DNA of 39,591 nucleotides, from NCBI GenBank assembly GCA_020845955.1, contig JADLEU010000240.1, positions 1 through 39,591 on the forward strand, written 5' to 3'. Each line of letters starts with the position of its first letter. Position 1 is the first letter of the stretch. A model generated the notes under the pieces. It searched no databases, was not told the origin of the DNA, and worked only from the letters and a program-made list of their open reading frames with translations. Both the position numbers and the translations under genes were made by a program. Shown one piece after another: positions 1 to 39,591 of the stretch. Source of the DNA: Anaerolineales bacterium (GTDB lineage: Bacteria > Chloroflexota > Anaerolineae > Anaerolineales > UBA6663).

Positions 1-123
1 GCGGCCTCCTGTGGGGAGACAGCATGCCGCCAAATCAGTTCCGCCGACACCGCCCAAAAAGTGTTCACGATGTCTTGGGCCTTTTCCGAGCTACTACTGT
101 TCACGATGTGTTGGACCCTGACA
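1..123 (-). mobile_element. Insertion sequence end (IS21/IS481-like), partial
   Basis: Two near-identical 20-mers at 62-81 and 98-117 (18 of 20 bases alike) lie in the same orientation with a 36-base period. Read on the minus strand, the outer one lies just inside a TGT terminus at 123-121. Repeated transposase-binding sites just inside a TG..CA end are typical of IS21-like and some IS481-like elements. The boundary at 123 also coincides with the point where the neighbouring SAVED reading frame loses family resemblance. No transposase is visible in the 123 bases, so the family is a guess. Confidence 0.5.
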
Positions 124-1365
124 CCTAAGAACAACGTCGCCATCACCGGCGATTGATTCTCTAAGAGGCATCTCTAGGCCGAGTTCTTCAATCGGTCCTC
201 CCTTTTCCAGGAGGGTCCACTGTGCCGAGTACCGATCGTGCTCTGCAAGGTAAATTGCGAACTTGTTTGAGAGTTGGAAGCCCGCCAAGAACAACAGTGG
301 AATATGGGCAATACCATAGTACGCAATGGCGGCGTCGGGAAGGCGTCGCGTAAGGTCAGTAACCTGGCTGGCGAGGTTCCACTGCCGACGTGCGGCTTCC
401 TGTGGATCCACCAAGCGCCCGTCACGGTAAAGGTCCGACTGATCTACCTCGATTCTTCGGACTGGAAGCGATTGCAGCTCGGGCGGCAACGCAGCAAGAT
501 ACTCGGCTTCACGGAAATACTCCATTGACTGGTGGCGAATCAGAATCAGGCAGTCGTGCTTTGGCACCGGAGGCGCCGCCGCGGGCTGGGTTCGAGGCGC
601 ACGCGTTGGCATTGCCGCCTGCGCCAAGGCCAGTGCAAAGGAGGCGGCGGCGGCAGCCGCAAACTCATGCCAGGCGTCGTCTTTAGTGCTATCGGCGTAG
701 TCAGCGACTCCTCGAATGGCCAGGAAGCGGGTCTGATGCGAAGCTCGCGCTGCGGCAAGCGCGACACCAAATGATTCCATCTCGACGCCAAGCAACTTCG
801 GCTGTTCGTCCACCAAGTCCTGCAGGAACACCGAGTCACGGATCACCTTTTCCCCACAGGCAAGTGGACCGAAACACAACTGTGTGGCAGCGCTGGCCCT
901 GCCATCCGGACGATGCACGTCAATCCGGCGCTGCCAATCACTCCGGCTAATGTCAAACGCTCGATCTAGCAGCAGCCCATCGGCCGAGAAATAGCGCGGG
1001 CGCAACTGTGTTCCGCCGGTAAGCCGCGTGGCCTGCTCGTAATACAATACCTGATCGCCGACAAGCACATCTCCCAGAGAGGCGCGATCCTTCACGCCGC
1101 CGGCAATTCCAACCATCAATACGGTTTGAGGTTCCAGCTTCTCAATCGCCATTGATGCCCGTTGTGCCGCATCGACATTGCCCATTTGACCTAGCATGAC
1201 CAGCGCTACTTGAACAGTTTGCTGGGAAGTTTCACCGCCCAGACTAAAGTGATAGTAAGTTAATGCGCCATGATGTCGTGCTGGCGCATCGGGCGCTGCC
1301 TGCCGAAGCACCGCATCACGTTCAATCGCCAGAGCAGTCACAATCAACAGGTCAACCGGTTGCAT
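94..1365 (-). CDS. Nucleoside phosphorylase-SAVED fusion effector, C-terminally truncated
   Basis: This 423-residue protein has two parts. Residues 1-250 are a PNP/MTA-SAH-nucleosidase-type domain, with GIAGG at 86-90, the purine/ribose-binding VEMES at 194-198 and RGVADYAD at 218-225. Residues 270-414 resemble the first half of a SAVED domain, the cyclic-oligonucleotide sensor of CBASS effectors, with the HIPLLFLAGFQL helix near 354-365 and the W at 383. Family members then continue from a strand like DGDVVLR into a second CARF-like half. Here the last nine residues (415-423) are encoded by the IS-like end at 123-94, so the second half is missing. PNP effectors in other defence systems degrade nucleotides such as ATP; that activity here is inferred. 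It is the last gene of a four-gene minus-strand operon, 53 nt after its neighbour, with a GAGGTGA-like ribosome site. It is probably non-functional as a sensor, though the enzymatic domain is intact. Confidence 0.8.
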   Translation of the reverse strand: MQPVDLLIVTALAIERDAVLRQAAPDAPARHHGALTYYHFSLGGETSQQTVQVALVMLGQMGNVDAAQRASMAIEKLEPQTVLMVGIAGGVKDRASLGDVLVGDQVLYYEQATRLTGGTQLRPRYFSADGLLLDRAFDISRSDWQRRIDVHRPDGRASAATQLCFGPLACGEKVIRDSVFLQDLVDEQPKLLGVEMESFGVALAAARASHQTRFLAIRGVADYADSTKDDAWHEFAAAAAASFALALAQAAMPTRAPRTQPAAAPPVPKHDCLILIRHQSMEYFREAEYLAALPPELQSLPVRRIEVDQSDLYRDGRLVDPQEAARRQWNLASQVTDLTRRLPDAAIAYYGIAHIPLLFLAGFQLSNKFAIYLAEHDRYSAQWTLLEKGGPIEELGLEMPLRESIAGDGDVVLRCQGPTHREQ

Positions 1366-1418
1366 TCTTTCTTGTCACCTCGAGCAGGTCGCTGCATCGT
1401 ATAGACAGCAGGACTTCA

Positions 1419-2036
1419 TCATTGAGCAGCATCTTTCTCCGCCTGCAGCCCTCGGTCGCTAGGGCGCCAGCGCCAAAAGGAGTAGATGTATTGCAGGCCG
1501 CTTGCCGATACCTCGTGTTCGCGCCGCACTAAGCGAAGATCGTACAAGCGCTTCAGTCGGTTGCTGGCGCCATTGATCGCGAGTTTCCGCCGCTTGGCCA
1601 ACTCCGGTGCTGTCAGCTTGCCCACACGAGCCACGAGTTGCAGCGTCTCGTGCAGGCTTTTCTCAAGCCGACCTATCGGCTTCCACTTGTCGGCAGCATC
1701 CACGGTCAGGAACGCCATCTTGAGGTCCTGGAGGCTGATGGCCGACTCGATATTGAGGACTGAATCATCCGTTAGGCCCTTCAGCACCAACCCGCGATTG
1801 CCGAATTGTCCAGATGCAAGTGCCTTCTGCAACTCAATCAGGCACTCATCGGCGAACGACGCGTCTATTAACTGATTGGCTGGAAAGTCAAGCAACAGGG
1901 CCTCACCCTCCGGGACTTCACTGACGACTTCAGCCAATCGCCTCCGGGCAACCTCACCCATTTCCCGTGTGATAAAAAACCGCTCCGGCATGCCAGTTGA
2001 TCTCGCCAATTGGGCCATATCCACCTCTTGGCTCAT
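1419..2036 (-). CDS. STAS-like (DUF4325) and winged-helix protein
   Basis: This protein has 205 residues. Residues about 20-115 match the STAS-like DUF4325 pattern: an LLLDFPANQLIDASFADE segment at 47-64, then a short helix and strand. Residues about 128-190 look like a winged helix-turn-helix, with LTAPELAKRRKLAINGASNR at 141-160 and a wing ending in a Trp-rich SFWRW. The start is well supported, with AAGGAGG a few bases before the ATG. DUF4325 proteins often accompany HATPase-type kinases, as here. The fusion suggests a partner-switching component that also binds DNA or regulates the operon. It sits between the HATPase gene and the PNP-SAVED gene. The role is inferred from domains and context. 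Confidence 0.75.
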   Translation of the reverse strand: MSQEVDMAQLARSTGMPERFFITREMGEVARRRLAEVVSEVPEGEALLLDFPANQLIDASFADECLIELQKALASGQFGNRGLVLKGLTDDSVLNIESAISLQDLKMAFLTVDAADKWKPIGRLEKSLHETLQLVARVGKLTAPELAKRRKLAINGASNRLKRLYDLRLVRREHEVSASGLQYIYSFWRWRPSDRGLQAEKDAAQ

Positions 2037-2123
2037 TGGGCCTCCTTATACACCTATCCACAGTGAACGTTCACCCAAACAAGGTGAACACGTCCCGATT
2101 GTAACGCCCGAACGGGGAATCTG

Positions 2124-2639
2124 TCAAGGCCTAGCGGCGCGAATTTCGACAGCGACTTGTGTTCCGGGGATTAGGGCTAGGTTAGCCTGCATGTCCTGGG
2201 TGCCCGGACCACGACTGAGCATCGCAGCCGTTTCGGACCTTAGCCATAGATAGCCTTGCTTGCTTTGGGCAATTTGCTCGACCCGTCGCAGCCCCAGACC
2301 TCCCCGCCCACTTGCGCGGGCCGTGCGGCCATCCATCGCCGCACGGATGTAGTCAATAGGCTCGCTTCCAAACGGGCCATGCCGTGCGCTTAGGCTGCCA
2401 CGGATACCTTGTCCGAGATCGCCGACGGCCATCCGTACGACGACCTGTCCCTGGCTTGGCCAGTCGTTCTTCTGTATGAGAACGCAGCCACTGGGGTCCT
2501 GGCTATGCTCGTAAAGGTTTGTGCAGAGCTCACTCAACGCAGTAAGCAATGAGCCGACGTCGCCAAGCCAGTAGGCAAATATCCGTTCCGCTTGCCCGAT
2601 CACGCGGCTGACGTCCGCCGGCCCGGCTATGATAGACAA
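2124..2639 (-). CDS. HATPase (anti-sigma-factor-like kinase) protein
   Basis: The protein has 171 residues and the GHKL/HATPase ATP-binding fold. The N box is in SELCTNLYEHS (E37, N41), the G1 box is DLGQGI (74-79) and the G2 box is GRGGLGL (111-117). No sensor or dimerisation domain is present, so it resembles RsbW/SpoIIAB-type serine kinases that pair with STAS proteins. The start appears to be TTG at 2639, three bases after the stop of the upstream STAS gene, with AGGA just before it, implying translational coupling. Flanked by two STAS-type genes, it is probably the kinase of a partner-switching module. No sigma factor is seen nearby. Confidence 0.8.
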   Translation of the reverse strand: MSIIAGPADVSRVIGQAERIFAYWLGDVGSLLTALSELCTNLYEHSQDPSGCVLIQKNDWPSQGQVVVRMAVGDLGQGIRGSLSARHGPFGSEPIDYIRAAMDGRTARASGRGGLGLRRVEQIAQSKQGYLWLRSETAAMLSRGPGTQDMQANLALIPGTQVAVEIRAARP

Positions 2640-2642
2640 TTC

Positions 2643-2978
2643 CTAAAGATTCCGAGTCGATGAGATCCGCGCCCATGCCTCGGCCGCGGACACCGTCGGC
2701 TGTAGCCATGCCCTGCCAACTTCGAACAGGTCCATCCGCTCCAGATAAGAGTGGATTTGGCCGGTCATATTGTTAACGATTACAGGTCTACCGCCGCGCT
2801 CAGCCAATTGTCGGGCGGCCATCACGAGCCCTAGGATACCGTAGGGGCAAACGAAGGTAACTCGGCTCATATCAAGAGTGAAGTCGCTCGCGGGTGGCGC
2901 AGCGCGGACAAGGGCGAAGAACGTCTCGACATCTCTCGGAGAGCCACCTAGGCAGTCAGGAACGGTGATGATGGGCAT
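2643..2978 (-). CDS. STAS domain protein
   Basis: This 111-residue single-domain protein has the pattern of a STAS domain: an N-terminal strand, then FTLDMSRVTFVCPYGILGLV (about residues 33-52), where family members carry a D-(x)n-S/T-x-x-G region. A second helix and a Rossmann-like VIVNNM strand follow. The residue after FVCP is Y rather than the usual phospho-acceptor Ser, so regulation by phosphorylation at the standard site is doubtful. It is first in the minus-strand operon and nearly abuts the HATPase gene, consistent with an anti-anti-sigma-type partner. Upstream lies a REP-like palindrome and no convincing promoter. Confidence 0.75.
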   Translation of the reverse strand: MPIITVPDCLGGSPRDVETFFALVRAAPPASDFTLDMSRVTFVCPYGILGLVMAARQLAERGGRPVIVNNMTGQIHSYLERMDLFEVGRAWLQPTVSAAEAWARISSTRNL

Positions 2979-3028
2979 TCAGTATTCACGAGCCTGCGCC
3001 AAGCAGGATTTCCCTCTTCCGTTGTCTA

Positions 3029-3061
3029 CCGGATGCGTAGGGTGCCAAACGCCGCATCCGG
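3029..3061. repeat. REP-like palindrome
   Basis: CCGGATGCG at 3029-3037 and CGCATCCGG at 3053-3061 are perfect 9-base inverted arms around a 15-base loop. The minus strand begins GCCGGATGCGGCGT, much like enterobacterial REP sequences. It lies 51 bases upstream of the STAS gene start, so it would fall in the leader or promoter of that operon. Only one copy was found in the window. Confidence 0.5.
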
Positions 3062-3400
3062 CGCCTTCAGCGTAGGCAGGAAGAATGCGCATGTGCTCTT
3101 GGCCCCTGTAGAGCAGTGACGGCCAAGATCAATGGTGGCACGGCAAGTTGACTGTCTGTTCTCAAGTGGCGAAGGAGCAAACGCCTAATTGCACTCGTAA
3201 TTATCCCATTCTATCAAATGTGGCGGGGGCCATAGGTTGGTCCAAGTTGTGATTGGGAGTGCCTCTTGGCGCCGCATAGTGTTGGTGGATCAGACCAGCC
3301 CCTCCATCGCAGCCTAGCGAAAGAATACCCTATTGCCGAAGATTTAAAGGGTGCTCCATACGCTATTGGGAGGCGCTAAGCGGGCTGTGGCGCAATCCGG

Positions 3401-3432
3401 CCTGACACAGCAGATCAAGTTGCTGTGCCAGG
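3401..3432. repeat. 12-base inverted repeat (hairpin)
   Basis: Arms at 3401-3412 and 3421-3432 pair at 11 of 12 positions around an 8-base loop. It lies just upstream of the group II intron domain V and may be part of the intron RNA (domain III/IV region) or a separate terminator. The 3062-3400 stretch before it holds no gene I can support. Confidence 0.4.
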
Positions 3433-3439
3433 CCTGCCA

Positions 3440-3590
3440 CAGGGCCGCGCACCGGGAAACTTAAGGCGAGCCGGGCGAGACGGCCCGATGCGGGAGAACC
3501 GGATGCTGGGTGACTCGCCCGTCCGGTTCGGAGGGGGCTGGGCGGAGACCGATAGTCGCGAGGCTACACGGCGCCGCCGTTCCACCCTAT
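3440..3590 (+). mobile_element. Group II intron 3' remnant (domains V-VI)
   Basis: A 34-nt domain V-like hairpin lies at 3496-3529, with arms GAACCGGA and TCCGGTTC perfectly paired, followed by GGAGGGGG and 61 nt to a likely intron end ...CCACCCTAT at 3590. The right-edge intron in this window has the same spacing (34-nt domain V, then 63 nt). The catalytic triad position reads AAC instead of AGC, so this copy is probably inactive. No reverse transcriptase is present. The 5' limit is not defined. The 3' boundary is supported by the recombinase frame that starts directly at 3591. Confidence 0.65.
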
Positions 3591-3848
3591 GCGATCACCT
3601 AGTTGCGCAATGGCGGGGACTTCTTCACGCTGCGTGGACAGCTGGGCCATGCCGACTGGAAGAGCTTGAATCGCTACCTGGCGCCTAGCCTGATCCACCG
3701 CGCCCGGGCGCATGAGGCCAGCCCGGTGGACCGTTGGCGCCCGTACCGGCGGTGCAGGGGCCAGCTCAGCGGCACCAGTTTGGTGACTCCAGGGCGGTGG
3801 GTCTGCGCACAATTTGCGCTGTCCCAGCGCCACACCACGTCTGCTTAG
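3591..3848 (+). pseudogene. Tyrosine recombinase (integrase) C-terminal remnant
   Basis: Reading from 3591 gives AIT, a TAG stop at 3600-3602, then LRNGGDFFTLRGQLGHADW and a NRYLAPS segment. This matches the end of phage-type/Xer integrases: the LGH box histidine and the catalytic Tyr in RYL. Family members read A-I-T-Y-L-R-N-G-G here, so the TAG looks like a TAC-to-TAG mutation. The missing N-terminal part, including the HxxR box, would lie upstream of the intron, but none of it is recognisable there. The frame runs on to 3848 without further family resemblance after about 3760. It is dead as a recombinase. Confidence 0.75.
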
Positions 3849-4063
3849 CTCTAGCTGGACTGGCGGGGTCAGCATCAATGGTGGCACCGGCACCTCGATC
3901 TGCCATTGTACCGCGCGCGCCCTTTGCCCTTGTGATGCGCTAGGAAGCTTGGTCGACCACGTTGTTGCAACAAACGGTGTATTTTGACTATTCCCATCAT
4001 TTTGCTCGCCTACGGCGTATCTGCGCATTTTCCCGTCGCATTTCGTAGTATTTATGTTCTATA

Positions 4064-4092
4064 TTGACTTGTACTCACCATTACAATATCTT
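4064..4092 (+). promoter_or_regulatory. Predicted promoter of the XRE-ImmA-NurA-HerA operon
   Basis: TTGACT at 4064-4069 and TATCTT at 4087-4092 are separated by 17 bases in a locally AT-rich stretch. The -10 overlaps the first operator palindrome, which suits repression by the adjacent XRE protein. The leader to the ATG would be about 120 nt. The 3849-4063 stretch shows no gene. Confidence 0.45.
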
Positions 4093-4108
4093 GTAACTGG
4101 TTTACAAG
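4090..4108. promoter_or_regulatory. Operator-like palindrome 1
   Basis: CTTGTAA (4090-4096) and TTACAAG (4102-4108) form a perfect 7-base inverted repeat with a 5-base spacer, of the size bound by XRE-family dimers. It overlaps the predicted -10 element. Confidence 0.55.
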
Positions 4109-4136
4109 TTCTTGCACTCTGTTTAGCAAGATCTTG
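4105..4136. promoter_or_regulatory. Operator-like palindrome 2
   Basis: CAAGTTCTTGC (4105-4115) and GCAAGATCTTG (4126-4136) are inverted with 10 of 11 matches and a 10-base spacer. The CTTG/CAAG half-site is shared with palindrome 1, and the two overlap by four bases, suggesting cooperative binding over the start region of the operon. Confidence 0.5.
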
Positions 4137-4222
4137 TGTCCGGAACGCAAGCTCTCGCGCATCCGTAGAACGGACCAACCCTAAGTCTCATCCAGAGCGG
4201 CGCCTGCCGCTCAGAGGTACAC

Positions 4223-4630
4223 ATGCCTGATGTACAGCCCCGCCAAGCCTTTGGCCGACGCATCCAGGATCTCCGCCGGGACCTGCGTCTGACCCAGCCG
4301 AAGCTCGTCGAACTACTCAATGCGCGTGGGCACACCCTCGATGCGCCTTACCTGTCCCGGATCGAGAATGGCCGCGTCCTACCCACCGAGGCCGTGATTC
4401 GCAGCCTAGCCGAAATACTGGGGGCGAATGCCGACGAGCTGCTCGACCTGGCCGGTCAATTCGATCCACGTGCGCTGCAGGACAAAGCGGCCGAGGTTCC
4501 CAAGGTTGGAGCGCTGCTGCGCCGTATCCAATCAGGCAAAATGCCGCGCGAAATGATCGATCGCCTACTCGCCGAGATTGATGGGGCCGACGACGAGTCC
4601 GCGAGTGCAGACGCCGACACCGGGGAGTAG
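4223..4630 (+). CDS. XRE-family transcriptional regulator
   Basis: This 135-residue protein has a helix-turn-helix of the Xre/Cro type at residues about 6-65 (FGRRIQDLRRDLRLTQPKLV, then YLSRIENGRVLPTEAVIRSL). A C-terminal helical tail rich in acidic residues follows. It ends 3 nt before the ImmA-like protease gene. Such XRE/ImmA pairs work as repressor and de-repressing protease in ICEs, prophages and defence islands. The palindromes at 4090-4136 are its likely binding sites. It would control the downstream HerA-NurA genes. Confidence 0.9.
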   Translation: MPDVQPRQAFGRRIQDLRRDLRLTQPKLVELLNARGHTLDAPYLSRIENGRVLPTEAVIRSLAEILGANADELLDLAGQFDPRALQDKAAEVPKVGALLRRIQSGKMPREMIDRLLAEIDGADDESASADADTGE

Positions 4631-4633
4631 ACC

Positions 4634-5290
4634 ATGACCCAGAAGAACGAATACGTGCCGTTTGTGCCCGATGCGGAGCTAGAGGCTCGCGCACTCGCGC
4701 TGCTCGATCGCTATAGTGCTGAGATTGAGCCGATCACGACCCTGCCGGTCCCGATCGAGGAGATTGTGGATCTCCTGCTAAGGCTCACCCCAGACTGGAA
4801 ACCGATCCAGGACACCGACGAGCACCCGATCCTGGGTTTGCTGGACCCGGCCACCAACACGTTACAGCTCAACACTCGCCGGCAGGCCTGGTTCCAGGCG
4901 TTTCCCGGCAGCTACCAGTACACGCTGGCGCACGAGGTCGGTCACCACCAGTTACACCTGGTAGAGCCAGAACTGGAGCAATTACCGCTGGACAGCAGCC
5001 TGGCCGGGCGCGGTTTTTTGTGTCGGGAGAAGTCGGGCACAACTGACCGGCGCGAGCTGCAGGCCGAGCGCTACGCGGCCTACTTGCTCCTACCCAAGCA
5101 CCTGCTGCTGCCGGCGTTGGAAGGCATAGATCTCATGCGCTGGTCGGTCCTAAAGGACCTGCAGGCCGCGTTCCACGTCTCGATTTCGGCGCTCGTCTAC
5201 CGGCTTCAAGGCCTGGGGCTGATCTACGTCCAGGACAAGCGCATATATCGCTCGGCAGCCGAAGCGACCGGCCAGATGTCGTTGTTCTGA
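4634..5290 (+). CDS. ImmA/IrrE-type zinc metallo-endopeptidase
   Basis: This 218-residue protein carries the gluzincin motif HEVGHH (H100, E101, H104) and a downstream helix ELQAERYAAYLLLP (141-154) that supplies the third zinc ligand, as in ImmA/IrrE proteins. The family cleaves XRE-type repressors, as ImmA does with ImmR. The region after residue 160 looks like a small helical domain that may sense a signal. It immediately follows the XRE gene, so it is the likely switch that lifts repression of the operon. The start ATG follows the XRE stop by 3 nt. Confidence 0.9.
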   Translation: MTQKNEYVPFVPDAELEARALALLDRYSAEIEPITTLPVPIEEIVDLLLRLTPDWKPIQDTDEHPILGLLDPATNTLQLNTRRQAWFQAFPGSYQYTLAHEVGHHQLHLVEPELEQLPLDSSLAGRGFLCREKSGTTDRRELQAERYAAYLLLPKHLLLPALEGIDLMRWSVLKDLQAAFHVSISALVYRLQGLGLIYVQDKRIYRSAAEATGQMSLF

Positions 5291-5334
5291 ATGGCGGGCG
5301 GCCAAGCCGTCCTGCCAGAGAGGCTCAGGGTGCA

Positions 5335-6486
5335 ATGACTTCCGCCAGCGTGCGTTCCTGGCCTGTGGCCCCGACACGATCATCGGGCAGTAACCTGTAT
5401 GACGACGTTTTCGCCACCGTCGTCGCCGGGACGCAGGACATTTCGGAGCGTTTCGAAATCGACCTCGGCGGGGTGCCCGAGATGATCCGGGAGACCAGCC
5501 GGGGCGTCCAGCCCCTCCTGGACTATGTGCGCGAGTGTGTTGAGGCGCACCGCCTGCCGCCCGGGCAGAGGAGCACGCGCATCGCGCGGCTGGTGGACGT
5601 GCCCGCCTGGATTGTCCGCCGTGGCCGTGAGTTCTCTGGTCACTACCGGGACGGGCGCGTCGCGGCCGTGGATGGCACGCCGCTGTTCCATCCCCGGCGT
5701 TACCTGGCGGGCCAGGTGTTTGCGGTGGCTGTCGGCGCGCTGACTGCTCGCGATGCCCTCCAGCCACGCGCCAAAATCGTTCGCACGGCCATCCCCGTGC
5801 AGCTATCGGAGCAGGCGAGCACGAGTGCCACCGACCTTATCGAGACGCTCGAGCGCATGGCGGCACAGGCGCACCAGATGGTGCTGGACACCAGCTGGCC
5901 CCAGGCTTTTTTGGAATACCACGTCCGGCGCTATGCGGTAGATAGTGTGCGCGCGCCGTACGTCCTTATCGACGGTCCGCTCGCGCCCGAACTGGTGGGC
6001 ACCCGCCGGCTGGGCCGCGACCTGTTGAGCGAGATCTTTCATGATGAGCGGGTTATGGTCGGCGTTGTGAAGTCGCTGCTGCGCAGCCCGCTCGTCTACC
6101 GGCTGATCGCCCGGGCGCTGCGGCCAGGTGAGGCCTATATCGTCGAATCGCAGCGCACCTTCCTGCGCCGCAGCGGCACGCGCCTGTTCGGCGAGCGCTG
6201 GATCGACAACGAACTGGGCACAATCTGGCGTGGCCTGTACCGGCCGGGTGTCAAGACCTACGCCTTCCAGTGCCGAGCCCAGGACTTCGAGGCGGCGCTG
6301 TGCCTGCTGTGGTGCGACCGGGATGAGGTGGCCGGGCACGAGCTGCCCTTCCTGCTCAACCAGGTGGATAACCAGCTGCAGTCGCGTTATCGGCAAGGCG
6401 ATATCGAGGACATGCTGGACGGCCTGCTGGCCGAGCAGGGCGAGGATGTGTTCTTCGACGAGATGGACGAGCGGCTGCTGCGCTAG
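5335..6486 (+). CDS. nurA: NurA-domain nuclease
   Basis: This 383-residue protein shows the two NurA landmarks: AVDGTPL near residues 110-116, which carries the metal-binding Asp of the 5'-3' nuclease, and LIDGPLA near 211-217. A C-terminal region with ELPFLLNQVDNQL follows, as in NurA proteins. The gene lies directly before herA (24-nt gap), the standard pairing in archaea and in bacterial defence islands. There the hexameric HerA ATPase feeds DNA to the NurA dimer for end resection or degradation. The N-terminal 15 residues are low-complexity, so the true start could lie slightly downstream, but the ATG at 5335 has an AGGG-like site. Confidence 0.8.
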   Translation: MTSASVRSWPVAPTRSSGSNLYDDVFATVVAGTQDISERFEIDLGGVPEMIRETSRGVQPLLDYVRECVEAHRLPPGQRSTRIARLVDVPAWIVRRGREFSGHYRDGRVAAVDGTPLFHPRRYLAGQVFAVAVGALTARDALQPRAKIVRTAIPVQLSEQASTSATDLIETLERMAAQAHQMVLDTSWPQAFLEYHVRRYAVDSVRAPYVLIDGPLAPELVGTRRLGRDLLSEIFHDERVMVGVVKSLLRSPLVYRLIARALRPGEAYIVESQRTFLRRSGTRLFGERWIDNELGTIWRGLYRPGVKTYAFQCRAQDFEAALCLLWCDRDEVAGHELPFLLNQVDNQLQSRYRQGDIEDMLDGLLAEQGEDVFFDEMDERLLR

Positions 6487-6510
6487 CGGCCGTGCAGAAA
6501 GGCAACTCCC

Positions 6511-8379
6511 ATGCGTGAGGCGACCCCTTCCCCCACCCGCGATTACCAGTTTGTGATCTGGCCGGATGAGCTCTCCTCCGATCCCACGCGCGTAGAGGCG
6601 CTGGCGTACGAGGACATGATCCGGGTGATCGCGGCGGGCGACGGCACGCCTGCACCCGAGCCCACGCCGTTACCCCCGGCGCTGCGAACCGGGCAGTTCG
6701 TCATGATCGACGATGCTATCCAGGACGAGCAGTGGTTCGCCCAGGTGGTGGCGCCCCAGCGCAACCTACCGCTCCTGGGCACGAGCCGCGAGCACCCGGC
6801 CACGATGACGGCCCTCATGCGCATCTTGCGCGACATGGTGTCCAGTTCGGCCTTTGCCCGGCAGGCTTACCACTACGAGTTGTCCCTGATTGGGCAGATC
6901 CGGGGCGAAGTCAAGCCCAAGCTCACCACCGTAATGACGAGGCCACGCGCCGGCTCGCGGGGTCGCCTATCGGACGTCAACGAGATCATCCGTTTCCTAG
7001 GACTGCCCGCTATTGCGGCCGATGGAGCCAACGTGATCGGCCGCTTCCAGGGCGTCGACATTCCGGTGACTGTCGACCAGCCGGCGCTGAATATGCACAC
7101 CCTGGTTGCCGGCGCTACCGGCTCGGGCAAGACCAACTCCCTGGCCAACCTGATGCGCGCGGCCCAGGCAATGGGTGCTTGTTGCCTGGTCTTCGACTTC
7201 AAGCCGGACTACCAAGACGTTGACTCGCCCAACGACGAGATGGATTCGGACACCTGGTCTCTGTTCGCGCCTTGGCAACTCGCGCCCCGTGGGTTGGAGA
7301 ACGTCCAGTACTATGGCCTAGCCGGGCAAACGCAGCGCAGCGATGGCGAGCGCCAGTTTGCCGTCTGGGCCAGCGACATCGAACCCGAGATGTTGGCGGC
7401 CGCCCTTTTTCACTCGCGCAGCGACGAGAACCAGCGCGACCTGTTCCTGGCCATCCTGGACGCGTTTCGCAGCAGCCGCACCAAGCAGGATGGCGGGCCA
7501 TTTTCGCTCGACGACGTCGACACCTGGATGGTAAGGCTGGTACGCGAATCGGCCGAGGCGGAGACTAACGGCGACGGCACGAACGGCAACAAAAAGAAGG
7601 ACCGCAAGCCGCGTGAGTCGGCCATCGCCGGAGCGCTGGGCGGCATCCTGAACTTCAGTGTCAAGACCTCTACGCTGGAGGCAATGAATCGGAAGCGCCG
7701 CAGCCGGGCGCCACGCTGGCTGGACGCCGGCCAGCGAGCCCGCCGCCAGGACAGTGGGATCAGCGCACTGTGGGGCGACGACGACGATGGCGCCGAGCGA
7801 GCCAGCACCCGCATTGTCGAATTCGACCCGACTCAGGACCTGGCAACCGGGAGGGTGGTAGTAATCCGCGCGCCGGCCGAGGGTCGTGAGTACGGGCTAT
7901 TCCTGTCTTATATCCTACGGCGCATCAACCGGGCGCTGGCCGAAAAGAAGATCAGCTTCCCGGTGGTGTGCTTCGTGGATGAAGCACACGAAGTGTTCGG
8001 CGGCGAGAAGGCTGTAGCCGAGGCAGCAACCGTGTCGGTGCAACGGGCCGTCAATAAGGGCCGGTCATTAGGCAACGGCTTTGTCTTTGCCACGCAGAAC
8101 CCGAGTCAACTGCCCCAGACGATCCTCAATAACCTCAATACGCGCATCATCCACCGCCAGAACGCGCGCGAAGAGCTCAAACTCGGAATTCCTAGCGCTC
8201 CAGAGGAGTTGCTGAATTCGGCGATGACGCTTGGTCCCGGCGAAGCCTTGGTTTACATCCAGGGCAGCCGAGCTCCCGTAACAGCCGAGATGGCTCCCTC
8301 CCCCTTCAGGCTGACCAAGCTCACGGGTCAGGGTGCGCGTCGGTTGTTGATTGATCAGATGAGTTCAGAAGCAGCTTAG
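6511..8379 (+). CDS. herA: HerA-family DNA translocase ATPase
   Basis: This is a 622-residue HerA/FtsK-superfamily ATPase. Walker A is GATGSGKTNS near 200-209, and the helix after it leads to VFDFKPDYQD, typical of HerA. Walker B is CFVDEAHEVFGG near 486-497. The SVQRAVNKGRSLGNGFVFAT and QNPSQLP segments that follow contain the conserved Arg/Gln sensor residues. An insertion of charged residues (near 350-440) lies between the ATPase motifs. It pairs with NurA upstream, and a good AGAAAGG site precedes the ATG. It probably forms a hexamer that drives DNA into NurA. The upstream XRE/ImmA pair suggests induction on damage or infection. Confidence 0.88.
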   Translation: MREATPSPTRDYQFVIWPDELSSDPTRVEALAYEDMIRVIAAGDGTPAPEPTPLPPALRTGQFVMIDDAIQDEQWFAQVVAPQRNLPLLGTSREHPATMTALMRILRDMVSSSAFARQAYHYELSLIGQIRGEVKPKLTTVMTRPRAGSRGRLSDVNEIIRFLGLPAIAADGANVIGRFQGVDIPVTVDQPALNMHTLVAGATGSGKTNSLANLMRAAQAMGACCLVFDFKPDYQDVDSPNDEMDSDTWSLFAPWQLAPRGLENVQYYGLAGQTQRSDGERQFAVWASDIEPEMLAAALFHSRSDENQRDLFLAILDAFRSSRTKQDGGPFSLDDVDTWMVRLVRESAEAETNGDGTNGNKKKDRKPRESAIAGALGGILNFSVKTSTLEAMNRKRRSRAPRWLDAGQRARRQDSGISALWGDDDDGAERASTRIVEFDPTQDLATGRVVVIRAPAEGREYGLFLSYILRRINRALAEKKISFPVVCFVDEAHEVFGGEKAVAEAATVSVQRAVNKGRSLGNGFVFATQNPSQLPQTILNNLNTRIIHRQNAREELKLGIPSAPEELLNSAMTLGPGEALVYIQGSRAPVTAEMAPSPFRLTKLTGQGARRLLIDQMSSEAA

Positions 8380-8407
8380 CGATGGTAGGCGCGACAGGGA
8401 AACTGCG

Positions 8408-9286
8408 ATGACAAGAAAGGTAACGCCATCTCAATTGCGGAGCATCCTGCGTCAAGCTGAACAGAAACGCAGACAGGCGATCGACAAGTACAATCAGGCC
8501 GCTCGGAAGTACAACCAGCAGACTAAACAGGCCGTGGCCGATTACAACCGGGCGGTCAGAGCCCATAATTCGCATGTTCGGGCAAACCGCCAGCGGATTA
8601 ACAACGAGCTGGCAAAGCTTCGACGACAATCAAACACGACGCAGCACGTTGTGTTTCGGGTATCGGTAAGCACGATGCATGAGGCGTATGTGCGCCTCGA
8701 AAACCGTGCCGAAAGCCAGAATCTTGGCTCGTACTACGGTGAGGTATTGGATCTATCCGAGCAGGAGACCGCCAACAGCCTAAGGGTAATGAATTCCCTG
8801 CTCGGAACCGGTTCCGAACCCGAAGACGTTCCAGATGATGTTCAAACTGTCCGGTTAGCTGATCAGCTACGCAAGATTTCGCCAGACCTTGACGACAAGT
8901 GGCGCGGTGCCGTCTTCTCCTTGAATGCTCGTAATCCAGACGCTGCACGTCACTTTTGCACGAGTGCTCGCGAAATATTCACGAAGATCCTGGAAATCAG
9001 GGCCCCGGATGAGACTGTCATTAACCAACTGCCAGAATGCGAGAGAACTCAGCAGGGGAAGCCGACCAGGCGAGCCAAGATCAAGTTCTTTCTTCACCAG
9101 AAGGGCATGCTCGACGGCGAGTTGGAAGAGTTTGTTGAGCAGGATATGGAGAACATCGTCCAGCTATTCCAGGTGCTGAATGATGGAGCCCACGGATCGG
9201 CCGGCAAGTTCGACATGCAACAGTTGGCCTCGATCAGGAAGCGCGTTGAGGATGGTATGCTGTTTCTAGCGCATCTGGTCAACTAA
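8408..9286 (+). CDS. Coiled-coil protein with pPIWI-associated nuclease-like domain
   Basis: In this 292-residue protein, residues 1-85 are a basic, Asn/Gln-rich helix with heptad-like periodicity (repeated K/R-x-Y-N-Q/R units), likely a coiled coil. The region from about 155 carries LNARNPDAARHFCTSAREI and a later GKPTRRAKIKFFL segment that recall the predicted nucleases encoded beside pPIWI-RE proteins. I recognise that family only by its general pattern, with no catalytic site I can defend. It follows herA by 28 nt with an AGGGAA site, so it is probably part of that operon. It may be an accessory nuclease or adaptor of the HerA-NurA system. Confidence 0.5.
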   Translation: MTRKVTPSQLRSILRQAEQKRRQAIDKYNQAARKYNQQTKQAVADYNRAVRAHNSHVRANRQRINNELAKLRRQSNTTQHVVFRVSVSTMHEAYVRLENRAESQNLGSYYGEVLDLSEQETANSLRVMNSLLGTGSEPEDVPDDVQTVRLADQLRKISPDLDDKWRGAVFSLNARNPDAARHFCTSAREIFTKILEIRAPDETVINQLPECERTQQGKPTRRAKIKFFLHQKGMLDGELEEFVEQDMENIVQLFQVLNDGAHGSAGKFDMQQLASIRKRVEDGMLFLAHLVN

Positions 9287-9548
9287 GCGTGGCCATGCTT
9301 CTAGCCCCATCATGGCCAAAGCAGGATTTGGAGACGAGACTTGGAGCAAGGTTGACTGCGCAAGGGCGGAATTGAGGCATTGGCACTCGGAGAACCTGAC
9401 TGGATGCTGGCGGGTCAGTCCATCTGTTGAGGGCAACCGCATCACCAGCTGGCGGAATCAACCTTAGAACTCCGGGCCACGGTTCAGCATTAACAATCAC
9501 TCCACAGGCGAGATCGCATAGGCCAGCCACAACCATCCGGATAAGAAC

Positions 9549-10751
9549 ATGGTCAGTGATAGGCAGGCACTAGAAGCCCTTATTGTTGACAACCCCGAAC
9601 TTGAACGGCTCGAGGAGCTGCTGGCGCAGTTCAACATCTTCGAGGCAGTGGGAGCGGTGCGCCACGAGGTTCGGCATTCCGACTTTTTAGCCTTCTTGTT
9701 GGACCCCAACCAGAGTCATGGCTTGGCCGATGAGTTCCTCACGCGGTTCATACGGAAGGCCATGCAGGCAGCAGACAACGTGCACCTGCCCATATCGCCA
9801 CTCGACCTGGCTATTTGGCACCTGGATACCACTCAGGTCCGACGTGAGTGGCAGAACATCGATATCCTGCTGCTCAATGACGCCCACGAATTTGCTGTCA
9901 TCATTGAGAACAAGATTGACAGCACAGAGCACTCGGACCAACTCCAGCGTTACCGCCAAACAGTTGGTCAACATCGCCCTGGCTGGAAACTGCTGGCAAT
10001 CTACCTCACACCTGATGGCGCAGCGCCGTCAGATGACATTTACCTACGGCTAGACTATGGTTCCGTGGCCGAGCTTGTAGAAAACGTGGTCAGCAGTCGG
10101 GCGTCGAGCCTGGGCCAAGACCTGCGCGTGTTGATGACGCATTACTCGCAGATGCTGCGGAGGCACATTGTGAACGAATCGGAAATTGCACAGCTCTGCC
10201 AGCGGATTTATCAAAAACACCAGCGAGCGCTCGATCTGATCTATGAATACAGACCAGATCTACAGGGTACGCTGCGGGAGATACTGGAGCAGTTGGTGAA
10301 GAGCACACCTACCCTCGAGTTGGATCAATGCTCCAAGAGCGCGATTCGGTTTGTACCTACTGCCTGGAATGCGCCAGAGCTTCATTCCGGTTCGGGGTGG
10401 ACGCGCACAGGTCGTATTTTGCTATTTGAGTTCAAGAACGCACCTGACCGGCTCAAGTTATACCTCATTATCGGACCTGGGCCGCTGGAGACCCGACAAA
10501 GGCTATTCGAAATGGCAATTCAGCACAGTCCCCCGTTTCGCAGCGCCTACCGCGCACTTAACGCCAAATGGAATACAGTCTTTGACCGAGCGTTTCTCGG
10601 GCCAAAGGCCTATGAAGACGCAGACGGCGAGAAACTGGAGGCCGACATCAAGAAAGAGTGGACGAAGTTCATTGAGAACGATCTGCCCGCCATCAACAAT
10701 GTACTCAGCGCACAGGGGTGGCTGTCGAGACCATCGGAGTCCACGACTTGA
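9549..10751 (+). CDS. PD-(D/E)XK nuclease family protein
   Basis: This 400-residue protein matches the PDDEXK_4-type family. An N-terminal RHEVRHSDFLAFLLDP segment (about 36-51) is followed by the catalytic strands with IDILLLND (D near 105) and VIIENKI (E119-N-K121), giving the D-(x)n-E-x-K motif. A helix with TEHSDQLQRY follows, in which the Gln is conserved in this fold. The rest is an uncharacterised C-terminal domain of about 200 residues. It lies 262 nt after the previous gene, so it is probably a separate unit. Family members are found as solitary defence-island nucleases; the substrate is unknown. The 9287-9548 gap shows no feature I can support. Confidence 0.8.
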   Translation: MVSDRQALEALIVDNPELERLEELLAQFNIFEAVGAVRHEVRHSDFLAFLLDPNQSHGLADEFLTRFIRKAMQAADNVHLPISPLDLAIWHLDTTQVRREWQNIDILLLNDAHEFAVIIENKIDSTEHSDQLQRYRQTVGQHRPGWKLLAIYLTPDGAAPSDDIYLRLDYGSVAELVENVVSSRASSLGQDLRVLMTHYSQMLRRHIVNESEIAQLCQRIYQKHQRALDLIYEYRPDLQGTLREILEQLVKSTPTLELDQCSKSAIRFVPTAWNAPELHSGSGWTRTGRILLFEFKNAPDRLKLYLIIGPGPLETRQRLFEMAIQHSPPFRSAYRALNAKWNTVFDRAFLGPKAYEDADGEKLEADIKKEWTKFIENDLPAINNVLSAQGWLSRPSESTT

Positions 10752-10910
10752 GCTCAGGATTTCTGCTAGCGGTAGCTTGCACGCTCCATAACAAGTCACA
10801 CGCTACCAGCATCTCAGACACGCCATCATCTGGTGTCGCGGTGCCAATGTGGCCAGGCAGATCGTGATGGGCCGCACGAGGCATGTGGCGGCCACGGGAC
10901 AGTAATAGGC

Positions 10911-11927
10911 ATGAAAATGCGAGCGTCAATTCAGCGTTTCCGCGACTTGGCTATCTTTGCGCTGACGCTCTTCATTGGCCCGCTCACCATTACGCTCATT
11001 GCCGATGTCATCATTCAAGTCATAAAGCAGGCGAGTGTCCCTATTTGGCAGTTGATTACCACAACATTACTTGCCTTGCTATTCGGCTTTCTGATGTTGG
11101 TCGGCTATACGGACAGACTCGATCGTCTCGCCGTCACGCTCGAAGGAAGACTCCGGGCTCGCCGGTTCAGGAAGCCGAGCGTTCTCATTCTTAACGGCAA
11201 GATCGGAGAAATGCACGAAGTGCCTCCGAGACCACAAATTACGGACTTCACGCCGGCTGATTGGGCAAGAGCTCTTGCAGGGGTGACCGGTGATTGGAGG
11301 ATCGAAGTTGGTCCGGTAGGGGAGAGACTGAATCCTCAGGCATGCCAAGTAGTTGTCAACCCATTTGGAGAGACTTATCCAGAGGAGAATCCATACGAGT
11401 ACACTACCTTTTCGAAAATCCGCCGATATGTCGAGAGCGGAGGGGTTTTCGTGAATGTGGCAGGCATCCCGTTCTGGTACTGTCACAATCCGACAGACTT
11501 TTCTAGGGTTGGGCAGTTGGTTCGCGCGGGTCGTCTCCAGATTGAATACGGGAGTGATGATGCGACCACTGTTGCTCAAACGCCATTGTTTGCCAGTCTT
11601 TTTCCACAGGTGAGTGGCGGACCTGATTCTACGGCAGTGCAATGTGTTCAGTCAGAGATAGAGCATGAGAACTTCGCGGGGATAGCAAACGCGGGTGGTG
11701 ATACGAGCGCTATCATGTTTAGGGCCTATGAAGTCGGAACCCAGGACATGATCCCACTGCTTCGTTCTGCTGACCCAGCCAAATGGTTGATTGGCAGCCT
11801 GCAGTATGGCGAAGGCTACTTCTTGCTGATGGGATTGGATCTCAGAGGGCCACAAAACACTGGCTTTGCCAAAGCCATAGCAGCCGTGAAGGCGTGGGCC
11901 AGTTATGAGTCACATGGCCGGCCTTAG
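10911..11927 (+). CDS. Two-TM membrane protein with cytoplasmic Rossmann-like domain, unknown function
   Basis: From the ATG at 10911 the protein has 338 residues; an upstream GTG would add 26 residues without family-like sequence. Two hydrophobic segments at about residues 9-35 and 42-66 form a helical hairpin, followed by basic residues, so the remaining 270 residues are likely cytoplasmic. The soluble part has alternating strands and helices with VLILNGKIGEMHE, CQVVVNPFGE, GGVFVNVAGIPFWY and LLMGLDLRGP. This resembles class I glutamine-amidotransferase-like or DUF4159-type folds, without a visible catalytic Cys-His pair. I do not recognise the family. Its lower GC matches the two preceding genes. 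Confidence 0.65.
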   Translation: MKMRASIQRFRDLAIFALTLFIGPLTITLIADVIIQVIKQASVPIWQLITTTLLALLFGFLMLVGYTDRLDRLAVTLEGRLRARRFRKPSVLILNGKIGEMHEVPPRPQITDFTPADWARALAGVTGDWRIEVGPVGERLNPQACQVVVNPFGETYPEENPYEYTTFSKIRRYVESGGVFVNVAGIPFWYCHNPTDFSRVGQLVRAGRLQIEYGSDDATTVAQTPLFASLFPQVSGGPDSTAVQCVQSEIEHENFAGIANAGGDTSAIMFRAYEVGTQDMIPLLRSADPAKWLIGSLQYGEGYFLLMGLDLRGPQNTGFAKAIAAVKAWASYESHGRP

Positions 11928-12034
11928 GGCAACCGCTACATGTAGATGCGGGTAAGCGGTACGTTATTTCCACCTTACAACTTGAGCTGCACATGTGACG
12001 CGTGTCCTGTCCTCAATCCCTGTATCCTCGTCAG

Positions 12035-12062
12035 TTGCCCACTGCCCCGACGCGAATATAAT
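12035..12062 (+). promoter_or_regulatory. Predicted promoter of the BREX operon
   Basis: TTGCCC (12035-12040) and a perfect TATAAT (12057-12062) are spaced by 16 bases, about 145 nt before brxE. No other convincing promoter is seen in the 280-base gap between the membrane-protein gene and brxE. Confidence 0.5.
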
Positions 12063-12144
12063 AGTCTGAGCTCAACAGACGAAGAATTCGGGGCAGGCGC
12101 AGGCGCTGATGTGCGACTAGGGCGCTCAATCAACGGTTACCGAC

Positions 12145-12181
12145 ACACGGGCCGTTCGCGTCCTACGCGGACGGCCCGTGT
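12145..12181 (+). terminator. Hairpin with short T-run in the BREX leader (terminator or attenuator)
   Basis: Arms ACACGGGCCGT (12145-12155) and ACGGCCCGTGT (12171-12181) pair perfectly, with an inner CGCG/CGCG stem, followed by TTTAT. It sits downstream of the predicted promoter and just before brxE. It could therefore attenuate BREX transcription, or, if that promoter is false, end the upstream gene's transcript. Its 3' arm contains the GTG at 12178, an argument against that codon as the brxE start. Confidence 0.55.
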
Positions 12182-12207
12182 TTATCCCCACGGAATCGGC
12201 CGAAGGT

Positions 12208-12732
12208 ATGGTGAACTTGGTTCACGATCTGCTTCAACTCCGCATCCTCGTTCTGACCCTGGGCGAGGCCTCCCATGCCGGCTGGTGGAAGAGCCGCTTC
12301 TTGACGCCTACAGGTCTGAGCTACCTTAGCCGCCTGTATCCACGCAGCAGCTTTGCGGCGGCCGTGCGGTCTACCGGCGAGGCTGCCAGGCTAGTACACG
12401 ACGCGAGTATTGGCGTCGGCCAGGTTTTTCACCTCTTCCGATTGCCGCTGGATGAGGAGCGGCGGCTTGAGACGGCTCTCCAGGAGATCGGAGGCGACTT
12501 GGAGGCGGAACTGGCGCCATTGCTCACTCGGCGCCAGGCGCTACTGGAAAGGCTGGGACGGATTAGCAGTGGGCAGCCCAACAAGGCCTTGGCCGGCCCC
12601 CAAGAGGTGGGCAGCCTGCGCGACTGGCAAGCTGGACGCCTGGTTGGCCAGGTCGCTGCGCTATACGGTCTTGCCTTCAGGAATGACAACCGCATCTACC
12701 CGTATATTAGGGCCAACGGCAAGCTGACGTGA
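12208..12732 (+). CDS. brxE: BREX protein BrxE
   Basis: The protein has 174 residues from the ATG at 12208. A BrxE-like N-terminus with LRILVLTLGEASHAGWWKSR is followed by LTPTGLSYLSRLYPR and ends in a compact helical domain. BrxE is a small, poorly understood BREX component, best known from type 6 loci. A longer frame from a GTG at 12178 would start inside a strong hairpin, so I prefer 12208. The stop overlaps the brxA start by GTGA, showing translational coupling. Its presence before a type I gene order is unusual. Confidence 0.8.
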   Translation: MVNLVHDLLQLRILVLTLGEASHAGWWKSRFLTPTGLSYLSRLYPRSSFAAAVRSTGEAARLVHDASIGVGQVFHLFRLPLDEERRLETALQEIGGDLEAELAPLLTRRQALLERLGRISSGQPNKALAGPQEVGSLRDWQAGRLVGQVAALYGLAFRNDNRIYPYIRANGKLT

Positions 12733-13538
12733 CCGACTCCGCACAGGAAAACGGGCAACGGCGCTATCGTGTCAACGGCGTGATCAAGGGGGCAGCCGTT
12801 GTCGAGGAGATGCGTACGCTTCTGGAGCACTGGACGCCAGAAGAAGGGCACCTTGACCTGCAACGCCGCGTATTGGGGGAAGATCTATTGGGTAAGGCAA
12901 CAGCTACTCGCGCGCGTGACATGATTATGTATGTGTTCAGGCCGCGCCTCCTGACGCCGACAGACGCGCCGGCCCGTCGGCTCAAGCTCTTCCTCGAGCT
13001 AAACGGCAATCCTGGGTCATTCCGGGAGCTGTTACTACTCTATGAGGCTCGCACCGAAGCAGTCCTCTACGACTTCATAACCGCCAAGTATTGGCCAGCA
13101 CGCGCCGGCGGTGAGCTCTGGCTGCGCACGACTGACGCGCTTGATTTCCTCGACGAGGGTAGACGGCAGGGGCTCATCGAGGGCGCGTGGTCTGAAAGCA
13201 CGCGCCGGCGCACGGCCCATGCACTTCTGGCTGCGCTGACCGCTTTTGGGTACCTCAGCGATGCCCGTGCTGAGCGGCGCGAAATCCTACCCTATCGCCC
13301 CAGCGACTTCATCATTGCCTACCTCGCTCACGATCTTCACTTCGCTGGCCAGCCCGATACCGAAGTGATTGCACACCCGGACTGGAACTTGTTTGGACTC
13401 GATGCCAATCACCTTCAGGAGCGGCTGGATGCCTTAGGACCGACGGCCGGCCTGTTGTTGCAGCGCGCCGGATCAGTAGTGCGTATAAGCTGGTCTCATC
13501 TCAGCATGGAGGCAATGCTGCATGCCCTTGTCGGATGA
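12729..13538 (+). CDS. brxA: BREX protein BrxA (DUF1819)
   Basis: This 269-residue protein has the DUF1819 pattern: an N-terminal segment RYRVNGVIKGAAVVEEMRTL, a central helical region (LFLELNGNPGSFRELLLLYE) and a C-terminal winged region ending in SWSHLSMEAMLHAL. BrxA is a small DNA-binding, NusB-like protein common to type I BREX. The GTG start overlaps the brxE stop, and the gene's end overlaps brxB by 17 nt. The order brxA-brxB-brxC is as in canonical BREX. Confidence 0.9.
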   Translation: MTDSAQENGQRRYRVNGVIKGAAVVEEMRTLLEHWTPEEGHLDLQRRVLGEDLLGKATATRARDMIMYVFRPRLLTPTDAPARRLKLFLELNGNPGSFRELLLLYEARTEAVLYDFITAKYWPARAGGELWLRTTDALDFLDEGRRQGLIEGAWSESTRRRTAHALLAALTAFGYLSDARAERREILPYRPSDFIIAYLAHDLHFAGQPDTEVIAHPDWNLFGLDANHLQERLDALGPTAGLLLQRAGSVVRISWSHLSMEAMLHALVG

Positions 13539-14106
13539 AGATATCTTGGAGCGAGACTTCCAGGCGCTCAGAGCGGTTCTGAGGCAGGAGGATCGGCTGA
13601 ACCCGGCCCATAGCGATCCGATCTACTATTACGTCTATCGACCGCGCCGGATGCTGCTGGTCAGGCGCCGGCTGGCTGCCTGGATGGGCGTGCTCCGCAA
13701 CGACGGCCTAAAACCCGTGCGCGTGTCACTGGCGGATATCAAGGACGAGCTGATCCAGGCCTCCGGGCGGTGGGACGAGTGGCTCACATACGAGGCCGAA
13801 GTCGAGCCAGGCGAGGTTAACCGCGACATCCGTGATGTGCTGACACAGAATAACGCTTTCGTCAGCCGCGTCGCTGAACGCATCGCACCCGGTGACGAGC
13901 ACACAGTGGTACTACTGACCGAAGCAGAGCTATTGCACCCATACTTCCGAACGCGCGCCATCGAAAGCGCCTTGGCGGGCAAGGTGCCGCATCCGACGGT
14001 GATCTTCTACCCTGGACTGCGGGTGGGGCAATATGGTCTGCACTTCCTGGGCTTCTACCCGGAGGACGGGAATTATCGCTCCACCTTGATCGGTGGGCTG
14101 GAGTAG
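13522..14106 (+). CDS. brxB: BREX protein BrxB (DUF1788)
   Basis: This 194-residue protein is of the DUF1788 family, recognised by YYYVYRPRRMLLVRRRLAAW near residue 35, LTEAELLHPYFRTRAIES in the middle and VIFYPGLRVGQYGLHFLGFY near the C-terminus. It is of standard length. BrxB is required for BREX but its biochemical role is not settled. It starts inside the end of brxA and is followed by brxC after 13 nt, so it is coupled to both. Confidence 0.92.
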   Translation: MPLSDEDILERDFQALRAVLRQEDRLNPAHSDPIYYYVYRPRRMLLVRRRLAAWMGVLRNDGLKPVRVSLADIKDELIQASGRWDEWLTYEAEVEPGEVNRDIRDVLTQNNAFVSRVAERIAPGDEHTVVLLTEAELLHPYFRTRAIESALAGKVPHPTVIFYPGLRVGQYGLHFLGFYPEDGNYRSTLIGGLE

Positions 14107-14119
14107 GGGATCGACGCAC

Positions 14120-17100
14120 ATGGCAGCTATTCGCACACTGTTCTCCACGCGCCGCCGCATTGACCGGCGAATTGAGAAAGTCATCGACTACGCGGCGCGT
14201 GAAGATGAACGCCTCCTGGCCGAGATCGAGGAGTACGAGGCCACCGACAACGTCGAGGCCTGCTTCCGCAAGTTTCTGGAGCATTATCGGCTGGGCGTGA
14301 CCGGCGGGCAGGTGGGCGACAACGCCGTGTGGGTGTCCGGATTCTACGGGTCGGGCAAGAGCTCGTTCACGAAATATCTGGGCCTGGCACTCGAGGGCAA
14401 GAAGGCTGGCACTCAGCCATTCGTTGCTTTGGTAGGCGAACGTCTGCAATCCACTGACGTGCAGGCCCTACTACGCACAGTGGCGGCGCAGACGCCCACA
14501 GCAGTCGTGTTCCTGGATCTGGGTGCTGAGCAACTGGCTGACAACGCTGCCGAGACGGTCTCCAATGTTCTGTACTGGAAGGTGCTACAGTTTGCCGGCT
14601 ACTCCAAGGAAAAGAAGCTTGCGCAACTGGAGTTGACCCTCGAGCGCGAAGGCAAATATGAGGCCTTCCGTCAGCTATACCAGGAACGCTGGGGCGAGCC
14701 GTGGGAGAACGTCCACAACGCGCCCGTGATGGGCACCGCGCGAGCCGCGCAGTTGGTGCCAGAGCTGCTTCCCAAGGAATTCCCCACGCCGGAGAGTTTC
14801 AGGCAACTCCGCTTTGAGCTGGCCGACAACTTGCGCGACCGGGCAAAGGAGATGATCGAGCTAGTTCGGCGGAAGCTGGGCAAGCAGAACATCCTGTTCA
14901 TGATCGACGAAGCCGGACAGTATGTGGCCCCTCGCCAGGAGCTTATCCTGAACTTGGATGGGCTGGTGCGCGATTTTAAGGAGTTGGGGCAGGGCAAGGT
15001 ATGGGTGGTGGCGACGGGCCAGCAGACCTTGGCCGAGATCGTCAGTAATGCCCAGTACAACTCGGCCGAGCTCAACCGTCTTCAAGCGCGCTTCCCGGTA
15101 ACCATTGAACTGGATGCGCGGGATATTAAGGAAATTACCTATCGGCGCCTGTTAACCAAAACGCCCGAGGCGCTGCAGAAGCTCAAGGACATGTTCCGCC
15201 AGAGCGGACAGGCGCTAGTGACTCATACTCGGTTGGAGGGCACCACCCTTTACCGGGCCGATCCCAATGCCGACACCTTTGCCCAGTTCTACCCTTTCCT
15301 GCCACAGCACTTTGACCTTCTGCTGGAGCTGATCCGCACCCTGGCCCGTTCAACCGGTGGCATCGGCTTGCGCTCTGCCATCAAGGTCATCCAGGACGTC
15401 TTGGTTGACGTCAACCGCCTGCTGCCACCAGACGCGACGCGCCTGGCCGACCGCGAGGTCGGGCAGCTTGCATGCGCCGACGACTTCTTCGATATCCTGC
15501 GCAATGACCTACTCAAGGTGTTGCCCCATGTCGTGGCGGCCGTGGACCGAGTCGCGAGCATCTTTGGCGGCAATCCCCTGGCGTTGCGCGTGGCGAAAGC
15601 AGTCGCGGCCTTACAGCCGATTGAGACCTTCCCGGCCTCGGCCGAGAACCTAGCGGCGCTGCTCTACCCAGCGCTGGATAGGCCCAGCCAATTGCCGGAG
15701 GTGCGTGAATTGCTACGAGCGATGCTGGCCGTGCCAGACATCGGCCTGGTGGAAGACCCCAAAGTTGGGGGATACGTTTTTCTTTCCGACAAGGCTCAGG
15801 AGCTGCAGCGCAAGCGCAGCGGCATCACATGGACAAGCGGCGACCTCCTGCGCATCCGGAATGAGATTCTGGGTAAGCGTCTGTTTGAACCCCAACCATC
15901 GGCCCGAGTGGAGAATAGCAAGGACGTTCGCGCCGCCGTGCGGGCCGATAAGGCGCTGGTGGCCGGCGATAACGAAGATCTGACCTTCCGGCTGGAGTGG
16001 GTGGACGCAGGCCGTTGGGACCAGCGCCGGCAGGAGCTGCTGACTGAGACGGCGGCGCAGCCCGAGTGGCAGGCGGCCATTGCCTGGTTGGCACGCCGCG
16101 ACGAGACTGTGGACGAGCTGCTGCCCGAGATCTACAAGTCGGAGCAGATCGCGGGCCAAGTGGACGAGCGTAGCGTGGACCGCGACCAGGCGCAGTTCCT
16201 GCGCGCCGAGCGCAAACTTGCCGAAACCAATCGCGACGAGGTGGAACGACGCTTGCGGCAGACGTTGCTGCAAGGCACGCTCATCTTTCGGGGCCGCCCC
16301 ACACCGGCCGGCGAAGCGGGCCTGACGGTGGACGCCGCCGCGCGTACGGTGTTGGCGCAAGCAGCCAAGGAGGTGTTCAAGTACTACTACCTGGCGCCGG
16401 TGCGCGTAGCGACTGACCTGGCCGCCAACCTGCTCAAGGCTGAGCGCCTGGACCGTGCCGGTGAATACGATCCGCTGAAGTTGGCCACGCGGCAGGGCAG
16501 TACCACACGAATCAACACCCAGCACCCAGCGCTGGCCGAGGTGTTGCGAGCCTTTCGGGCCAAGCTGGAAGAGACCGGCAGCGGCCGTTTGCAGGGCAAC
16601 TTCCTGCAGGATTTCTTTGCGGGTCCACCTTACGGCTGGTCTAAGGACACCGCGCGCTATCTATTTGCCGCCCTGCTGTGGGCGGCCGAGGTGGAATTTC
16701 ACACGCCTGCAGGAGCGCTGAAGGTGCCTGGCCCGGCCGCGGTCGAGGCCGCAAAAAGCACATTGGCCTTCAACAAGGTCGGCGTCTCAATGCGAGACGC
16801 CCCGCCCGACCTGGACGCCCTGGATCGTGCTGCCCGCCGGCTCGAGGAGTTGTTTGGCGACAACGTGATGCCGCTGGAGGACAGCGTCAGCCGGGCAGTG
16901 CGACGGCGGGTGCCCGAAGTACTCGAGGAAGCGGGCGCGCTGCCCGATCGCTTGCGCCTATTGGGGCTGGCGGGGGAGCCGCGGGCGCGCAACCTGAACG
17001 CCACGCTGACGCGCGCTCTCAGCGGTGATGCCACCGACGCCGGCAGCATTTTTGGCGCCCGCGACGCGACCGTCGCCGAGGACATCCGCTGGGCCCAGGC

Positions 17101-17746
17101 CGCAATGAAAGCGTTGAGCGAAGGCGCCGAGCGGGATGTGCAGGAGGCGGTGCGCCTTCGGAGTAGCGTGCAAGAGCTCGACTTGCTCTTCCCGGGTGAG
17201 GGCGCTCGCCTGCTGACCGAGGCTGACCGAGAAACACTGGCCGAGGCGCTGGCGAGCGAACGCTTCTTTGAGCGCCTGCCTGAAGTGCGCGGCCTGCTGC
17301 GGCGTGCTCAAGAGCGCGCCGAGGCACGCTACACCGAGCTTGGACAGGAGCAGGCCGAAGCGCTGCGGCGGGCACGGTTGAACCTGGAAGCCCACCCTGA
17401 CTGGCCTTTGATTAGCGATGAAGATCGCACTGCGCTGATGGGGCAACTTGAGGCGGCCGAATTGCCGCCGGTGCGCCAGGCCGGCGCAGCCGATTTGCGC
17501 ATGGCGCTGGTGCGCCAGGCACGGCTGGCACAGACGCAGCGCGAGTTCGATGAGGAAGTAAGACGTCGAGTGCCGCCCCCGCCGCCGAGCGACGGCGCGG
17601 CGCCCGAAGTGGCCAATCTGGCCTGGGCCGAAATGCAGCCACCAGGCCTGCTGACCACGGAGAGTGAACTGGATGAGTGGCTGAAGCGGCTGCGCGCGCG
17701 CCTGGCCAGCCTGCTGCGCGCCGGCAAGCAAGTTCGGTTGGAATAA
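14120..17746 (+). CDS. brxC: BREX ATPase BrxC
   Basis: This 1208-residue protein starts at the ATG at 14120 (MAAIRTLF), preceded by GGGGA; the same frame extends upstream through brxB but without family-like sequence. Walker A GFYGSGKS is at 74-81 and Walker B FMIDEAGQ near 260-267. A long helical C-terminal half rich in Arg/Glu heptads follows. BrxC/PglY is a large P-loop ATPase of BREX thought to form the central assembly with PglX and PglZ. The length is near the usual 1100-1250. It is followed by pglX after 17 nt. Confidence 0.95.
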   Translation: MAAIRTLFSTRRRIDRRIEKVIDYAAREDERLLAEIEEYEATDNVEACFRKFLEHYRLGVTGGQVGDNAVWVSGFYGSGKSSFTKYLGLALEGKKAGTQPFVALVGERLQSTDVQALLRTVAAQTPTAVVFLDLGAEQLADNAAETVSNVLYWKVLQFAGYSKEKKLAQLELTLEREGKYEAFRQLYQERWGEPWENVHNAPVMGTARAAQLVPELLPKEFPTPESFRQLRFELADNLRDRAKEMIELVRRKLGKQNILFMIDEAGQYVAPRQELILNLDGLVRDFKELGQGKVWVVATGQQTLAEIVSNAQYNSAELNRLQARFPVTIELDARDIKEITYRRLLTKTPEALQKLKDMFRQSGQALVTHTRLEGTTLYRADPNADTFAQFYPFLPQHFDLLLELIRTLARSTGGIGLRSAIKVIQDVLVDVNRLLPPDATRLADREVGQLACADDFFDILRNDLLKVLPHVVAAVDRVASIFGGNPLALRVAKAVAALQPIETFPASAENLAALLYPALDRPSQLPEVRELLRAMLAVPDIGLVEDPKVGGYVFLSDKAQELQRKRSGITWTSGDLLRIRNEILGKRLFEPQPSARVENSKDVRAAVRADKALVAGDNEDLTFRLEWVDAGRWDQRRQELLTETAAQPEWQAAIAWLARRDETVDELLPEIYKSEQIAGQVDERSVDRDQAQFLRAERKLAETNRDEVERRLRQTLLQGTLIFRGRPTPAGEAGLTVDAAARTVLAQAAKEVFKYYYLAPVRVATDLAANLLKAERLDRAGEYDPLKLATRQGSTTRINTQHPALAEVLRAFRAKLEETGSGRLQGNFLQDFFAGPPYGWSKDTARYLFAALLWAAEVEFHTPAGALKVPGPAAVEAAKSTLAFNKVGVSMRDAPPDLDALDRAARRLEELFGDNVMPLEDSVSRAVRRRVPEVLEEAGALPDRLRLLGLAGEPRARNLNATLTRALSGDATDAGSIFGARDATVAEDIRWAQAAMKALSEGAERDVQEAVRLRSSVQELDLLFPGEGARLLTEADRETLAEALASERFFERLPEVRGLLRRAQERAEARYTELGQEQAEALRRARLNLEAHPDWPLISDEDRTALMGQLEAAELPPVRQAGAADLRMALVRQARLAQTQREFDEEVRRRVPPPPPSDGAAPEVANLAWAEMQPPGLLTTESELDEWLKRLRARLASLLRAGKQVRLE

Positions 17747-17763
17747 GCGGCGAGAAACCAGTA

Positions 17764-20700
17764 ATGCCCTTCGATAAACCCACCCGCAATGCTCTGGCTC
17801 GCCTGGTTGCCGCTGCCCGAAACCGGCTGATCGAAGACCTGACAGCCCAACTCCAATCTGATTTCCGCTTGCAGCCGGACGGCACTGCCCTCCCGCTTGA
17901 CGGCCTGACCGACGCCCAGCGCGCCGCCGCTGAGGATTTGCGCGAACTGCTGGCCCACTATCGGGCCGCGCTCCCAGCCGGGGAGCGCCGGCCAGGCACG
18001 GCATCCTTTGACCGCCTGGTGCGCGAGATCGGCTTTACAGTGCTCAATCGCCTATCGGCACTGCGGCTGGGCGAGGAACGCGGCCTGGTGGTGCAGTGCG
18101 TAAGGCAGGGGCTGGCCTCCGAGGGTTTTCAGCTCTATGAGCGGCTGACCGGCGGAGCGCTGGGCGGCGGTTATAACAGCTACCGCTCCTTCCTGTACAA
18201 CCTGTTTGACGAACTGGCCGTCGAACTCGGCGCACTGTTCGACACTCGCACCCCCCTCTCGCATGTGTTCCCAACCGAACGGGCCTTGCTGGATGTGCTT
18301 GACCTGCTCAACAAGCCCGACCTGGCCTGGATTTGGCAGGAGGACGAGACGATCGGGTGGATTTACCAGTATTACAACGACGAGGCTGAGCGCAAGAAGA
18401 TGCGCGACGAGTCGCAGGCCCCACGCAACTCCCGCGAGATGGCCGTGCGCAACCAATTCTTCACCCCTAGATACGTCGTGGAATTCCTGGCGGACAACTC
18501 GCTGGGCCGGTTGTGGTACGAGATGCGCGCCGGTGATACGCGGCTGGCGGAGGAATGCCGCTATCTGGTGAGGCAGCCAGCAGCCGAGGGCGCCGCATTG
18601 CCCACCCGCGCGAAGAAAGACCCGCGCAACGTTACCATGCTCGACCCGGCCGGTGGCTCCGGCCACTTCGGGCTCTACTGCTTCGACCTTTTCGAGACAA
18701 TCTATGCAGAGGCCTGGGACGACCCAGACCTAGGACCAATGTTGCGCGAAGACCACCCGGATCGCGCAGCGTTTGACAAGGCCGTCCCACGCCTCATCTT
18801 GGCCCACAACATCCATATTATCGACATTGACCCGCGTGCCGTGCAGATCGCCGCTCTGGCTCTTTGGTTGCGAGCCCAGCGCAGCTACCAACGGCTGGGT
18901 CTCAAGGCCGCCGAACGCCCGCGAATCATGCATGTGAATGTCGTAACGGCTGAGCCGATGCCCGGCGACCAGGCGCTATTGAATGAATTCGTGACTGAAT
19001 TGCGGCCGAGGGTGCTTGGCGACTTGGTGCGCGTGATCTTCGAGAAGATGAAGCTGGCTGGCGAGGCCGGCTCAGTACTGAAGATCGAAGATGAACTGCG
19101 TGAGGCCATCGCAGCCGCGAAAAAGCAATGGCTGATTGGCGACAGGGCAGAGCAGTTGGCACTTCTTCCTGGCGAGAAGAACGTGCCCAACGCTGAGCAA
19201 ATGGCGCTGTTTGACGTCTCGGACGTTAGCGATGAGAGCTTTTTCGATGAGGCTGAGGCCAGGGTATTGGAAGCCCTGCGCGATTACGCCGGGCAGGCCC
19301 GGAACGGCCACGCGACCCGTCGCACACTCTTTGCCCACGATGCTGCACAAGGCTTTGCGTTCATAGAGCTGTGCCGCAAACGGTATGACGTGGTGTTGAT
19401 GAATCCTCCGTTTGGTGCGCCATGCAAGTCGACTATTGATTACTGCTCGGTAAACTTTCCTAGCGCAGCCCATGACCTGGCATATGCGTTTGTTGATCGG
19501 GTGCTCAGAATCGTTGCCAAGGCGGGTTATGTCGGGTGCATAACCACGCGAACAGGTTTTTTCCTTCCCACATTGGAGGAATGGCGGCGATCTGTGTTGG
19601 CTGGTGGGCGATCTCTCGTCGTTTTCGCTGACTTGGGCTATGGTGTGCTCGAAGCCTTGGTTGAGACAGCTGGGTACGTGCTTAGCCCGGGCAAACAATC
19701 CTCTTCTACTCATTTCTTTGATGTACTTACGTCAAGAGAAAAACAGGGAAGCCTGCTGGGCCAAGTTACTGAACGAGGCGTTGAGCACTACCTCGTAAAT
19801 GTCGACACGTTCGATTCATTACCAGGTATGCCATTTGGCTATTGGGCACCAGAAGGCCTTTTGACATCCTTCGCAAAGTGTCACAGATTTGAGCCAACAT
19901 GGGGCGAAGTGAAGCGAGGCGTGGCAACTGGTGATAATGAACGCCTCCTTCGTCTAGCTTGGGAAGTAGCCACAGATGATATCGGCGCAGAGGCTAACTG
20001 GATATGGTATGCAAAAGGTGGGGAGTACTCACCCTACCACATGGAAACACACCTCTTGCTGGATTGGCGAGATGGCGGACGTGTGCTCCGCAACTTGATT
20101 GGAGAAAACGGTCGGTTGAGATCACGGCCGCAAAACCTGGAGTACTTCTTTCGCCCGGGACTAGCCTACGCTTCGCGAACAACCAGTGGCTTTGCGCCGC
20201 GAGTACTCCCGGCGTATTGTGGTTTTGATCAGACAAGTAATCCAATTTTTCCGATAGATGCCCTACCGAAGGAGGCTGTGTTAGCCCTTTTCCTCACGCG
20301 GCCGGTATTGTGTTTCATTGAGCTGTCAGTTGGAGTTGGCGATACATCTCAGTCTGGCACTGCAGCACGCGACTATACAAACGGGCTTGTTGGCCGAATA
20401 CCAATACCTGAGATGACATTGGACGACTGGGCTGCCCTAGCGAAACTGGGTGCCAGGTTGACCGAACTCTCACGAATACCTTCTCGCACCCGCGAGACTG
20501 CTGCGGAGTTCATTGCGCCCAAGCTGCTTCTCAGCAAAGCAGACAGCCTCTTGGATAGAATGTCCGCACATGTCACGTCTGAGTTACAACGGATCGTGGA
20601 AATACTGGACTTGTCGTGGCGGGCCGAACAAATAAGCACCGGTCTATATGACCTAGATTCCGACTCACAAGAATTTCTTGACAGCTTCGTCGGTCCACAT

Positions 20701-22029
20701 CCAATGGCTTATACACTTTTCGAGCAATCAGAAGGGGGCGCTGGACCAGCCAGAATTGAGACGAAGAAGTGCTACTGGGCCGATCGAGAATTCGAACTCA
20801 GATGTCATGAGGCGAAGAGAGCACCGCAGCATATCGCCCCGGCCATAGATGTAATTGAAATGGCAAATCGGAGTCTGTCCGAGGAAGTCAACTGCGTCAC
20901 GTCCTATTTGACCGGTTGCTGCTTCGGTAGATGGGACATTCGCATAGGCTTGGATCCTGCTGTCGCTCCTAGACTTGCCGGACCTCTTGACGGCCTCCCA
21001 CAATCCTCCCCAGGCACGCTTGTAAGCCCAGATGGTCTTCCCGCGACACCTGGAAATATCGTAAGCGAAGCTTGGCTGCTCGCGCGGCCGAATTCGATTA
21101 CCCTGCCTCTCGATGGCAGCGTTGCGCAGCCCGCAATCCCTGACTCGGAGTATCCGTTACGAATTGCCTGGGATGGAGTCCTTGCCGATGATCCTGGACT
21201 GGACCCAGAACGCGAAGACCTGCACCAGGCCGATGTCGTGCGCCGGGTGCGTGAGGCGCTGGCAGTGCTGTGGGGGAAGCATGCCAGTGCAATTGAGCAG
21301 GAAGCCTGCGAGTTACTTGGCGTACGCGACCTGCGCGAATACTTTCGTAAGCCTGGTTACTTCTTCGCTAATCACCTGAAGCAGTATTCGAAGAGCCGAC
21401 GCCAGGCGCCGATCTATTGGCCGTTGAGTACGGCTTCGGGCGACTACACCATCTGGGTCTATTACCATCGGCTGACCGGCGACACCCTCTACACAGTCGT
21501 CAACGGTTACGTGAAACCCAAGCTTCAGGCCATCCAGGCACGTATTGACCGCCTTAGTGATGAACTGGGAGAGACCAAGGGGCGCGAAGCAACAACGTTA
21601 CGCGACGAGATCGAAGGCCTACGACGTTTCCTGGGCGAGCTCAACGACTTCCAGGCCGAGCTGCTGCGCGTGGCGGGCTTGCCCTATAAGCCGAACTTGA
21701 ACGACGGCGTGATCCTCAACGCGGCGCCCTTGCACAAGTTGTTCCGGCTGCGCAAATGGGCGACAGACTGCAAAGCGGCGTGGGACAAGCTGGCGGTGGG
21801 CGAGTACGACTGGGCGCACATCGCCTACACGATCTGGCCGGAACGGGTAAAGAAGGCGTGCGAGACGGATCCGTCAATCGCCATCGCGCATGGCCTGGAG
21901 CACCTGTACAAGGGGGAGGCGAAGTCGGCGGGCAAGAAGCGAGGGCGGAAGAAGAAGGCGGCCGGCGATGAGGGCGACGCGCTGGAGTTGGGTCTGGACG
22001 AGGGGTTGTCGAGTGAAGGGGCAGAATAA
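17764..22029 (+). CDS. pglX: BREX adenine-specific DNA methyltransferase PglX
   Basis: The protein has 1421 residues from the ATG at 17764. Upstream codons in the same frame overlap brxC by 70 nt and look non-coding. It has an N6-adenine methyltransferase core with SAM-binding DPAGGSGHF (294-302) and catalytic NPPF (547-550). Then come a long target-recognition region and a C-terminal helical domain ending in a Lys/Glu-rich tail. PglX methylates one strand of an asymmetric site to mark self DNA in BREX. The length is somewhat above the common 1200 or so. The stretch from about 19400 to 21080, right after NPPF, is distinctly AT-richer than its flanks, suggesting that the specificity region was exchanged. 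It is followed by an inverted repeat and the nested cassette. Confidence 0.95.
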   Translation: MPFDKPTRNALARLVAAARNRLIEDLTAQLQSDFRLQPDGTALPLDGLTDAQRAAAEDLRELLAHYRAALPAGERRPGTASFDRLVREIGFTVLNRLSALRLGEERGLVVQCVRQGLASEGFQLYERLTGGALGGGYNSYRSFLYNLFDELAVELGALFDTRTPLSHVFPTERALLDVLDLLNKPDLAWIWQEDETIGWIYQYYNDEAERKKMRDESQAPRNSREMAVRNQFFTPRYVVEFLADNSLGRLWYEMRAGDTRLAEECRYLVRQPAAEGAALPTRAKKDPRNVTMLDPAGGSGHFGLYCFDLFETIYAEAWDDPDLGPMLREDHPDRAAFDKAVPRLILAHNIHIIDIDPRAVQIAALALWLRAQRSYQRLGLKAAERPRIMHVNVVTAEPMPGDQALLNEFVTELRPRVLGDLVRVIFEKMKLAGEAGSVLKIEDELREAIAAAKKQWLIGDRAEQLALLPGEKNVPNAEQMALFDVSDVSDESFFDEAEARVLEALRDYAGQARNGHATRRTLFAHDAAQGFAFIELCRKRYDVVLMNPPFGAPCKSTIDYCSVNFPSAAHDLAYAFVDRVLRIVAKAGYVGCITTRTGFFLPTLEEWRRSVLAGGRSLVVFADLGYGVLEALVETAGYVLSPGKQSSSTHFFDVLTSREKQGSLLGQVTERGVEHYLVNVDTFDSLPGMPFGYWAPEGLLTSFAKCHRFEPTWGEVKRGVATGDNERLLRLAWEVATDDIGAEANWIWYAKGGEYSPYHMETHLLLDWRDGGRVLRNLIGENGRLRSRPQNLEYFFRPGLAYASRTTSGFAPRVLPAYCGFDQTSNPIFPIDALPKEAVLALFLTRPVLCFIELSVGVGDTSQSGTAARDYTNGLVGRIPIPEMTLDDWAALAKLGARLTELSRIPSRTRETAAEFIAPKLLLSKADSLLDRMSAHVTSELQRIVEILDLSWRAEQISTGLYDLDSDSQEFLDSFVGPHPMAYTLFEQSEGGAGPARIETKKCYWADREFELRCHEAKRAPQHIAPAIDVIEMANRSLSEEVNCVTSYLTGCCFGRWDIRIGLDPAVAPRLAGPLDGLPQSSPGTLVSPDGLPATPGNIVSEAWLLARPNSITLPLDGSVAQPAIPDSEYPLRIAWDGVLADDPGLDPEREDLHQADVVRRVREALAVLWGKHASAIEQEACELLGVRDLREYFRKPGYFFANHLKQYSKSRRQAPIYWPLSTASGDYTIWVYYHRLTGDTLYTVVNGYVKPKLQAIQARIDRLSDELGETKGREATTLRDEIEGLRRFLGELNDFQAELLRVAGLPYKPNLNDGVILNAAPLHKLFRLRKWATDCKAAWDKLAVGEYDWAHIAYTIWPERVKKACETDPSIAIAHGLEHLYKGEAKSAGKKRGRKKKAAGDEGDALELGLDEGLSSEGAE

Positions 22030-22039
22030 CAGGCGGGGG

Positions 22040-22063
22040 ATGGTCAACAAGGGAGTTGACCAT
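22040..22063. repeat. Perfect 9-base inverted repeat at the pglX/cassette junction
   Basis: ATGGTCAAC (22040-22048) and GTTGACCAT (22055-22063) pair completely around AAGGGA, ten bases after the pglX stop. In the RNA it would form a small hairpin whose loop holds an AGGGA ribosome-site-like sequence, just before the helicase start. As DNA it could be an operator. Confidence 0.6.
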
Positions 22064-22079
22064 CGTGGGGGAGATGCGG

Positions 22080-25000
22080 ATGGTTGAGTGGCCGTTTGGC
22101 ATTGGCGACACGCGCCAGTACACGGTGGTGAGCGGTGGCGCGCGCGTGCCCGAGCGCGGCGAGCGGGTCTACTTCGTCCCGCTTGACAGCGCTCGTATTG
22201 GCGCCACCGACGTAACGCGCCGGCCTCTCGGCGAGGTGCTGGACGAGAGCGCCCGTTTGCGCCTGCGCCACACGCTCGAGACAAAGCAGGCCTACGTCGC
22301 CGAGGCCATTGCGACGGGGGCTGACGGGCGCTGGCAAGCCCGGGTGTCGTGGCCGGTTGAAGTCATCCCGCTGACCGGTCCGATCCAGATTGTGCTTTCA
22401 GTCCCTTCACGCCGCCAGGTAGAAAGCCGATGGCAGGAGCAATTGCATCTGCCGCGCGATGTGCCGGCACCCGAGTTGGACGAGGCCAGCTTGCTCACCT
22501 GGCTGCAACAGGTGTTTGTCTACCAGGCCAATTTCCTGGTATTCAACCGCGTTGAGGATAAGCCGGACGAGCTCGTGCTGCTCGGCCCGGCCGGCCAGCT
22601 TCGGTGCCACATTCGCAAGCGCAGCTTCCTGTGGGCCGCTAACGCCGGCCGGCTGCCCAAGGAGCACGAGCCTGCCTTTGAGCGCGCGGGCGTGATCGAA
22701 GCCCGCGCCGAGTGGCACTTCAGCCAGGCCCGGCTGCCGGAGGTGGCGGAGGGCGCGCTCAATGTGCTTCAGGCCATTGCCGCGAAATCGGAGTACTTCG
22801 CGATCTGGGACGAGTACGGCAAGCTCGAGCAGGAAATGCTGGCCAACCGCATGGCCGCTCTCGGGCCGCTGCATTTCCGACGCCTCAAGTATTTCGACGA
22901 CGTTGTGCGCTTCTATCTGGAGCCGGGCGCCAATACCGCTGCCTGGCGCGACCAGGCGCTTGGGCTCTCAGCCGAGCTGGTCACCCGGCCGAAGCGGCGC
23001 GCGCGTACCTCGCAGGCGGAGGAGGCCGTCCACGGCCTGACCCTGGGCGCCATCCGGCGCGTCAAGCCCGACTTCGTCGACGTTGACCGCACCGACGATG
23101 AGCCCGGGCTTCCCGACCGCGGCGAATTGCGCGTCTCGCCTATTGGCGACACGGTGCGCCTCGCCCGGCAGCGAGCCGCGCGTGATCAGCTTCAGTTGGG
23201 TCTGGTGCCTCTGCGCCATCTCCAGACGCTGCTAGCCGAAGGCAAGACCGACGAGATTACCAACTATCCCGTGCCGGCATTTACCAGCCAGCCGCAGCGC
23301 CAGGCCGATGGCACGACGCCCAACGAGCGCCAGGTCCAGGCCATTGCCATGGCACTCAACACGCCGGACTTAGCCGTCATCCAGGGGCCGCCCGGCACCG
23401 GCAAGACCGCAGTCATCCGCACCATTCTGCGCCGGCTCAAGGAGCAGGGCCGGCGCCATCTTCTCGTCTCGTCGCACCAGCATACCGCCGTCGATAACGT
23501 CCTCAAAGGCACGGCGGCTTCGGGCGTGGTAGCCTACCGCTTTGGAGGCAACGAAGATAGCGAGAGCTATCGCAACGAAGAGCTGGACTCCTGGGTGGTA
23601 CAGGTCACGGGGGCCGTCAACGCTGAGCTCGAGCGTTTGCCTGTGGATGACGGCCGCTTCGAGCAGCGGCTCAGGCTAAAGTCACTGGTGGAGCAGGCCG
23701 CCCTAACCCATCTCTCGCTGCCGGCCTGTCAGGAGCTGCTCGCTAGGGCCTCGGAGGACTACGCCGAAGTGCTTCCCATAGTGCTCGGGCAGCGAGCCGA
23801 AACACTACGCGCAGCCCTTGAAAGCGAGATCGCGGCTTCCCAGCCAGCCTCGAAACCTGGCCAGGGCAACCAGCTGAAGGAGGCGCGGCGGGCACTGGCA
23901 GAGTTGCCGGCCGATGCGGGCCAGCTCAGCAACACCACGCCGCTGGCCGAGTTAGGGGCCAAACTGCAGGCGCTACGAACGGAGGGCATAGGCGATGTCG
24001 CCGCCTTCCAGGAGTACAGGCGCAGTCAGAACAAGGTAAGTGCGCTACTTCCGCGCGTGCAGTTGACGAGCCAACCAGCGCAAGCGCGGGCGCAGCTTCA
24101 GTCCGCCCTCGATGCCGTACGCCAGGCCGCACAGCAATTCATAGAGGCCTGCCTGGAAGTGCCTGTCGAAGCGCCTGCGGCGGTTGATCACGCCTATGGT
24201 GAAGACTACTGGCGCTCCAAGTTCCACGAATGGTGCCGCCAGGTGGCCCAGGCCGTCGGCCGGGAGGCTGAGGCGAGCAGCAGCCAGGTGGTGCTGATCC
24301 TGAACCGCTGGCGCGAGACGATCAACACCCGGCCGGCACAGGTACAGCAGCTTCTCAGCAAGCACGCCGACGTGTGGGGCGTCACGTGCCAGCAGTCCGC
24401 CGCCAAGCGTTTCGGCCTGTATGATAGCGAATTTGACTGTGTGGTGGTTGACGAAGCGGCTCGCACGAGCCCACTCGATTTGCTCATCCCGCTGGTCCGG
24501 GCCCGCCGCATCATCCTGGTGGGCGATCACCGGCAGTTGCCCCACGCGCTCGACTATCAGCTCGAGAAGGAGTTCGAGACGGCTATCCGCCAGCCGGAGC
24601 ACCGCGAGTTGCTCAAAGCCAGCCTGTTCGCCCGGCTTTACGACCAGTTGCCGACCAGCAAACGGGTGCGGCTAAACGTCCAGTACCGCATGCATCCCGT
24701 CATTGGCCGGATGGTGAGCCAGGCGTTTTACGCCGACGACCCGCTGGAGGACGCCCCTGCCACCGCCGACCTGGTCAATGACACGGGGTTGTTCGACGGG
24801 CACTCGCTTGTGTGGCTCGACACCAGCTCGGCTCCCGGCCAACGTGAATCCGGCCAGTACCATAACTCCTTCGAAGCAGAGTGGGTACTGGAGTGCGTCA
24901 GGCGCCTGCTTGGCGGCCCGCGCGCGGACAGCGTCGGGATCATCACTTACTACGCCCAGCAGCGCGACCAAATCGACCGTCTCTTGCGCGACCATGTGCC

Positions 25001-25271
25001 AGGCAGTCAGCGCGTGCAGGTGGGCAGCGTCGACGCTTTCCAAGGTGAGCAGAAGGAAGTGGTCCTCCTCTCGACCGTGCGCAGCAACCCCGACCGACGC
25101 ATTGGCTTCCTCAGCTCACCCAACCGCATCAACGTATCTGTATCCCGCGCCCGTCGGCTCCTGGTGATCATCGGCGACGCCGCAACCGTCTCTGCCAGCC
25201 CGCATCTCAAGTCCGTCCTGGATTATTGCCAACAGGTCAACAGTGTCCTACATGCGCTTCCGCCCGCTTAA
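22080..25271 (+). CDS. UPF1-like SF1 helicase, CoCoNuT-type cassette
   Basis: The protein has 1063 residues from the ATG at 22080; ATG 22074 and GTG 22065 are alternatives, and a TTG at 22056 lies in the hairpin. The N-terminal 420 residues have no motif I know. The helicase core has GPPGTGKT (motif I, nt about 23386), VVDEAARTSPLD (motif II), GDHRQLPHAL (III), QYRMHP (IV), VDAFQGEQKEV (V) and VSVSRARRLLVI (VI). This is the UPF1/DNA2 pattern of SF1B helicases that act on RNA or DNA. Between motifs Ia and II lies a coiled-coil-like insertion of about 280 residues. It is not the BREX helicase BrxHI or BrxHII. UPF1-like helicases accompany coiled-coil McrBC (CoCoNuT) systems, which fits the next three genes. 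Confidence 0.85.
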   Translation: MVEWPFGIGDTRQYTVVSGGARVPERGERVYFVPLDSARIGATDVTRRPLGEVLDESARLRLRHTLETKQAYVAEAIATGADGRWQARVSWPVEVIPLTGPIQIVLSVPSRRQVESRWQEQLHLPRDVPAPELDEASLLTWLQQVFVYQANFLVFNRVEDKPDELVLLGPAGQLRCHIRKRSFLWAANAGRLPKEHEPAFERAGVIEARAEWHFSQARLPEVAEGALNVLQAIAAKSEYFAIWDEYGKLEQEMLANRMAALGPLHFRRLKYFDDVVRFYLEPGANTAAWRDQALGLSAELVTRPKRRARTSQAEEAVHGLTLGAIRRVKPDFVDVDRTDDEPGLPDRGELRVSPIGDTVRLARQRAARDQLQLGLVPLRHLQTLLAEGKTDEITNYPVPAFTSQPQRQADGTTPNERQVQAIAMALNTPDLAVIQGPPGTGKTAVIRTILRRLKEQGRRHLLVSSHQHTAVDNVLKGTAASGVVAYRFGGNEDSESYRNEELDSWVVQVTGAVNAELERLPVDDGRFEQRLRLKSLVEQAALTHLSLPACQELLARASEDYAEVLPIVLGQRAETLRAALESEIAASQPASKPGQGNQLKEARRALAELPADAGQLSNTTPLAELGAKLQALRTEGIGDVAAFQEYRRSQNKVSALLPRVQLTSQPAQARAQLQSALDAVRQAAQQFIEACLEVPVEAPAAVDHAYGEDYWRSKFHEWCRQVAQAVGREAEASSSQVVLILNRWRETINTRPAQVQQLLSKHADVWGVTCQQSAAKRFGLYDSEFDCVVVDEAARTSPLDLLIPLVRARRIILVGDHRQLPHALDYQLEKEFETAIRQPEHRELLKASLFARLYDQLPTSKRVRLNVQYRMHPVIGRMVSQAFYADDPLEDAPATADLVNDTGLFDGHSLVWLDTSSAPGQRESGQYHNSFEAEWVLECVRRLLGGPRADSVGIITYYAQQRDQIDRLLRDHVPGSQRVQVGSVDAFQGEQKEVVLLSTVRSNPDRRIGFLSSPNRINVSVSRARRLLVIIGDAATVSASPHLKSVLDYCQQVNSVLHALPPA

Positions 25272-26808
25272 GGGCGTCGATTCCGACAGCGTCGAGTGTC
25301 TCCTGCTGGCGTGGCCAGTGCTGGCTGTGCCGGTACGCTGTTGGGCAGTGTCGGCAACCGCGCTCGATGCCATGGAACAGACTGTGCTGGAATTGGCAGG
25401 CGCTGGCGTTGGTCAGGTGTCTGATCTGCAGGCGCTGCTGGGCATCCCCGACACGATGGCCACCATGGTCGAGCGCACCGTGCGCCAGTTGCGCACTCGG
25501 GGCTTGGTAGCCGAAACGGGCAAGCTCACCCAGGAGGGTGAAAAGGTCGTGCAGGCTGCCGAGCCGCCCAAAGAGTATCAGGCAGGCTGGCTGCTCTTTG
25601 ACCAGGTGCGCGGCAAGATGTTTCCCTTCGTGCACCTTGGCCGGCCCAGGTTTTTCGCCAGCCGGGATATCGACGCCTATGACCCTCTGAGGCTCACCGC
25701 GCGGGTGGACCTGCCCTCCACAGAGATGCTAAGACGTGAGAGCAGCCTGGCGGTCGCCGCCCACAACCGGCGCTCAGCCCTGCTGGAACTGGCAGACGAC
25801 GAAGGTCAGGCACTGGAGCGTGAGCGCGAGCTTGACCTTCCGGTGGAGGCCAGCAGTCATCCTAACCACCTCGAGGACGTCGAAGTGCTGGCCCGTGACC
25901 TCGTCGAAGAGCATCACCTGCTGATCGAAGTCATCGGCCAATTGCCGCCAGGCAGCAACGAAGTCGCGTTGCGTTCCTTCTCGCCTTTCTCTCCTTGGGA
26001 GCAGCAGCAATATGCCCAGGTGTTGGCGGCGTTGAACGACCCGGCCGTGAGAGCGCGCCTAGACGACTTCAATGCCCTGGTCCGGCAGCGAGCCAGGGGG
26101 GACTTGGCAGTGTTTGGGCTGAGCGAAGCTAATTGGCGCGAAACCCTCATTCGCCAGGTTGTTGAGCAACTTGGGCCACGGCCAATGTTACCGGAGGCTG
26201 TACTGTCGGACTTATTGACGTGTGAGCAGTACTACCAGTGGGCTGAGCACAGCGGAGATGAAGCGGTGTCGCTGGGGCGCGGGAACAGCGTCAACCCGTG
26301 GGGTATTCTCCTTGAAACGACGCTCGAAAGGATTGCCAAGGCAATTGGTACCCGGCCGATCCCCAGCGGCTGGCGTGGATTCGCTCTGAACAAATCAACT
26401 GCCCTTGTTTGGTATCGCGAGCTCGTGAAAGCGGCAAACCGGCCACCGCCCTGGCAGCATCTTCCACCCCTCATCGAAAACGCGCTACCCAAATGTGATA
26501 AGAAGGGTTTGCCGGCGACTCTCGGCCAACTCAGGTCAATCAGCAGCCGAGATGAGATCGCGAAGATCCTGCTCGCAGTCCTGTCCGCTCCCCCGGGTGA
26601 TTTGCCGCCTGAGGTTGCAAGGATCGCGGCGGCGATTGATCGGGATTCAGGCTGGCTTGAGCGCCTCGATTACGTGGCCGAATGGCGCAATGACGCTGCC
26701 CATGGGGGCGAAGACGTAAATCAGTTAGCCCCTGATGAGTATGAGGCAGTACTTCGTCGAGTCAGGGCTAATGTCTACGGGTTTCTGCGGGATGTCTACG
26801 CCGAGTAG
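25252..26808 (+). CDS. Winged-helix and HEPN-like protein, probable RNase effector of the cassette
   Basis: The protein has 518 residues from the ATG at 25252; a GTG nine bases earlier is possible. The start overlaps the helicase end by 20 nt, so translation is coupled. After a short N-terminal domain, residues about 40-100 look like a winged helix (LQALLGIPDTMATMVERTV, LRTRGLVAETGKLTQ). The middle is unassigned. Near the C-terminus WRNDAAHGG contains R479-(x4)-H484, the signature of HEPN ribonucleases, set in a helical region. HEPN proteins accompany CoCoNuT systems and cleave RNA to stop growth. The HEPN call rests on one short motif plus context, so it is moderate; HEPN-fold proteins without RNase activity share this RN..H pattern. 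Confidence 0.6.
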   Translation: MRFRPLKGVDSDSVECLLLAWPVLAVPVRCWAVSATALDAMEQTVLELAGAGVGQVSDLQALLGIPDTMATMVERTVRQLRTRGLVAETGKLTQEGEKVVQAAEPPKEYQAGWLLFDQVRGKMFPFVHLGRPRFFASRDIDAYDPLRLTARVDLPSTEMLRRESSLAVAAHNRRSALLELADDEGQALERERELDLPVEASSHPNHLEDVEVLARDLVEEHHLLIEVIGQLPPGSNEVALRSFSPFSPWEQQQYAQVLAALNDPAVRARLDDFNALVRQRARGDLAVFGLSEANWRETLIRQVVEQLGPRPMLPEAVLSDLLTCEQYYQWAEHSGDEAVSLGRGNSVNPWGILLETTLERIAKAIGTRPIPSGWRGFALNKSTALVWYRELVKAANRPPPWQHLPPLIENALPKCDKKGLPATLGQLRSISSRDEIAKILLAVLSAPPGDLPPEVARIAAAIDRDSGWLERLDYVAEWRNDAAHGGEDVNQLAPDEYEAVLRRVRANVYGFLRDVYAE

Positions 26809-26831
26809 CCGGATTGGAAGGGGACCACGCC

Positions 26832-29018
26832 GTGGCAAAACCATCGAAGAAGCGTAAGCAGCAGACGCCCCCACAATCCCAAAGGCCATCCGCGCCATTC
26901 GGGCCGGCCAAAGCAGTGGCCCCGCCGGATCAATCCAACGGGGGCCCGAGCGGTCGAGCAACGGAGCAGCCGCGAGCGCCCGGCCCGGTGGAGCCTCCGC
27001 CGGCCCCCCCTGTAGTGGTCACCCAGACGACGGGCAAGGCGTCCGCGGATATCCACACCGAACGCGAACTTGAGCTCGAACTTGAACTGGAACAGGCAAA
27101 GAAGGACATCCTTGCTTTACAGAATGGGCTGGCTGAGGCGCGTGCGAGCGTGCCAATTGCGGACGCTCAGAGCGCTGAGCTAGACCGGCTTCGGCAAGAG
27201 AACGCTGGCCTGCGGTCGGAGCTACTGGTGTATGAGAAGCTTAAGTCCGAGCATCAGGCATTGCAGTCCCAATATGCAGAAATGAAGGAGCAGTGGCGCC
27301 AGTCACTGGAGAAGGTCACCGAACTCGCCAAGACAGCGGAAGAACAAAGCCGCCAGGAGCAACAACTACTCGAGCTGCAGGCCCGGCTGGATGAGATCAC
27401 CGCCGCCTGGAATCCCGCTCGGGTCAAGGAGATTGAGATCGAGCGCGATGCCTTCGGTCGCCAACGCGACTACCTTGAAGAACGACTAACCGACACTATC
27501 CAACAGGTAGAAGCACTGCAACGCCAATTGGCCGGCGTGGATCAGGAAGAATTGGACCGGTTGCGCCAACGGGCGGCGGCCGCGGAGCGAGACCGGGCCG
27601 CGCTCCAGGACAAGCTCAATACGTATTCGGCTTACACTGCGGAATTGCTGGCAAACAAGGACCGTCTGCGCCGGGCCGCGGATCTGGAGCAGCAGGTGCT
27701 AAGGCTTCAAGAGGAAACGGCTGCCAGCAACGCCACCATTGCGGATTTGCGCTCGCAGGTGGTACAGCTTTCCGCGTACCGATCACTGGCTGACCGCGTG
27801 AACCAGGAGCTAACCGAGTACAAGCAGCAGCTCGATGTTGTCAACGAGTCGGAGCGCCAGCGTTTGGAGCGTGGCGCGCGGGCATTTGACGCACTGCGTG
27901 ATTTGGTGGAAAAGCCTGAGTACACCAAGACCTATGCCGGCCAAATCAAGCCATGGCCGGGAGATCCGCAGGTTGTCGGGCTAATCCAGGACTATGCCAG
28001 GAAGTATGACTTCGAGTACTCGCTTAGCCGCATCAAGGCATTCCTGGCAGCCACGCGCAGTTCCCGATTCATTGTGCTCAGGGGCTTCTCCGGGAGCGGC
28101 AAGACGAGCCTGCCCGTGTTAATAGGCCGCGCCATAGGGGCACCCTACGAGGTCATTCCCGTCCAGCCAAGCTGGAGGTCGAAAGTCGATCTCCTAGGTT
28201 TCTTCAATCACTTTGATCAGCGCTTCCTGCCCACCCTCTTCACAAAGGCGCTAATCAAGGCCCAGCTGCCGGCCTTCCAGGATCGCCTCTTCTTCATTGT
28301 GCTGGACGAAATGAATCTGTCACGGGTTGAATACTACTTCAACGACTTCAATGTGAAGTTGCAGGATGAAAACGAGCCCGCGGTCGAGCTATTCGACAAT
28401 GCGGCTGTTGGAAGCCTGCCACCGGGCGGCATCGCGCGCTACATTCACAATGGCAACCAAGTTGCCATCTCACGTAATGTGGTATTCGTCGGCACAATCA
28501 ACGATGATGAAACCACATTTCCCCTCAGCGACAAAATCTACGACCGGGCCCAGGTCATCGACTTTATCGAGACAGCCGATGGGCTCCGGCACGGAAAACT
28601 ACCGCCGGATAGCGTCGTCATGCCTGCATTGTCCTTCTCAGGGTACTTGGCGGCGGGTCAATCTGCTGTATTGCCGGAAGTAGCCACCCAGGAGCTCGAG
28701 GCGTTCCTGGTCGACCTAAATGGCGTGTTGAGGAAGCGCTTCTTCCTGAACATGAGCTACCGCCCCGGCCGGCAGATCGTCGATTTCGTGGCTGCCTACG
28801 CGGCAGGTTCCACGTCGATGCAGGTAATGTCGGAAGCTCTAGACCTGCAGATAATCTCGAAAGTGCTGCCCAAGATCCGCTATAGCCACAGGACGGACTT
28901 CGAGGACGATCTTAAAGAGTTTGGCGATGAGCTGCAGCGGCACTGGCCATATGCCAAGCATAACTTAGGCCCCGACCAGACGCGTGCGGCGCTTGAGCTT
29001 ATGAAATCACGGCTGTAG
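26832..29018 (+). CDS. Coiled-coil McrB-like AAA+ GTPase/ATPase
   Basis: The protein has 728 residues from the GTG at 26832, which has a strong GGAAGGGGA site 8 bases before it; a TTG 18 nt upstream is the alternative. It opens with a Lys/Pro-rich disordered tail (1-70). A long coiled coil follows (about 70-375) with many Glu-Leu-Gln heptads, and then an McrB-type AAA+ domain. That domain has Walker A GFSGSGKTSL (about 417-426), Walker B FFIVLDEMNLSRVEYYF and a TINDDETT segment in the position of the McrB MNxxD signature. McrB uses GTP to drive DNA translocation. The coiled-coil N-terminus is the hallmark of the CoCoNuT subclass. It is followed by its McrC-like partner after one base. Confidence 0.85.
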   Translation: MAKPSKKRKQQTPPQSQRPSAPFGPAKAVAPPDQSNGGPSGRATEQPRAPGPVEPPPAPPVVVTQTTGKASADIHTERELELELELEQAKKDILALQNGLAEARASVPIADAQSAELDRLRQENAGLRSELLVYEKLKSEHQALQSQYAEMKEQWRQSLEKVTELAKTAEEQSRQEQQLLELQARLDEITAAWNPARVKEIEIERDAFGRQRDYLEERLTDTIQQVEALQRQLAGVDQEELDRLRQRAAAAERDRAALQDKLNTYSAYTAELLANKDRLRRAADLEQQVLRLQEETAASNATIADLRSQVVQLSAYRSLADRVNQELTEYKQQLDVVNESERQRLERGARAFDALRDLVEKPEYTKTYAGQIKPWPGDPQVVGLIQDYARKYDFEYSLSRIKAFLAATRSSRFIVLRGFSGSGKTSLPVLIGRAIGAPYEVIPVQPSWRSKVDLLGFFNHFDQRFLPTLFTKALIKAQLPAFQDRLFFIVLDEMNLSRVEYYFNDFNVKLQDENEPAVELFDNAAVGSLPPGGIARYIHNGNQVAISRNVVFVGTINDDETTFPLSDKIYDRAQVIDFIETADGLRHGKLPPDSVVMPALSFSGYLAAGQSAVLPEVATQELEAFLVDLNGVLRKRFFLNMSYRPGRQIVDFVAAYAAGSTSMQVMSEALDLQIISKVLPKIRYSHRTDFEDDLKEFGDELQRHWPYAKHNLGPDQTRAALELMKSRL

Positions 29019-29019
29019 C

Positions 29020-31287
29020 ATGTTAAGGTTGCTTGCGACGCAGCGCCTCTGCCGCGAGCCCAAGGCAGTGCCCATTTCCGAGCTAGCGGGTCAACGTATC
29101 CGCGCCGCCGATTGGCGCTTCACCCTCGCATGGGACGAAGGCTCATACCCCCGGCGGCTGCTGGTCGATGATAGCCCACTCCGCGAAGTGGATCGACCAG
29201 GGACACCCGGTGCTGACGCCTGGCCCTTTCATCTACCGCCAACCGTACGGGAGATGGTTCGGATTGAGGCGGAGGCATTTTCTGGCGAGCGCTGCGTCGG
29301 CATCATTGACACGATTGCGGGTTTCCAGATGCCGCCGGAGCACCTGCAATTGATGCTCGGCTGGTTCCAGTTCTACCGAGATATCGCCGTGTCGTTCGGT
29401 GGTGAGATCACATCGCTGGACTTGATCGATGACATCTTCTCGCTGTTCGATGATACATTGGCGCCGGACGTGATCGAAGACGATATTCCACCAAAGGTTC
29501 GTACAGAGCTCTCTGGCCTCTTTGACCAGGTGCTCAAGGCCCCCCTGCGTCGTCTCATCGACGAGCAGTGCCTGGTAGATCCGGGGGAGATACAGCGTAT
29601 CTCGCCGGCCACGGTTGATCACTTCATCCGGCATCCCGAGACATGGCACCGGCGCGCGCGCCTTCGCCCTCGCCCCGCAAGACTTCTCGACGACCGTGTG
29701 GACGAGGATTATGACGTCTATGAGAACCGTTTTGTGCTGCACTTCCTAGAGAGTCTGCGGGTTCGTCTTCAGGGCCTCATGTCTCGCGACCGACTGGCTG
29801 CGTATGAGCGAGAGCTGTATCTCGACGAGGCTATTCGCCGCGCCAATCTGAGCGTCTTTTCCTACCGGGTTGAGGATTTTGACAGACTTCGAGACCAAAG
29901 CCACGAACTTCGTCGCAACTGGGTGGATCTTGAGCACTTCCACAATACGGTCCTTCAGGTCCAATCGGCGCCTACCTTTGACAAGGTGCGGCCGCTCTCG
30001 GGATCGCCCCGCGCCAACACCGCACTGCTGATGCATCCTGTGTACGGGAGGCTGTATCAGATCTATGAGGAAATCGAGCAAGCCTCGTATAACCATGACC
30101 GCCTGCAACGGCTCGCAGAGGTGAAGTGCGCGGACTTCCACGGTGCCTACTTCGGTTACTGCGTTTTGATGCTCCTGCGGGCCTTCAAGCAAGCCCATTT
30201 CGATGTCGATAGCCAGGCTCCTTTCCCAATCTGGCGGGGCGACGCGGGGGTACCGCTTCGCAGTGGCAGCCCGGGCCAGGCGGCGGCAATCGAGCTTCGG
30301 CACCGTGATCGGCCAAACGTGCGGGTCAAGGTGTCTCTGCCACCCTCGGAGGGCGATTCGGTCGATGGCGGAATCCAGCTGGAGTTCAGCCACCAGGACT
30401 CACGTTCGATGGTGTGGCTGTTTCCAGACCCCTCGTGGTGGGGAGGCCGTGATCTGAGCCTTGAGGAGAAGGCGTCGGAGCTTCGGGGATTGTATGAACG
30501 CTTGCTAGAACTTAACTCCAACCCGCACGGGCCCGATGGCAGCAAACTAGCACGCCGGAATGTGCGCAGGCGAGACAGGGAGGCGGAGGCCAGTGCGGCG
30601 TCTATCCGGCACACCGTTCTACTTCTTCATCCGACAGCAACCGGTGATTTCGATGAGCGCTTACCGTATGCCGATTTGCGGCTGTTGCTGAACCAGGGTG
30701 ACAATTTTGCCAGCGACGAGGACTATTACCGTTACGGCGATTATCGCGTTGGTGCCCTTCCCATCTATATAGGACAGAGTATTCACGCCACGGTAGCGGG
30801 CGTGTCAACTCCAGATGCAGAACGAAGCAACCTTCGTCGGTTCCAGCGGCTAATCCGCATCCAATTGTTCCACATCGGCCTAGAGGACCTGTGCTGGAAC
30901 TGCTTCCAGACTGCGACAGTGACTGCTCAGGCAGATCGCTATAAGTACTACGCGTGTCGGAATTCCAATTGCGGTCTTCGCTGGGGCGAGATTACCTGCG
31001 GGCACTGTCACAAACGTGTTGTCAAGATGAAGCCTGCTTCGAACGCGGGTACCATGCGTGAATTCACCAGCTACCATGCTGAGAATGCCGTGTCAGCCAT
31101 TGGCTTCGCTGAAGCGCTTGAAGGCGGGCTGGCAGTATCCAGCGTGTGCGAGTCTCCTGATCACGCGAGCAACTTCTGGGGAATCTGTCCCTATTGTGGC
31201 CATTGCGAAAAGGAGGTGGCGGCCCAACACTGCCTGCGCTGCCGGAGCCGGCCGCCAGAAAGCGTAGCTCGTCATCGTAGAACCTAG
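29020..31287 (+). CDS. McrC-like DUF2357 protein with C-terminal zinc ribbons
   Basis: This 755-residue protein is of DUF2357/McrC type. The N-terminal half has FSGERCVGIIDTIAGFQMPP and the family signature VDEDYDVYENRFVLHFLES (about 227-245), followed by helices. In McrC-type proteins a PD-(D/E)XK nuclease with a DAK-like core follows. I cannot find a clear D-(x)n-E-x-K here. Instead the C-terminus has two cysteine clusters: about 622-675 (CWNC, CRNSNC, CGHC) and about 705-750 (C..ESPDH, CPYCGHC, CLRCRS). Both look like zinc ribbons that could bind nucleic acid. The start follows the McrB-like stop by one base, and pglZ follows after 9 nt. It is the probable partner of the McrB-like protein. 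Confidence 0.75.
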   Translation: MLRLLATQRLCREPKAVPISELAGQRIRAADWRFTLAWDEGSYPRRLLVDDSPLREVDRPGTPGADAWPFHLPPTVREMVRIEAEAFSGERCVGIIDTIAGFQMPPEHLQLMLGWFQFYRDIAVSFGGEITSLDLIDDIFSLFDDTLAPDVIEDDIPPKVRTELSGLFDQVLKAPLRRLIDEQCLVDPGEIQRISPATVDHFIRHPETWHRRARLRPRPARLLDDRVDEDYDVYENRFVLHFLESLRVRLQGLMSRDRLAAYERELYLDEAIRRANLSVFSYRVEDFDRLRDQSHELRRNWVDLEHFHNTVLQVQSAPTFDKVRPLSGSPRANTALLMHPVYGRLYQIYEEIEQASYNHDRLQRLAEVKCADFHGAYFGYCVLMLLRAFKQAHFDVDSQAPFPIWRGDAGVPLRSGSPGQAAAIELRHRDRPNVRVKVSLPPSEGDSVDGGIQLEFSHQDSRSMVWLFPDPSWWGGRDLSLEEKASELRGLYERLLELNSNPHGPDGSKLARRNVRRRDREAEASAASIRHTVLLLHPTATGDFDERLPYADLRLLLNQGDNFASDEDYYRYGDYRVGALPIYIGQSIHATVAGVSTPDAERSNLRRFQRLIRIQLFHIGLEDLCWNCFQTATVTAQADRYKYYACRNSNCGLRWGEITCGHCHKRVVKMKPASNAGTMREFTSYHAENAVSAIGFAEALEGGLAVSSVCESPDHASNFWGICPYCGHCEKEVAAQHCLRCRSRPPESVARHRRT

Positions 31288-31296
31288 GGACCTATC

Positions 31297-33819
31297 ATGC
31301 GCCTTTCCGAATACCTTCGTCTGAATCTATCGGAGCGCCTCAATGAGGCACGCCTAGTTGTCTGGTACGACGGTGAGCGTGCCTTCAGCAGCTTCGTTAG
31401 CCAGCTCCACCTGGCAAATACGGACGTTGTGGCAGGAGTGACATCGGAGTTAGTTGCGCGCCGTGAGGCGGAGGCTGCCTTCCGCCAATTGGAGGAGGCG
31501 GGCCTGCCGGCCGCCAACGGCAATTTACTGATTTACTTACCCCGGTCGCGCTATATGCCCGACCGACGTGCCCAAGATCCGTTTGAAGTCTTCGCCGTGG
31601 CGGGTGATGTCTTTGGCGAGGCAGAGAGCGAACATCTGCATTCCCTCGCCCGCGCGGCGGCGCCGGAGCTGGCCGAGCAGATTGATGGTTTATTCCTCGC
31701 CGGCCACCCCACGCTGGATTTACTGGACAATCTGCGGGCGACAAGCGCCTATCCACTGGTAGAGCAGGCCCTGGGCACCCAGTCGGCCGTTGAAGTCGCT
31801 GCCCAAGTGCTGGGCACAGCAACCGCATTTGTGCAACTCGAAAACGTCTCTGGTGCTCAGGCTGAGACGCTGCGCTTGCTACAGGCTGAACTTGGCTTCA
31901 CGTCGCCGCCCCGCACCAAAGCCTGGGTCAAGCTGCGCGATAAGCTGGCCGAATTCGTACTTATGAGCGAGTTAGCGTTCGACCTTCCTGGCGATTGGCC
32001 GGCCGCCATTGACAACGTGGCCCGGGCCGATTTGCCGCTGAAAGATCGCATTTATAGCCTGTGCGAACGCTGGCGTGGGGATGACGAACTCCGTGAAGCC
32101 TTTATTGCCCAGGCTAACCGAATCGAAGCCAACCTGGGCCTGCGCCAGCACTTTGCCGGCGTGCAGCGGCTGGGTGTGCGAGATACATTTGCGTTTGAGG
32201 AGCGCCAATACCTGGCCGCTCTCACTCAGGCTGTGCAGTCTGGCCGGTTAGGCTCGGCACGTGACATCCTGGCTGGACGGCGGCGGTCGGTATGGCGACA
32301 CCTGGCCGAGCGAGCTCAGGTGTGGCAGGTCGCCGAGCGCTGCGTGGATTTGATGCAGACCGCCGCCGATCTCGTGGCCACAGGCACTAGCAGCTTGCGG
32401 ATGGCCGGACTGGTGGAAACCTATACCCGCGCCGACGGATGGCATACGCTCGACCGCCAGCAGCGCCTGATGGAGCAGAGCTGGGCCGACTGCACAGAAC
32501 GCGAAGAGGTCGCACCGACCATCGAATTGGCCCGTTCGCAATACCGGCAGGCGCTCAGCCGCCTTCAAGGGCGCTTCCTGAAGCGGGTCGAGCAGGATGG
32601 TTGGCCGCCGGAGGGGCTGCTTCGCCAGACACAGGTGTTCGACAAGCTCGTTGCGCCTGCCCTGGAAAGGCGAGTCAAGGTGGCCTATGTGCTGGCTGAC
32701 TCGCTGCGCTTCGAAATGGGCCAAGCTCTGGCGGGCGAGTTAGCGGAGCTGGGAGATGTTGGAGTGCAGCCAGCCGCCGCCGCCCTTCCCACTATTACTC
32801 CAAACGGCGTGGCGGCGCTGATGGCGGGTGCGGACGGTGCCCTTAGTCTGCGAAATGTGGGCGAACAGCTCGTGCCTCACATCGGCGACAGACCACTCAA
32901 GGACTCGGCGGCACGCATGGCGCTGCTAGCCGAGAAGTACGGTGACCGGTTTGGGCATCTCCCGCTGGCCGACTGGCTGGAGGCAACTGAGAAGAAGCGA
33001 GCGAGCCTGGCACAGCGTGATCTGTTAGTGTTGCGATCTCAGGATATTGACGAGCTCGGCGAGAACGTCAGTTTGCGCCAAGCTCGCAAGCACATCAGCG
33101 GACTATTAGGCGAACTGAAAGCCGCCATCGTGCAATTGGCACGGGTCGGGTTTGACATAATTGTCGTCGCTGCGGACCATGGCCATGTGCTGCTGCCCGA
33201 GGTGTTGGCCGGCGACTCGGCTGCGGCGCCAGACGGGCAGTGGGCCTTGTCCAAGCGCCGGCTGCGCATGGGCAAAGCTGTGCGCGAACAGGCCGGCTCT
33301 TTGGTGTTTGATCCGCAGCACCTTGGCATCCAAACCGATGCGGCGGACTATGTCGTCGCATCCGGCTTCGGGGTCTATCAGCGGGACGCCGCATATTTCC
33401 ACGAAGGGCTGAGCCTGCCTGAGTGCATCATCCCCGTGATCGAGTTCAAGCCTCGGGGTCGGCCGGTGGGTGCCGGGCGCGAGCAAAGCATTGAGCTGCG
33501 CTTTGGACGTGATCGCTTTACCAGCCAAGTGATTGGCTTGAAGGTGTACTATGCCTCGCTGCTGAACGAGCCGCTGCGGGTCCGGCTGGAGGCCTACGAC
33601 GTCGCTAACCCGAGCGGCAAGCCCGTGGGCGAGGCCGCCGACAGCCCGGTTCGGGATGAAGACACGCACGAGGTGACGCTCGCGCCGAACGCCGAGACCA
33701 GTGTCCCTCTGCTCATCGAGCCCGGGTTTACAGGCCAAGCGGTAGAGTTACGTGCCATCGCGCCGGATAGTAATGTAGTCTGGGCGCGGCTGAAGCTCAA
33801 GAATGGGGTAATGGATTGA
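31297..33819 (+). CDS. pglZ: BREX alkaline-phosphatase-fold protein PglZ
   Basis: This 840-residue protein is PglZ of BREX type I. Metal-binding motifs of the alkaline-phosphatase superfamily are AYVLADSLRFEMG (D468) and IIVVAADHGHVLLP (D627, H628, H630). The first 350 residues carry the characteristic PglZ N-terminal region (ARLVVWYDGER near residue 18, LLIYLPRSRY near 70). The C-terminal 110 residues form a beta-rich domain. PglZ has metal-dependent nuclease/phosphodiesterase activity in studied systems and is essential to BREX. The overlap-free, 1-nt spacing to brxL and 9-nt spacing to the McrC-like gene place it in the same operon. Confidence 0.95.
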   Translation: MRLSEYLRLNLSERLNEARLVVWYDGERAFSSFVSQLHLANTDVVAGVTSELVARREAEAAFRQLEEAGLPAANGNLLIYLPRSRYMPDRRAQDPFEVFAVAGDVFGEAESEHLHSLARAAAPELAEQIDGLFLAGHPTLDLLDNLRATSAYPLVEQALGTQSAVEVAAQVLGTATAFVQLENVSGAQAETLRLLQAELGFTSPPRTKAWVKLRDKLAEFVLMSELAFDLPGDWPAAIDNVARADLPLKDRIYSLCERWRGDDELREAFIAQANRIEANLGLRQHFAGVQRLGVRDTFAFEERQYLAALTQAVQSGRLGSARDILAGRRRSVWRHLAERAQVWQVAERCVDLMQTAADLVATGTSSLRMAGLVETYTRADGWHTLDRQQRLMEQSWADCTEREEVAPTIELARSQYRQALSRLQGRFLKRVEQDGWPPEGLLRQTQVFDKLVAPALERRVKVAYVLADSLRFEMGQALAGELAELGDVGVQPAAAALPTITPNGVAALMAGADGALSLRNVGEQLVPHIGDRPLKDSAARMALLAEKYGDRFGHLPLADWLEATEKKRASLAQRDLLVLRSQDIDELGENVSLRQARKHISGLLGELKAAIVQLARVGFDIIVVAADHGHVLLPEVLAGDSAAAPDGQWALSKRRLRMGKAVREQAGSLVFDPQHLGIQTDAADYVVASGFGVYQRDAAYFHEGLSLPECIIPVIEFKPRGRPVGAGREQSIELRFGRDRFTSQVIGLKVYYASLLNEPLRVRLEAYDVANPSGKPVGEAADSPVRDEDTHEVTLAPNAETSVPLLIEPGFTGQAVELRAIAPDSNVVWARLKLKNGVMD

Positions 33820-33820
33820 C

Positions 33821-35851
33821 ATGGCCGCTGAGCTGACCCTCGATCATAAGCTGCACCAAGTATTCCCTGGCAAGGTGGTTCGCAAGGACTTACTTCACCA
33901 GGTCAAGGGCGGTGAGAATGTGCCATCTTATGTTCTTGAGTACCTGCTGGGCAAATACTGCGCCTCCGACGACCCGGTCGAAGTCCAACTCGGCATTACG
34001 GCGGTCAAGGACACGCTTCGCACTAACTACTTCCGGCACGACGAAGCAAATAAGGCCCAGGCCATGGTCGAACAGCGCGGCCGGCATCGCTTCCTAGACC
34101 GAGTCGAAGTCCGGTTCTTGCCCAGCGAGACCAAGTACTGGGCCTCCATGGACAACTTTGGCTACAACCGCATCCATGTACCTGATGAGTATTATCGGCG
34201 GTATGACCGTCTGCTCGAAGGCGGCATCTGGGCCCAGGTCGAGTTGGAGTACCGCGCGCCGGACGAGAAGAAAGACAGCCCGTTTCACATCGTGGACCTA
34301 AAGCCGATCCAATTGGCACGCTTCGACGAGGAAGAGTTTGTCGACGGCCGTGGGCAGTTCACCCGTGAGGAATGGGTGGACGCACTCATTCGGACGCTTG
34401 GGCTGGAGCCCGACCGGATGGATTGGCGGCTCAAGCTTCTCAACCTGGTGCGCCTGATCCCATTTGTGGAAAAGAACTACAACTTCATCGAGCTAGGGCC
34501 GCGCGGCACGGGGAAGTCCTACGCGTTCAGCGAGATGTCGCCCTACTGCATCTTGATCTCGGGCGGCAAGGCCAGCACGGCCAACCTGTTCTACAACAAC
34601 GCCCGTCGGCAGGTGGGTCTCGTAGGTCACTGGGACGTGGTGGCCTTTGACGAAGTCGGCGGCATGAAGGTAAACGATTCTGACACCATTCAGATTATGA
34701 AGGACTACATGGCCAACGGTCGCTTCAGTCGCGGCCTGGCACAGGTGCACGCCGACGCGTCCTTGGTTTTCATCGGCAACCTGAATCAGCCGGTGGAAAC
34801 CCTGGTGCAAAACAGCGCTACGGACCTCTTCCAGCCTCTGCCCGACGCTTTCGATCTGGCGGTTATTGACCGACTGCACTTTTATCTTCCCGGCTGGGAG
34901 ATCCCAAAGAACGCCAAAGACCTCCTCACCACTCGCTATGGCTTCGTGACTGACTACCTGGCCGAGGCCTTCCGCCTCTTGCGCAAACAAAACCGCTTCG
35001 ATGCGCTGGAACAGTACTTCCGCCTGGGCTCCCACGTCGAGGGGCGCGATGCGTCCGCCGTCAAGCGCACCGTCAGCGGACTGCTCAAGCTGCTGCACCC
35101 AGACGGCGCCTGGACCAAGGCTGAGCTGGCCGAATACCTAGAGTTGGCCCTGGAGGGCCGGCGGCGTGTCAAGGAGCAGCTCAAGAAGCGTGGCTCCTTT
35201 GAGTTCTACAAGACTAGCTTCTCGTACATTGATGGCGAAGGCGGGGCCGAGCGTATTGTGGGTGTGCCAGAGCAAGGGGGTGCGCGGGCCATCAGCCCTG
35301 ATCCACTTCCGCCAGGGACGGTCTACACTGCGGCGGTGGATGCCGAGGCACGCGTGGGTCTCTATCGGCTGGAGATCGCGCTCACGCCGGGCGCTGGCAA
35401 GCTGCGCACTCCCGGCGGGCTTGAGCCGTCCCTGAAGGAGTCGCTCAACCGGGCCTATGCCTACTTGCAGAGTGCGCGAGATAAGCTGGGCCTGAGCCCT
35501 GCCCTAGCGCAAAAGGATATCCAGGCCGAGGCCGTAGACCTCAGCGGTGGCCGCGTAGAGTGCGCATGCGGTGTTGCATTTTACGTGGCGATTCTCTCCG
35601 CGTTGTTCAGCCGGCGGGTGCTCGCGGGCGCCATCATCCTGGGTGACCTAACTGTACAAGGCAATATCAAGGGTGTTAGCTCGATCCTGGAGCCGCTGCA
35701 AGTTGCTATGGAAGCCGGTGCCCAACGTGCGTTGCTGCCATTGGCCAACAAAAACCACGTTGGTAGCCTGCCTGAGGAGGTCGTCGAGCGCTTGGACATC
35801 GTCTTCTACGGCGACCCAGACCGCGCGGCGGGTAAGGTATTGGAAAGCTGA
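33821..35851 (+). CDS. brxL: BREX AAA+ protein BrxL (Lon-like)
   Basis: This 676-residue protein is BrxL, marking this locus as type I-like. The N-terminal domain (YVLEYLLGKYC near 32-42) precedes an AAA+ core with Walker A GPRGTGKSYAF (about 226-236) and Walker B VVAFDEVGGMK (about 272-282). BrxL forms MCM-like rings on DNA. The C-terminal 170 residues are Lon-protease-like. Aligned by eye to E. coli Lon, the active-site Ser is replaced by A582 (in ECACG) and the catalytic Lys by L623, so this domain is probably not a protease. It is the last gene of the BREX operon. Confidence 0.93.
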   Translation: MAAELTLDHKLHQVFPGKVVRKDLLHQVKGGENVPSYVLEYLLGKYCASDDPVEVQLGITAVKDTLRTNYFRHDEANKAQAMVEQRGRHRFLDRVEVRFLPSETKYWASMDNFGYNRIHVPDEYYRRYDRLLEGGIWAQVELEYRAPDEKKDSPFHIVDLKPIQLARFDEEEFVDGRGQFTREEWVDALIRTLGLEPDRMDWRLKLLNLVRLIPFVEKNYNFIELGPRGTGKSYAFSEMSPYCILISGGKASTANLFYNNARRQVGLVGHWDVVAFDEVGGMKVNDSDTIQIMKDYMANGRFSRGLAQVHADASLVFIGNLNQPVETLVQNSATDLFQPLPDAFDLAVIDRLHFYLPGWEIPKNAKDLLTTRYGFVTDYLAEAFRLLRKQNRFDALEQYFRLGSHVEGRDASAVKRTVSGLLKLLHPDGAWTKAELAEYLELALEGRRRVKEQLKKRGSFEFYKTSFSYIDGEGGAERIVGVPEQGGARAISPDPLPPGTVYTAAVDAEARVGLYRLEIALTPGAGKLRTPGGLEPSLKESLNRAYAYLQSARDKLGLSPALAQKDIQAEAVDLSGGRVECACGVAFYVAILSALFSRRVLAGAIILGDLTVQGNIKGVSSILEPLQVAMEAGAQRALLPLANKNHVGSLPEEVVERLDIVFYGDPDRAAGKVLES

Positions 35852-35906
35852 GTGAGCTGCCTATCCGACGACACTACGAAGGACTCGGCCCAAATAAGGA
35901 CCGCAT

Positions 35907-36410
35907 ATGCCTGGCACACTCCGATGTGAAGCTCTCGACCTAAATAGTGTCATGACCGTTGGCGAGCTTCTGCGCGTATTCATGGGTTTGGCGCGGGATC
36001 CATCCAATTGGCATGAACTCCGCGTCCGCAGCAAGTATCACTTGACAGTTCCAAGTGGCCCGATAAGCCCTGAGGCGGGATGGTACATCATCTGCGACGG
36101 TGAACAACGGCCGCTATACGTCGGCACCGCCGCTAATCTCGACGCCCGCTTGAACACGAATAATGGTAGCCGCGACAATTTCGCCAACCCGCGCCGCACA
36201 TCCGACGATGTTCGGAACTTCCTCAAGTGCTTCTTTTCGAACGGGTTAATCAACCATATGCGTGTGGTTATCTTCCCCGAACCAGTATTATGCGCTGCAT
36301 TAGGGGCTCGCCCACCCTTGAGTAAGAGTGATCGGGAGAATGTTGAAAAGGTACTGGGTATTTTCCGGGTGAGGGTAGTGACAGCAACTACGACATCCGA
36401 AGCGAATTGA
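35907..36410 (+). CDS. GIY-YIG-like nuclease domain protein
   Basis: In this 167-residue protein, residues about 57-82 have a GIY-YIG-like core: GWYIICDGEQRPLYVGTAAN followed by LDARL. It matches the two signature triplets (G-W-Y and Y-V-G) and the conserved Arg helix. A metal-binding Glu further on is not clearly identifiable. GIY-YIG proteins of this size serve as homing or repair nucleases and as defence-island nucleases. It stands 55 nt after brxL and may be an accessory of the BREX locus or part of a following unit. The GC content is lower than in BREX. The start ATG has an AAGGA-type site upstream at a distance of about 8 nt. Confidence 0.7.
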   Translation: MPGTLRCEALDLNSVMTVGELLRVFMGLARDPSNWHELRVRSKYHLTVPSGPISPEAGWYIICDGEQRPLYVGTAANLDARLNTNNGSRDNFANPRRTSDDVRNFLKCFFSNGLINHMRVVIFPEPVLCAALGARPPLSKSDRENVEKVLGIFRVRVVTATTTSEAN

Positions 36411-36463
36411 ACGGTGCTTGATCACATACCACCGGCCGACATAAGGACGGCGCCAGACCTGGA

Positions 36464-37141
36464 ATGGAGTGTGGGATTGCCATGATCCAAGGACCCACGC
36501 TGTGTATCCTATTGACTCTTGCCCAGATTGATTCCGCCCAGCACATGTGGGCAGAGCTACCGGGATGGCAGGCCTATGACCTTGCCCTCAAAGAGGCTGC
36601 GCGGGCATTCCCCTCAAATACTGAGTCCGCGGCCGTGCTCGTAAAGGTCGCTGCGCTCGATCGCCTCTACTTCACAAACCTGAAGAACCTCATAGCGGTG
36701 TCAGACCAAATCGTCGCAGTCTTTGGCACCCCACCGGTTCCGGAGGGATGCGATCTCGTCATGGCGCTATCCCATGTGGGTGGGCAGCGCTTGGTCAGCT
36801 TTGCGTCGAAGTACGTGCACTTCTTTCACGATGGTAGCCTGCCACTCACAGATTGGTACGCGCTCTATGCTTTGGTTAGGCACTTCCAGCAACCAGAGGC
36901 TCGTATTGAAACCTGGCGGCAGGCGTACCACACCTATTTTGCCAAAATCATGGAGCTCAAGCGGCTGAGCGGGGTCGAGGCCACTGCACGCGAGATGGAC
37001 CACTACCTATGGCTTGCCGGGAACTGGCTCTATTACCAGAAGAAAGGACCAGCAACCCAGCAAAACACGGAACTCAAGCGATACTTCGCAGCTCCTGACC
37101 GAAAGGACATGCTGGAGGCTGCCTTTGCCCAGCTACTATAG
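36464..37141 (+). CDS. Unrecognised helical protein
   Basis: This 225-residue protein is of unknown family. Visible landmarks are AALDRLYFTNLKNLIAVSDQ (about residues 63-82), SFASKYVHFFHDGSLPLTDW (about 113-132) and a C-terminal segment LAGNWLYYQKKG. The pattern of an Asp-Arg-Tyr helix, an SFASKY motif and an L-P-L-x-D-W loop recurs in small defence-island hypotheticals, but I cannot name one. The predicted content is all-alpha, with no TM helix. It follows the GIY-YIG-like gene by 53 nt in the same direction, so they may act together. An internal ATG at 36482 is an alternative start. Confidence 0.7.
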   Translation: MECGIAMIQGPTLCILLTLAQIDSAQHMWAELPGWQAYDLALKEAARAFPSNTESAAVLVKVAALDRLYFTNLKNLIAVSDQIVAVFGTPPVPEGCDLVMALSHVGGQRLVSFASKYVHFFHDGSLPLTDWYALYALVRHFQQPEARIETWRQAYHTYFAKIMELKRLSGVEATAREMDHYLWLAGNWLYYQKKGPATQQNTELKRYFAAPDRKDMLEAAFAQLL

Positions 37142-37228
37142 TTAGTCAATCATGTTTCTGCCATATGCAAACCGTCCCGTTTGTGTGCTCTCCCGAGGCC
37201 GTGGGCGGATTACCGGAAGGAATTGCGA

Positions 37229-37630
37229 ATGGCACGGCAAGTGTCATTAGCCGATCAAGTTGATCTACTCTTCGCATACGGGGAGGCGCGCGGCTTCTCT
37301 ACCGCCTACCGTACGATTGCGGTTGCCACGGAAGAGAACGGGACCAATATCCGCAAGATTCATTACGGCGAGAACCTCAATCCCGGCCTGCGCACACTCA
37401 CGGCGTTGGCCCGTTATTTCGAAGTTGGCCTGGACTTTTTTATGTGCGAAACGCAGGCCGAATGCAAAGACTACCTGAGCGGCATTGCCGAGCAGCGCCT
37501 GTTGGGCGGCGTCCCTCAGGCGATGATAGGCATTTCTGAGGATGGCTTGAAAATCATCCTGGCGCTAGTTCACATCGTGCGCAAGGCTGAGGGACAACCG
37601 CAACTGGACGATTGGAAGCGATTCGTGTAG
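37229..37630 (+). CDS. Helix-turn-helix regulator (XRE/EspR-like)
   Basis: The protein has 133 residues from the ATG at 37229, which has GGAAGG 8 bases before it. Residues about 15-75 form a helix-turn-helix followed by PGLRTLTALARYFEVGLDFF. This resembles XRE-type regulators with a long turn, such as those with an S-x-x-T-I-x-K-I-H-Y-G core. A C-terminal helical region follows. It may regulate itself or the preceding unit. Confidence in the class is good; the target is unknown. Confidence 0.7.
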   Translation: MARQVSLADQVDLLFAYGEARGFSTAYRTIAVATEENGTNIRKIHYGENLNPGLRTLTALARYFEVGLDFFMCETQAECKDYLSGIAEQRLLGGVPQAMIGISEDGLKIILALVHIVRKAEGQPQLDDWKRFV

Positions 37631-37649
37631 CCCCCCGCCGCAAGCGAGC

Positions 37650-37991
37650 ATGACCAAGCAGCCCATTTCAAATAAGCTCCAGCCGTGGATTGAGGCGCGC
37701 AGGAGATACCACCTGACGGACGCCCAAATCCAGATGGCGCGCGAACTTGGCCTCAATCCCAAGAAGTTCGGCAAGCTCGCCAACGAACGGCAGGAGCCCT
37801 GGAAGCGTCCGCTGGGTGAGTTTATCGAGCACATCTACTTCAAGCAATTCGGGAAGACCCAGCCGGATCGGGTCATGTCCATGGAACAACAACTTGAATG
37901 CAAACGGCTGAAACGTGAGGCGGCGAAAAAGCATGCACCAGAAGCCCCAGACCAGCCGTCGGCACAGAACAGCACAACCACAAGAAACTAA
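37650..37991 (+). CDS. Conserved small hypothetical protein
   Basis: This 113-residue protein belongs to a widespread small family recognisable by an N-terminal core: LQPWIEARRRYHLTDAQIQM followed by ARELGLNPKKFGKLANER and EPWKRPLGEFIEHIYFKQFG. The core looks helical and may bind nucleic acid, but its function is not known to me. The C-terminal 30 residues are low-complexity. Its stop is immediately followed by a strong terminator, so it ends this transcription unit. Confidence 0.7.
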   Translation: MTKQPISNKLQPWIEARRRYHLTDAQIQMARELGLNPKKFGKLANERQEPWKRPLGEFIEHIYFKQFGKTQPDRVMSMEQQLECKRLKREAAKKHAPEAPDQPSAQNSTTTRN

Positions 37992-38015
37992 ACAGGCCAC
38001 CTTGCGGTGGCCTGT
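37992..38015. terminator. Bidirectional terminator between convergent genes
   Basis: ACAGGCCACC (37992-38001) and GGTGGCCTGT (38006-38015) form a perfect 10-base stem with a TTGC loop, located between the stop of the small hypothetical protein (plus) and the stop of the helicase (minus). Confidence 0.85.
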
Positions 38016-38019
38016 CTCG

Positions 38020-39464
38020 TCAGAACATCGCCAACTGTCCTTCTGCCTGTCGCTTACCTCCATTTCGTCGTTTCGTTTGCCGGATGATGCTCTGCTTCTG
38101 TGCCCACAAATCCATCAACGTCACCAGGTGCGGCGAAATGGCTGTGGGCGAGCCGATGGGTGAGTCGGTGACCAGTTGGTCGTTGCCGAGGCCGAACAGC
38201 CCCTCGGCGCGGCCCACTTCTACCTGGCCCAAGGCCTGGCGCAGCAGGCCGTGGAGCATGTCGCTGTCATCTTCGTCCTCGATCAGCGCACCGCCCACTT
38301 CATCTCCGAAGAATATCTGAGCGGCCTTCATCTTCGCGCCCAGGAGGTTGATGGCGCCTTCTTCGAGTGTGCCCTCGTAGACCGGGAAGTACATCTGCAC
38401 CGGCATGGAAGCGCCCGGCCGGTAAAGCCGCCGGAGCGCCTGCCACAGGGTGTAGAGACTCCACTCGCACTCGTAGAAGATGCCGGTGTTGACCATTGAA
38501 AGGTTCAAGCCAACTTCGACCAGGCGCGCGTTTGTCAGCAGCACGTCCATCTTCTCGGCGTTCTGCTTGATCCAGCTCGCCCGTTTGGCCGGCGCCAGCG
38601 ACGGACGCAGGATGGCCGGGCGCAGGCTGTGATCCCGTAGGATCTCGGCCAGACGCGGCTGGATGTCGCGCTCGCCGGTCTGACGCACGTAGACCAGCAC
38701 CTTGCGGCCGCGCTGAACTTCCACGCGGCAGGTGCGGGCCAGCCACAATTCCTTGGGTAACAGCTCTGAGACGGGCTGCTCCCTGTCGCCGTTGGCGTGG
38801 CCCACCGAGTCGAACTCGGCCACGAGCTCCTTTCGCCGGATGGCGTACTTGCCTCGCCCAGAGATGCGGCGGTTGAACCACACCTGCTCGAAGCGGAACA
38901 TGGCGTCAGGACGGTTAAGTGCGGTGTTGAGCCATACGCTGATCGCGCCTTTGCCGTCGTCCCGTTTCTGTTGCTCCAGCGCCCAGGCCAGCAGCCCTTC
39001 CGGCGGCTTGGTCTGGCTGCCGTCGGCCTCCAGGATCTGCGCCTGCATGGCGTCGGTCAGCGGCAGGCGGACGATCTGTTCGCTGTAGGCCGGAAGCGGC
39101 AGCCCGATGTCCTTCAGCGACGAGAACGTGGTGTACTCCAGTCCCAGGCCCACCGTGGCGGGCGAGATGCCGGGCATCTCGGAGACCGTCTCGAAGTGTT
39201 TGGTGCCGGTATAGGTGCCGTCCTCGGTCACGTCGTCATCAGGGCTGATGTAGAACACCGACTTGAACAGCCCGTACTTCTCGGTCCAGCGCTGCTCGTC
39301 GTTGAACCCAAACTCCCGCCGCACTTCGGGCGAGAGCCGGTAGAGCAGCCAGAAGATGCTGGTGGAGTAGCCGCCCATAAGCGTGCCGGTCAGGCCGACC
39401 GTGTAGCGGCTGGCATTATTGAGCGCCTGCAGCACCCACCCCACCCCAGTACCCTTGGACTTGC
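38020..39464 (-). CDS. SF2/SNF2-like helicase, 3' exon (C-terminal part), split by a group II intron
   Basis: The exon encodes about 480 residues and is open right up to the intron junction at 39464/39465; an internal GTG at 39444 would give 474. It begins just before YTVGLTGTLMGGYSTSIFWL (motif III region of SNF2-like helicases). Downstream it has LLTNARLVEVGLNLSMVNTG, WQALRRLYRPG and PVYEGTLEEGAINLLGAKM, typical of motifs V-VI in this group. The DEAH half would lie beyond the window, before the intron. If the intron splices, the protein is complete; otherwise it is disrupted. Such helicases occur on integrative elements and plasmids with the same small protein encoded next door. Confidence 0.75.
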
Positions 39465-39591
39465 GTAGAGTAGGGGCAAGGCGCGTTACTCACCTTCCGA
39501 TGAGCACGTTTCCCCACCCCCCTCTCCAAACCGGACATGCGCCTTTCAACGCATCCGGCTTTCCATCGTAACCAGTGACTTCCTGCCTTCA
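39465..39591 (-). mobile_element. Group II intron 3' end (domains V-VI), partial
   Basis: On the minus strand a 34-nt domain V spans 39561-39528, starting AAGCCGGATGC and ending TCCGGTTT, with the catalytic AGC triad intact. GGAGAGGGGGG follows, then a domain VI stem containing GAGTAAC and an end ...CTCTAC at 39465. The 63-nt distance from domain V to the junction matches the left intron. The exon frame GTG-independent KSKGTGVGWVL continues directly after the junction, supporting the boundary. The rest of the intron is outside the window. Confidence 0.75.

Follow-up and report, generated by a model that had tools for sequence, protein, structure and literature searches.

What does a block of low-GC sequence in the middle of the gene for a phage-defence enzyme, a BREX methyltransferase, record? 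The question arises in a stretch of 39,591 nucleotides (the window) from an Anaerolineales bacterium, in which brxA, brxB, brxC, pglX, pglZ, and brxL are found together as a BREX type 1 cluster. Pfam and PADLOC matches identify brxA (from 12729), brxB (from 13522), brxC (14093-17746), and pglZ (from 31297), and brxL (33821-35851) was assigned from 82% identity to an open reading frame of locus L047, from 82 loci, and from relatives at L013 and L014 that are annotated brxL. The pglX gene (17764..22029, + strand) encodes a BREX-1 adenine methyltransferase of 1421 amino acids (PADLOC PglX, 1409 bits; Pfam Eco57I), with an NPPF/Y-motif methyltransferase, a target-recognition domain (TRD), and a C-terminal region in a single protein. 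The open reading frame as listed starts at a GTG at 17677; the ATG at 17764, picked by aligning relatives, was taken as the start and as codon 1, placing the catalytic NPPF at codons 547-550 (19402-19413). Domain limits were taken from sequence alignment to solved PglX.

Four genes lie between pglX and pglZ (22056-31287), encoding a helicase (MkoA-like), a weakly MkoB-like protein, a PDC-M26A-like protein, and a DUF2357 protein. The loci of the relatives contain no match to any of the four, and pglZ of L047 lies immediately after pglX. Given both observations, this segment looks like an inserted defence module.

The sequence-only reading had placed the start of the low-GC DNA right after the catalytic motif, and this position is correct. 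Its hand counts were exact on recount at 19861-19920 and 20281-20340 (31 GC of 60 in each) and at 18541-18600 (42), and off by one at 21601-21660, with 38 rather than the 39 claimed. Sliding windows give a GC content of 0.50-0.56 across about 19300-21100 and 0.57-0.71 around it, and by segment pglX has a GC content of 0.620 (17764-19401), 0.527 (19402-21080), and 0.611 (21081-22026). A two-changepoint fit to third codon positions puts the low-GC3 block at 19318..21216 on the + strand, with support ranges of 19297-19432 at the 5' side and 21193-21406 at the 3' side, and with a GC3 of 0.50 inside and 0.76 outside. The log-likelihood gain is 50. Shuffling single codons 200 times never gave more than 11, shuffling 10-codon blocks as often never more than 15, and no block in eight other long genes of the window exceeds 8.3. 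The shift in codon choice that had been claimed is also found: against genome codon use, the block scores -0.24 nats/codon and each flank +0.19, such that codon use is atypical for the genome inside the block only and both ends of pglX are typical. Computed from 20 contig pieces (167 kb), the genome background has a GC content of 0.676 and a mean gene GC3 of 0.785, and 3.4% of 200-codon windows in the sampled genes have a GC3 of 0.53 or less. Besides the TRD, the block takes in the final ~90 methyltransferase-domain codons.

Homologues were collected by alignment searches of genome and viral contigs, plasmids, and the phylum, yielding a family set of 60 full-length fused PglX proteins from many phyla, the window's included. 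The GC3 of codons 641-1045 is lower than that of the flanks in 59 of the 60 (mean difference -0.19) and in all 36 members other than the window with a flank GC3 above 0.65. The dip is also present in L047, the closest relative. By depth the window ranks 23rd, with 22 of the other 59 deeper, and it sits 0.2 SD off the family trend (residual -0.02, SD 0.08). A step present in nearly all relatives is therefore a family trait and no proof of a recent event in this genome. A recent replacement in this genome alone, drawing on AT-rich donor DNA, would fit the contrast between the block and the mean gene GC3 and the confinement of atypical codons to the block; with the dip so widespread, shared with L047, and on trend in the window, this explanation is unlikely. 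More generally, with a dip found in almost every relative, low GC within pglX does not by itself point to recent transfer.

The dip does not stem mainly from amino-acid content, since GC at fourfold-degenerate sites is lower in the cassette, as the exchanged central segment is called below, in 60 of 60 members (mean -0.25), while second codon positions have a slightly higher GC there. On the family average, codons 541-545 still resemble the backbone in composition (z -0.1 to -2.1); the shift starts at codon 547 (z -7.2), is seen at F550 (z -5.5), and continues downstream.

Aligning homologues, as the sequence-only reading had proposed, reveals conserved ends and a divergent centre across the 60 family members. 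The N-terminal backbone (17764..19401, + strand), comprising a helical N-terminal region and the methyltransferase up to motif IV, is 45-70% identical in relatives and has a GC content of 0.62 and a GC3 of 0.74. At the other end, the C-terminal backbone (21037..22026, + strand) is 67% identical to L047 over codons 1190-1385. When the window is compared with L047, the ends are 70% and 67% identical and the cassette 33-36%, with breaks at codons 552 and 1091; the exchanged specificity cassette so delimited (19417..21036, + strand) has an identity to L047 of 0.36 inside and 0.68 outside.

The centre also has a history of its own. Over all pairs, the identity of the N-terminal part (codons 1-500) correlates with that of the C-terminal part (1190-1385) at 0.85, with that of the cassette at 0.05-0.06, and with that of codons 551-640 at -0.02. 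Those same codons, which correspond to the methyltransferase portion after motif IV (19417..19683, + strand), show a correlation of 0.52 with the first half of the TRD and thus travel with it. Trees point the same way: the cassette alignment rejects the N-terminal tree by 2986 log units, and the N-terminal alignment rejects the cassette tree by 8465 log units and the C-terminal tree by just 737. The N- and C-terminal trees have 18 of 55 splits in common and the N-terminal and cassette trees 5. The N- and C-terminal trees also differ from each other, which counts against the exchange reading.

Individual pairs make the exchange most apparent. L098 and L135 are 95% identical in the N-terminal part and 88% in the C-terminal part, with 34% at codons 551-640 and 25% and 16% in the two TRD halves. 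L016 and L050 show the reverse, with backbones 48% and 43% identical at the N and C termini and 71%, 62%, and 62% identity at codons 551-640 and in the first and second TRD halves. The cassettes of L048 and L091 are likewise more alike than their backbones, and the family therefore contains the same TRD on different backbones in both of these pairs. If there were no exchange, and the centre simply evolved fast under phage pressure with composition following the amino acids, the TRD would be expected to be the least conserved part, as it is (mean identity 17-25%), and the window itself has a single backbone relative above 60%. This account is already contradicted by the two pairs with shared cassettes, because fast divergence cannot leave a centre more alike than the ends. 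It also fits poorly with sharp breaks behind NPPFG in genes 95% alike elsewhere and with a shift strongest at fourfold sites while second positions become slightly richer in GC, and we consider it very improbable.

The claim that a specificity domain was replaced by recombination is thus upheld for the conserved ends and the divergent, separately inherited centre, and it is not supported where the composition step was taken as the mark of replacement in this genome. As counterevidence, the sequence-only reading had named a step shared by all close homologues with conserved sequence across it; the step is indeed shared by almost all homologues, while conservation of sequence across it is absent. 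For this lineage, the event is inferred from the family, since no close donor of the cassette was found and the nearest backbone relative is only 70% identical. A search of plasmids, viral contigs, and 396 genomes with the window's own cassette returned distant matches only and no partner sharing it, and no close DNA relatives were found.

Where the exchanged segment begins and ends was examined in 215 pairs with N-terminal identity of at least 60% and less than 45% identity in the first TRD half; family sequences are related to each other, and these pair counts are not independent. The 5' break falls at codons 552-553 in 118 pairs, at 554-556 in 19, and at 631-650 in 16. It falls before codon 500 in another 51, where there is another variable stretch, and this is a point against the exchange reading. 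Nucleotide alignments match through the codons ATG AAT CCn CCn TTT GGn, and the match is then lost at once. Together with the composition shift from codon 547, this makes the catalytic motif IV segment NPPFG (19402..19416, + strand) the 5' junction. Two zones appear at the 3' side. The break is at codons 1181-1220 in 161 pairs, marked by the APIYWPLST segment (21406..21432, + strand), and at codons 1041-1060 in 25, marked by the GRWD segment (20926..20937, + strand).

Work on Salmonella PglX suggests a reason for the position of the 5' junction. Designed changes of specificity there were mainly at residues 684-838 and in a methyltransferase-domain loop at 591-600 (PMC11341690). In a phmmer alignment to structure 8c45, this loop corresponds to about codons 625-632 of the window's pglX (approximately 19636..19659, + strand), between NPPF and the TRD. 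The TRD core lies at approximately 19843..20376 (+ strand), aligned to Salmonella PglX 662-849 (E 5e-21), with its end part extrapolated. The cassette, TRD included, aligns to a PglX of known structure, and a cut behind NPPF would keep the loop and the TRD together.

Seven E. coli pglX alleles provide a view of the same process at closer range. Upstream of the block their nucleotide identity is 91-97%; downstream it is 89-94%, or 100% for L227/L228. The blocks themselves are 44-56% identical among alleles. The block starts 5 to 7 residues past NPPY in 13 of 21 pairs and 149 to 153 past it in 7, and it ends at residues 970-1028, L227/L228 excepted. Its GC3 is 0.28-0.35, and that of the ends is 0.42-0.53. 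Both the junction and the dip therefore occur in another PglX clade. L227 and L228 are identical after residue 653 and unrelated at 515-653, and so the part behind motif IV and the TRD can be exchanged separately as well.

Taken together, the low-GC block is very probably a PglX specificity module that is exchanged as a unit between backbones through junctions in conserved segments. The reading is drawn from sequence comparison, which shows that composition changes in a block, that the ends are conserved, that the cassette has a history of its own, that breakpoints cluster, and that different backbones share cassettes. The module would consist of the end of the methyltransferase domain with its target-contacting loop, the TRD, and a helical spacer, and it would be swapped whole between genes of differing backbones, both in the window's clade and in E. 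coli BREX-1 PglX. The putative recombination joint is the NPPFG segment at the 5' side and GRWD or APIYWPLST at the 3' side, with joining presumably by homologous recombination over these short conserved segments. Exchange would be expected to alter the methylated site. The window's pglX appears to be a normal example of a modular design and not a one-off event. In nature, BREX enzymes seem to have been cut and rejoined just behind the catalytic motif, with the target-contacting loop kept with its own recognition domain, and the junctions suggest boundaries for specificity swaps in laboratory BREX systems.

Why the module should be AT-rich is a separate matter. It may reflect an AT-leaning exchange pool with incomplete amelioration. 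Cassette GC4 tracks backbone GC4 only loosely, with a slope of 0.45 and an r of 0.50, and the two most AT-rich cases show almost no dip; both are expected if cassettes come from a common pool. Exchange could be real and low GC3 be kept by selection, for example for slower inter-domain translation or low expression, instead of being a residue of the donor. The dip persists at a backbone GC4 of 0.35-0.55 (mean -0.13), shared cassettes partly follow their host (L016/L050), and HsdS genes are low in GC3 as well. With the tracking and the two AT-rich cases set against these points, selection is a possible but not a probable reason. Among the HsdS genes of the phylum (L192-L221), GC3 is below that of neighbouring open reading frames in 23 of 28 loci (p 1e-4), and an AT-rich composition of specificity genes may be common to restriction-modification systems in general.

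At NPPF itself (19402-19413 and the corresponding codons of relatives), the Asn and Phe codons AAT and TTT are much more common than elsewhere in those genes (z -7.2 and -5.5). This bias is present in the split relatives described below, mixed in distant PglX, and absent in 11 unrelated methyltransferases, a sample too small to prove a role at the DNA level. A tentative extension of the exchange model, which we hold to be doubtful, is that BREX specificity has a gene pool of its own, with AT-leaning cassettes that cross phyla as a fused part or a free gene and with the motif IV DNA ATGAATCCnCCnTTTGG kept at synonymous sites as the recombination joint.

Under programmed switching, the block would be replaced inside the cell from silent cassettes or by inversion, and pglX is known to be phase-variable in other BREX systems (PMC11341690). 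The assembly of 431 contigs holds one copy of the block, of which a second copy could have been lost, and no strong repeats flank it; switching is the least credible of the explanations considered, and we give it almost no weight.

The module can also stand as a gene of its own. In about 22 loci pglX is two genes, a methyltransferase gene that ends a few residues past codon 640 and an S-like gene with the TRD, spacer, and C-terminal part, a layout like that of HsdM/HsdS. These split BREX loci include L014, L111, L127, L087, L106, L119, L120, L123, L129, L130, L131, and L136. In a complete plasmid of Thioflavicoccus mobilis, the two halves are separated by 2.9 kb and two other genes. A 2025 review treats the TRD as integral to the BREX methyltransferase (PMC12707154), and no description of split pglX forms was found in the literature searched. 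At L124:4329-8210, one methyltransferase gene is followed by two tandem S-like genes with 57% protein identity whose last ~840 nt are 83% identical, a possible two-specificity BREX. Four contigs from viral collections (L138, L142, L143, and L146) carry two PglX-like genes in tandem.

By sequence, the window's PglX agrees with PglX/BrxX of BREX type 1 (Salmonella 8c45 and E. coli 9ewz; PMC11341690 and PMC11842806) in its methyltransferase motifs, its TRD, its C-terminal region, and the order of the genes. The Salmonella and E. coli proteins belong to another clade and are about 25% identical to it in plasmid comparisons. E. coli HS and Salmonella have been noted to diverge within pglX (PMC9009780), and the covered portions of the type 1 PglX literature describe neither family-wide exchange with an NPPF/NPPY junction nor a composition step. 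The pattern of exchange matches known TRD exchange and domain movement in Type I, III, and IIG restriction-modification systems, where the specificity domain is likewise swapped between alleles and species (PMC3077401 and PMC3983042). In contrast to those systems, there is here a single TRD within a BREX methyltransferase, the junction behind motif IV carries the end of the methyltransferase along, and no flanking repeats were seen. Unlike Type I HsdM/HsdS, the window's PglX is fused in one protein with no Methylase_S match reported in Pfam; like HsdM/HsdS, it holds its specificity in an exchangeable part with a GC3 below that of its neighbours, and its split relatives likewise have separate M and S-like genes.
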